Source: Amphirosellinia nigrospora
Taxonomy: Eukaryota; Ascomycota; Sordariomycetes; Xylariales; Xylariaceae
Reading direction: 5' to 3'
NCBI GenBank assembly: GCA_004123355.1
Contig: SCHM01000001.1
Location: 9,310,193 to 9,374,192 of the forward strand
Length of the DNA: 64,000 nt
Numbering within the stretch: the first letter of the stretch is position 1; every line of letters starts with the position of its first letter. Both the position numbers and the translations under genes were made by a program. Below are positions 1 through 64,000 of the stretch, piece by piece. The notes below the pieces were generated by a model. It made no database searches. It was given only the letters and a program-made list of their open reading frames with translations, and had not been told where the DNA came from.

Positions 1-158
1 TCTGTGGCGTCCCTTCCGTGAGGGACGTCATCGCGTTCCCTAAGAATAACAAAGGAGCGGATCAGCTCGTGGGCAGCCCGTCCAAGATCACAGAGGCTCA
101 GAAGAAGACCTATCATCTCTTCACCGAGCCCGAGTCGGACACCGCCGCCCCTGCGTGA
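1..158 (+). CDS. MSD1: Mitochondrial-type aspartyl-tRNA synthetase, C-terminal end (partial)
   Basis: The frame starting at base 3 gives 51 residues then TGA. The segment PSVRDVIAFPKNNKGADQL is the conserved C-terminal part of bacterial/mitochondrial class II aspartyl-tRNA synthetases, where the arginine of SVRDVIAFPK lies near the ATP site (motif 3 region). The enzyme charges tRNA-Asp in mitochondria. The rest of the gene lies upstream of the window. The tail after the core (LFTEPESDTAAPA) is short and acidic. Family identity is clear; the assignment to the mitochondrial enzyme rests on the bacterial-type sequence, since the cytosolic enzyme ends differently. Confidence 0.82.
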   Translation, partial: CGVPSVRDVIAFPKNNKGADQLVGSPSKITEAQKKTYHLFTEPESDTAAPA

Positions 159-1032
159 ACACTTTTGGATTAAAGACTGGTTCGATTTGTAACATATGAC
201 TTGTATCAACGTGTTCGCCCCTATATCCATGTAGTATATGCGGAAACTAAAAGTTGGAGCTTCTATTGAACGAATAAAGATAGACTTTTGTTGTCGCATA
301 CATGATGGCGAGTATGAAAAAGATACTTGGATATTTTTAGATTTTAGTCTAGCGTGTACGGCCATGTTTCATTGCTAATAGGAAATGGCCACTGACATCC
401 CTCTGCTCCGGCTTTTGAGAGTAGAATAACCATAGGCGACTCACTAGAGCTTAGATGTTGGGCACATGGGAATGGTCACCCGTTCCTTATAAGTTCTACT
501 CTCCCTTTAAAGACCGCAAAAGCCTCGGAAACCGGAGAATATAAGTCTGGGAACTAGGTTCCGCGTCGGCATCACCAACATGTCCCGATCGAAATGCAGC
601 TTAACCAAGTTTTATAATCCCAGATCTAGACTCCGAGAAAAGTCTACAAAATAACTCGAATACTCATCAAGCAGAAAGACATAGACATCGTAACAACACG
701 CATCGCGCAATAATAATTATGTTGCTCTCGCTACGGCCCGAGACGAAATGCGATATCGTCGACTAGCCGGATTAGAAAAAGCTACCTCAAGTATTTTCAA
801 GACCAACTCTACAAAAAGGGGGTGTTCCCTCATATCCTCAAACGCCTAACTGCCATGCTCTGTGAGACTTTTTACTTTGTACATAGGAAGTTATATATAA
901 TGATGACAGGGAAAACCACCATGCGCCAGGTGCGCGGCATCGCTAGCAAGGATATTCCGGACTGCTATGGTGGCGCGTCGCTGAAGGTCATGGTATCATG
1001 GAGAATCCTCGACACACAGCACCTGGCTATTT
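159..1032. other. Intergenic, no gene seen
   Basis: Sequence between the convergent AspRS and PEX13 genes. The 90-residue plus-strand frame at 822-1094 runs into the PEX13 3' end, has no recognisable motif and is taken as chance. No RNA gene or repeat was seen. Confidence 0.6.
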
Positions 1033-2439
1033 CTAGGAGTAGAACTGGGACTTCTGGAAACTCTCGGGAGAGATGTCTCCCGCCTTGCTGGTGAGAACTG
1101 GCGGCTGCGAGCTAGCGCTGGTTAAAGAGTTTGTTCGCGAAGTTGTAGGTTCGCTCGCGGCAGCCTTGATTGCCGCTACTGGTTGGCCCGGACGCCTTGC
1201 GACTTCGAGGAAAGTGGCTGGTAAATAACCCAGGCGGCCATCCCTGGCTCTGCATCGCCACCATTCGCTAGGATTACCAAGCGGGTCACTCTTGCTCAAG
1301 ACTGCGATGAAGTCGCCCTTCTTGACGGCGAGATCGACCCCCTGTGTCGCATTCCCTGCTTCGGGGGTGAAATCGTAGAGCACTCGACAGAACTCGAGCT
1401 TGCTGGGGTCCAATGACGCGCTCTGGCCCATGGCTTCCATGCGCTTACGTTCTTCTTCCTCTGCAGACGCCGCAATAGACCGGATCGCTTTGCTCATCAG
1501 GTACGGTAATCCGAAAGCCGCGAGGAGGAAAAATATCAGGGGCTTCTTGCTAGGTTTGGGTTGGCCCGGAGCGCCATTGGGGCCAGGGGATTGTCGGCCC
1601 TCGAAGAGGGCGAAAGCCGCCGGTGTTAGGGCTGTGGCATCTACCGGCGGAGGACGACCGGTAATTTTCGCGATTAACGTGCGGATCCATCGCATGAGGG
1701 TAAATATCCCTAGTACGGAACCTAAAGTATCGCGCAGATTGCCGAATTGTTCGGCCACGGATACCATGGCTGTAAGCAGTTAGCCGGGTGCAGGATTGAT
1801 GAAAAACACTTTTGCGATGATATACGTACCAAAGAAGCTCGAGTGCGTCGCCATATAAGTACTCTCGAGCATCTGAGCGAAGCCTCCAAATGCGCCGACA
1901 ACGCCCTCTAGCATCTGAAATGTTGCCTGCGTACTGTTGCCGAAGCGGCTCGTCAAGCTGTTCGGGTTGTTGGGGTCATTCTGCATCATGCCTGGCATTC
2001 CTCCATACATGCCGCCACCGTACATGCTACCATACCCGCCATAACCACCACCATACCCGCCGTAGTTGCCATATCCGTAGCCGCCCATCCCGCCCATCCC
2101 TCCCATCCGATTATAAGGTGACGCGTAGGGTGATGAGTATGTTGAGTTGTAAGGGTTGGTTCCAAGGCGGCTGTAAGCCGACGCGTTCTGGTTGACTGCC
2201 GCGGCTAGCGAGTCAGGTCGAGGGGGGACAGTGGGGGTTGTTGATGAGGGCGCGGTGATGGCGTTCGAAGTGGTTGGAAGAGAGGCGCCACTTGTAGCTG
2301 CCGTCGGCGTCGCAATAGAAGCTGTTCGGAAGAGACGATGTAAGTTACAGAACATAAATATTACAATCAATCAGAGAGCCGGAGGTTACATACTAGTTCC
2401 GGCACCAGCGCGTTCCCAGGGTTTCGGCGGCGATGCCAT
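1033..2439 (-). CDS. PEX13: PEX13, peroxisomal membrane docking protein (SH3 domain)
   Basis: Three exons, complement of 1033-1769, 1830-2321 and 2394-2439, give 424 residues with no break. The N-terminus reads MASPPKPWERAGAGT, the usual PEX13 start. Introns are 72 nt (donor GTATGT, acceptor CAG) and 60 nt (donor GTACGT, acceptor ACAG with a GCTAAC branch site). Residues about 80-130 are a Tyr/Gly/Met-rich stretch typical of PEX13; a hydrophobic segment lies near 256-275 (PLIFFLLAAFGLPYLM); an SH3 domain spans about 304-370 (ALYDF-like VLYDFTPE, then SEWWRCRARDGRLGYLPATFLE). PEX13 works with PEX14 and PEX17 in the peroxisomal docking complex that receives PEX5 and PEX7 with their cargo. The start is fixed by the conserved MASPPKPWE motif. 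The gene is divergent from the unassigned region beyond 2440. Confidence 0.95.
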
Positions 2440-3964
2440 TATGTTCAGTCGGTGCTACGCCCGCTTAGGCTGTGGTGAGCACAGCGGGCGATGATGGACT
2501 CGTAGGTAGTCAGAATTGAACGGGTGAGGCGCAAGAACCTGGCCTGTATTACGCCTTTATCCGATGTTCGGCGGATCGGAGTGGCGCGACAGGGTTCCTG
2601 ATGCAGATTAAGTAATAGTGTCGCTGTGATTGTTGAATAGGGCGACGGGGTGCCGAAATAATACAGAATGAAGCGACGATGGTTAGATACCGGCAAAATG
2701 AAAATCTGGAGATGGCAGATGGCAGATGGAAGATGGGTTGGAATAAGGGACGAGATGAGCGATGGGCTTAGGCTGGTCCGGGGTGGGACTGGTCGCACTG
2801 TCGCCGCATTCAATTGCCCAAGCAGGTGGGTGGGATGGCAACCACTATACTACACTATACTACAATTTGTATGGGGCGGGAGGGAACCTCGGCATGTGAG
2901 AAAGATTCCGCGGCTCACCCAGTCACGTGGCCGAAACCTATCTACTGAATACTTTTTCTGAACATAAAACATGTCGAAGAAGCGATATTAGTCCTACTTT
3001 ACTGTGGGTATGGCTATATAGTTTATACTGATGCGAAACCGTCTTGTTTTTTTAACTGTATATGTATATGGTGAATGCAAGCCTTTCCCGTCCTGAGGTA
3101 ATATTTCATATGCAGGGTCTAATGACGACTAATTTAGTAAGTATGGCCATAGCCCACGCGTAGGCAACACGCGCCGACCCATTCACTGCGATAATGACGG
3201 ATTAGAATACAAAGAAGGCATAATCCGAGGTTCGGTAAAAGAAAAGAAATTCTAGGCTCCGGATAGTTCTTACGATAACTGTTGACTTTGGGAACTGAGG
3301 GGGACTGAGTGCCTTTTGTCAGGGACCCTGTAGGTTATCTATACTTATTGTTGCGCGAAGGTGTCTAAACCTATGACTGCGGACGCAATTCCCTTCGTCT
3401 ATATTGTGGTACTTTTTAGGCACAGCAAGAATTTGCTACTGAGGAAGGGCAAAGCACCATATGTACTACACTATAAGCGGGGGGCGACGTTAGTCGACTT
3501 AGTCGACTCGACTAGGCGACTTATAGAACCCCTGAGAAGTGACTATTATCCAGACGAAAGGAAAATGGAATATTGCCCGCGGCGTATTGTTAGAGCCGAA
3601 AGTATGACCAAGGCTGTATAGGATTTAATTATCGATTCCTCGTTGACCCGTCAGAAGACTGGCTTAAAGAGAATGGAATACGTAGAAGTTTTCTGATGTT
3701 ATCATCATTTGACAAAAAGTATAGCGAGTTGGTAACATATACTTACATAATCTGATCGCGTATTCTCGTCTATCTTATGCTCGGGCTTGACTTAGAGTAT
3801 AGCCTTCATAAACTTTAACATAAACTTTAAGCTCCCATTTAAATCTTTCTTCAATTCGACATCGACATGTTTTGCCATGTTCTCTAAATCATCCAAATTA
3901 TTCTCCTAATCACCGTGTAAATCCGAGTCCTAGTCAATAGTGTTGAAACCATCACGCAACAGAG
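2440..3964. other. Intergenic; PEX13 promoter side, then no gene seen
   Basis: Bases just above 2440 should hold the PEX13 promoter, but no TATA-like box could be fixed. The plus-strand frame at 3361-3621 starts inside a sequence repeated at 56.2 kb and has no family motif, so it is not called. Nothing else coding was recognised. Confidence 0.55.
3331..3395. repeat. Dispersed repeat, copy 1 (partner near 56198)
   Basis: The run TAGGTTATCTATACTT, then TTGTTGCGC, AAGG, TCTAAA and GGACGCAA recurs in the same order and orientation at 56198-56262. About 60 bp are alignable with roughly 70-80% identity by eye. The differences are not only RIP-type transitions, since small indels also occur. It could be the remnant of a small transposon or of a duplicated gene edge. 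Confidence 0.5.
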
Positions 3965-5514
3965 CTAAGGCAGAAGATTTGAACAAAGGCTGAGCCTCGA
4001 AACCGTGTTGGGGACGGCTAAAAGCGAAGCCGCCAGCAGTACCTCAGCCACCTGGAGTAGGATCCAGAACCAACGGACTTGCCAATATGTCTCTTCGTAA
4101 AATGCTTGTCCGGGCCACATTTCGACCCAGCCGTTATCGACCAGGAAGGAACTTCTGATTTGATTCGACAATGTCTCTTCGATGTTCTTCGTCATGCTGG
4201 CCCGGTCGGCGTACAGCATGAACTAGTCCACCAATTCTTGGGACAGCAGATCGCCTAGCTGTTCCACAGCAGGGAGGCTGTCGTTCCGTAAAAGGGGTAA
4301 CGAGGTGCCCTCCACCGTATGGACCCCAGTGGAAAATTCAAGGACCTTGGAGTAGGTCTTGATGTAATAGTTCTATGTTATGCTAAATGGATGAGGATCA
4401 TGCTTGTATATTGTAGACATGACGTCGCCAGTGTACGGCCTGCGGACGCTATCGAGGCGCGGTGCTGGTACGCCATTGGGGAACTGTAAATCCCCTGAAT
4501 AGGACAATAAACTACTGCCGTAGCAGAATGAGTCTGATGATAGAGAAATGTCCGCGCCTGAGGGGGACCTATAGTTACATGTAGTGCCATTGTACTTATT
4601 AGTAGCACAGTCTAGCTTGATGATATTCATGAGATCACTAAAGTTCGAGCAGACCGCGAGAGTGCTAAATGGAGGTTAGATACATGGCGCAGAAGGAGGA
4701 GGACAGTAGAAGTTTAGTGGTGGAACAGAGCCGACAATGCCACCGGCGATAGCGGTCTGAAGGCTGAATAAACCGGCAGTTGGGATGCTGAGATCTGTTT
4801 ATGAGCTGGTTAGCATCAAATGAAATACCCTAAGATTAAACCTCGATAACTCATACTCCTCCCAGTAAACCTGCGATTCCGAAACTATTCCGTTTGAGCT
4901 GTAGTTCTTGGCAATCCCGATTTGAGTAGTGACCCCGGATAGTGTGACTGCCTGGTCGACGTTTCAAGAATTTGATGAGCACTGGGCTCTATGCCGAGGG
5001 CAAACAGAGTGACTAGAGCGAGTGCCCATGCCGTAACCACCCTTAGACGGCCAGTAAACAGGAGAAAGAAAGAACCCCAGTGCCCGCGGCTCGCGTCATC
5101 GTATATTTGGATGTGATCTAGGGGGTTTGGCCGGTATTGAAAATCATCCTACTTCAGCTAGCTGAGGCACGAAGCAGTCGCCACTGCCATCGAGCTTTTC
5201 GAGATCGTAGTGAGAACAGAAATAAAGGAATCTAGCCGGATCGAGTAACCCTATCCCTCTAAAGACTTGTCGTCGACCATCTTGAGAGCCGGGACTACTA
5301 GACCAATGCTAATCATGCTGAGCAGCGAACCTCCTATCTCCCGCCACCACCACCATTTTGAGCTCTTTTGAGGCTTTCTTTTGGGATCTGGCGATAACCC
5401 TTCTCTGGAGCGAAGAGTTGCGGTCTCGTTTAGGGAATGCACCTATAGAAAGTGACAACGTTATAGCCGAAATCTAAAATCCAAAAATTTCAAAAAGAGA
5501 AATTAGGTTTCTCA
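3965..5514 (-). pseudogene. DUF3176-family membrane protein gene, inactivated by RIP-type mutation
   Basis: Reading leftward from about 5442, the protein has the DUF3176 opening (WWWREIGGSLLSMISIGLVV, then ALKMVDDKSLEG), a second membrane segment near 5020 (WGSFFLLFTGRLRVVTAWAL), the mid-region LSIPTAGLFSLQTAIAGGIV near 4790-4730, and the C-terminal part QAFYEETYWQVRWFWILLQV followed by AEVLLAASLLA at 4110-4010. DUF3176 proteins are polytopic fungal membrane proteins of unknown role. Stops replace expected Trp and Gln codons (TAG for TGG after SLEG at 5251-5253; TAG for CAG and for TGG near 5150-5160), all C-to-T or G-to-A, and frame changes occur further on. An acceptor CTATAG at 5443 and a donor GTGAGA near 5514 suggest one intron and an upstream exon that I could not place. 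The gene lies outside the AT-rich blocks, so RIP must have acted on a duplicated copy or leaked. Confidence 0.75.
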
Positions 5515-6161
5515 CCAAGATGGTGCCACAGCTATACGAACAGTTTTGTTTTATCTAGGCATATTTGAACTAGGTGAGCTGAAAAGCTTTAAGATACTAA
5601 TCCAAGCATGTGGTCGCACAAACATAACCACAGTTGTTTGGCGATGCCGTGACACCTTACAGCACCTAGCGACATCTTTTCGCTCTGCCTGTCGTACCTG
5701 GCCCGATGTAGCGGCTATGACTCTGCCCCTGTTTAAAAAGTGGCGATCTTGGGGGGCTTCCGCCTGCTGCTACACCATGCAGACTTACAGATCATTTGCT
5801 ATTGCCGGCTAATAAGGTACCTCTAAGGACTTGCTCCACGTGTAGATCCATGTCCATCTTTCCAATGCTGTCAGTGTGGTTGGTTGGTTTGCGGGTCGAT
5901 CTCTTCGGGAAGACCCGTGCAGCAGAGGGTAGAGTCCAGGGGTGATAACTGGAGAACAGCTGGAGGATAGTTGGAGGACATTACCAAACAGTCACATCTT
6001 CTATGGTTTCACACTTCTAATTAACTAGAGAACTATGCCATCACTTTGTAGTTGACGAATTGAATATTCATTAATGACTTGGTTATAAATCTGGACCGCG
6101 TCAAATAGAAACAAACGTGAATTTCTTATTTCTTTCACGGATATATATACCGCTGCCGTGT
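5515..6161. other. No gene confirmed
   Basis: This may contain a decayed first exon of the DUF3176 gene and its promoter. The 88-residue plus-strand frame at 5546-5812 has no family signal and is not called. Confidence 0.5.
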
Positions 6162-7277
6162 TTACTTCAGGCCAGCAAAAGCGGGTGAGTTCTTGACAAA
6201 CTCGGCCCAGGTCGTGAGCGGCTCCTTCACGAACCCGAGAGACTCATCAAGTGGTAGACCACCGTAGTACCCGAAGTCCTGCATGAGAACCATATTCTCG
6301 TACATCTCGTCGACAGCGAAGTCGGGCATGCCGGTGCTCTTCATGAAGCCGTAGAAGGCATCCTTGGGCGTCTCAAAGTATGCCGCAGTCTTGCCGGCCT
6401 CGGGGAACACGTGCTTGAAGGTATCAACCACGCCCTGACCGGTGAGATATTCGGTAGCGGCCGTGAAGCGCTTACCGAGAAGGGCCTCCTTGTTGTTTAC
6501 GATGGCCTTCACGTACTTGCCCGTGTCGGCGGGGTTGTACAGGGGATGGGCGAACTTGAAGTGATCGGGAGGCCGAAGACCCAGTTCTCGCCTTGCTTCG
6601 AGAACATCCCGCCCGGGATGTTGGACATGTAGAAGCCGGGCATGAAGAATGTGGCTGGGATACCGATTTGACGGATGTACTCCTCCACGTGGGCCTTGCT
6701 GTCGAAATGGTAGACGCGGGAGAGTTTACCGTTGCTCACTGAGAATGAATGTTAGTAATTTTCGCTTTCTATAATTTTGTCTGGCACACACATTTCGTGA
6801 TGTCTAGAAGCGAGCTCCAGATGAGGTGCTTCACTCCGGCTTCCTGTACGAATGATTAGTAGGTGTAGCTGTGTGAATGTTTATAGTTCCGACGTACCTT
6901 GGAAGCGTCGGCGATGTTACGGCCCTGCTGCTCCTCTAGCGCCATGTCGAGCTTCTCCCAATAGTTGGTCACCGCAAAGACCGTGTCAGAGCCGGTGATA
7001 GCCTTGAGGAGAGAGCTCTTATCGTTGAGGTCGGCCTGTGAAGAAAGCATGAGTTACGGCTCAGATTGATCTCTGATCATCAGCAATGGTCAACTTACGG
7101 CAACCACCTCAGCACCCTGCGAAGTCAGTTTCTTGGCTGAGTCCTTGGAGACATCGCGGGTCACACCGCGGACAGCCCAGGTCTTGTTCAGCTGGGCATC
7201 GTTAAGGAACAGCTTCACGATGGATCCCCCTGGTTGCCAGTAGCGCCGAACACGGTGATGATCTTCTTCGCAGACAT
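6162..7277 (-). CDS. NmrA-like NAD(P)-binding protein, with two 1-nt deletions
   Basis: Four exons, complement of 6162-6738, 6792-6843, 6898-7035 and 7099-7277, with clean introns (GTAAGT..ACAG, GTACGT..ACAG, GTGTGT..TCAG). The N-terminus MSAKKIITVFGATGNQG is the Rossmann dinucleotide-binding loop (GATGNQGG) of the NmrA family, atypical SDR proteins that bind NAD(P) and act as redox sensors or enzymes. Further family signals are AVTNYWEKLD, HLIWSSLLDI and FFMPGFYMSNIPGGM. The exon lengths fit a protein of about 315 residues only if one base is restored at each of two places: the G run in GNQGG (about 7220, five G instead of six) and a C run near 6570 (FGLP, then DHFKFAHPLYNPADTGKYV). No stop-type substitution was seen, so sequence error is a serious alternative to gene death. 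Confidence 0.85.
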
Positions 7278-8729
7278 TTTATTTGAGTGGTGTGGTTATT
7301 GATATTGTGAGAATGTAAGAATGAAGAGATTTGTTAATTTCTATAGAGCTTTGTGGTTGGTTGCTTGCTGTGGGTAGTGGTGATGAGTAGAGTTGGATGA
7401 CTTCAAGGTGACGACGTTCGCTGAATCTTATACCGCATCTCGATTCTCATCTGCGCAACACGCCCCCCTCCATAATCGAAGCATCGTGTTACACTACGTC
7501 TTGACTGCTTACATTCGAAAAGTCCTTAGAGAGTCTACACCATGGTATCCGAGACGCGAAAATCGTGGCGTTGCTTTGTCAGTTGCAGTTGCATCATGGT
7601 CGGCACCATGGTCTGAAGCAAGCGGCCAAAACGGCCGAGTGACGGGCATTGCTAATGGAGGACTAAGAGTCTCATAATTATGTTCTCTCGTCGGATTCTA
7701 CGATGCTTGACAGCGCATTATCCCGGCGCCTGGTATCAGCCATCAGCCATCAGCATCAGCCTTAGGTACGACATCAGGCATGCTTAGTGACATCTGATGT
7801 TTCTCGTAAGGGTTAGCGGCATCTGGGTACTACAGAGTAGCTGATCTCGATTACGGAAGCCACCTAGAAAAGCGGGGTATTGCTCGCGACTTCGCGTCTT
7901 GAAATGCTTGGCGCTCCTTATATGTGATGACCAATGTCTTCATGCCTCACTCACGCAAACCCGAAACTCACCAATCTTTAGTTATATCTCACAAATTCGA
8001 TGTCATACCTTTTGTTTCGCTTGATGTCTTCTATATTACTGTACTATGGTAAGACTTCTTTCCATATCCCATTAGTCAATATCATGACAAACTGAGGTAC
8101 AAAGTCTCTATCGTGAAATCACGCCGTGTGGCAGCAGTCTCAAGTACCTACTCACGAATGTCCCCCTATATATCTGTTTCCTTGTCTTAGCCTACATAAC
8201 ATACCTAAACTAACATTTAGCGTGAAGCATGGAGTTAAACGGGATAATCATACTCTAGCGTGGCCTACGGCTTGAATTCATGTCCTTATCACCGTTAATG
8301 TCCTTGCCCGTGGGACCGATTAGAGGCGCTATCTCCCGCTATCTCCATGCATCTGTAAGATGTGGAATCTGGAAGGTTTTCTAGCCATGCCTATCAAAGA
8401 ATGCCTATGATAAATCGCGCCGTGCTAATGTGAAGTGGAGGGCGCGCCCTGCCAAGCTTCGCGACTACAGTGAGGCTCATCTGAGTTTATAACGCCCCCC
8501 ATTCTCTCAGTCTTAGTGAAGGTGCATAGCAACTTATAATGTAACGACATCTATCTATGAATCCATTGGGCCAGTCTCTTTCGTCTTCCATTCTTTGATA
8601 TCGCCTGGCCTTTACCCTTCACTGCATCACCAGTTGCGACCAAGATAGCCAAACATCCTAAATCGATAACAAACCCTGCAATATCTTTTATCGCAATACT
8701 CGATATCTCGTCAGACGTCGCATTCAAAA
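7278..8729. other. Intergenic, no gene seen
   Basis: Divergent promoter space between the NmrA-like gene and the cupin gene. A short CATCAGCC run of three imperfect copies lies at about 7739-7765. The plus frame at 7393-7677 shows no recognisable domain. Confidence 0.55.
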
Positions 8730-9110
8730 ATGACTACAGTGTCTATCCCCTCGACATTTGCATCGTTCACCGAGACGTGGTCACCGCGTCTAATAGCAGC
8801 CGTCAATGATCAGCATGTGAAAATCGCCAAGATCGATGGAGGATTCATCTTCCACGCACATCCAGACTCGGACGAGCTATTCTATCTCCTGTCAGGAGAG
8901 TTAACTCTCGAGATAGAGACCGAGACTAAAACGGTCGAGGAAGTGATCATGAAGATTGGAGACGTTTACGTCGTACCGAGGGGTGTCAGGCATCGCCCTG
9001 TTGCTAAGAACGCGCAGATCTTGATGATTGAGCGCAATGATACTGTCAATACCGGGGATGTGGAGGATCAACAGAGACGGAGAGATCCGCTTGATGTGAG
9101 AAAGCAGTGA
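8730..9110 (+). CDS. Small single-domain cupin protein
   Basis: Single exon of 126 residues. Cupin motif 1 is seen as GGFIFHAHPDSDELFYLLSGE (HxH plus Glu), and motif 2 as GDVYVVPRGVRHRPVA with the fourth ligand His. The fold is a beta-barrel that normally holds Fe, Mn, Ni or Zn; the substrate cannot be told from sequence. The charged tail after residue 105 (DQQRRRDPLDVRKQ) is outside the barrel. There is no signal peptide, so a cytosolic location is likely. Small cupins of this kind occur in many fungi, sometimes in metabolic clusters, but no cluster is evident here. The start ATG at 8730 follows a CAAAA context, good for fungi. Confidence 0.88.
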   Translation: MTTVSIPSTFASFTETWSPRLIAAVNDQHVKIAKIDGGFIFHAHPDSDELFYLLSGELTLEIETETKTVEEVIMKIGDVYVVPRGVRHRPVAKNAQILMIERNDTVNTGDVEDQQRRRDPLDVRKQ

Positions 9111-9580
9111 AGAGGCTTAGTGGAGGTGCACGGGAAAATAGGAGGGATACGAGGAGGCGTGTTAAAAATCTACCGTTTCGCTAAGTATCGAGGCTCACTT
9201 GGTCAAGGAGACCACTGAATTCTCGCATGCTTCGAAAAATTTTACGCTCTAATTCAATATGAGAGAGGCATAAATATACCTATTAGGTACCTAGGTATCT
9301 ATTCATTAGAGTTGCTAACCGGAGCAACTTGGTGTTATATCATACCTCGCTTACATATCCCCCGCTGATCGAATCACGTGACATTATATTCGGGCTCCGC
9401 TCGGCTACTATGTTAGTAATTATTGTAATGCTATAGAAGCTCGCAGAGTGCGCATTTCGCAAAATGGAGTTGATTTTCAAAGAATTTCCTATTAATTTGT
9501 CTAGACTGGAAAATTCTATCTTCGCTTTTATTTTTTCCCTATAGTTCTTTAAAACATAGAAAACCGCTTAAATAAGTAGT
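9111..9580. other. Intergenic sequence up to the left edge of the first AT-rich block
   Basis: The near-palindrome TAGGTACCTAGGTA lies at 9284-9297 and recurs near 48652 and 63796. GC content falls steadily from about 9450. No gene was seen. Confidence 0.55.
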
Positions 9581-12500
9581 TCTACAGGCCTATAGGGCCT
9601 ATTATACAACTTTACTATTTATATTATATTTTCGGTATATTTAAGCTATATATATAATACGTTATTTTTACGCGTTTATTTATTATATAAATAAAAAAAA
9701 ATATTAGTTTTAAACTAAGCGACTATAATATATAATACGTAATAAAAAGATTATTTAAAAATGCTTTTAGTATAAAATACGAAAACAAAAACCCCGGCGA
9801 AAAATTTTATACTTAACTTATTTTTACCGATTTAAGCACCGAAAACGCGTCGGAAAACTTATTAGTTTAACTACTAATAAGTAGCGACTAGTAATAAGTA
9901 AAAAATTCGATTGTAATTTTAAATACTATGTTTTTAAAAACGCGCGTTAGTTTATTAAACTTGCTAGAAAAACAGGCTAAAGCTAATATAGTAAAAATAA
10001 TATTTTTATCGGAAAAAAATATATAAAACGTAAATTAGCAATATATTTATATTGCTTTAAAAATAATAAAGCCGAAAAAAAACTATAAGCAAAAAGCGGC
10101 TATAGAACGGACGCTTAAACGGACTAATAAGCGCTAATAAAGCTAAGTTTTAAGTTTTAAAAAATCCGTAAATATTTTTTTATTATAATAAAAATAGCGA
10201 AAAAATTCTTTAGCGTTAAATTAAAATATATTCTAGTAATATATAAAAATAAGCTAAATTTAATAAATTTAATTAAATTATAAATAAATAATTATATATT
10301 AATAATAATTTTATAGCTATATATAAACTAAATAATTAATTAAATATTAATAGTTATTTTAGTAGTAAAGCTAAAATTATACGGTTTAAATATTAGCTTA
10401 TAAATATATTGTTTTATAATATATATAGCGATTTATAAATATTTATTTAAATAATATTTATATATATATATATAATAAATAAGTTTGCTTGCTAAATTTT
10501 TAAGCTAGCTATAGTATATAATATCCGAATAGTTTTTTAGTTTATAATAAACTATATATAGCTTTTTAATATTATTTTTTATAGCGCTAAATTATAAATA
10601 AAAAAAAACTAATTATAAAAATCGATTTTTTTATACTTTTAATTTAAAAAAAAGTAAAAACGTTCCGTTAAAACTATTCGTTTAATATAAAAAAATAAAA
10701 AATAAATAAATAAAGTTTATTATTACTAAAATAAATTAAATTATATTTATAATATAAGCTTAAATGTTATTATTATAAATATATATATATAAAATATAAT
10801 TTTAAAAAATATAAAAGCCCGGCGTATTAAATGTAAAAATAAAAAATAAAAGCTAGCGGAAAAATAGGTAACGTTTATATAATATTTAAAATATAACCGC
10901 TAGCTTAAAAAAAAAACTAACTAAATATTTTTTTAGCGTTATAGTAAAAAATAGCCTTGTTTTTAAAGCTAAAATAAAATATTTGTTTTTTTTTTTAAGT
11001 TTTTAGCGAAAAAAACTTTTTTTTAAAATAATTTTATTTTTTTTAATAGCAAATAAATAAAAAAAGCATTATATAACTATTTATTTAGTTTAAATAAATA
11101 TTAGTAAATATTTTTTAGTTCGGTATATATATTAGCTATAATTTAAAACTATAGTTTAAAACTTTTTTAAATTTAAAATTTATTAATATAAACTATATAA
11201 TAATTAAAGTTTAAATTAAATAAAATTTAGCTTTTTATTAAATAATTATAATTAGGCTAAAAAAAAGCTTTTAAGCTTTTTATTAAGTTTAGTTTTAAAA
11301 TTAAATAATAATTAATAAAAAATATATTATTTATTATATTTAATAAATAAATTAATTAATAATTAAATATAATTTAAATTTAAAATATTAAAATATATAA
11401 TAGTTTAAAATTTATTTAATATAGTTTATAAAATAAAACAAAGCTTATATTTAATTAAAAAAGATTTAAAAATATATTTTAGATTATTTTAGTAATAATA
11501 TTATAATAATAATTATTTAAATTTATATAAAAAAAATCCGCTATTATAAAAATTATTTATTATTTAGCTTATATATAATACTATATTTATTTAATTTTTT
11601 TGTAAAAAGTTTTTATTAGCTTTTATAAACTATATTATAGCTAGTATAAATAGCTTATTATTTAAATAATTTTATATTTATTGTTCTGCCGAAAAAAATT
11701 TTTTAAGCGAAAAATATATATTTTAAATATAGCTGTTTAGCGGACGTTTTAAATATAATTTAAAACTTAAAAAAAAATAGCAAAAATATATATTTTAAGC
11801 TTTTAAAAACCGAAATCGATATAAAAATAATAATAATAAAATTATTTAAAACTAAGCTTTAAAAAATAATCCGTTTAATAAAAAAATATTAAAAATATTA
11901 TTTATTTTTATTATAATATTAAATATATAATAAACTATTTAAGCTTTTATTTAATAGTAGTTTTATTTAATAAAATATTTTAATAAACTTTTAAAGTTTA
12001 TTAGTTTATTTTAGCTTTTTTTTATTTTATTTATTATTATAAAATATAATAATAAATTTATAATAATAATATAATTCGTTAAATAAATTTAATAAAAAAT
12101 TTTTATTAATTAATTCGGATAAGCTATTATTTTATTTATTTATAAATACGTTAAATATAAAGCTTAAAAGTTTTAATATAAAGCTTTTTTATCCGAAAAA
12201 AATTAAATTAAAAATTTTTTAGTTTTAAAAAATTAAATATATAACTAACGTTAAAAAAACGAAAAGCTATTAACGTATATTAATATAGCTAAAATTATAA
12301 TAATTTAAATTATATTTTATTATTAATAAATATTTAAACGTTAAATATTATTATTATTTATATAAATAATATAATAGTTAAAAATAAATTTATTAACGTA
12401 TTAACGTAAAACTTATTATTGCTAAAAATATTATATAAGATTTTAATTTTAATAGCTAGTAAAAATATTTATTTTTAAGTTTATTATATAATTTTATTAA

Positions 12501-15448
12501 AAAATAATTTTATAAATATTTTATTATAGTTTAATATTAAAATAGTTATTAATTTATATTTATACTAATAAAACTTTTTATAAAATATTTACTAAAGTTT
12601 TTAATAATAAATAATAATAAAAATGTAAATAATCCGGATTATATCCGGTTATTTTAAATAAATATTATAAAATAAATTTACTAAATATATAAATTAGCTA
12701 TTAAAAAATATAAAAACTAATATTAAGTCCGTAAAATTAATTTATAGCTAGCAAAAAAAATAATATTAGCTTAATATATTTTTAATAAAATATTTAAAAA
12801 ATATAAAAAAAAATCCAAAGGTTAATTTTTTATTATATATATTTATATTATAGTCGGTTTATATAAATTTAATGCTTAAAATAATAGTTTTCGAAAGTCC
12901 GTATATTTATTGCTTTATTTAAAAAGCTATATATTTATTTTTATATTTAGTTTAAAGCTTAAAAAAATAATTAATATTAGCTTTTTTACTAAACTGTTTA
13001 TTATTTTCTAAAGCTATAAAAAAAAACAACTTTAAAATATAGTAATAATAAACATAATATTTTTAGTAATATAGCATAAATTTTTACGCTTTAAAAAAAT
13101 AATTTATATAAATTGCGAAACTATTAATATATATAAATTCTAAGCTATAAAGCTTATAAATCTTATATATAATTATTAAAAACAAGTAATTATTTTAAGC
13201 TTTTTTTATATATAAGTAAAATAAATAAAACTTATATTAAAGTAAACATTATATTAAATATAATTAATAGCTATTTATATTTAATATAAAAATAAATAAG
13301 CTATTAGGTTAAAATAAAAACTACTAGTATATAATAAATAGCGCGCTTTTATTTTATTTTTAATTAAAAACGTTTTTAAAAATTAAAATAATAGCTATAT
13401 TATAAAATTAGTTACGAACTTTAAAATATTTAAAAATATATATTCGAGCTATAATTTTTAAAAAAACGTAATATAATATATTTATAATATTAATATAAAT
13501 AAAAAAAAAATAAAACTATTAAATAAATAATTATTTAATATAATAAAACGTTATTATAAATCTTTATTAATAAGCTTATTATAGCTATAAAAATAGTTTA
13601 TAATAAAATAATAAAATAAATAATATAGCGAAATTTAAAAAACTTAAAAGTTATTATATAAAAAAACAAGTTATTATTAGTTTAATAAGTCGAAATCGAT
13701 TCGTAAAAACTATAAAAAAGCGGCCGAGTTAAAAAAACTTAAAAGCTTAAACGTAAAAAAAATATTTTTATTAGTTTAATAAATTAAAATCGATTTATAA
13801 AAGCTATAAAAACTTATAGCTAAAAAAAATAATAACTAGTTTATAAACTAAAAGCGCGTTTTATAAATTACGCGCGAGGATTTTTTAATTCGTAAATAAT
13901 TCGGAAAAAAAACAAGCTATAAAAATAAATATATTTAATAACCTAAAAATAAACCGTACGTAATTCGTAAAACTAGTTAAAGTTTTATAATTTTTTTAAT
14001 TATAGTTTTATTTTTAAAATTATTTAATTTATTGTTTTTATTTTCGCTATATATAATACTATTTTTAATTTTTAAACTTTTTATGCTTTTATTAAGTTAG
14101 CGTTATTTAAAATAATAATCGCGGTTTTATAAATTATAGCTATATTATTTTTATTTCGCGAAATCGGTTTTTTTATAGCTTAATAAAAACGTTTTATGTT
14201 TTAACGATTAGTTTATATATATTATATAAACAAAAACGATTATAAAACGATCGTAAAATTTATTAATAATACGTTTAAACTTTTGTTTAGTTTTCGGGTT
14301 ATATTTAAAACGCGTAGTAAAATAAATAATAATAAAATTTTTATAAATATTTTTTATATTATTATATTTAAGTTTAAACTTTTAATAAAACATTAATAAA
14401 ACGCTAATAAAATAAACTTAATATATTAATAAAATATAATCGATTTATAAAACTTAGAAAATTTATAAAAATATAGCTATTATTTTTATTATTTTTATAA
14501 AATTTATAATATTATATATATTTTTTAAAAATAAAAAAAGTAAATTTAACGTAAAATTTATTTATATTTTAAGTTTAATAAATTATTAGCAAGCTATATA
14601 AAAATATAAAACTAATATATTTATTTAGGTTATATAGTTAAAATAATAATAATATATAATATTTTTTTTATTATAGTTTAATAATTTTTAGTTTATAAGC
14701 CGTTAACGAATTAAAAGCGCTATATTTATAAATTATTAATAAGTTATAAATAATTCGTAAATAATTTATAAAAATAAAAATATATATTATTAGTTATAGG
14801 TTTATTAAATAGTTAAAATTTCTTTTTAAAAAAAAAAAGTAATAAAAATAAAAGCGGAATAAAAACGGCTTAAACTGCGTTTTTATAATAAGCTATAATA
14901 AAAGCTTTAATAATACGTTAGCGATTTGTTTATAATTTATAATAAATTTATAAAACTTATAAAAATTATAATTTACTAAATAAACGTTAATAATAAACGT
15001 TTAATATATAAGAGCAATATATAGCTAAAAATAAAAAAAGCTTAGTTTTATAAGTTATTAATATTTTAAAAATAATTTATTATTTAGGTTATATTTTAAA
15101 AAAAAAAAAAAAAAAGCGTAAAAATCGATAAAACAAAAAGTAGTAAAAACAGTAAAAAAGATATTTATATTTAAAATATTATTAACAAAAAGCTTTATTA
15201 TTTTTATATACTATTTTCTTATACTTATTTGCTATTTTTTTTTATATTATTAAAAAAACTACGAATAATAAATAAACATAAATATAAATAAATATAAGCT
15301 AATATTTAAAGCTTTTATAAAGCGTATATAAAACGTATATAATTTATTAAAGCTATAACTATTAATCGAAAACTAGCTTATATTGCTTATATTTCTTTAA
15401 TATTAATACTTTTTTTATTAAAATAAATACTTTAAAATATACTATAAA
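9581..15448. mobile_element. RIP-degraded DNA transposon with imperfect terminal inverted repeats (hAT-like spacing, tentative)
   Basis: The block is almost pure A/T with CpA nearly absent and TpA abundant, the mark of RIP. The left end begins TCTACAGGCCTATAGGGC (9581). The least-mutated right end, in the neighbouring short copy, finishes GCCCTAAAGTGTGCTGTAGA (15772-15791), its imperfect inverse (TCTACAG..., then CTTTAGGGC). The octamer TAAGTAGT precedes the left end (9573-9580), and TAAATAGT, one RIP change away, follows the right end (15449-15456). An 8-bp target duplication is a hAT superfamily trait. All frames are closed and no transposase motif could be read, so the family is a guess. 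The length of about 5.9 kb is longer than most fungal hAT elements. Confidence 0.5.
15294..15447. repeat. Right-end repeat of the transposon, RIP-mutated copy
   Basis: This 154-bp segment matches 15637-15790 base for base at an offset of 343. Nearly all differences are C-to-T or G-to-A; for example TATACGGGGCGTATA in the right copy is TATATAAAACGTATA here. It marks the right end of the 5.9-kb copy. Confidence 0.75.
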
Positions 15449-15456
15449 TAAATAGT

Positions 15457-15791
15457 TTTATAAGCTTATAAAGCTTACTATATAACTTTATTATTTATAT
15501 TATATTTTCGGTATATTTAAGCTATATATATAATATATTATTTTTTATTTATTATTTTTATTTTTTAAATAGTTAAATAATTAGTTAGTTAGCTATTTTT
15601 TGTTTGTTTTTTATTTTTTAGTTAGTATAAGCAAGTATAAGCTAATGTTCGAAGCTTTTACGAAGCGTATACGGGGCGTATATAACTCGTTAAAGCCGCA
15701 ACTATTAATCGAAAACTAGCTTGTACTACTTATATTTCCCTAATACTAGTATTTTTTTTATCAAAACAAATGCCCTAAAGTGTGCTGTAGA
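15457..15791. mobile_element. Short internally deleted copy of the same transposon, joined head to tail
   Basis: It begins with a RIP-altered form of the left end (TTTATAAGCTTATAAAGC for TCTACAGGCCTATAGGGC). Bases 15457-15539 match 9581-9663, and it ends with the better preserved right end at 15791. At about 335 bp it is the size of a MITE-like deletion derivative. The right half is far less RIP-mutated than the left half. No good 8-bp duplication follows it (15792-15799 is TCTTCTAA). The alternative reading is a 3' LTR, but the left end lacks the matching partner. Confidence 0.45.
15637..15790. repeat. Right-end repeat of the transposon, better preserved copy
   Basis: Partner of 15294-15447. 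It retains GC-containing words such as GAAGCGTATACGGGGCG and AAAGCCGCAACT, so it serves as an internal reference for the direction of mutation in the other copy. Confidence 0.75.
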
Positions 15792-15858
15792 TCTTCTAAA
15801 TACTTATATCCTTGCCGCATTTTAATTATCCCCACAATTATTTTGCCCCAATCTTAGT

Positions 15859-16952
15859 ATGGCAGAGAACGAGTTCCTAGCCTCTGGGCTCTTACTATTA
15901 CGCGGCGACGGAACTATACCAAGTGCTGTTTTCGAACCGCCGTCGCCACAAATTGTCAAGCGCAAGTCCGAAGACATTGAAACGGCTTTACAAAATGCAA
16001 AAAACTCTGAAGAGCCAATCCATGCATCCAAACGGCTGAAGCCTAATGCCGAAAGTCACAATTCTGTAGTCGACAGAAAACTCGCCTGTCCCTTCTTCAA
16101 GAGAAACAAGCACAGCACAGGTATTTCGAAAGGCTGTATGGGGCCAGGCTGGGACGCGCTTCACCGAGTCAAGTAAGTGAGCAAGATATGACGGGCTAGC
16201 ATCATTCAGGATACTTGCTCATCATGGAAAAGAGAACACATTTATCGTCGTCATATGCAGCCAAAGCCTCAGGGCAATCAAGGGCTCAGCAGTGCCACGG
16301 ACCTTGCCGCACACCAGAGGACCTCGGCACCATGCGAGTTGGGTGATGCTCATGCCCCTGTGACGATTAACCAAGAGCAGGCGGCTAAATTGCGATCGCG
16401 GACCAAGAGTCATCCTGGCACTACTGCGGCAGCGAAGTGGCAGTCAATGTATCAAATACTGTTTCCTGACGATACTCATACTCCAAGCCCTTGTACGTGC
16501 CGCTGAGCTCCTGGTGTAACTTAGCTGACACTCCGGTAGATTTCGACGAGTCCTGTGGGCACTGCATCTCCACTGCCGATTCTCGTTTGGTAAACGATTA
16601 TCTGGAGTACCAGATGCAGCAACTACCTTCGTTAGTCGCTAGTGAGTTGGCTGCTATATCAGATTGTAAAACGGCTGATGGTGTTCGTGCGCATGTTGTG
16701 GACATGCTGCCACGCCTGAGTGCGAAGGTCCTTCAGGACTTTCAGCAATCCCAAAGGGCACACTCTAGTGAAGGTAGCCAAGAGAGTACCAAAATTATGA
16801 AGACTTTGGAACTTGAGGGAAACGGTCACAGCGCAACTGACTCACAGCCATTGATAACCTGGCCTGCGGCAGAGGTCAATGAACGGCAAAGTCAACATGT
16901 GCCATTTGATGAATATATCAATCCCCTTTCTTTTGATTTCACTTTGGAGTAA
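15859..16952 (+). CDS. Fungal CPFFKRN-type zinc-finger-like protein of unknown role
   Basis: Three exons, 15859-16172, 16233-16492 and 16540-16952, give 328 residues. The motif ACPFFKRN with Cys at 77 and 93, then PGWDALHRVK joined to EHIYRRH, is a recurring fungal C2H2-like block, often found in HET- or NLR-linked and orphan proteins. In most relatives it is followed by a second pair of cysteines (a YCxxC-type knuckle). Here that stretch reads MQPKPQGNQGLSSATDL and has no Cys; only the closing HQRTSAPCE part is recognisable. The later part (QEQAAKLRSRTK, MYQILFPDD, YFDESCGHC) is also conserved in this class. Intron 1 uses donor GTAAGT and an unusual acceptor AAAAG, chosen because it alone restores RVKEHIYRRH; a CAG 25 nt upstream would break the frame. 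There is no signal peptide. The gene starts 68 bp after the dead transposon. Confidence 0.75.
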
Positions 16953-19573
16953 ATAGAAGAATTAATGTCACAGCCTACAGCACTGCGGGCTTATAGCTGT
17001 GGACTATATACAGTAGCTTAGTAACCAAGGCTGTCACCTTGGTTATTCTGATCCCTTTTGGATGACCCAACTGGCAGGTGGCCGTGCCCGGCAGGTCTAG
17101 CAGGCTGCTCTAGATTTCGTGCTGTCACAATTAATCATGATAGGTTGGCGGTATATTTCAGTTGTTAATTCGAGGTTTTATGTTATGATTACTATGATGG
17201 ACCTGGACTACCGTTGCCTTCCCACTTATAAATTCTTAACTACTTATAAGCATTAGGTACTTCCCTACTTACTATTGAATCAGAAATTCGCGGCATGATA
17301 CTTTACGTTAATAATAATACAACGTTGTAATGCCATGGTCATTAAAGTTCGTTTAAAAGCTTACCTAGGCTCACATATTTTTATAGCTTACAATTCAAGC
17401 TTTTTGGAGCAAGTTACGCTTTACTTCTTCTCACTAAATATTACTACGTCGTTTCATTTTTGGACTGTTTTCTTCGAGATTTTATTCATCAACCACAATC
17501 AACTGCCACACTCCCTCTCTAAACACTTCTAAGATACTTCACCAATCAGCCAGTAGTGTCATCTTTCTAAAAGGGGCTGAACTGTATCGATGTTACACGG
17601 CTGAGTCGCAAAGTCGACCTAACTAGAGATAAGGAGGGTATTGACCGAGATATATTACGGTCGTAACTAAACAACAGTCAGTATAAAGACTTCAACCTTG
17701 ATGACATCTTGTCTGGGTCAAGAATGAGCCTTACTGTTCAAGAAGAAATCGGAGGAAGCCCACGTGTCCCGATATTACCTCGATAATATTCTATTTTACC
17801 TCCAAAGCAAGGCGATAACGGTTGAAAGTGTTCCGTGCGCCAGCTGCCTTTCTGAGCTAACGGCAATCCTAACGACAGTGCTGGTTCGACTTTCCAAAAT
17901 ACCTGGTATCAAACGCCGGCAAGCTAGCAATGTGACAAGGCTTGTGCTCAAGTGATTTGAGTTTGGAGTTCAATTCAGCTAATAATCTCTGATGGGTCCC
18001 TAGTTTCCTAATTCTAATTCTCAAAATAACCCAGCCCTTGCCCTCAAATTATAGATGAATTCTAGGAGCCTTTCCTCCTCGCAGGCCTCCGAGAGTATGA
18101 TTATTACTATCCCTTCGAAGATAGTACATAAGTGTTACTTACAAGAGCCTATGTCAGGGGCTTGTAATAATAGTTCCAATTTGACTAATATTTAACTATG
18201 CTGCCAAAGGTGCCATGAATATGTGTCTTTGTAGGCAGGAGGATTTCGTGCATTTCAAGCTCGAAATACTCTCGAATCTACTCTACAGCCTCGCCAACCT
18301 CCGTACGCTCGGGTAGCTGGAGTCTGTGGGTCTCGGTGATCTATACTGAAAACTCGTGAGCCTCGTATGGTAAGGATAACAGAGACTCGTGTGACACTAA
18401 GTATCTCATTTATATTTGCACTTACTAATTTCTCGAGTTTCATCATAGAGCGGTAGACTCTGGGGTCGTCTATATCCTATTGCAGCTATACCGGTATGGC
18501 GAATCAAGCGGCATGGCTGACTGGTCGAGCTGGCAAACTGGCCTTCGCCTTCTTCTCTGTATAGCCTCAATACTGTCTGTCATTTTAGTTTGTAGTCGCT
18601 CAAGTTGGTCGATCTAACACGCTTATCATTTGAATTGACAGTGACCCAGTCTTAGAGCCAATATCCGCTATACCGATTCTAGACTCCCCTGATTTTATGT
18701 CCCATACTCAAACAGCGCGATAATTGTATGTGACTACCAAGGTAGTGGTACGATCGAGTTGCGTCCTTATCAGCCCGTGTTCGATGGTTCTTGGCAATTG
18801 GCTGTACAGAGAGATACTAGACCTCCACAACGTGGATCTCAGAAAAGCATCGCACAATCATCGTCTGGCTCTGCATGGAGAAACTCAGAGACTTCCTTTA
18901 CAAAGGGGAGTCTAGGATACGACGAGCCCGAAGTGCAGCTGTGGCGAAAGGCAATATACTATAAGTGGTTTCTGTGTGGCTCATATGCTGCTCTGAATAG
19001 ATGAAGCCTAGCACTGCCTTTCAACTCTAACTACAACAAGGACATAGTAAGCGAGGACAGCCACATTTAGGCAGACCAATGCTACCTACATAAAGCAAGT
19101 TCCAGTGGCCATTACAGGTCATTACCTATGCATGTTACTTGACGATCTACACGGCCTACCTATAAGCACTAGTACTACTAGGGAAAGCGATCGCTGTATC
19201 ATAGGAGCGATGCGACGTAGCGTTGCTATTGTTGTTGAAGTTATTTCTATGTAGAATCTCACCTAAGCTCACTTGATTCGTCCCTCGGATCGTTTCATAT
19301 CACTGACTGCGCCGCTCAGCTCTGTTGACTACCTACTCAACTAACTTCGTACGGCCACGAATCAGGTTAGGATGTAATCTAAACGACATACAAAATTAGA
19401 TGTTTCCCTAGGCAGTATCTTATATTAACGATGGTATTTTAGGTGGTGGGCAGGCACGGCGCAATCGGATACATTTCCTTTCAAGGTTGCTACTTTTCTC
19501 GTCTTATTAATAAGTACCCCCCCTGGCCTTTCAACGCAACGGCTCGTCTCCGTCTCTTCAGATTCTCTTGACC
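16953..19573. other. 2.6-kb interval with possible decayed coding fragments, no gene called
   Basis: A CCAAGG...CCTTGG hairpin at 17026-17043 could be part of the 3' end signals of the preceding gene. At 17764-17955 a plus-strand frame reads CASCLSELTAILTTVLVRLS then KIPGIKRRQAS, resembling a Cys/Leu/Arg stretch seen in fungal proteins of unknown function; stops lie on both sides, so it would be a relic. At 18724-19004 two overlapping plus frames show no family motif. The sequence is moderately AT-rich and may be RIP-touched. Confidence 0.35.
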
Positions 19574-20481
19574 ATGGTAACTGAATTATCCATCCCAAGG
19601 TCCTGTCTTACTCAAACATGGCTCCTCCCTTCTACAGGACCACAACAACTTGCAGGCGCTCTCCTCGGTAACCCAGCTGATCCACTATGCTGGCCTGGAA
19701 CTCGAGACCTGAGCACCACTTTTTCGCCGGCTATTTGCCCATCTGGATACACATCAGCGTGTGATATCGATAAACAATCGAGAGCGGATGCAAGTGAAAC
19801 GGTGTTCGCATGTTGTCCAAGGTATGTTTTGATCTTCATACGGGAATTCAACCCCGGTCATCCCTAGATTTTGACTGACTGCCTACGTATCAGTAATTTT
19901 ATCTGTGACCCCGGCACTTGGTCGTGCGTCCAGCACGTCGGTGACGGTTCGCCCCGGACGCTCTCTCTCACTTACTCCAACAACTTTGGGGAAATCACTT
20001 CCACCCCGGTTGCGGTTCACGGGTGAACGCCCATTCAATAAGAGTAGCATTTCACGCCTCGGATAAGATAGACCAGTCTTCCTTGGCCACCGACTCGTCA
20101 TGGTCGACTGCGGCCGCGGTCCCTCATTAACTTCATTACTTCCGACGTCAGTTTCGAGTGTTGCTCCCCCAGTCACGAACCCTCAAGGCTTGCCCGCGGG
20201 GCTTTGGTAGGCATAGGAGTGGGCAGTACTCTCGGCGCTGCCCTTTTGATTTCGGTGGTTTTCTGGCTGGTGAGAAGGCGCTATAGGCGGAACAACAGCA
20301 TCCCAGTGCAGCCATTTCAAATTCATCAGAGCTGCCTAGTGAGGCCATGTTAGATCCATCAGAGTTATCAGCTGCAACTAAACCATTGGAGTTGTCTGCC
20401 ACACGAGACGTATGCGAACTTGAATCCAAGGCGTACACCGACAGTGACGACAACAATAGTCGTATTGCACGCGGACTTTGA
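19574..20481 (+). CDS. Single-pass membrane protein with Cys-containing ectodomain, frameshifted by several 1-nt deletions
   Basis: Exon 1 (19574-19821) encodes MVTELSIPRSCLTQTW and a Cys-containing ectodomain (PLCWPGTRDL, ICPSGYTSACDID, FACCP). After an intron (19822-19893, GTATGT..TCAG) it continues SNFICDPGTWSCVQ, then a Ser/Thr-rich stalk (SVSSVAPPVTNPQ), a membrane segment GIGVGSTLGAALLISVVFWL, a basic stop-transfer RRRYRR, and an acidic tail ending DSDDNNSRIARGL. This layout is that of the many fungal one-TM surface proteins of unknown role. The frame is kept only if one base is added at four places: the G run near 20024, the T after PH near 20129, the G run near 20208 and the C run near 20303. 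All are deletions, three of them in G or C runs. There are no RIP-type stops. The start ATG lies in an ACCATGG context. Confidence 0.65.
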
Positions 20482-22275
20482 TAAGCTTGACAGCGGTACC
20501 GGTCATTAGAAGTTTGCTTGCACGACAGTAATTTGGCTCTGCGGCTGCGGGGTTCTGACTTACTAGGTAATATAATTTATAATTATGCACGAGCCTCTTT
20601 GTCGTGATATGCCTATTTACCTCGAATCACTGGGTCCAAATTGCGGTTGCAGCCGGTGTTTTTGAATGTACTATTGCAGCAAGTTGATACAAAGAGGTAA
20701 TTTAGGCGCCGATTTTGATTTCCGTGGCGGCTGGTGTAATCATGACCTGGGGTCTTCTTGGGATTGGACAATTGAACTGAAAAATACGCTTTTGCTTGGA
20801 AAATATGGATAGCATGAAATTTTGGCCTTTGCTTAGTATCGATAATTCCAGGGCGAAAAGGGGGACGAAAGGGGCGAATAGGAGACCATCACCACCACGG
20901 TCACCAGCTTGACATATGTTCTCGAAAATGGAAAATATCCAACATGATAGCCGGTAACCACGAGTACCATATTAGACGAAGAAAAATCCTGATTGAATTC
21001 TACGCACTATAAACCTGAGACTGTATTGAGTTTGGCACTGTTTTATATTAGAGACTATATTTGTTGTACGGCGTCTGAAAGAATATCTTACATCCAAACT
21101 AGCTTAAGTATCTGATAGTTGCTTTGGTGACCGATCTTCGCAAGTAACTAGCTCCTTCATAACGCTTACGATTGAGTTTTATTCAGAGAACCCCTTCGCT
21201 TCATTATGCCTGAATTTTGAACAAAGGCACTAGCTCCCTATAATAGATAATAAATGGGGTTACCCCATACTTCGTTCTTATTCTTAATATATTTATCTTA
21301 GTCTCTGCGTCCTGGCTTAAATAGGAATGCAATTGATTTTCTTATGATTTAAAGGAGCCAAATGTGCTCCTCGTTGCCATTGGACATGAATTATTTCAAA
21401 CGAATTCAAGACACTTGCTAATTTATAAGTACACTCTCAATAAAACACTGATATGAAGATAGGCTTCTTTAGATTCGTCATAGCACTTAAAGAATAAGTT
21501 TAGGATATACGTTTGAAATTATTTCAGATTAATTTATATAATCAATTAGGATGTGCCTTGACCCGGCATCCTCCTCTGCGTATGTAGGCGAATGGATCGT
21601 AAAGACGTAGTCAATAATCATCTCGGAGTTTTCAATATCATTCACATGAGGCACACCTGCCAAATGAGCGAGCAAGTGGTGATAATAATCATTGTTGTTG
21701 ATCTTGAGGTGATGTTTTGCTGTGGCAGCTCTACAACATATAGCGACTTTTCGGACAATGATGGAGCCATAAATTTGTCGCGAGACTTAGAAAAAGGGCT
21801 GCAAGTAGCCTGCGACTTGCCTGTATCAAGATTTAGTCAAGGCAACTATTAAATATAATGATTCTTTTGAATAGATGGCAACTTATGCTGGTGCTTGGTT
21901 GATTTTCATCTCAAGTGGACGCGATACCTTAAGTACCTATTCTGGCTTAGAGTGGGCATACCCAAACATTGGGAAGGATTGCACGAGCTAAGGACTTGAC
22001 TTGCTCAATAACTTCCCGACGTACTCCGACGGTATTTGTAAGCGAGAAACAAAGCGTGTGGTTCCACATAGCATGCACATCCATGCAGAAATCGGCATGA
22101 CTCATCAAGGAATGTGTTTGTTGATAACAGTTAGGACATCTGGTAGTAGGGACATAAGACATAACGCAAAAATCTCTCAAACATTTGAATAAGTTAAAGT
22201 CGCGTGGTTAGCGGGTAAAGTCCAGAGAGAGCATACTTCTCGGGTCAACCTTGAGGTCCTTCGTTGAAACTAATC
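20482..22275. other. 1.8-kb interval, no gene confirmed
   Basis: A minus-strand frame at 21947-22180 contains RCPNCYQQTHSLMSHADFC and GVRREVIEQVKSLA, which looks protein-like but has no partner exon I could find. A plus frame at 21592-21852 shows no motif. The AT content is slightly raised. The GNAT promoter should lie at its right end. Confidence 0.4.
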
Positions 22276-23237
22276 ATGACCGTGGATAACCACGTCATAA
22301 GGCCAGTCAGGGGCCCTACTCCTATATGCCTCATACCGTGGGACCCAGATTCACAAGAGCACGTTGATCGCATGAAACTACAACGTATTGCATGTGGATG
22401 GAAAGTTGACGAGGTAGAGGGTTGGAAAAATCTACAGAGAAAGGGGAAAATCGGGCTCCATTGGGTGGTAAGCATGACCAGAATGTACCTATTGCCTCAA
22501 ATCAAAGATGCACCTTGAAGCTCTCAGCTATAATTCGAGAGATGGTACGTAGCCGATCTAACTGACAGTAGGTTGTTCACCCGGATCATCCAGACACATC
22601 GCGGATTGAGAGACACTTCGCGGCCCATCCCGATGAAGTCAAGGCTCTTCTAGACAGTAGCACGATGATCCTGGGTCGTCCACACAAACTCGATCCCCTT
22701 GTTCCATTCTTTCACCCCGTTGGCCACATAGCACTTGACGCTGTTACTTCTAAGCCCGAACTAGAGACTAGCCTCTCCAATGGTGTACTATCGCTCTCCA
22801 ACTTTTACATCTCGACCGGATTGCAGGGCCTTGGGCTTGGCAGGGTAGCACTAGAGTGTTGCGAAAAGTGAGTTGATCGCCTTATGTGAGATGTCAAAAT
22901 GAAGAATCCGGCAAACTGATGTGCTTGTAGGATGGCAAAGGAGGAATTTGGCGCCAAGGCAATTACTCTAGATACCATCGCGAACGAGGAAATCCGACCA
23001 GATAGCCCTCGGCGAATCGCCATGAGGCGGCCAACGCCAGTCGTAAGTTGACATTCTATGGTTTGACATTGAATTTACATGAGACTAACATTCGATCTTA
23101 AGGTAACTAATCAGGATTGGTATTCGCGACGTGGTTATAAAATTTATTATCGGAAGGAAGTTGCATGGGTTGAAACAGATGACACTGGCAAGGAATGGCC
23201 GGTTTCAGGAGTTTATATGAGGAAAGATCTCGTATGA
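22276..23237 (+). CDS. GNAT-family N-acetyltransferase-like protein
   Basis: Four exons, 22276-22467, 22572-22867, 22931-23042 and 23103-23237, give 244 residues with no break. All introns are GT..AG (104, 63 and 60 nt). Signals are IPWDPDSQEHVDRMKLQRIA near the N-terminus, HPVGHIALDAVTSKPELETS (beta strand 4 region), NFYISTGLQGLGLGRVALE holding the acetyl-CoA loop QGLGLG near residues 149-154, then DTIANEE and NQDWYSRRGYKIYYRKEVAW, the C-terminal GNAT half. The protein should transfer acetyl from acetyl-CoA to an amine; the substrate is unknown. It is an orphan relative to its neighbours. The ATG at 22276 is chosen because the frame upstream lacks another ATG. Confidence 0.85.
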
Positions 23238-24315
23238 GATGGCACAAATTATTTTAGACGTATAGGACAGGGAGGAAGTGAGGTGGCGGAGAATGTTGAA
23301 GTCAGATCATATTTGGAGCTTTACTGTGTTGAAATTCAAAGTGCCATAGATTGAGGGCTGAGAAATGTGCACGATTTAAAATAGAAAACAAAATTAAATT
23401 GAGCTACTTACTGCCATGAGATTGGGCTCCGGGTGAGTAGGGTTACGGGTGATAGAAGTGTAAGGGTAAGGACTTGGAAACATTTCATTCCCGGGTCCTT
23501 TATAGTTATCTAGAAAGACCTCAGACTTTTATAGAGCCAAGTACTATACACTACGCCTACTCTATAGAGCACCACCGAGCATCCTACGGCCATTCTTCTG
23601 AGAACATATCGTCAGTCCAATCCCTGTCTTCCATGGCAGCGCTATGTGCTGCAGCCAGAATGAGTTGCTCGCGAACGAGCTCTTCGTTAGAGGTTACCCT
23701 GTAGCTACCGCTTTTAGGCGCGCTAAGAAATTCGAATCTCCCCCAATGCAGATTTAGACAACACTTGAACCTTAGCAATGTTATAAAGGAGCAAATAAGT
23801 ACATGATAACTAGGCAGTGGCCACGCTAATTATTCTTCCTTTCTTGGGTGTATGTTAATGGAACCTCGACCTGAACCTCGTAAGCCTTCCTCAACCTGTC
23901 ATAAAGTTGAGATTCTCAGGTTTATTCGCAGAGAAACTGTCACAAGGGCTCAGATAGAGGGCTTGCAATGGTTCAATTGAGTAATAAGCTACTATGGTGC
24001 CAAAGGGGCCATATAGATCTAAGTTCCCCTTTCCTCTCGAAGGGAGGATTCGTGCCCTTTTATGCTCAGAATTCTCCTTTCCTTCGCGGACCTCCGCCAA
24101 CCTATCTAGAGACCTGTGTAGCCGGAGAAGCGAGTGTCTCGGTGTTCGAGTTCAGCTCGGTATCTGCTTCCGAGACTCACGATAACTTTGTATGATTGCC
24201 TCAGCTTCGTAGGGTAGTATCTAGTGAGCTCCGTGTGGGACCCTGTGTAGCACTGTATTGCGCACTCAGACAGATCCGTGTGACAGAAACGGATCTCCTT
24301 GTTTCAAAGCGATTT
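23238..24315. other. Interval without a confirmed gene
   Basis: A minus-strand frame at 23584-23778 ends VTSNEELVREQLILAAAHSA then MFSEEWP, but its ATG is unclear and no domain is recognised. The frames at 23891-24195 overlap on both strands and show no motif. Confidence 0.4.
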
Positions 24316-24767
24316 TCAAAAAGCCGTACGAGTACTGTCAACAGGTACACTGCTCGTGTAGTGGGCTGTCATCTCGATGATCTCGCCCAAGACTACAGTC
24401 CGAGTCCGGCTCCTGTCAAGAAATCGCTTCTCATCCTCCGTAATCTTGGCCAGTATATCAGTCTGCTGGACAAAGTCACAGTGGGCCTTGAAGGCCGCAG
24501 CGTCTTTGAACTCCAATATCACGACAACGTCGTAATCAAAGTCAGTCTGGCTGCCGACGAGGACATTCGCCGGCGTCCCTAGATTTCGCTGTGTATTTCT
24601 GGGGTCTAGACTCGTGGTGCGATGAATATATCTCTGCGTGTGTCGAACGGGGAAATGAGAGCCGACTAGCTGACGGAACATGGGTAGATGAGAGGCGGTG
24701 TAGTAGTCTGAACTGCTCTGGGTTACCCCGGCTTCCGTGTCAAGAGTGCCATGATAAAATAAGGCAT
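24316..24767 (-). CDS. EthD-domain (dimeric alpha-beta barrel) protein, one 1-nt deletion
   Basis: From the ATG at 24767 the protein begins MPYFIMALLTRKPG. After a break in a G run near 24725 it continues DYYTASHLPMFRQLVGSHFP, then VVVILEFKDAAAFKAHCDFV and ITEDEKRFLDRSRTRTVVLG. The pattern YYxxxHLP followed by F..AHxxxV and EDExxFLDRS is that of the EthD/dimeric alpha-beta barrel family, small proteins linked to polyketide cyclisation, quinone handling or degradation of aromatic compounds. With one G restored the length is 150 residues, normal for the family. No stop-type substitution is present. The original function in this fungus is unknown; the P450 gene 1.1 kb away on the same strand could be linked but the distance is large. 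Confidence 0.78.
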
Positions 24768-25867
24768 GTTGACCAGACTAGGCGATATAGACGGTATTGA
24801 TGGTGAAAGACTTGCAATGGACGAGAGTGAGTTGTGCTGGTTCTTAGTGTGCAGAGTGCAACAAATAACGTTCCATGATAGCTCGGATATGGCTAAAATG
24901 AGTGTTTTAAGTTTGTATCTTTTTAGACCTTACGTATGACCGAGTCATTGTGATACCATGTGTTAAATCACTAACAGCAATCAGTTTTTGGCGATGTCAC
25001 AGCCTCAACTGCTGAGTCTCAAATTGTACGACAGCAAACAACCTTCCGTACAGAGCCCAGATTACCCTAAGAAGTTGGGGCCCTTGCAAATCCAGAATAA
25101 CTCAAATCCAAACCCAATTGAAGTGCGGCGGACAGCCAAGGGCAATGCCTGAGACCAGAGAGCACTGAACTTCGCTGGATTGAAGAGTATGCAATCTAGT
25201 TCATTTAAAAAATATTTCGAACTTTTGAGACAGTGCAGGTACATAATTTTTGCGATATCTTAGAGGCAAATGGCCTAAAATGTCTGTTTGACGAACCTTC
25301 GTACAAACTACGGAGCCATAAAGTTACTGAAAGCAGCGTATTGCGCTTATTTTTGCAGTGAGGATGTATCAATGGGTTTGATAGCTTGGAGAAGGGGATA
25401 GGCGTGAAGGGTTTGCTTGTAGATGCTGTAGAATGCGTAGAAGTAACTGAGTGCTCTCCTTGTCCCACCGTTCACGGTCATCTTTTATGAGCAGTGGGCC
25501 TTTATCGATCTTCATTGGAATACCAACCACGTTGATGAAGTTTTTTGATCAAGCTACATCACATAACACCGACAGGGCATTGGCAATAAAGTATAGAAAC
25601 GTGGGAAAATAGAATTTAAATCGCAAATTATATCCCATCTTGTTCAAGTACGGAGTTCGGCCCTAATAAGCGCATAATATACATTGAAAGTAAATTACTT
25701 TTTTGAGATTTGTTATCTCATAAAATAAATACCCAATTACAGACATGGTTAACTACATTAAACCGTGCAGGAAAGCCAAAGAGCTAAATGAATTAGATAT
25801 CACAAGGAAATATCGTCTTATAGCTAGCTATAACTAATTATGCGTATAGGCGCAGATGACTATCAGC
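24768..25867. other. Intergenic, no gene seen
   Basis: The minus frames at 25062-25244 and 25205-25468 have no recognisable motif. The region carries the 3' side of the P450 gene and the EthD promoter. Confidence 0.5.
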
Positions 25868-27617
25868 TTATAGATTATCGATGTCAATCTCCTCTTTTCG
25901 GCGTCGCACCCTAATCCTCGCGTCCTTGTTGACATTTAAAGCGAAGCCGTGCCACGTTACGTCGGACAAAGCACCTTCGCCTAATTCCACGTCGTACTTG
26001 AGGAGCAGGTGACATAGCGCAATCTTGACCTCATTTGCGGCGAAAAAGCGCCCAGGACAGGCGTGAAGCCCATGTCCGAAACCAAGAGAGGCGGCACCAG
26101 TGGTCACGAATTGCGCCGAGTGCTCCTTTGCGGGGTCATTACGCATCTTGAGAAAGCGATAGCCGTCAAACTTCTCGGGTTGGTCGTATAAGCCTCCGTC
26201 TAGTCGCGAAGTGTTGGCCACGGAGCACTTGGTGCCTTTGGGTAGCACGGTCCCGTCAGACAGACGGATATCCGCACTCGCAATCCGCTGCATCGAGACT
26301 ACGACAGTCAAACGTCAATTGACCGGCTAACTTGAGTGGGAAATTTTGGTAACTCGACTTACCCATTTGGATAGGCTTTACCCGTTGAGTCTCCTTTAGG
26401 ATACTGTCCATGAGTTTCATGTTATACAATCCGGCCTTAGTCCACCCGTGAATACGTAATACCTCTGTGGCCTCGTCCCGAAGTGGCTGTATGAGCTCTG
26501 GGTGAGTCAGAAGCTCGATGATTGTCTGCGAGATGAGATCAGTCGTAGTATGAACAGCAGCATCCGCCATGGAGAGTTGGAAGGTGACCGGGTCCCATGG
26601 GGTTTGCTTTGATTCCTCTTGAGCCCAGTCGATAGCATCGTCATAGGTCGGGGCCGGCAACCCTGCTTCCAGTGCCTTGCGTTTCTCCTCGATTCGTTGA
26701 TTGATTACAGGCTGGATAACGGCGCGCGCTTGCGCATACTGGCGACGTAGAAGCTGACATTGCGGCAAGAACCAATGCACAATAGGTCGGAAGATTTTTG
26801 GATACAAGCGTAGTGTGTAAGCGGCCATAAACGCGTTGACAGGATGTTCTGTGGTGATTTTTAGCCATCCAGGGTCGCGGCATAGCTTTTCGCCTAAGAA
26901 CACACGAGACGATAGTCGGGCAACGAGCGACAGGTTCACGGCCGGGAGGCTGAATTCTTTCCATTCTATGATCCATTGTTAATACCGGATCTGGATGACC
27001 ACATTAATCCGGCAGAGCACCTACCTGGGGATTCGCCTAGGATAGTTCGTAGAGAGAAAGCAGCTTCCTTGCTCAGGGGGCCAGTAATCTTGTCTGCAAA
27101 GAAGTTAGCGGATCAAATACTAAACGGGGTAGAGTACCAATCGAGATAGTTGGACATACTTAGGTACTTGGTCAACTGCTTCTTTGCTACTTGTGCGAGA
27201 ATTGCAACTGCAGAATCGGCTTTGAAAGTCTCAAAACCGGGAGTCGAGCTGTGGAAATCCTGGCTAGGCATTAGCATTTATCATTACACCATGTAAGTAA
27301 CCGCTGACATCTTCAATAGATTTCAGGAAGCTCAAATTTGGGTTGTTCTTTATCTCGTCTGCAAATTTCGGAGGTAGTACGACCATAGGTCCGACATCCG
27401 AGTAGACAGTATACGGACGGTCAGAACTTGTTCTTGAAGTGTCGTTGATCATCTCGTAGCTTCGTTGAAGGAAATCGACTTTGGTCGATCCACCCGTGAA
27501 ATCAAACACATTCGGTGGGTTGATCACTGGAGGCTTTTGGCGGGTGTAGTTGTTCCAAGCCGCATGGGCTAGAGATATCGCAACGAGAGCGACGGCGAGA
27601 AGTAGGCATTGCTGCAT
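25868..27617 (-). CDS. Cytochrome P450 monooxygenase (CYP68 / ent-kaurene oxidase-like)
   Basis: Five exons, complement of 25868-26298, 26363-26965, 27025-27093, 27160-27259 and 27309-27617, give 503 residues, the usual P450 size, with no break. An N-terminal signal anchor (LLLAVALVAISLAHAAW) places it in the ER membrane. The I-helix AAVHTTTDLISQ carries the oxygen-activating Thr; KETQR is the ExxR motif; the haem loop FGHGLHACPGRFFAANE has the ligand Cys at about residue 441. The wording PGFETF, NKITGPLSKE and the haem region resemble CYP68-type enzymes that oxidise terpenoids. The fourth intron (27260-27308, 49 nt) uses donor GTCAGC, which is weak, but it gives the family spacing SFLKSIED to DFHSSTPGF and has a GCTAAT branch site. 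No terpene cyclase or other partner lies in the window. Confidence 0.88.
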
Positions 27618-28673
27618 CTGGGCATTGGTGGGGATAAAACCCCACCGGCACGGGAAGTGAAGACATCTCGACTCAAAACTCTCACTTAGAAGCTTTAATT
27701 CACTCGGATACGAAGAGGAGAGATATAAGGCAGGAGTATCATTGAGCCATTTGAGCATTAATACCAAAGCCAAGTCTTTATAACGCGGAAATAAATTCAT
27801 TACCGGCCGTCGGACATGTTGAACAGCCCGACCGGGGTCTCTTGCTGCAAGTGTAAGTATGATTCATAGACGCTAATTGGGTCGAAGCTCATGATATCAC
27901 TTCGCCAGGTGTTGCATAAGCCTGGAACATTGAACCCCCATCTCCAATACTATGTTGCGACTATCATGCTGTGCAGACGGACACAACATACCTGGGGATA
28001 ATAATGCCCAAGGTTTCATTTTCTTGAGTGTGGGATTATCGCAAGATAATACTCATTCGGGGAGCAACATGTATAGCCCTCTATGAGAGTTCTATATCTC
28101 CATGTATATTCTAGCAAATCACAGTATGCCGCGTTTCCTAAGAAGCCTACGCGTAACACAATACCTCTCTTAGATAATGCGCGTATAATATTGTGTCTAT
28201 TCCTATGCTAAGTCGGTGGTATACCTGTCCGTTTTTTTTGTCATGTGAATTTGATCTGGTTTTTCATGAGGAGTTACAGCTCCACCTCCAACAATTAACT
28301 TACATGGATATTGAGCGGGGGAGGTCTATACGCGCTCCCATATGCTGTGGAGATTTGCCGGCGTTGTGCGTATTCTGCAAGTTCTAGAGCCATATCGTGC
28401 GTACTTCGCATGTTGTCCAGGGTTGGTCGTCGAGGTGGTCGATCGATGTATCAAATTACCTACTTACCTAGACCAGACTTCAACCCCATCGGCGGTTAAC
28501 CGATGCAGTGGCTGCTGACGCCCCGCAAATGACATTCCGGAATGTAACCACGGGCCAAAACGGGACTGCCGTGACGACTAGGTATGTACCGGTACCTACT
28601 GTAAGCGGTACTAGTATTCTTTAACTTACAGCACCTTGCCATAGCTGGGGGCAGGATGCACTTACCCCATCAG
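27618..28673. other. P450 upstream region, no gene seen
   Basis: The P450 frame stays open upstream to 27800, but the ATG at 27617 directly precedes the signal anchor and is preferred. Nothing else coding was recognised up to the left edge of the large AT-rich block. Confidence 0.5.
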
Positions 28674-28851
28674 TGGCCCTAAAATAAATTATGTCATAAT
28701 GAGGTGTGTACTACCTTCCTTTACTAAATAGGTATATTATAGTATACATAGCATCTCGCCCACATGTAGGAAAAAGGATCCTCTATTTTTTTTAATATAT
28801 ATTTTCTATACTTTTTATTCTTTAATTTTAATAATTATACTTTTTTTAGTA
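28674..28851. repeat. Left terminal direct repeat of the outer element
   Basis: Starts with TG and aligns over its whole length with 48168-48342, sharing words such as TTCCTTTACTAAATA, ATCTCGCCCA and AATTTTAATAAT. It lies exactly where the sequence changes from ordinary composition to the AT-rich block. Confidence 0.7.
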
Positions 28852-31800
28852 TTCTCGGTAAAGTATATTAATATTTTTATTATATTTTTAGTTAATTTAT
28901 TATTTTAAAAAATTATTATAAGCTTTTTAAATCTTTTTTTAAACTATTTTATTATTTATTACATTTTTAATTTATAGCTTTTTTTTTTTATATTATAAGC
29001 TGCTAAATCCTTTAATTTAACATTTTTATAAACTTTTTTTTTAAAATATTTTTATTTTATATTTTTAATTTATTAATATTAAATATTTAATTTATATTAT
29101 TAATTAATTATAATTAATTAAACTATTTTATTTTAAAACTTATTTTGTTTATTTTATTAGCTATTAATTAATATAATTTATATTATTAGTAATTAATTAT
29201 ATTAGGCTAATATAAAACGCTTAGCTTTATTATACTATAGTTTTTTATTTTATACTTTAAATATTACTTATTAAAATATATTTTAGTTTATTAGTTTATT
29301 CTTTTTTATTATATTTTATTGCTTTTTAAAACCTTATATCTACGTTCGGTATTAATTTATTATTATTATTACTAAAAATACATTAATAAAATAATAAATA
29401 ATATTATTAAACTAGCTTATTTTAGTAATATTTTTAAATAAATGCCTAATTTTTAAATTATAAAAACTTTAATAAAAAAAAACCTATTATATAATAATTA
29501 TAGCAAATTAAATATAAGTTTTATTATATTAGCTTTAAAAATATTATTAAAAATATTAAAATTATTAAAACTATTAATATATTATATAAAACGTACTATT
29601 ATATTTATAAATAGCTTAACTATTATTTAATTAGTTATAAATTATATATTATTTAAATCTATTTTAAATATAAACTTATTTATTATTAAAAATATTTTAA
29701 AAAAACAATTTTTTATTTGTTTTATAAATAATTAAATAACTTTTTTTAATAAAAACTTTTAATATTTAGCTTAAAGCTTAAATAAGTTTTTTAAATTTAT
29801 TATATTTATATATAAGTTTTTTTAAATAAAATAAATATTTATAATATTTTTTAAGCTAAAACTATTTTAAATACTTTTATATTTTTTAAATTATTTATTT
29901 TAAATATAATAAAATTTTTCGTTAATAGCTTTTATAATAAAACTTTAAATTAAAAATTATTAATAAAAATATTACTAAAAGTAATTTTTTTAAAAATATA
30001 TAATATTATTAAAACTAATTAAAATATCCTAAAAAATAAAATTATCGCTAAAAAGTATTATATAAAAAACTTAAAATATAAATAATAAAAAAAGTTATTT
30101 AAGCTTTTATTAGTTTATTTATTAATTAAGCCCTAGTTTAATTTTATTTTAACTTTTGTTTTTTGCTTTACTAGATTAAAGTTTTACTTATAGCTTTAAC
30201 TTTTAATTTATTACGCTATTATTTAAAGATTTTATTAGTCTTAAAATTAACTTAAAGCTATAAAGTTTTAAATACTGCTTATTTAATTTTAAAAACTTCG
30301 AACTTTTTTTTTTTTAACCCTATTATATTTAATAAAATATATTTAATATATTATTTAAACTAAAACTCGTACTAATATTGCTATATAAAAAGGACTTATT
30401 TTTTAAAGCTATATTAATACTATAAAAAAATTTTATAAAAATCTACGGCTAGCTTTTTTTTATTTATTTTTACTTTAATAGTTTTTATTATTTATAAAAA
30501 TACTTTAAACATTAATATAATGAAACTTTTACTTTAAAAAAACTTAAAGCATTTTATTATTAATAAAAATAGCTATTTAAAATATAAATATATGTTTATT
30601 ATAATTAATTAAAAAAATATATAAGCTTTGTTTATAAAATTAAAAAAAAAAATCGACTTATATTATAAAAAAAAATTAATTATAAGTTTTATTTAATAAT
30701 ATTTTATTTTTAACTTGTTATTTTTAACTTTAATTTTATTTAATTATATTAAAGATTTTTCCGCTTTAAATATAAGTTTTTAAATAAAAATAGTTCTGCT
30801 TTTAGTTTTAAAGTTTAACTTTTTTAATATTTATAAAAATTAATGCTTTTTTTTTTTATCCTACTATAGTTTAAGCAATAATACTAGAAGATTTATATTT
30901 TAAACTAATAAAAATAAGACTTTTTTTAATAATATTATAGCTTAATATATAATTATATTTTAAAGTATAATAAAATTATTAAAATTTACAATAATAATAA
31001 AAATAAAAAAAAAAAAAAAACTACTAATAAAGCTTGGTTTTAAGTTTTTATTTTTAAAGCTTTATTTATTAAAACTATAAAACGCTTAATTAAACGTTAT
31101 AAAAATAAAACTAGTTTTATTTTTATTAAATCTTTTTAAATCCTAATTAAACTTAATTAAATATATTAAAAAGTAAGCAAGCTAAATTATTTATTTAAAC
31201 TATACTTTTTTTTATCGGAAATATAAGCTAAAAAAAATTTATAGTTATAAAAAAAAACCTATTTAATTAAAAAAAATTAATTAATCGAATTAAAATTAAA
31301 TTTAGCTTTATAAATTTATTTTAAATAAGCTTTAAAAGTTATTTTGCTTTTAAATATATAATTATTTAAATATCCGCTAAAATATATAAAAAAGTTTAGA
31401 AAATTATAAATACTAAAAAAAAAATACATTTTAAAACAAATATTAATAAACTAAATTTAATTTTTAATTTAACGTTTATTATAATTTTTATTATTATAAC
31501 TTACCGATTTATTTTTTCGATTAAATATTAAATTAATAAAAATATTTATATTTATTTTTTTTAAAAAACTACGCTTAAACTAACTAAAAATCGGATATTA
31601 ATATTTTATTTAATAGTTTATATTATTTATTATTTTTAACTAAACGTTTATTTTAAAACTTAAAAATTATTTTAATATATATTAAAACTTTTATTAAAAT
31701 ATTTATTTAAATAACTAAGTTTATAATTTTTAAAGTTAAAATAAAAAATATATAAAAAACTATTTAAACTATTATCCGATTATAATTTTTTTAATAGCTA

Positions 31801-34800
31801 ATAAATAAAACTATATAAATTTGCTATTAAAGCTATTTTAGCTATAAAATATAAATATTTTTATTTATATATATAATAGCATTATTATTATAAATAATAA
31901 ATTTTAAAAAAAAAAACGAATTATTATTATTAAACTTTTTATAGCTTTATTATTTAATAAATATTATTTTATTCTAGTAAAAAATAAACTTATATTAAAT
32001 CTTAACTTTAAAGCGGTTTTAAATAAAACTAATAAAATTAAAATTAAAAAAATCGAGTTTTTTAAGCTTATAAATAATAAAAATAATAAAAATAAAAACA
32101 GCTTAAAAAAATTATATAAATTTAATAATAAAAAATTAAAAAATTAAAATTATTATTTTAATTAACTAATTAAATCGTTAAACTGTTTAATATTAACTAT
32201 ATATTTATATATATATTAATAAAATTTTATTTTATTTAATATTTATTAAAGTCCTTAAAAATTTTAAAAAAGTTTATTTATTATAATTATAACTAATAGT
32301 TTATTTATAAACTTCGAATAAATATAAATAATTAAAAAAATAATATTTATAAAAGCTTATTATTTTTTTTTTTATTATAAACTTAAAAGAATTATTTATT
32401 AGTTAATATTTAATTTAAACTAAACAAGTTTTTTGTTCGATAAAAACTTTTGCTTTAATTTTTTTTAACGGGATTTTTTTATTAAATTTTATTTATTTTT
32501 TATTTAAAAACGTTTTAAAACTTATAAACTTATATTTAAATTTAAAGCTTTTTAAAAAGTAATAAAAACTAGTTTATAAGTTTAAAAGTATAACTAAAGT
32601 TTTTTATATTAAATAATTTAATAAATAAAATAATACGAACTTTTTATATTTACCGAGATTTTAATAATAAATATTTTAAATATAAAAATAATAAATTTTT
32701 ATATTTATTATATAAAAATTAAAAAAAATTAACTTTTTAAAACAAATCGAAATAAAAATATTAATTTATTTTTTAAAAATATTAGCTTAATTATTTATAT
32801 AAAAAAATATTAATATTAATATATATAAATTTATTGTTTATATAAATAAAAAACTATTAAACTAGTATAGTTAATTAATATTAATTAATAAAAATTTTAA
32901 AAATTTTAATATAAAAAAAACTTTATTTAATATTTAATTATTAAAATATTAAAAAAAATATTTAGTACGTTTATTATATTAATTAAAAATATTTACTAAT
33001 ATTTATTAAATTTTTAAGTTAAATTTTATTTTTTTTTCGATTTAAAGCATATTTATTAAATAATTTTATTATATTTAAATAATAAAAAAGTTTTTATATT
33101 TTATATTTTAAGCTTTTTTTAATTATAACCGATTTATATATTTTAAAGTTTATAATTAGCTAGATTTTTAATAATTAAAATAATAACTATTATTATAAAA
33201 GTTATTTTTATATTTTATTTAAAAGAATTTTTTTTTTTTTTTTAACTTTTAATAAAATAATTTTATTATTTTTTATATAAATAATATTTTTATTATATAT
33301 AAAACTTTTAAAAATAATAAATATTTATTTATAATTATTTATTATTTCGATTAAATTAAGCTTTTTTAAAATTATTTTTTAAAAAAGTTATATTAAGCTA
33401 TAAAAAAATCCTTATTTTAAAAATTATTTATTATATTTATAAAAAATTTATAATTAAACTTAAAAAATAATATAAACTTTTAAATTAATTTATTTTAAAA
33501 AATTAAATTAATATTCGAGCGTTTATAAATATTATAAGCTTAATTTATAAATAAATTAAAAATTGTTTAAAAATTGTTCGATTTTTATACGTTTTATTAA
33601 TAAAGTTCTATAAAAATAAAAAAATATAAAAGTTTATTATTTAAATTATTTAAAACTTTAACGTTTAAAATATTAAAAATTTATAAATATTAATATAATT
33701 TATTATATAAAGCTTATATCGATATTTTTAGCTATATTATTAATTTTATTATTATTTAAACTTAAAATAAATATAATATACTTTTTTATATAATAGTTTT
33801 TTTTTATAAAAAATTAAAAAAATTATAATATTTATAAATAAAAGCTTTTTATTATTATAAAGTTTATTTAAAAATATTTTTAATACTTTATAAAACTACC
33901 GGGTATTTAATCTATTATTTATATAAATTATAAACTTTTTATTTTTTTTATAAATTTTATTTATTATAAAAAAATATACGTTTGCTAAATAGTTAAGCTT
34001 TATATAGCTAATATTTTAATTATATATATTAAAAAAAAAAAATAAAATAATAAATATTTTATTTCGAATTATATTTTTAACGAAAATTATAAAAATAATA
34101 TAAACTTAAAAGCTTTTAATAAAGCTAATAAAAATAGAATATAAATATAAAAAATAAAGCAATAAATACGAAAAGTTTTTCGAAAAAATTTCTTAATAAA
34201 TTAACTTTCTGCTTTTAAATTAATTAGCTAAAATTTTAAATTCTAACTTAATTCGTTTTTTTTTTTTAATTTAAACTAATAAGCTTAAATTTTCGGATTT
34301 AATATTATAACGTTTGTTTAAAAAATATATAAAGCTTTTATTTGTTAATTTTTTAGCTATTATTTTAGTTTTAAAGCTTAGCTAAAAAAAATATTTAAAA
34401 AAACTATAATATTTTAATATAATTTGTTTATTTATTATTAAAATTTAAAAAAACTTTTATAATCGATTTAATATTAAATTATTAATTAATAAATTTAAAA
34501 ACTTAATTAATTAATAATTATTTTAAATATTATTAAAAAATATTTAAAAGTTTTGTTTATATAAAATAACGTTTTAAATGTTTTATATTAAGCTTATAAA
34601 CTAGTTAGATATTTTTTTTTATTTTAATTTTATATCGGCTAAATTAATTTATATATTAGCTTATTATAGTTATAAACGTTTAAAAATATTATTTAAAATA
34701 TTTTTAATATATTAAGTTTAATTTTAGTAAATTTAAATTATTTTTTTTTTAATAATTATATATATATTTTTTTAAATTATAGTTATAGATTTTATTAAGC

Positions 34801-37800
34801 TATTTAAGTTTATTTTAAAAAAAAATCGATATTTTTTGCTATTAATAAATTATTTTAGTAAATTTATATAAACTATATTTATATTTAATATTTTAGCTGC
34901 GATTTTTATCTAAGTGCTAATAAATAATAATATTAGCTATATATTATTTTTTTATATTTTATTTAAACTTTAAAAATATTTTTATATTTAAAAAGCTAAA
35001 AACTATAAAATAAATTAGTTTTAATATTATAAACTATTTTTTAAGTTTTTATAAATTAATAAATATAATAAAATATATTATAAAATTTTATAAAATATTT
35101 TATTTAAACTAGCTAATATATAAATATATTTAGCTTTAAAGCGAATTTTATAGCAAATTAAAATAATTTATTATTAAAAGCTATTATATATATAAATTCT
35201 TATTATATAAAAAAGTAGGTTTTTGTTTTTTAAAATTTTTATAAAACTTTATTTATAAAAGTACTTAAATTTATATATTTAAATAATATTATATTTTTAT
35301 TAAAAACGGCCTTAATTAATAATATTTTTAAGCTATTATTTTTTAAATAATTATAAGAGCTTTAATTAAAGTACGTTTTATAAATTTAATACTGCTATAA
35401 AATATAAAAAAAATATATCGGCTAAAAAAAAAAAAAGCAATATATTTATACTATAAAAAATCTAATTTATTGCTAGAAAATTTATATATAGTTCTATAAA
35501 AAAAAACATAAAAAGTTAGCCCTAAAATAAAAAAATCTTTTTATTATTTAACGTTAAAAAAAATAAATTTTATTTTAAATATATAATTTAAATAATATTA
35601 ATATTTTTATTTATATTTATTATAAAAATTCCTTTAAATTATTTATTTTTTAAAAAACTATTTTTAATAATTAAAAATATTAGTACTTTTGTTTAAACAA
35701 ATTATATAATATTAAATAATTTATTTAAACAAAATTAAACTTTTAATTTAATTATAAATTAGTTTTAGTTTAATAATTATATTAAAAAGTTGATTTAAAA
35801 ATTAATTAAAAAATATTAACTATATTTAATTTTTTTTTTTATATTTATTAAGATTATTAAAATTTTAGGCAGTTATATTATTTATTATTATTTTTTTTTT
35901 ATAAGTTAAACAAGTTTATTAGTTTTTTTATTTGTTTTTTTTTTTTCTTTTAGCTTTAAACTAATAGCTTATTAAACGTTTGCGAATTTTATAAAAAATA
36001 TATTAAGCTAAACTTAAATCGGCTTATTTTAAATATAAAACTTATTATAAATAATATTTTTAATTATTTAAAAAATAATATAATTTATTAAGATTTTTTA
36101 AATATATATTTGCTAAAAAATTAAAATATTTATTTATAATATTAATAAAATAAAATAGCTTAATATTTTATAAAATTATATTTAAAAATTTCGACTTAAA
36201 AACTATTAATCTTTCGATTAAAATATATTTATAAAAACAATTTAAAGCTTTATTAAAATTTATATTAAAAATTTAGTTAAAATTAATAATTATTAAAAAT
36301 AACCGTTAATATTAAATTTTTATTTAATATAAAATCCGTAATATTGAATTTTGTTTTTTATTATTATAATTTTTATAAAATAAATTTTTATAATAAATTT
36401 ATACTATTAAAATTAAGTTTTTATTCGGTATAAATAATATATTATAGCTTTAAATTATTATATTAAGCTTTATTAAATTGCTTTATAACTATAAACTAGT
36501 TTAATTATACTTTAGGTTATATTTTTTTTAAAATTAATATAAGTTTTTTAAATAAAAATATTCTAAGTTATTTTTATTTCAAGCTTACCGTAAAAATTAT
36601 TTAATTTTTATTTTAATAGTTTTTAAAACTGATTTTTATAAGCTATTATTAAACTAAGAAAATATTAATATTTAATATTAAAAATAGCTATAGCTAATTA
36701 AAATTATAAAAGTATAAAAGCTTAGTATTTTATTTATTAATTTAATTTAAAAATTTTTTTTTTTTTTTAGTTTATTTAAAATAATAAATTTAATATATAT
36801 ATATTTACTTAAGCAGTTAAAAAAATTATAATATTTATATTTAAATATTTAAGCTAAATAATATAAAAAGTAAAAAAGCTTAATATTTTCTTTTATATTT
36901 TTATTTAACGTTTATTAAAAAAGAAAAAAAACATAAATATATATTTAATTGCTTTAAATATAAAAACTTTTTCTTTTATTAATTTATATAAACTTTCTTT
37001 TTTCTTTTTTTTTATATATTATTACTTTTGTTTTTAATTACTTTTTTTAAAACTTTTTTACTTTATATTAATAACTATTTAAATAATATACGTAAATATT
37101 TTATATTATTAAGTTATTAATTATAATATTTATTTATTTTTTTTTTTTTGCTTTTGCTATTTTAATAGTTTATTTTTTTTTAGAACTTTTAGTTATTATA
37201 TTTGTTTTATCCTTTTTGCTTAAATTATTAAAATTATTAAGTATGTTTTTAAAAGCGTTCGTTAAAAATTTTATAGTTTTTTTTTAATTTTTAACTTTAT
37301 AAAAGCTTTATTTTTTAGTTTAAATTTTTAAACTGTTTTTATATATATATTTTTAAAAAAAAATACTAAAAATAATTTTAATAAAATAATATAAACTTTT
37401 TATAACTTTAATATTATTAAAATAATTAAAAAAGGTTTATATTTTAAACCTATTTTATATATAAGTTTTTTATTAAACTATAAATAATTTTTTATATAGC
37501 TATATATTATTTTAATATTTTTAAGCTTTTAAAAAGTAACTATTTATAATACCCTCGGTTATTTTTTTATGTTTAAAAAAATCTAAATAAATATTAGTTT
37601 ATATTATTTTAAAAAGTTTTTATTATTTATTCGCCCGCTTTTTTAATAGTTTTTGCTATTTTTTTTTTTTAAAGAAATAAATATTTATATTATTTTTTAA
37701 AACTTTTAAAAAATCTATAAGTTTTATTATTAAACGTTTTTTTATTTAACCGTATTTTAGCTTTTTATAACTTTCTAACTTCAGATTTATTTTTAAAATA

Positions 37801-38170
37801 TACTTAGTTTTTTAAATATAACTATATTACGCTTAAATAAATAAAATATTTTTTTATATTTTAAGTTTATTATAAAATTAATTTATTAGTTTATAAATAT
37901 TTTAAAAAGAAATAAAAAGCAGATTTAGTTTTTTATTTAAAAACTTTTATAATTATTATATTTTTATTATAGCTAAGTTTAAAGAATAAAGTTTTGTTTT
38001 TTATTTTTAATTAGTTAAAATATTTAAAGCTTATATAAATAATAAAATTGTTTACGTTATTTTAAATAATCCTGTTTTTTTATAAATTTTAAAAAATATA
38101 TATTTAATTTATTTATAATAAATAGCTATTTTTAGTTGTTAAGTATTTATTTTTAGTAATTTAGTTAGAA

Positions 38171-38374
38171 TAAGAAGAATATTATAGGTTGTAAAGTAAA
38201 GCTTAATTAAAGGAAGAGAATCTATTATTAGATCCACGTAATAGATCTAATAATAGATTTTCTAACTAGTAGTATGCCAGCTGTTTATTTAGTTATAGGT
38301 ATTGCTAGGTAGCTTCCCCTTGCGCTCCGCGCAGGGAAGCCACTAGTAATACAGACCTTTTAAGGGCTTTATTA
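38171..38374. repeat. 5' LTR of the nested element
   Basis: Direct repeat of 46040-46239. It contains a perfect 14-bp inverted repeat (38221-38234 with 38244-38257, 9-bp loop) and a GC-rich hairpin TTGCGCTCCGCGCAGGGAAG near 38320-38339 that has escaped most of the surrounding AT drift. Confidence 0.78.
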
Positions 38375-41300
38375 AAATGCTGGGGTATAAAAAAATCTCT
38401 GCTAACTTTAGCAGATCGATTTAGCTAAGCTATATTATAATTATAGTTCTTTTTATATAATATTAAGTAATACTTTAGCTTGTTCCATCTCTTCTACTAT
38501 TCTATCCATGGGCGTATTAGCAATAATAGGAATAACGATAAAGATTAATGCTAGAATCAGTTCCAGAGTTAGGGCATTAATAATTACTTTACGTAGCTTA
38601 TTATAGGAACGCTTAGCTTTCGTTTTTGTTACTTTAAGCGTAAAATTAGATTCTAAAATTAAAGTATTAGAAATTACCTTATGTAATCTACCACAAAAAC
38701 GTTTAGCTATTATCTCCGTTGCTTTAAGCATAAAATCAAATATAAATAATTCTACGAAAAACTTCTTCCTTTTTAGCAGTATAAAGCAGAGGCCATATTT
38801 AGCCCAGTATTTATTAATAAGTTTTTACAAGTGCTGAAAATAGTGCGCTAAATATTAGCAGTTATACTTATAACCTTATTTTTTCTATTTAATTAAATAG
38901 TTAAAATTATCTTTTTTTTGGTTAGAATAATGCTTAAATATAACCTCGATTTTATAAATATTACTTTCGTTATTATTATCGGAGTATTAGTTGGCTTCGA
39001 TAGGACCTAGTAATAATATTGTTCGCTTAAAAAGTTTTTATTACTTTTGTATAGTTATAACTATACGATAGAAATAATAAGGTATATACAGTAGTATTTA
39101 AGGAAATCTAGTTTATAAGCTAGGTTGCTAACCTTATGTTTAATAACTTAAAGTTTAATATGTTGCTATAAGTATTTTTTAGAAAGCTTGCCGGGTAAAT
39201 AATAACCGTTATATAAGCGGAAGAAAACTTTATTATTTAGTTTAAATTCTAATATTTAGTGCTTATTATTAAAGTATTTTTTCGCTATAGTAGCAATAAA
39301 ATCTATAGCTAACTTAGTATTTTATTATAAGTAGTTACGTAAAAATTTTACGTTTTTAAAGTTATGTATATCTACTTAGCTTATAAGTATATCGAAAAGG
39401 CTAAGAAGTTTAAATTTAAATAATTATTCGTGCGGGATAAATTATATAGCTTATAAAAACGCGGAGTTAAAGTTTTATTATAAAACGGGAACTATATCGA
39501 GCTAGTTCGACTTAAAGTATATATAATTATAAAAGTATATTATAATTTTAATCGTTTAGTTTTTTTTTTGGATAAACTATTTTTTTATAGGTAATATAGT
39601 AGTTATTAATAATTTAATACTTAATGCTTTCTATATACTTTTTTAAAAGTCGGAAATAAACTTATAATCGCGATCGGAGATAATTTTTTTAAAAATACCC
39701 TAATTATTAAAGAATAATTGTTTAATTAAAACTATCGCTTAGTTTTTGGCTATATATTTTATATTGCCGGGATTATAAACGTCCGTTTAAATATATAATA
39801 AAAAACTGTTATTATATAATTGTATATATTAAAACCTTTTAGCTGCTATAAAATATTTTATAATTTAATTAAAAGTAATAATAAAATAAAATTAATTATA
39901 ATTATTTATATTAGTAGCGTATTTTGGGTTTAATTAAACGTAAACTACTTATTAGTTTTTGTTTATTATTATAATTAATATTATATCTTAGACAATATTT
40001 GTAGTATTTTTTAACGTACTACAACTTTTTATAGATCGAATATAGTTCTAAGGCTTTTATTATCTAGTTAAGTCCGAAGTAATATTTTTATCGTATATAA
40101 TATATAATATTTATTCGCGTATTATATGCGGAACGTAAAATCGTTTAACTTTTTCGTATTTATTATAAATTAAACTATTTGCGATAAAAAATAAGTACCT
40201 GGCTTTAGAAAAAACAATAGCGTTTTTATTATTATATAGTTTATAAAATTAGTCCTAGCAAAATTCGTCCAGGATTTTCTTATAATAAAGGTCTGCTTTA
40301 TATCTTAGCTCGAAATTATGTTTAAACGCGTTATCTATTATTATTTTCGCAGTATATTCTACCATATTTTATATAAAGTTTAGCATTATAGGTTTTTATA
40401 ATCGCTTTAACTTATTTTTTAGGTTAATAGTATTTTATACTATAATAAGTCGATTTAACATATCTAGAATATAATTAAAACGTTTTAATAAATAAAAAAA
40501 CTTAGAAACTATATTGCAATAGATAAACGGATAAATTAATAAACCGATTATTTGTTTTATTAGTAATAAAAGTATTTAATAAAGTTTAATTAATAATACT
40601 TTTTGTGGCTAAATAATCTATTAGGACTATTATACGGTGTTTATTTAAATAAATTATTATATAAAGCTTTTTATAGTTTATATAAAATATGTTATTTCTT
40701 GTTCGGAAGGGCCGTACTTAGTTTTAGCTTGTAATAAGTATTGACTTAAATATATAACTAGTTATATTTATATAAAAGGTATAGGTTCGCCTGGTTTTTA
40801 TTTAAAACCTGGTTTAATGTGAAAGATTATAACACCGAAACTTCGTTCGAGATACCTATTAACTTATAAATATAGGATATAATCTAGGTTATAATAGTAA
40901 AGCGTGGTTTTAGAATAAATAGCGTCCTAAATAGCATTAAAAGAAGCTATTTTAGCTAGTATAAGGTTATAATATAGTTCGTACGTAATACTTATAATAA
41001 CCCGGGTTACTATTTACTACTTTCTTTTCTTAATAACTTTTAACTAGTAAAGCTATTTTACGTTTTTATAAAAGTTCGGCTAATTATACGTAATAAAAGA
41101 AAAAGTTGTAGAAAAATTTACTTGCGCTAAAATATTACTTAAAAGCCTAAAAGTTCTTAGGAAATATAAGCTATTTAAACGTTTATATACGCTTAATAAT
41201 AATAAATATTCTTAAAATATTAATACAAAATCCAAAGAGTTTAATAGAAAGGTAACTAATAAAAAATTTCTTTAATAATATAGCGATATTTTTTAACTAA

Positions 41301-43639
41301 AACAAGCTAAAAATAGTATTTAAGTACTATATATACTTCTTAAATATATCAGAAAAATGATAATATTATCGATAAAATAGCAACAAAATAAAAATAAAAA
41401 TAAAAGACTTATTTATATACTTTTAGATATAACTAGGAGAATTTATATATTTTATTAATACAACCTTAGATTGTTTTATACTATAAGGACTAATAATAAA
41501 CCTATTTTTATAGTTAGAATAAACTAGAAATTAATAAAAAAAACCAGTTGCGTTAACGTAAATAACGTAGGCCTTTTTATAAAAGTTTTTAATTATTTTA
41601 TTCTACAAAAAAAAAAGATAGCTATTAAGAATAGCAACTTTATTAAACTATTATAAATTAATGACTACTCAGCCTTTATCTACGCTATAAACCTTCCTCT
41701 AAGTAACAAATATAAAGTACGCAAAAAGTATGGCTTTATTTATCTAAGTTATACGACCTATTTTATAAAATCTATTATAAGTTTTATTAAAAACTTTTAT
41801 ATCTTTTCGATTAAAAGGATAAGCTTTTATATTTAGTTTTATTTTTGCTAATTATTAACAAAAAAAATCTTAAGCTGCTCTACTTTAAAGATATCGATTT
41901 TACTTTTATTTATTTAATATCGTAAGCTTTAATAATTTCGGCAAACTTAGCTGCTTCGAAAGCTTTTTTAGCATAAATATAAATATTATTATTAATTATA
42001 TTTTCAGGAAAATTTATAAGCTTTTTAATGCCTAAAATAAAATATATTTTAAAAGCTTCGGTTTAAAAAGCTTTTCTAGTATTAATATATATAGTTCTTC
42101 CAATAGCAGCGTAGTTCTAGTGCTTATAATAAGGTTATATACCACATTAATAAAAAAAATATTTAAAAACTAAACGTTACAAGTATTAATAGCTAAAAGC
42201 AAAAATACCATTTTTTACGTAAAACTAGTAGTATAGTTACTAGTTTTACCAAGCGCTACTATAAGAACAACTATAAAATTCGCTAGTTTGTCTATAAATA
42301 TTAATTCTATTAATATTATATTAGTTATAATAGCTATAATAATTAGCGTTATATCGAATTTAGTATTTACAGCAACAAACAAATTTAAAATAGCTAGAAA
42401 TCCCAAGCTAACTATTTTAGCCAATAATACTACTAAAATAACCGCTACAATAGCTAAAGTTTTTATAGCTAATTTCTATAAGCTAATATATACGTTACTA
42501 TTATAATTTTCGCGGATTTATCTTAGTTTAATACCTTTGCTTATTTTAACTAAAGTACTTACAGTATTAATAACTGGGACAATTTTAAAAGTTTTTACGT
42601 CTATTATAATATTTATTGTATTTTTATATACTACTATAAAACAAAAATTACGGTTAATAAATAATAGTTTATATTTAACCTATAAATATACGCTTTCGCC
42701 AGCTATAATAATTATAGTACGCGTACTAATAACTCTTCGTACATACTTGTAGCTACGAACCAAAACTTTAAAATTAATAATAAAATCATCGAAATCATAA
42801 AAAATAATAATACTTTTAAAATAATTAATAATAACTTTATAAAAATAAAAAAGTCGTTACTAATTAATATACTTAGTTATAATTTTTTATTTATAACTTA
42901 ACCTTTTTTTTCATATTCTATAATTTTAGGCCGTTTATTACTATTAATTTTTTAAATAAAAAACTTAAATTTAGCCTAATACATTATTTTATACGCTTAT
43001 TTCCAATAATAATTATTTAGCCTTCACGTTTTTTTATTATATGCTCTAGCATATTAAAATATTTATCGCTAATTATAGTCCTACCTATATTTAAATCGGC
43101 ATACACTTCCACGTTTTAACCGGTTAATAAAGCGTGCGTACAAAAACAAAAGTACATATAGCTTAAGCGTAAAGCTTTATATACGCGTCTATATTTAGCG
43201 CCTTAAATATAAATATCTCCGACTTAAAGATTTTATCTAACTTACCCTATATAAATAATAAATTATTATTAAAAATACTTTGCTTTTTAACTATACCTTT
43301 TTTAGCTAATTTATACTAGCTTAAATATCGGAAAAATTTATTTCGTAAAAGTAATACTTAAATATAATATCTATATATACGTCGCTTAAAAACAATAAGT
43401 AAAAAAATATTAATACGCGCTATATATTTTAATAAAATATATAGCTTATATTTCTATATATATAAAACAAAAGTATTAAATAACTTATATTTTTATAATA
43501 TTTATAATAAATAAAAACTAAACTAAGTATATAATAAAAGTACCGCCGCTATAATATCCTCCGTTAGTATTATACCTAGATTCTCCTCTATTTAAACATA
43601 CATTATTAGCCTAATATACGCCGTAATAGCTATTACGTT

Positions 43640-43755
43640 TTTTATTGTAATAACGCTTACAATCGCTGCTATAATCGCAGCTACAGTTGCAGCTATAGTT
43701 ACAATTACAGCTATAATCTCAACTGCCGTTACAACTACTATTACATTTTTTATTT
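43640..43755. repeat. Degenerate short tandem repeat inside the nested element
   Basis: About a dozen imperfect copies of a six-base unit of the GCTATA / GCTACA type alternate with AATCGC and AACTGC. One strand would read as an Ala/Ile/Val-rich low-complexity chain, but no coding role is supported. A similar low-complexity stretch, reading Asn/Gly-rich on the minus strand, lies at 44660-44790. Confidence 0.5.
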
Positions 43756-46039
43756 TATCGTTACGTTCTTTATCCTTATAAACACTTTTTTATTACTTCC
43801 TTTATAATAGCTACAATTTTTATTACAATCGTTATTACATTATTTATTACGCTTACTATTAAAATAATAATAACGTTTATAATAAGATTAATATCTACCT
43901 CTTAATCGATAATAATTAAAATATTTATAATTATCGTATTTAAAACGTAAATTCTAAAAGTTTTATTACTATTTTTTAAATAGTCGTAAAAAATTTAACG
44001 TTAAAAATTTATACTCTGCTTTTTATTCTAATCCGTAGCGCGTTTTATCGATCTTTTTTATATATTTATTTAATATATTTTTTTTTTTAATAAATAAATA
44101 TAATCAACAATCACTTCGGCCTATTAATTGCGGATATTCTCTATAATACCCTACTAATTAGAATTATCTCATGCTAAAGTTCTGTTTCCGCAAATATATT
44201 ATAGCTTACATTAAACAAATTAAATAAATATATTCTTATTCTACGCTATATCGAATAAAAAAAAATTACCTTTAAAAAACTTTTTTATAGCGTACCTAGG
44301 GCGCATTTTAAAACGTTTTTCTAGCTTTTTAAATACTAAGCTTAAGCTTATTTTCTGCTAAATATAATAATTAATAAGCTTAACTTTATCGTTCTATTAT
44401 AAAAAAGCAGAACCTACAAAAAATAATCAAATAGTTTTAAAATTTAGCTATTATTTAATAATTCTATATTATTAAGCTCGCATATAGTTTAAATACGTCA
44501 AAAAAATATATATATCCGTATAAATAATATTTTTCCTATCTACAATAACTCCTTTATTTTCTAAATTATCCTAATTAAGGTTTAAAACTCTAATGTTTTT
44601 ACGTTTAATCTTATAAATACTTTTTATTATAAATATAATTAAAACAAAATTTCGTAACAATAACGTTTATCGCTATAGCTATAGCTACTAAAGCTGGCTT
44701 TACTACTAATAAATCTAGATTATTATCAGGGTTACCCGCTCCACCGTTACTGTTTCTACTACCATTACCATTACTATTACCATTGCCTATCTCAATTAAA
44801 AAATATATTCCCATATTTCCTATATTATTTTTAGGACAACAAAAAAAAGCAGGAGCAAAGGCATTATTGCTAACCTATCGTATTCAGAAATAAAAGCAAA
44901 AATTATTATTATTCTTTCTTTACTTATAGCTATATTATTAAAATTAATCGCTATACCGCAAAAAGCTCACTAGTCTAATATAGTTAAAAATAAAACATTA
45001 ACAAAAATATAATATTAATTTTTTTAAAACTCTATAAAAGCGCTAAAATTTTAATTTATTTATATAATTAAATCAATTTATTATTAATTATTTAATATCT
45101 TTTTATAGCTTTTTTACATTTAGTTTAATTTAATTTTACTTAAAATTACTACTTTACTATTATTTTAAAAATATATTTATAGTTTCGGCGTTAAATCTTA
45201 GCTATTAATTTAGTCTTTTAAACAAAACCCTACAAGTTCTTAACTTATTATCGCTAATTAAGCTCTATCAATATCAATATCGGCTTTAGTTACTTTTACG
45301 CTAACTTTATTTTTCTTGTTTTATTTCAACTTTTTAAATTATATTATCGGATAATCTATAAATATCTTTAATAAAGCTTATACTAATAATAATAATATTT
45401 ATTCTAACAATTATTACGCTAAAAATTAAAAAAAAAAAACTTTAAAAAAATTTTCTAATAATAAATTTAACGTTTAATTCAATAAATAACCAAATATATA
45501 AAAAAAACTATTATTATATTAATTTTATAATTTATCGTTTTATATATATTTATAAAATAACTTGGGAACAAAATAATTATATATAAATAAAATAAAATAA
45601 AATATATATAATTATAATTATATTTTAATAATAAAACTAATATATTTATAAACTTTATAATAAACTAGAATGTTTAAAATTTTATAGTAAAATTAAAATA
45701 TTAGAACAATTAATTAATAAGAATCCGCAACGTCTATAACTTTATAATAATTTTAGCTACGCCGCAAAAACTAGTACATCTAAAATATAAAAATGCTTTA
45801 TTAAGCTTTTTTAAAGCTAAATAATTAGCTTATTTAGAAGCTTTACAAAGAGTAAAAATAAAAATATAAAATAAATCAACGCTAAGGCGCAAATTTGCTT
45901 TAATTAACAGATACGTATAAATTATACGCGTTAATTGCCGCTGGGAAAATTAATATTTTTCGACCTTAAAAGATTTAAAACAAATAGTTTTTAGTATAAT
46001 TTGGTGTTTATAATAAAACTACGTAATAAAGCACTACTT

Positions 46040-46239
46040 TAAAAAAAATATTATAGGTTATAAAATAAAGCTTAATTAAAAAAGAGAATTTATTATTAGA
46101 TCTACATAGTAGATCTAATAATAAATTCTCTAACTAGCAGTATGCCAGCTGTTTATCTAGTTATAGGTGTTGCTAGTGGCTTCCCCTGCGCTCCGCGCAG
46201 GGAAGCCACTGGCAACACAGACCCTTGGGGGCTCTATCA
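46040..46239. repeat. 3' LTR of the nested element
   Basis: Direct repeat of 38171-38374, ending CTATCA before the flanking TAGAA. It contains the shared words GTATGCCAGCTGTTTAT and CACAGACC. The GC-rich hairpin is better preserved here than in the 5' LTR. Confidence 0.78.
46175..46210. repeat. GC-rich hairpin in the 3' LTR
   Basis: AGTGGCTTCCC and GGGAAGCCACT are perfect inverses around TGCGC/GCGCA and a short TCC loop, giving a nearly perfect 36-nt palindrome. The 5' LTR keeps most of it. It stands out as the most GC-rich point in 19 kb of AT-rich sequence. Confidence 0.75.
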
Positions 46240-48167
46240 TAGAACTTAAAATGCTAAGTTTATTAATTTTTATATATATTTAAGCTTTTATCCGAAAAAA
46301 AACTTATAACTATTAAATTTTATAATTAGTTATTTAAACTATTATTAAAGCTATAAATAACGTTAAATAATTATATTTTTTTATATTTTTATAGAATTTT
46401 TATAATTTTTTTATTTTTTAAATAAAATAGTAAATATTTTAAAAGCTATAACGTTTTTTTTTTAGATTTTTTTGCGTTAATTAATTTCGCTAAAAAGCTA
46501 GAGCATAGCTAGCTAAAAACTTTCTATATTATTTTTTATATTTTAAAAAATTTATAAAACTAAATATTAATATGTTTTTTATTGTTTTAATATATTTATT
46601 ATAAAAGTTTTAAATTAGTTTACCCGGAAATTTAATTAAACTTTTATTTTAATAGCTTTACTATTTTGCTTATTATTTAATAGCTTGCTAAATGTTTTAT
46701 AGTTAAAAAAACTTTTCTTTTTTTTATAGTTCTTTTTTATTTAAAATATATAATTTTACTTTTTTCCTCCCGAACCTTTTTATAAACCTTTTTATTAAAC
46801 TTACTAAAAAAAGCAACTTTATACTATTAGAAAAACTAAATTTTTTAAACGTTATAAAAATTAAAATAAAAGATATTTAGATTTTAAATTTAACGGATAT
46901 AATAAAAATAAAATAGTTTATAATAATTATTAACTAATTACTTTTAAGGATAAAAAAGCTAACGTATTTTATTACAAATTATAAAAATATTATATATTTA
47001 GCGAACTTAATTAACTTTTTTTTATTATAATAATTTAAAAAAGAAAAAATAAACTATAGCATTTTTAAAAAATATATTAAAAAAAATATTATATTTATTT
47101 AAAAAAGTTAATTATAATAAATTAACTATTATATTATTTTATAATTATTAGTTTTATAAAAAAAATTATTTAATAAAAAATATAAACAATATTTATTTAG
47201 TTTATAAGTTTAATATATTAAAACTTTATTTAATTTATATATTATTAAAGCTATAACTTATTAACTTTTTTTAACTACCGGAACTTTTTTTAATAGCTTT
47301 TACTATTTTTAATATTATTTTAATTTTGCTTTTAGTTTTAGTTTTAATTTTATTTTTAATATTTTATTATATTATTTTTAATACTTTTAGAAATTTAATA
47401 ATTAAATAATTTTTAATTTAGTTTTTAATATTTATTTCTAACTTTATTTATTAGTATAGCTTTTAATATTAAATTTTATTTAATTTTAGATTTTTTTATA
47501 AACTTTTTAAATTATTAAAAACTATTATAACTTTTAATGTTTTTTATTTTTATATATTTTTAAACGGTTTAATTAACTATATTATTAATTTAAACTATAT
47601 TTATTAAACTTTTTGTTTAGCTTTTTGTTTAAACTGTTTTAGTTTTTTTTCCGGTTTACGTTAGTTTATTTTAAACGTTATAAATTATATTTATTTTATT
47701 AAAAAAAAAAAACAAGTTATATTAAAAATCGCTTTAAACGATTATACTAATAGCTTATATATAAATTAAACTTTTTACCGAATAATAAGCTATTTTTAAT
47801 ATTATATTCGAACTATTTATAATTTATTTATATAAAAAAAAATTAAATATAATTAAAATATTAAAACTATTTATAAAAAAATAAATTTTTTCGTTTTTAA
47901 TTAATATTATAGTTCGGACTACTTTAAGATCTATAAAAAGAACTATTTAAGAAATTTTTTTTTTTTCCTTTAATTATTTTTATAATTTTCTAATAGTTAA
48001 ATACGCAAAAGTTTAAACAATTAATTTATATATTATTAATATAATAAAGATATAAAAAATCTAGTTTTATTTTATTTTTAGTATATTATATAATTAGAAT
48101 TTATTGCTAAAAGCAGTTTTTTTTGCCCTAAAAATAACTAAAAAGCAAAATATATTTACTTTATTAG

Positions 48168-48342
48168 TAGCCCTAAAATAAATTATATTATAGTAAAATA
48201 TATACTACTTTCCTTTACTAAATAAGATAATTATAGATACATAGTATCTCGCCCATATATAAAGAAAGGATCTCTATTTTCTCTAACACACATTTTCTAC
48301 ACTTCTTATTCTCTAATTTTAATAATCATACCTTTTCTGCCA
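48168..48342. repeat. Right terminal direct repeat of the outer element
   Basis: Partner of 28674-28851. It keeps more C and G at its right end (CACACATTTTCTACACTT) than the left copy. Ordinary base composition resumes directly after it. Confidence 0.7.
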
Positions 48343-48862
48343 TGAGCATACATTTTGTGGAATTGGGAGGATACAATTAAACAAGCTAGCAAAAACCATA
48401 GTGCAGAATGTTGTATGACTTTGGAACTTCAGATTGGCCACCTGCAATTTGTAGGATGTCGATTCATGCATCAGATTCATGCATCATATTGTGTCACAAA
48501 TGCAATGCGAGCGCCTCTGTGTGCAGAATCCCGTCCAATGTCGAGCTCCACTATTAAATTAGTTAGCAAGTTATGCACCTAATGGCTCATGACCCGTTAC
48601 ATTACCTACATGGGTTAATGCTATCGACTTCAATATTCTAGAAAGATGAGGTAGGTACCTAGGTACTTCGACTGAAGCTATCGTTATCGCATCACGAAAC
48701 ACTATAAATCCGAGGTCTTAGACAGCTTCAAGCTCCCCCGACCTGCATCTCCCCGCTCGAGCGTGGTTGGTTATTCGAGGGAAAACAATCACACGCCCTC
48801 GGGACCAGCATGATCTCGCATGTGGCTTCGCCCGTGCTTCTTGTAGGCAATAACACCCAAAC
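48343..48862. other. Upstream region of the D-lactate dehydrogenase gene
   Basis: The frame at 48355-48582 shows no motif. The near-palindrome TAGGTACCTAGGTA is at 48652-48665. A GC-rich stretch at 48720-48860 is likely the 5' leader. Confidence 0.5.
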
Positions 48863-50863
48863 ATGTCCGCTCTCACGACTCGTCTCGCCCGGGCAGGCTT
48901 CTCACCCCGCATCCAGAGCTCCCGTCGAACCGCGTTACGATGCGTCGCAAGAAATCAAGCTCTGCGGGCCTACTCAGACAAGAAGGATAGGAAAGAATCG
49001 TTGAACCATCCTTCCAAGGTCAGATATTGGAAAGCATCACTTCCCGTATCGCTCGAGAAAAGGCAGAGCGGGAAAAGTTTGCCAACAAAGCTGGAGTCAG
49101 CAGGCTCAAGAAGATGGCTACAACTTTTGGTACTTGTCCTTTCGCTGGTGGCTGTCTCCCATTCTGAAATGAGGCTAATCATGGGCCATGTTAGCCATTA
49201 TCTTCGCTGCCGGTTTCTCCTACTACCTGGGTACGAAAGCGCCTCGCGACTTAGACCCCGCCTCGACCCTCCCGCTGCCCTAACTCGAGAGCTCAAACAC
49301 AACAACGACAAAGCAAACTGGAAGCAGCGTGGTCTGATTTCGCCTCCATCGTGGCAAAGAGAACGTTAGCACCGTCGAAGATGATTTGCACATGCATGCA
49401 AATTCGGACTGGTCGAGCTACCGAAATGAGGAATCGCAGAAACCGTTCATCGGTCGTCTACCCCGGCTCCACCGAAGATGTTAGCAAGATAATGAAGATA
49501 TGCCACATGCGACGCATACCTGTGGTCGGGTATAGCGGAGGCACTAGCCTGGAGGGACACTTCACCCCCACGAGAGGAGGCATCTGTGTCGACTTTAGAA
49601 GAATGGACAAGATCATCAGTCTACACAAGGAGGTTTGGACGTTTGGTGCACCCGCAGTTGGCTGGGAGCTTTTGACGAGGAGCTCAGCAAGGATAACCCT
49701 CTTCCCCCCGGATCCGGGTCCAGGTGCTCAAATCGGTGGCATGATTGGAACTGGATGCAGCGGCACGAATGCTTATCGATACGGCACCATGCGAGAATGG
49801 GTCCTTTCTCTCACCGTCGTCCTAGCGACGGAACTGTAATTAAGACGAGGCAACGCCCACGAAAGAGCTCTGCGGGTTACGACCTAACCAAGCTCTTCAT
49901 CGGAAGCGAGGGGACTCTGGTCTGGTCACCGAGCCACTCTGAAGCTCACAAGCAAACCCGCTAACACCAGTGTGGCTGCAGCTTTGGTACAATCCGACAG
50001 GCAGCTGACTGCGTTTCCAAGGTTGTTCAGGCATACCGGTTGCCGCAGTTGAAATCCTGGATGATGAGCAAATGAGATGTATCAATTTAGCTGTATGACA
50101 TCAAAGACTGGAAAGAAGCGCCCACCCTCTTCTTCAAGTTTTCTGGACCGAACGTGTGTCAAAAGCAGATAAGCATTGTGAAAGACCTCGCAAAGCAATC
50201 TGGTAGCGTTGGATTTGAATTTGCCAAATCTCAACAAGAGCAAGCCGAGCTTTGGAGTGCCCGTAAAGAGGCGCTTTGGAGCACGATGGCGGTTGCGAAG
50301 CCCGGGATAAGGTCTGGACTGGACGTGGCAGTTCCAATGAGTAGAATGCCCCAGCTCATTGAAGAGACCAAGATGATATGAAGAAGAGCGGAATGTACGG
50401 CACTATTGTCGGCCACGTCGGACGGAAACTTCCACAGTACGTGCATTCTACAATCTTGCCTAGTCAACATACTAACCGCACTCACTAGTCATTCTTTTAT
50501 CCAATGAACAACAGCGACATGACGCGAAGAATTGGTGCATCGCATGGTCAAGAGAGCGTTGAGTTAGAGGGGACTGTGACTGTAAGTGCCCCTATGTTAG
50601 GCCTCTAGACCCATTTGTTCATCATCAATTAGGGCGAACACGGTGTCGGTCTAGTCAAGCGCGACTACCTCCCGCACGAGCTCGGTGAGACTACTGTGGA
50701 CTTGATGAGAAAGGTTGGTTGCTTAGACCTCATACCCCAGCATTTTGCTAACGAGATGCTCTTTGTCAAAAGATTAAACAAGCCCTGGACCCACAATGTC
50801 TGCTTAACTGCGACAAAGTCATCGAGTTCAACGCCCAAGCCTGGTGAGGTTGCTGAATGGTAA
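48863..50863 (+). CDS. DLD1: Mitochondrial D-lactate dehydrogenase (cytochrome), FAD type, with many 1-nt indels
   Basis: The N-terminus MSALTTRLARAGFSPRIQSS is an Arg/Ser-rich mitochondrial presequence. Then come a membrane-like segment after the first intron (IIFAAGFSYYLGTKAP), the FAD-binding core VVYPGSTEDVSKIMKICHMR, PVVGYSGGTSLEGHFTPTRG, PGPGAQIGGMIGTGCSGTNA, YRYGTMREWVLSL and KSSAGYDLTKLFIGSEGTL, and the FAD-oxidase C-terminal part HGVGLVKRDYLP and IKQALDPQCLLNCDKVI. The enzyme oxidises D-lactate to pyruvate and passes electrons to cytochrome c. Introns at about 49130-49191, 50436-50488, 50581-50632 and 50714-50778 are of normal form. The reading frame changes at least ten times by single-base indels, mostly losses in short runs. 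The conserved words themselves are intact, so the break pattern is unlike RIP and fits sequence error or very recent decay. Confidence 0.82.
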
Positions 50864-51320
50864 ACCATGTAACTCAACTGTAAAAAGCTAGATACCCAAT
50901 CACAGACCTTAACATGTATATCACATCTACGCCAGCCACGTGTGTCTTATAATGTATTTTTAATCATAGGATACATCTCATCCTTCATAGACCAGAATTG
51001 TGCAGTGCCTATTTTAAAATACTATACGTAAGCCCAAATTATCGGCTTCATTCATGAAGTGCAGCAGCGTGTTGCTTCCATTGAGAACTCCTATATTCGT
51101 CCATATGAGCCTCCATCAGTCATTCCCTGTCAGCCCATTCTACCTTCCAGTACAATCGATCATACAACTACAATATCCAGTACACAGCCAGGGTCGTCGC
51201 GACCGAGAACACCATTGCTCGCTTCATGACGATATACGTATCGAGCACGCTCGCCGGGCTTGGCACGTCGTAGATGCCTCCGAAAGGCATGTAAATTGGT
51301 CCCCGGAGCCGAGAGGTACG
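50864..51320. other. Intergenic between convergent genes
   Basis: A proline/serine-like plus frame at 51054-51326 overlaps the 3' end of the secreted-protein gene and has no motif. Nothing else was seen. Confidence 0.5.
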
Positions 51321-51779
51321 TTATAGCATTGCCATCCTCATCATAAGTGATGCCTGATGAACTCGTGAAGAATGCGAACTGCCACGGTCGCCGCCATTTT
51401 CACTGCTACTGCCGTTGCTGCTGCCGCTTGTGCCCACGAACGCCTCCGCCTTCCTTGTAGTACTTTGCATTGTCGGATGTTCGTCTAGAGATGGACGCAT
51501 CTCGTCCGAGTTATCTTGGTTCTTGTCCGCGGTGCCATGATCCTGGTCTCTTTTGAAAAAATTGCCGGTCTGGATCTCTTCAGGGGTGTGCTCAAATAGG
51601 TTTCTTTTATGCATCTTGATTTCGTGTGGGGTAGTGAATGATGTGCTCTGTGCTCCTCTGAGATCTGTGACCGTGCCGGCGACGCTGTTGGGGGCATCGT
51701 GACCTGATGGCAGGGCGCTCGCCAACGGGATGGTGAGGCTCAGGAGAGAGAGGGAGATATTCGTCTTATAGTTTGGCAT
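51321..51779 (-). CDS. Small secreted protein of unknown function with possible Kex2 sites
   Basis: Single exon, 152 residues. The N-terminus MPNYKTNISLSLLSLTIPLA then SALPSG is a clear signal peptide with cleavage likely after SALP or ASA. The mature part is hydrophilic and low in cysteine. Two dibasic KR sites, at MHKR and NFFKR, bracket a 19-residue segment (NLFEHTPEEIQTGNFFKR region), as in Kex2-processed precursors. The C-terminal third is Ser/Gly/Asn-rich (GSSNGSSSENGGDRGSS), then a Met-rich end. I do not recognise the family. Candidate roles are a processed secreted peptide or an effector; neither is shown. It lies between the D-LDH and tyrosinase genes. Confidence 0.7.
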   Translation of the reverse strand: MPNYKTNISLSLLSLTIPLASALPSGHDAPNSVAGTVTDLRGAQSTSFTTPHEIKMHKRNLFEHTPEEIQTGNFFKRDQDHGTADKNQDNSDEMRPSLDEHPTMQSTTRKAEAFVGTSGSSNGSSSENGGDRGSSHSSRVHQASLMMRMAML

Positions 51780-52500
51780 TGTAATGAGTTTTTAGACTAT
51801 GATTCGCTCGAGCTGAGGATGAATTTTTGGTTTTGGAATCCGATGAGAATAAGTAAAGGAAACTTGGATGTTGTAGGATTATTTATAAAGCTTGGTCAGG
51901 GCTCTAGGCACATGGTTCTTCATTCACCTCTATGGGTGGTATTCACTGCGCGCGGTGAATGAGGGGAGCTAACTGCATTGTTTGTAGTTCTACGCCTAGA
52001 TGCTCTGGGCTTCCCGACTGGAAGCTGCTATCTGGAACTGGGGAGGTGCTGGCTGGAAACTACCTAGATTTCTGACACCGTGCAGTATCACAAGGCCTAC
52101 TGCTTACTTAAGTACCGACTTACCTCTACGTGACCAATGATACGATATCCCAAATTTTAGTTTTGGTCGAAGGGCAAACCCCCAGTGGAAAAAATTGGCG
52201 TTCATGCAACTTTATTTGAGCCTCATTTCTACCTGGTCCCATCTCTTTGCGACTACACGTGACGTCAGGATAAGTGACTCACTATGAAGCTCATCCATCA
52301 AACTGCCGGTCTAGTAATTACCCATCGAAACGTGAAGCACATACTTGAACTGTATTCACACTTCTCTATGCGCAATACATAGTTTTGAAGGAAAGACAAT
52401 CATCGCACCCAACGCTGGAATAATACTAAAATAACCCAACTGCATACCTAGCAGTACTGAGCGTTCCAGGAGGCATTGGGTGTACCGAAAAGAAAAGAGC
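51780..52500. other. Intergenic, no gene seen
   Basis: Holds the promoter of the small secreted-protein gene and the 3' end of the tyrosinase gene. A minus-strand frame at 52356-52595 is the out-of-frame shadow of the last tyrosinase exon. Confidence 0.55.
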
Positions 52501-53949
52501 TTATTCGTAGACGAAGCAGAAAGGTGAGTCTCCGACTGTGTCGAGAAGTTCGCGGTATTTGAAAGACGTTCCGACCGGGCTGATATCCAACACATCGTCG
52601 AGCGTGCCGTTTCGACTGGGAGGCTGGTTCATCATGGTGATGGTGCCGGCCATAGTCTGCTTCAGGTTAACCAAGATTCAGGACGTGTCAAGTAGCGAGC
52701 TTACCTGTCGATTCTCCCAATCGAGATTTTGCCAAATGAAATACATTCTATCTATCTGACCGTGGTGAAGGTAGAAGACGGGCTCGAGAGGCGAGAAGTA
52801 GAAATCACCACCAGGGTCACCGGCTTTAAAACATCGTTAGCATTCTCTTGCTCGATCATTTAGGTCCGATGGCAAGGGCAAAGGACAGCTTACCAATCGT
52901 GAAATGGCCACCTCCATGTACGGCAAATGCCCATTTTCGTGCCGCAGGGTAACGGAAATCTCCTTGAATATTCGACTGGAAGCTTTCGATATTTACTCCT
53001 TCAAGAATCGTCTCCGTGGTGTTCTTGATAGAGGCATAGGTAGCGCATATCGGGGTATTCAGATCGCGCTTTAGGCATCGCGGGTTGTACGCGAGAGGAT
53101 CACGAGCCGTGTTAGGTCCGAAATTAACCGTGTAGTTCTTAAACGGCCCGGTTGTCACGCAACCACCACCCGAGCCACCACCAAAAAACCCACCGCCTGG
53201 GAAGCCGCCGCCTCCACCACCTCCTGTGTTGTTCACTTTAGCGCCGTTCGAGCCCATGGAGGTCTCGGAGCCATCAAAGAGCGGCGACTTCTCGACACCG
53301 CCGGCGTCAAGACCCCACTCCCAGTATGGAAATGTTCCTTGGTAGCCACACATATCTCGCAGCTTCTGCTCGTATGTCCAGATGTAGAGGCGGTGAAAGA
53401 GGAGAAAATAGGCCTTGGGTTACATTAATATTGATATTGCAGTTGCTTTACCAATTTACTTACAGAATTATGAACGTATGGCGTGAGATGGTAGTGAAGC
53501 ACACCGAAACTATCAAACATTGATCTGGGCAAGAAAGTATCGTCAGATTGATGCAGGGTCAATATGATGGGCAGAGGTCGACTACCTACTTAGGACCAGT
53601 GACGTTCGGATAAACGTTCGGCTGTTCCATAAGGCACTCGACAGCCTTCACGAAAGCTGTCCTCTCGGGACCGGGTATCTTTCTCCTATTACCAATGATG
53701 AGCATTCTGATCTCATAACGACCAATCGCATCTCACCCACCATTCTTTGCGTACGTGAACGGTGTCCTTCGTACAGTTCCCCGTCGATCCTTCAAGGCGC
53801 TTCAATGCGGTATCGTAGGCGGTCTTGCCTATCTCTTGAAGAGCTTTGCCAGAGATAATGTCATCTTGGCTGTAGGTCTGTCCCTGAGCCAGCCCTTGGA
53901 AGGACACGGCCAGCAGGGCGTACGACAGAACCCGCTTGGCAAAAATCAT
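52501..53949 (-). CDS. Secreted short tyrosinase-like copper protein
   Basis: Six exons, complement of 52501-52659, 52705-52823, 52894-53413, 53464-53524, 53590-53685 and 53741-53949, give 387 residues with no break. A signal peptide (VLSYALLAVSFQGLAQGQ) starts the protein. The CuA site is seen as LHYHLTPYVHNS then LFHRLYIWTYE (His about 112/114, 120, 129). The CuB site is HGGGHFTI and FYLHHGQIDRMYF (His about 288, 292, 315/316), so all six ligands are present. A Gly-rich insertion lies between the two sites, near residues 170-192. The protein ends shortly after CuB and has no C-terminal lid domain, as in short fungal tyrosinases. Such enzymes oxidise mono- or diphenols outside the cell; the substrate is unknown. 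The first donor GTGGGT is chosen over GTGAGA for frame (KEWRKIPGPER). Confidence 0.92.
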
Positions 53950-55630
53950 CTCGTCAGCGCAACGGCTTCTTTAGCAGTCCTAAGGAAATAAGGACTTGGT
54001 ATCAAATCTTTGAGATGTATCATAGATTTATTGGTGATGGGGAGGCAACCGTCTCCTTATACGCCAAGAAAGTTTTTTTCATGTTGCCACGGCAAGACGG
54101 CAATGTATGACGGGTCAGAATCTGGGGAACGGCATGCGGTGGACACGCGGAGTAACCTGCTCACATCCTTAACCTTACCTAACAACTTAATATGAAGCAA
54201 AACAAGTGGATAAGGCTTACTTCGGGAGTTGAAGCCTCACCTTGGGCGATTGAATTGGGTCAGGTGTGATTGGCTCACGACGCTGATCGTGCTTGTTTTG
54301 ACGGGCAATAAGGAGAATTAATAAGTGCCGGAAGGATATGAGAACCACGAGGGAATCCAGTTTGGGCTAAATACGGGGCGAACCCGACCCTTGATTGGAC
54401 AGATTGGACACGGAACCACCAATTTAGCAGAACATCGAATTCTCCCGGGATAGTAATATCAGCCAGCAATACGAAACAACAGGTCACACCTTGGCGCTCA
54501 CGCATTGTTTATGGCGGATATTAGGTCGGGCCGCTAGAAATACGATGATTCGTATAGCCCGGGCATGGGCTACGTAAGTCTTGAAGGCGGAAAACTTCCG
54601 GCAGATAAGAACGGGTCATATTCACGAAGTTCTTGCGGTGTGGGTATAATACTATTCTATGATACTGACGGCAGTTTTATTCTCGCTGATATATGGGATA
54701 AGGACCAAACACCAAGCAATGCTGACTGATTGCTCATCATGGCGGTGCGGTACGATCATTCCATTGATTCCGCCGCACCCGACCACCCTCGGATCGTTGC
54801 CGTTTGGGGTGTAAGCTGTCGCAGTTGGGGCGCTGCTACATCATAGCTTCGGGGTTTCGATCGTCAACAGCCCTGTCCTATCTTTAGCTGATAGCTATGC
54901 TGCACAGGAAGCGTAGACGCCATGGAAAGCCAAGAACTACTTTGTGTGTGTCACGAGTCCAGTATACGTATAGTTAACTGCAAGCAGTCAAGTGCTCGAC
55001 TTGACAACGTTCTACTTTTGTAGTGTTGTGGTATGGTGTGCAGTTCTGTATCATGATAGTGTGCATTGCTCGAACATTGACTTCTCGATCCTTCGACTCC
55101 CTACGAGAAAGGAGCTAGGGGACTTGAACGACGGTTGCGCAGCATCAGACTGTTACCCATTTAAAGAAAACGATGTTGAGTATGAACCAGGCGGCAAACG
55201 CTCCCTCAATGGAGCCTTGGTCTTCAGACACGTATAGATCATGAGCAAGAATTTCCACTTTGTAAGGCGATATGCGAAGTTCTGATTCAACATCCACGGA
55301 TTACGGCTACGTGGACCCCCCAAGATCGCGATAGGGCTATATGTATCGCAAAATGGATGAAAAGGCAACCTTGCATCCGCGAGCAGGCGTAAAATGGGAT
55401 GGCCGCAGCTCTTATCCAGTTTATCGCTTATCTTTACTTTGGATAATTCCCCCATACGGTGAAGACTTGACAAAGCTGGGTCTTATTCCTATGGGCTAGC
55501 TGCAAATACAAATGGTCGTCGGGGTTTTTCAAAGCCCTTGGGGGTTTGCCTTGGCATATTCCAAGTCAGTGACCAGAATAATGGCTGCCCGGAGTCAACA
55601 ACCCCTTTCAATGGAAGATCCATTACGAGA
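53950..55630. other. 1.7-kb interval, no gene confirmed
   Basis: The bases next to 53950 are the tyrosinase promoter side. The frames at 54992-55237 (+) and 55153-55473 (-) overlap each other and show no recognised domain; one could be a decayed upstream part of the HET gene, but nothing supports it directly. Confidence 0.45.
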
Positions 55631-56165
55631 GATTTGGATTTCGAACTAGCCAAAAAATGGCTCGAAGACTGTTTGACTTCTCATGACAAGTCCAATATCT
55701 AATTTTTAAGGCTGATCAGTGGGTATTCAGCTCGGCGCAAATACTTACTCATGTTGACCCTGTCTTAAAAACAGGCCACTCAGCTTATTTCAGCTGATTG
55801 ACGTGCAAGATAAGAAAGTTGTTGAAATTAGAAGTCGCGAGCTCCGATCATTTCGCTATGCAGCATTGAGCTATGTTTAGGGCGGGCCACAGAAGTTTTG
55901 TCTGGAGAAGAACAATCACGTCGCACTGGAAAAGACAGGGGCTCTACGTGATACCCAGACTATCAGTGATGCGATAGCTGTTGTTCTAGGCTAGGGCCCA
56001 CATACATATGGATAGACGCCTTGTGCCTGATAAAAGATGACACGAACGACAAACGAGTGCAGTTGGGGCACATGGGCGTTTCGTCGCGCCTTGGGTTGCG
56101 TATATATTTGAGGAGTTCTGGCCCTTGGCGATGCGGCGCAATGAAGTTATCATCTTGAACTAGCA
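55631..56165 (+). pseudogene. Broken HET-domain (heterokaryon incompatibility) gene remnant
   Basis: In order on the plus strand one can read DFELAKKWLEDCLTSHD, RLIDVQDKKVV-type wording, FRYAALSYV followed by GGPQKF, and YIWIDALCLI. These are the landmarks of the HET domain (PF06985): the RYAALSYxWG motif and the WIDALCI motif. HET proteins act in fungal non-self recognition. The frame carries several breaks, some of them RIP-type, and stops being recognisable after LGHMG near 56080, so only about the first half of the domain is left. It looks like a fossil. Confidence 0.72.
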
Positions 56166-57226
56166 ATGGTGATATCAGGGATCCTGTGATATATGGGGTA
56201 GGTTATCTATACTTGTTGTGCGCAAAGGTTTCTAAATCTACCTTCGTAGACGTAACCGGGCTATATACAGATGAATCTCTTTGTTTCGTAGTACTGTGGC
56301 TTTGCAATACTGTGGCTTGAATATTGTGGCTTCATGACAGGTGAGGATTATTTTAGATGGGACATATGGTCTAAGCAAGAAAAGGGGGCGGTACTGTAAA
56401 TTCAGCTAGATATAGCCCAACGGAAAGAGCGATATGAGTCAGAGCTCGAGTAGTCAGTTCGCATCGTGATTAGAATAGCTAAATTCGACTCCAATCCAAG
56501 CCAGCTCCTTGAGAAGTATTTAGCTAGAATAGCGTAGATAACCTGGAAGTCATTGAGTACGCATATGTTTGCTTGTATCTCGTTGATGTCTCCATTGATG
56601 TGACTTGATTAGGGTTCTGGTACATCTTAAGTTTCAACAAGACTTTCCTGTCCCGTGGAGGATTTGGTGCGAGATATTAGAACGTCGGACAGGGGTGAGC
56701 GTTGCCATTTGGTACGATGACGTCCTCTCGGCTCCAGACGTGAAATTTATATGTGGTGAGCTATATAACTTCCAGCTCTACTCATGGGGCGGGGTTATCG
56801 TTACGTTATAATATCCAGACAAGATTAGAGATCCAAGTCGTGGTATATGTTTCCTTAGTTTTATTTCAAGAGAGATAATTCTAATAGAAGAGGAATCTGT
56901 AGTTTATATCACGGAGACTACCTAGATACTTGTCACATTCATATCACATTCACACGATAAAGCGAAATAGTCTGTACAAAGCATGTATTAATCTGCAGCG
57001 GCTCTATCTTGCCAGTCTTGCATCTATAAACATGTATACAGAAAGCCCAATTCCTATTCCCTATAAATTCCTCAACGTGATAGCCATCACGGAGGTAGCA
57101 GAAATACACTCTAGCCAACGTCAAGCACAAAATAGCCTTATAGCTATGGTGCTTGGTAGCGAGTCACTGGAGCACGCAGCTATTAGACTTTGACATCAAT
57201 CAGGAATGAGGTACTTTACTTACTTC
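56166..57226. other. Intergenic with dispersed and duplicated sequence
   Basis: Contains the dispersed repeat at 56198 and, from about 56945, the start of a duplicated segment that recurs from 58984. The 68-residue plus frame at 56605-56811 has no recognised motif. Confidence 0.5.
56198..56262. repeat. Dispersed repeat, copy 2 (partner near 3331)
   Basis: Shares TAGGTTATCTATACTT, TTGTGCGC, AAGG, TCTAAA and AGACGTAA in order with 3331-3395. It begins 33 bases after the broken HET gene. Confidence 0.5.
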
Positions 57227-57730
57227 TTAGAGGTCAGAAGGCTGACGTTTTCCCTGTCCGTCGGTCGCCAATGCGACAATCACGCCGCCACAAACTGCAA
57301 CAGGGCAGCAAAGGCAGTTGATAATCGCAGCAATAGCGCCGCAGACGCAACCAACACTGCCGCAAAGGAGGCAGCACATACAACTCGCAACACTCTTTAA
57401 CTCGTCGACAACTACATCGAGCCAGCCATCCTCGAGTTCTCCTAGCTTTCCATCTAACTCCGAAAAGTTAGGAACTGTAGCAGGATCGCTCGCGATTGCC
57501 TCCAAAAAAGCTCTTGATGGTGTCTTATCTGGCGAGTTATCGAGGTCCGTGTCCTGCATGGCTTTCATCTCACTTCGTTTGGAGGAGTGAAGGCGCTTCG
57601 TCACAGAGACCTTGCATCGCTTCAGGCAATCCCGGCAGCGCTGCTTTGCAGATCGCGAACCGGTCATGCTGGCGTTGGAAGGACCTGTGGACTGAACACC
57701 AGACGGCCGAAGAGTCGCTGAGGCAGACAT
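57227..57730 (-). CDS. Cysteine-rich small protein with hydrophobic C-terminal region, tandem copy A
   Basis: Single exon, 167 residues from the ATG at 57730 (MSASATLRPSG). The frame is open further upstream to 57844, but the paralogue at 59.8 kb aligns only from this ATG, which fixes the start. Three parts are visible: a Ser/Arg-rich head with a CRDCLKRC motif, a middle part (SDPATVPNFSELDGKLGELE), and a tail with ten cysteines in two hydrophobic runs (CMCCLLCGSVGCVCG and NCLCCPVAVCGG). The Cys/Gly/Ile/Val-rich tail suggests a membrane-inserted or palmitoylated segment rather than a secreted disulphide knot, since there is no signal peptide. I know no named family. Confidence 0.65.
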   Translation of the reverse strand: MSASATLRPSGVQSTGPSNASMTGSRSAKQRCRDCLKRCKVSVTKRLHSSKRSEMKAMQDTDLDNSPDKTPSRAFLEAIASDPATVPNFSELDGKLGELEDGWLDVVVDELKSVASCMCCLLCGSVGCVCGAIAAIINCLCCPVAVCGGVIVALATDGQGKRQPSDL

Positions 57731-58066
57731 CTTCCGCAAATAGAAAAATACGAAATCCCAGATTTTGTTTTGGGGTTTAGTGTTACTTGACTTGGGATAG
57801 TACCAAGCAAGCAAGGCTTTACAACCAATCTCAGACCCGAGCACGAGTGTGAGACCACTAAGTAGCGAGCGCTATTACTAGATGATGTTAGAAGTGATGG
57901 GAAACAGGGCGAGTTAAAATTACGTACATGAGGCTGCAGCTAAAGAGGATTTTCTGGAAAGTGGCGGATACTCTGGCGTTGCAGTTTTTTTCTGCTGATC
58001 AGTTGTGAAGAAACTGAGATGTAGAAGGAATGGAGGGAAGGAAAAGAAATAATTAGGGTGAGGCCT

Positions 58067-58073
58067 CTTTATA
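58067..58073 (-). promoter_or_regulatory. Candidate TATA box for copy A
   Basis: TATAAAG on the minus strand, 337 bases above the copy A start codon, in a CCCTCC-rich setting. A donor GTACGT near 57928 and an acceptor CATCTAG near 57880 suggest an intron in the 5' leader. The region around it is duplicated upstream of copy B, where TATATAT at about 60357-60366 takes the same place. Confidence 0.45.
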
Positions 58074-58130
58074 GGGAGGGAGGCAGGCTCTAAGCAAAAA
58101 TGGTTGCCGCGGCGATGCTCGCGGGCTGCT

Positions 58131-58945
58131 TGGTAGGGCTCCGCGCAACAACAGGTATAGATGGCCTTCCCCATATATCACAGGGTCCCTGCCAGGAATA
58201 TGGAACTAGACATCTAGACAAACAGATTAGACCAGACAAAGAGACTCTCTGTATATAGTCATGTAGTCACATAGAGCCCACGGAGATAACTTCACTAGTT
58301 CTCCATGCAACAACAGATGTCTACACCCTACCCCTGCGAGGTCTATGGCATTCCCTGGCAATAATATATTCGGGCATTCACGTACTATAATATAACAAGA
58401 AAGGAAGAACTTAAATCTGATTCCAGCGTAGCTTCTTTATATTTCGTGGATAAGCTAGAGAACGAATTACTAATATCTCTAAAGTAGCAATCAAAGTATT
58501 TAGTTGATTTATCGCAAACAGCCTAGAAGCTACTACGTAGGCAAATGTGTGCTCATATCTTATTTACGTTTACGTTTACAAACAATATGAATAAAAGTGA
58601 GAAGAGACAATCTTCAGTTCTAATCACGGAGATTGCCAGGAAACAGGGATCTAGGCACACGGATCCAACCGGAACAAAGCGACTCTCTGTATATAGTCAA
58701 GTAGTCACATAGAGCCCACGGAGATGACTTCACTGATCCTCCGTTTAAGAACAGATGTTTACACCCTACCTGTCATGAAGTCACGCCACATTACCCCAGC
58801 CACACTACCACAAGGCCACAGTACTTTAGGAACAAAGAGATCATCTGTATATAGCCTAGTTACGCCTACGGAGGTGGTTTGGAGACCTTCGCGCAACAAC
58901 AAGTATAGATGACCTACCCCATACTACGAGGTCCCTGACACTACC
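58131..58945. repeat. Local non-coding repeat family between the two cysteine-rich genes
   Basis: A unit of about 150 bp recurs here in direct orientation. Full copies lie at about 58187-58345 and 58634-58780, sharing GACTCTCTGTATATAGTCA, GTAGTCACATAGAGCCCACG and ACAGATGT(C/T)TACACCCTAC. Partial copies lie at about 58131-58190 and 58829-58930, sharing CGCGCAACAACA(G/A)GTATAGATG. No frame is kept. It lies between the duplicated gene segments and may have mediated the duplication. Confidence 0.65.
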
Positions 58946-58983
58946 CTTGCAAAGTTCGTCTCAGAGATTGCGTAGGCAATTGT

Positions 58984-59357
58984 CACATTCACACGATAAA
59001 GCAAGATAGTCTGTACGGAGCATATATTAATAAGCATGGCTTCATCTTGCCAGCCCTACGATTATGAAGCTATGTATAGAACTCCCAATTCCCGTTCCCA
59101 GTCAGTAGAGCTAATCATAGGGAAAGCCGAGCACTGCCACTTTGAACGTGAATCTTTCTCATTCTCCCAAACTCCCCCGCGTCATAGCAACCGTTAATCT
59201 CGAGGCCATGGCAAATATCAGCAAGTCACTGGGGCATGGACCTGTTAGCATTTGAGATAAATCGGGGGGGGGTATTTCACTTACTTTTTGGATAGCACAA
59301 TGGCTAGCTTTTATGTGTTTGAGTTGGCTTTTTAGTGTGTGGAGAAAATACAAAGTA
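58984..59357. repeat. 3' part of the duplicated segment, copy B
   Basis: CACATTCACACGATAAAGCA, then ATAGTCTGTAC, GAGCAT, and CATCTTGCCAG match 56945-57030 in the same order and orientation. The similarity runs on into the cysteine-rich genes and beyond their promoters, so the duplicated segment is about 1.1-1.4 kb in each copy. Confidence 0.65.
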
Positions 59358-59814
59358 TTAGTCCATCACCACTAGCGTCTTGACTACACAGGTAACGGGG
59401 CAACATAGACAGTTCACCGCGCTACCAATGATGCAGCCCACGCAACCAACACTACCACACAGAAGACAGCAGAAACACTTCGCGAGGCACCTTAGCACCT
59501 CTCCAACCCCATAAGAAAACCCCCATTGAGCTTTCCCAGTTCGACGCCTTTCAACTCCGAGAAGTCGGGCACCGTACTGGGATCGCTAGCAATGGCGCCA
59601 GCAGCTGCGGCCGAGACAGGGAAAGACTTCTCTGGATGCGAATCTTTGTTCGCGCGATGCTTTAGTGACTGTAGGCATCGCTTCACAGAGGTCTTGCCTC
59701 GCTGAAGACAGCTACGGCACCGCTGTCTGGCGATCGCGAGCTGCTGGTGCTGGAGGGGTTTGTAGGGTTGGTGAAGTGTTCACTAGACGTCCGAAGAGTC
59801 GCATTGGCAGACAT
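59358..59814 (-). pseudogene. Cysteine-rich small protein, tandem copy B, frameshifted
   Basis: Starts MSANATLRTSS at 59814 and follows copy A through CRSCLQRGKTSVKRCL, IASDPSTVPDFSELKG and the cysteine-rich tail CFCCLLCGSVGCVGC, then NCLCCPVTCVVKTLVVMD. Two frame changes are needed to follow it: a 1-nt loss near 59735 after SSRS, and a second change near 59510 before the Cys-rich tail. The tail keeps most of its cysteines, so the copy was under constraint until recently, or the breaks are sequence errors. It is shorter at the C-terminus than copy A. The two copies have the same orientation, with start codons about 2.1 kb apart. Confidence 0.6.
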
Positions 59815-60103
59815 CTTTCTGAACGAATAGATCCGCAAAGATCCCAGGCTGTTTTGGGTTTGTTCTGTGTAGTGTCACTTATCTCCGATCGGTACGGAGA
59901 TGAGCAAGGCTAGATAGAACTGTCCCAAGATCCCAGGATGCTTGGGAACGCTGAAAAGCGTCCTTGGTCTTTGGGCAGTGCAAAGATCAAGCCGACTATT
60001 TGGCCAATCTTAGCCCTGCAAAATGCAGAGTCTAAAACCACTACGGAGCGCACGCTAACCTTCGAATGAAGGCCGTCACTAGATGATATTAGCGGTGATG
60101 AAA

Positions 60104-60219
60104 AGTGTGGGAGCAAAGGTATAAGAATGAAGGTGTAGGAATGACAGTTGGGAGTGAAGATGTAGGGTAAAGGTGTGGGAGTGAAGGTGGGGGAGGTGAA
60201 GTTGTAGGAGTGAAAGGTA
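60104..60219. repeat. Minisatellite upstream of copy B
   Basis: About seven imperfect copies of a 14-18-base unit, best seen as GTGTGGGAGTGAAGGT with variants such as GTGTAGGAATGACAGT and GTTGTAGGAGTGAAAGGT. It sits in the 5' leader region of copy B. Copy A has no such array. Confidence 0.7.
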
Positions 60220-62581
60220 CTTACCAGAAGCAGTGGCTGAAATGAGGGTTCTGGGAAGGGAGCTGTAATCGTGTGAAGTAGTTTGTTTTAGATCAGTTGC
60301 AGAGGAAACTGACTTGCAGAAAGAACGGAGGAAAGGAAAAGCAGGTGTGAGGAGAGAATATATAGTCAGGGATTGCGGGGCGTTGCCCTGGAGCGATAGA
60401 AGGTCACGGGGGCAACCAAAAGGTTGAGGGTATATTCCAACACCTGAGGTATCGCCAGAATACGTTGGGGGGTGGGTGTCGATAGTTGCTTGGCAGCGTG
60501 TCCTCAGTGTGCATGGGCCATGCCAGAGCGAACCGCCTCGAATAAAGATAATCCGAAGAATGGTGATAATGCGGGGCGACGCCGGCTTCGATGTGAGAAA
60601 TCGGTTCACGATACTAGTTTTGGTGTTTAGGTAGCCCCGTCAATGAGCATGTCCAACCCATCCTAAGCCCACAGGTGTCCGCTCTCTGAAAGCTATGAAA
60701 TCGAGGCTTCGATTTTGCTCGTCACTTGATTATCATTGTCATCCCGCCAAATTTTCAACAGTATCAACTCCAAGGGTCAGACACCTACTGGTCTCACGTT
60801 GAAGGAAAGATCATGGATTTTTTGAGTGCACAAGCTTGATAACGAGTGGCTTATGCTAATTTAAGTGACAACCAAATCGGTAGGAGGCCTACTAGCGTCT
60901 CATTCACATGGGGATTGTACATGGTCATTGCATTATTTTAGAGAAGCTGTATATATACAAGATTGACTGATAGATCAACGCCAAATAAGTCAAACAACCT
61001 CTCCTACCAGCAATGCTTGCTTCTCATCATAATGCGTGCAAACCGAATGAAGTCTATGCAAAACATATAGTGGATTGCCTTATAATCATTATATTTGCGT
61101 ACACATCAATGTATCTATACTTTGCTTGAAGGTAACACAAACCTGGTTCAGTCACGCTATAGTCGACCCGTCATTCCAGTCGCTTTGCTTGCGCTAACAA
61201 TCGTGCTTGCGTCAATCAGTGTGTATATTCATTAACGGATCGCAAAACTAGCGTCCAGAAAACTAGGCGTCAAGGGTGGCAAAATCTGTCCAACCCCTTT
61301 ACCCCTATGATGAGTCAGCAAATGGTTTGGTACTGGGTGTTCGATGCTGCAATTGATTAGATAACGGCCGCCTAAACAAGCGATGAGGCTGATACGATTG
61401 CTATTGGATAGTTATTGAGAATACATACTGTTAGTACGAAGTAATTTTGAAATCAAAGAGGTCACAATTCAGAATAGTCAAATTCAGGAACGTAATCAGT
61501 AGATTTGCTATTAATAATGTATACTTTTAATTAATTCCGTATTTCATTACAAAGCCCAAGACATAGGAGAAGACAATGAAATTTACGATCCTAGACAGCA
61601 GTCGTCGCCTACTGCTCTATGTTTGTAGGACTTACCTCGCCAATTCCGTTCCTCGCCGAGACAAGCCTCGAGACATTTCTAAAGAAATTGTGGAAGTAAT
61701 ACGCGACGACGGTTTTCATGGGGCATGGTGTTTATTTAACCATGCGCTTCAGCTGAAAGCACATGAGACGTGGAACAATATCCACGACACATCATCGCCC
61801 GAGAAAGACGCATACCGTCACGTAGCCATTGGAGCATCTAACCCCTTCTGTACTGAAGGGGCTATCTAACCATCTAAGACGCGAATTATGAATCGAGCAT
61901 AATGCTGTTCGGGGTACCGGAGTTGGGAACTAGGGGGTGCAGGTTACGGGTCCATAGCTCGTCTTCACTATGACCTCTTACCAAGTTCAAAGTGGCATCC
62001 CAACTTGCCATAGGGAGATCCCATTGATCTTTGACATAGCAATGAAGAAATTCTCGAAGGGGCTCTGTAATTTGAGGGCTCATGAATACTGACTGGGCTC
62101 TAGCTCGGGCTAGGGGTCCTGGCTCGAGTTGGGACCGAGCCCGTAAAGCGGTGCTAACTCAGCGCCACAAGATCAACATTATTTGGTTATGTTTGAAATT
62201 GTGCGTACTAATCTCTCAGCTGCAGCTGGGTTCTCTTTGATTGGATTGAACACACATTTAATCCCCTCGGGATTTGTGTTGCGGGAGTTTGCTCAGACAT
62301 CTTGATAAAATTGTGTAGCGGAATGGATGAGCTAACTTGTATTAATTTCGCAGTTCCACGCAAATTCGTGTTTGAGATGAGTGAACTGAGATTCAAGGCG
62401 TTTTAGTTCAATTATAAAGCTGGGATTTGCGCGCTATATAATCAATAATCCTAATTGCAATGCCTTTGTTGCAGCCTGCCTTTGTGGCATAAACAATAGC
62501 GCTGTATCTTAAACAGCCCTTTTCAAAGGGTGACAGCTGTTTTTCTTTTCCCTCCCAAGTTGCATGCATCCTAACAATTAA
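60220..62581. other. 2.4-kb interval, no gene confirmed
   Basis: The left part, to about 60350, is the duplicated promoter region of copy B. A plus frame at 61576-61869 begins with an ATG and contains PRRDKPRDISKEIVEVIRDD, but no family is recognised; it could be a small orphan gene or chance. Minus frames at 61886-62083 and 62208-62396 show no motif. Confidence 0.4.
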
Positions 62582-63530
62582 CTAAAGTAGAGTTTCACCA
62601 AACGAGCGAGCGCTACCCTCTAAACTTGTAAGCATGCCCTTGCTCTTGAAGAGCTTGGAATATATCCTATTCATGCGTGCGCGCAACCACCTACGAGCCT
62701 TTTCAAGATGACAGTTTGAAAGAAAATTAAGGACTAGGAGGGCAACGGCACAGAAAAGCAATTTCCGCAACGAACCCTCAGAACCAAGGTGTAAGACTAT
62801 GAATAGAATGGCATAGCCAATCCCAAGTATGGATAATGTCTCATTTGTGCCGCCAATAATATCGGTGTGGGTACGACGGTAATGGATAACGGACTCGACT
62901 TGGGCAATGGTGTTCTCCATCTGGCCATGCCATTGAACTATTGCAAGAGTTAGCATTGCATCTAGCGCAGATTGGATTGAAGTTCTATCACTTGCCAATC
63001 TCGCCAGGAGCGCGGACATGTCTATCGCATCTAGTGTCTCGAGAATTAAAGCGCGAACGGTGGAAAACTTGCTGTGCCTCAACAACAGTAAAGCCTCTAT
63101 AGGGAATTCCCTGGCGAACACGGCGATGAGGGATACAACGCCGAATTCCAGTGGCAGGCTCCGATTTTCGCCACCATGATAGTCGTATCGTGGGGAAGGT
63201 CTGCTGGCACTGGCCATGGAGGAGTGTTCCAGGCTAGATGAATGGTTAGAGTAAAATATACGTAATATCACACTCACTCAGCCATAACCACTCACCGATC
63301 ATGAACCAGATATATGAGCAGATACCATAGACAGAACGATGGTGACTGTGAGACTTTACTAGCAATGACAAGCCACTATAGTCGTCTCTTTCGCTCAATA
63401 GAGCAAGAATTGTTGACAACTCGTGCAATTTCTGATCCGCCACCACTTTTTCAATCACTGTTTCAATAAGCTGGTCGAGGTCAAAGGGGTCAAAGTCAGG
63501 AGAGCCAGAGGAGTAACCGGAGTCGGACAT
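62582..63530 (-). CDS. Hypothetical protein with two C-terminal membrane segments
   Basis: Exon 1 starts at 63530 (MSDSGYSSGSPDFDPFDLDQ) and reads to YGICSYIWFMIG near 63297. Exon 2 runs from about 63233 to the stop at 62582. A good donor GTGAGT (63295) and acceptor ATCTAG (63234) do not agree in phase; donors GTGGTT or GTTATG a few bases on would, so the exact splice is open. The second half is helical (ALILETLDAIDMSALLARLA), with two hydrophobic segments, GIGYAILFIVLHLG and KLLFCAVALLVLNFL, then a basic amphipathic tail (KARRWLRARMNRIYSKLFKS). About 300 residues. No known family; likely a fungal membrane-anchored orphan. Confidence 0.6.
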
Positions 63531-64000
63531 CTTTGAGAGAGGCTTTGTAGTTGCTATCTTCTGAGTTGCTTATTGTTCGAATATTAAGACGTTGTCTGGT
63601 AAATGAATGCACAGAGTTTTGACGGGTTTTTTAGTGTGTTAGTACAAGAGAAGAGAGAAGACGTGTTAAAGGCCTTAACAGTACTCAATGAATATGTATA
63701 TGATCTACTAGGTAGGCAAGTACATAGATAAGTAATATTGAAGGTAAGTAGGCACCTTGGGTAAGTAGGTATGGTAAGTGCCTAGTTCAAAAAGGTATCT
63801 AGGTACCTAATTCAGATACCTCCTTGGGAGTTACCTTCTATCCGCTTTAACAGCTTCAATCGGAAGGCACGAAGGAGCACTGCGAAGGGCAATTATCACT
63901 TATTACCTAGTATAACCGTTTCATATGGATAAGTAGGTAGGTAACCTACCATCCCGGTGCAAGAATAACTTTAGGCTACTTTGAGTTGCCTGTCTTAGTT
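63531..64000. other. Upstream region with TAGGTA-type short repeats
   Basis: From about 63705 to 63945 the sequence is dense in GTAGGTA, AAGTAGG and TAGGTACCTA words, including TATCTAGGTACCTA at 63796-63809. No gene was seen before the window ends. Confidence 0.5.

Follow-up and report, generated by a model that had tools for sequence, protein, structure and literature searches.

Alignment of the window (the whole stretch of 64,000 nt that was analysed, to which all coordinates refer) revealed two diverged copies of one gene, both encoded on the minus strand in the same orientation. Positions 58080-56900 (copy 1) aligned with about 60375-58970 (copy 2), minus strand to minus strand, in agreement with the tandem duplication proposed in a first-pass annotation of this DNA. 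The alignment runs from the TATA-like boxes (58074 and 60365) into the 3' flank. The duplicated unit contains this box, a putative leader intron, the gene, and a second putative intron positioned right past the stop codon (Table 1). The annotation had described a unit of about 1.1 to 1.4 kb with promoter, leader, gene, and 3' flank. A promoter-like box and the other three parts were recovered; the length was probably underestimated, as the unit probably reaches further 3' than first described, beyond a transposon insertion. Two weak matches suggest this extension: 56894-56929 pairs with 58609-58644 across the transposon insertion (72% ungapped, E 0.019), and 56514-56580 perhaps pairs with 58494-58560 (69%, E 0.005).

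Table 1. Features of the two copies and of the repeats near and between them
Feature	Position	Strand	Description
Copy 1 TATA-like box	58067..58074	-	Putative role; then a CT-rich stretch, conserved between the copies
Copy 1 leader intron	57878..57927	-	Predicted; 50 nt; donor GTACGT, branch CTAAC, acceptor TAG; sites aligned with copy 2
Copy 1 coding sequence	57227..57730	-	ATG 57730, stop 57227; 167 aa, 13 Cys; open frame, synonymous excess versus copy 2
Copy 1 protein layout			N-terminus basic and rich in Ser/Thr, with CRDCLKRC; then a middle part containing AIASDPATVPNFSELDG, a hydrophobic Cys/Gly tail (about residues 113-157), and a short polar C-terminal end
Copy 1 intron directly past stop codon	57167..57223	-	Predicted; 57 nt; GTAAGT, CTAAT, CAG; sites aligned with copy 2
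Copy 2 TATA-like box	60358..60365	-	Putative role
Copy 2 leader intron	60079..60224	-	Predicted; 146 nt; contains 14-bp minisatellite 60105-60214
Copy 2 coding remnant	59361..59814	-	ATG 59814; three frames, pieces 59814-59735, 59737-59495, and 59510-59361
Copy 2 intron past stop	59229..59284	-	Predicted; 56 nt; GTAAGT, CTAAC, CAG
Element A	58634..58963	+	Solo-LTR-like, about 155 bp without insert; target site duplication GAGAT (58629-58633 / 58964-58968); split by element B
Element B	58771..58940	+	Solo-LTR-like, 170 bp, TGTCA...TGACA; target site duplication CTACC (58766-58770 / 58941-58945); nested in A
Second A-type element	58190..58350	+	Apparently inside a B-type remnant (from 58127); flanks GTCCC / TTCCC; sequence reading and similarity
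Inverted B-type element	56173..56339	-	Beyond the 3' side of copy 1; target site duplication GGTGA; sequence reading and similarity

Introns and protein layout

A loose intron pattern was found seven times in 16 kb (both strands); 30 base shuffles gave a mean of 3.0 and a maximum of 7. Such a pattern arises by chance, and the evidence for introns is therefore the alignment of splice sites between the copies, not their presence. GTANGT sites numbered three in copy 1 and two in copy 2, of which two are aligned, and CTAAY sites numbered five and three, again with two aligned. These sole two aligned GTANGT and sole two aligned CTAAY sites pair into two introns of 50 to 146 nt, from which we infer that both introns are shared by the copies.

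The copy 1 protein has cysteines at positions 32, 35, and 39 and ten more between positions 117 and 147. Residues 1 to 75 carry a net charge of +9 (K+R-D-E), and 19-residue windows starting at residues 1 to 70 gave negative hydropathy. Mean Kyte-Doolittle values of 1.98 to 2.40 were obtained as the 19-residue window was moved from 115-133 to 139-157, so that by hydropathy the hydrophobic part is C-terminal and the N-terminus is free of a hydrophobic stretch. In both copies, an Asp stands right after the hydrophobic tail as delimited by Kyte-Doolittle hydropathy.

Protein constraint and the broken copy

The three open pieces of copy 2 were compared codon by codon with copy 1. This gave 126 pairs out of the 167 codons of copy 1, with gap-facing codons, a few codons near the two frame breaks, and the stretch that follows PV at the C-terminus excluded. 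Overall, pS was 0.61 and pN was 0.28, a pN/pS ratio of 0.46 (bootstrap interval, 0.34 to 0.60; ratio of 1 or more in 0/2000). A ratio below 1 is by itself not unusual here, as the flanks read as codons with stops dropped gave 0.66 to 1.15 in six readings; the coding ratio lies below all six. The middle piece (37/67 residues identical; pS 0.71, pN 0.31) and the tail piece (22/34 identical; pS 0.68, pN 0.23) carry the excess of synonymous differences. The N piece, comprising the first 25 codons, has 13 identical residues and a pN/pS of 0.93, with no constraint evident.

Coding differences at codon positions 1, 2, and 3 amounted to 52/161, 49/162, and 83/161 (position 3 versus positions 1 and 2, p 2e-5). 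The 3' flank read in the same register showed even differences (40/105, 35/104, and 40/105), and the 5' flank was not quite even, with position 3 not above position 1 (48/115, 31/116, and 46/116). The pattern is reversed in the part after PV (57297-57227, the last of the tail), with 12/22, 14/23, and 8/23. The excess of synonymous over non-synonymous differences indicates that the protein was under selection. This comparison had been set beforehand as a possible refutation of the first-pass reading, and its outcome upheld protein constraint. Synonymous sites are near saturation (dS 2.2 in the middle piece and 1.8 in the tail piece), which indicates that the duplication is old. The pairwise values average over both lineages and do not assign selection to one copy; most likely, selection acted in both copies, much of the time, before copy 2 broke, which the substitution pattern suggests rather than proves.

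The same data bear on the idea that there is no real protein and that the frame opened by chance within a decayed repeat. Repeats are indeed abundant around the gene. The codon-position pattern, the synonymous excess, the aligned splice signals, and a protein search of the own genome, which gave no dispersed copies, all argue against a chance frame, and we regard it as highly improbable. Homologous flanks and introns, the same orientation, and one broken frame (as assembled) are found together here, as in tandem duplicates of which one has become a pseudogene. The event is an ordinary one: the protein is real, selected, and unnamed, and in the tandem pair one copy has lost its frame as assembled.

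Copy 1 is open and copy 2 is frame-broken, as had been reported at first, the latter being spread over three frames. The CxxCxxxC motif described near the N-terminus is conserved in part: the CxxC (C32 and C35) is kept in copy 2, and the third cysteine (C39) is a Gly there. Likewise, the claimed conservation of the cysteine tail holds for 8 of the 10 tail cysteines, which are in register. The frame loss is a property of copy 2 as assembled, in this assembly only, and the breaks could be assembly errors. If they were sequencing errors, both copies might be functional, and that reading would fit the constraint on the middle piece and on the tail piece, which flank a break; it is made quite unlikely by there being two separate breaks, by the differing C-terminus, and by the minisatellite that has lengthened the leader intron.

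Dispersed repeats and genome setting

A DNA search of the genome (48.1 Mb, 11 contigs) with 58127-58980 gave at least 45 matches, one of which is the window itself; among the remaining 44, some are adjacent pieces. The count is a lower bound, as 40 of 398 candidates were scored. The matches split into two short families, A and B, both with TG...CA ends. Target site duplications were inspected by eye at 18 loci, a subset of the 44 other matches. In family B (170 bp), an exact 5-bp target duplication was found at 10/11 loci and one with a single mismatch at the remaining locus. In family A (about 155 bp), the duplication was exact at 4/7 loci, had one mismatch at 1/7, and was not seen at 2/7. 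The repeats thus combine TG...CA ends with 5-bp target site duplications, as do solo LTRs of LTR retrotransposons, from which A and B differ in being only about 155 to 170 bp long.

Element B sits in element A, and A sits in the 3' flank of copy 2. When both are left out, the flank continues as copy 1-like sequence, which indicates that the insertions are most likely later than the duplication. The annotation had mentioned a repeat family between the copies; these repeats are separate dispersed elements and look like insertions of later date that do not belong to the design. They are also an unlikely cause of the duplication, because A and B are located within the 3' flank of copy 2, whose empty site is similar to copy 1, although the far-side match is weak.

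The genome contains AT-rich blocks of 8 to 23% GC with TpA/ApT of 1.26 to 1.30 and (CpA+TpG)/(ApC+GpT) of 0.18 to 0.35, which are RIP-like at the thresholds used (0.89 and 1.03). The corresponding indices of copy 1 are 0.57 and 1.35 and are not RIP-like; in copy 2 one index is raised (TpA/ApT 1.0) and the other is 1.15. The stretch between the copies (831 bases) gave 1.2 and 0.94, and both values are RIP-like. Comparison of the two copies showed near-symmetrical transitions (T-C 64, C-T 56, A-G 53, and G-A 48); from this and from the indices of copy 1, RIP is an unlikely source of their divergence. The locus clearly illustrates how a duplicate was maintained by selection on its protein and afterwards went out of frame, here in a genome that has repeat-worn, AT-rich blocks. 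Pfam matches were obtained in 4/9 frames scanned in the window (Pex13, P450, FAD-binding, and tyrosinase) and in 2/5 frames scanned past its end (alpha/beta hydrolase and fungal Zn2Cys6 regulator), which indicates that the genome is fungal.

A search of the own genome for further copies revealed no third copy, and the only convincing relatives of the two copies are each other. Together with the cysteine content and a distance of about 9 kb from an 8 to 23% GC block with RIP-like indices, this would suit an effector-like gene that is specific to the lineage and close to repeat-worn, AT-rich blocks, with unconventional export of its product. The hydropathy profile, with its C-terminal hydrophobic stretch and non-hydrophobic N-terminus, argues against such a function, which we consider unlikely.

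Relation to known families and proposed role

The query for the Pfam (copy 1), own-genome protein, and PDB sequence searches carried one additional residue ahead of the Met. A match to a named Pfam family had been foreseen as a possible objection to a new family; the profile search with copy 1 and two pieces of copy 2 listed 0 families at an E limit of 10, the HMMER filters dropping most matches above about 0.1. The PDB gave one chance-level row by sequence (E 0.38) and none by profile. Two own-genome loci were rejected as relatives, L004 (E 0.017, 25% identity over 81 residues, one stop inside) and L005 (E 0.62, 29% over 56 residues), both frames being without the other features of the family. 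Six exact peptide patterns, which reach close relatives only, gave 16 pattern matches in IMG/VR and 53 in prokaryote genomes, none of them confirmed, and tblastn against plasmids gave no match. In the parts of the literature covered on CYSTM, PLAC8, and Cys-rich tail-anchored fungal proteins, no description of the present protein was found, which is not proof of absence.

The CYSTM and PLAC8 profiles do detect such genes in this genome, as matches to both were found. As a positive control, the open 123-aa frame L018 matched CYSTM with 29.5 bits against a cut-off of 25.2, the only match above it. A second candidate, L020, 10.5 kb past the window, was rejected (17.2 bits, below the cut-off, in a low-complexity repeat). 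With PF04749, two places were found, both outside the window: one on C5 that scored over the cut-off, with 5 stops read through (introns or decay), and another on C1 that stayed below the cut-off. The usual PLAC8 pattern is CCxxxxCPC; the present protein differs in lacking both this pattern and a profile match, and the PLAC8 matches of the genome lie elsewhere. What it has in common with PLAC8 (PF04749; fungal FCR1), as described in the part of PMC6488628 consulted, is that of a small Cys-rich eukaryotic protein with a proposed metal link; PLAC8 is termed there a domain of unknown function.

According to the consulted part of PMC10217909, CYSTM proteins (PF12734; yeast Mnc1/YBR056W-A and YDR034W-B) are small, tail-anchored, and Cys-rich, with thiols that might chelate metal or alter the membrane redox state. 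They share with the present protein a small size, a soluble N-terminus, and a C-terminal Cys-rich hydrophobic segment, and their helices are said to precede an acidic residue, as the tail does here (PMC10217909). This common layout would be expected if the protein belonged to a known Cys-rich membrane family, CYSTM or PLAC8, and had diverged below the reach of the profiles. CYSTM helices, however, have three to four consecutive cysteines among 5 to 6 in a C-terminal transmembrane helix (same part of PMC10217909), whereas the tail of copy 1 is longer (about 40 residues) and its 10 cysteines stand at most two in a row. The N-termini differ as well, with a basic CxxC region in the present protein and a Pro/Gln/Tyr/Gly-rich one in L018. 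Pfam gave no match while L018 scored above the cut-off, and BLASTP gave no alignment of the protein with L018 at E up to 100. A diverged CYSTM or PLAC8 member is thus improbable, and by Pfam the protein belongs to neither family.

Our preferred reading, to which we assign a probability of about one half, is a whole-unit duplication of a selected protein, followed by frame loss in copy 2 and later LTR insertions, the product being a Cys/Gly/Val/Ile tail-anchored stress or metal factor on the cytosolic side. Tandem duplication copied the entire transcription unit of a small intron-bearing fungal gene; after a period of protein selection, copy 2 lost its frame (in this assembly), and LTR-type elements landed in its 3' flank. 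The protein would consist of a basic soluble N-terminal part and a conserved middle, and the tail of about 40 residues probably holds it to a membrane from the cytosolic side, although this tail could also form two short helices. From its composition and the analogy with CYSTM-type proteins, we infer that the tail anchors the protein in a membrane, that it is S-acylated, and that the protein has a role related to stress, metal, or redox state; the tail cysteines would most likely be S-acylated and/or metal-binding or redox-sensing. Palmitoylation has 0 occurrences in the consulted part of PMC10217909. The protein may work like CYSTM without being one, perhaps with S-acylation; its function would be that of a peripheral factor in stress or metal tolerance, which is also what has been proposed for CYSTM proteins.

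More tentatively, the two copies may stand for an undescribed family, separate from CYSTM and PLAC8 and shared by related fungi, whose members would be tail-anchored, Cys-rich, and S-acylated, with AIASDPxTVPxFSELxG as a conserved middle motif and an 8-Cys signature in the tail. If orthologues share the cysteine spacing, this would be another Cys-rich membrane tail layout beside CYSTM and PLAC8.

Repeats between and around the gene copies

A DNA search with the stretch holding the two solo-LTR-like families A and B, which lie nested between the diverged tandem copies of the cysteine-rich gene, revealed at least 44 further matches in the genome, with identities of 80 to 97%. The RIP-like dinucleotide ratios TpA/ApT and (CpA+TpG)/(ApC+GpT) of the intercopy stretch were 1.2 and 0.94. 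In the AT-rich blocks, GC content was as low as 8% (2-kb bins), compared to ~45 to 50% in the surroundings.

Features in the window and at locus L018 of the same genome
Feature	Position	Remarks
AT-rich blocks	10000-15500; 29000-47500	RIP-like indices
B element, inverted	56173-56339	opposite side of copy 1
A-in-B, apparent second nesting	58127-58360	
Solo-LTR-like elements A; B	58634-58963; 58771-58940	two short families (~155 and 170 bp), nested; 5-bp target duplications
Minisatellite	60105-60214	14-bp unit, ~8 copies; in copy 2 (inferred leader intron)
Overlapping open frames (231 and 94 aa)	62582-63530	n=2
CYSTM protein	L018:1249-1617	

Other proteins and open frames

The overlapping frames near the window end had no match in Pfam; both contain hydrophobic stretches. 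The CYSTM (PF12734) protein carries CCCC in its tail and has an N terminus rich in Pro, Gln, Tyr, and Gly.
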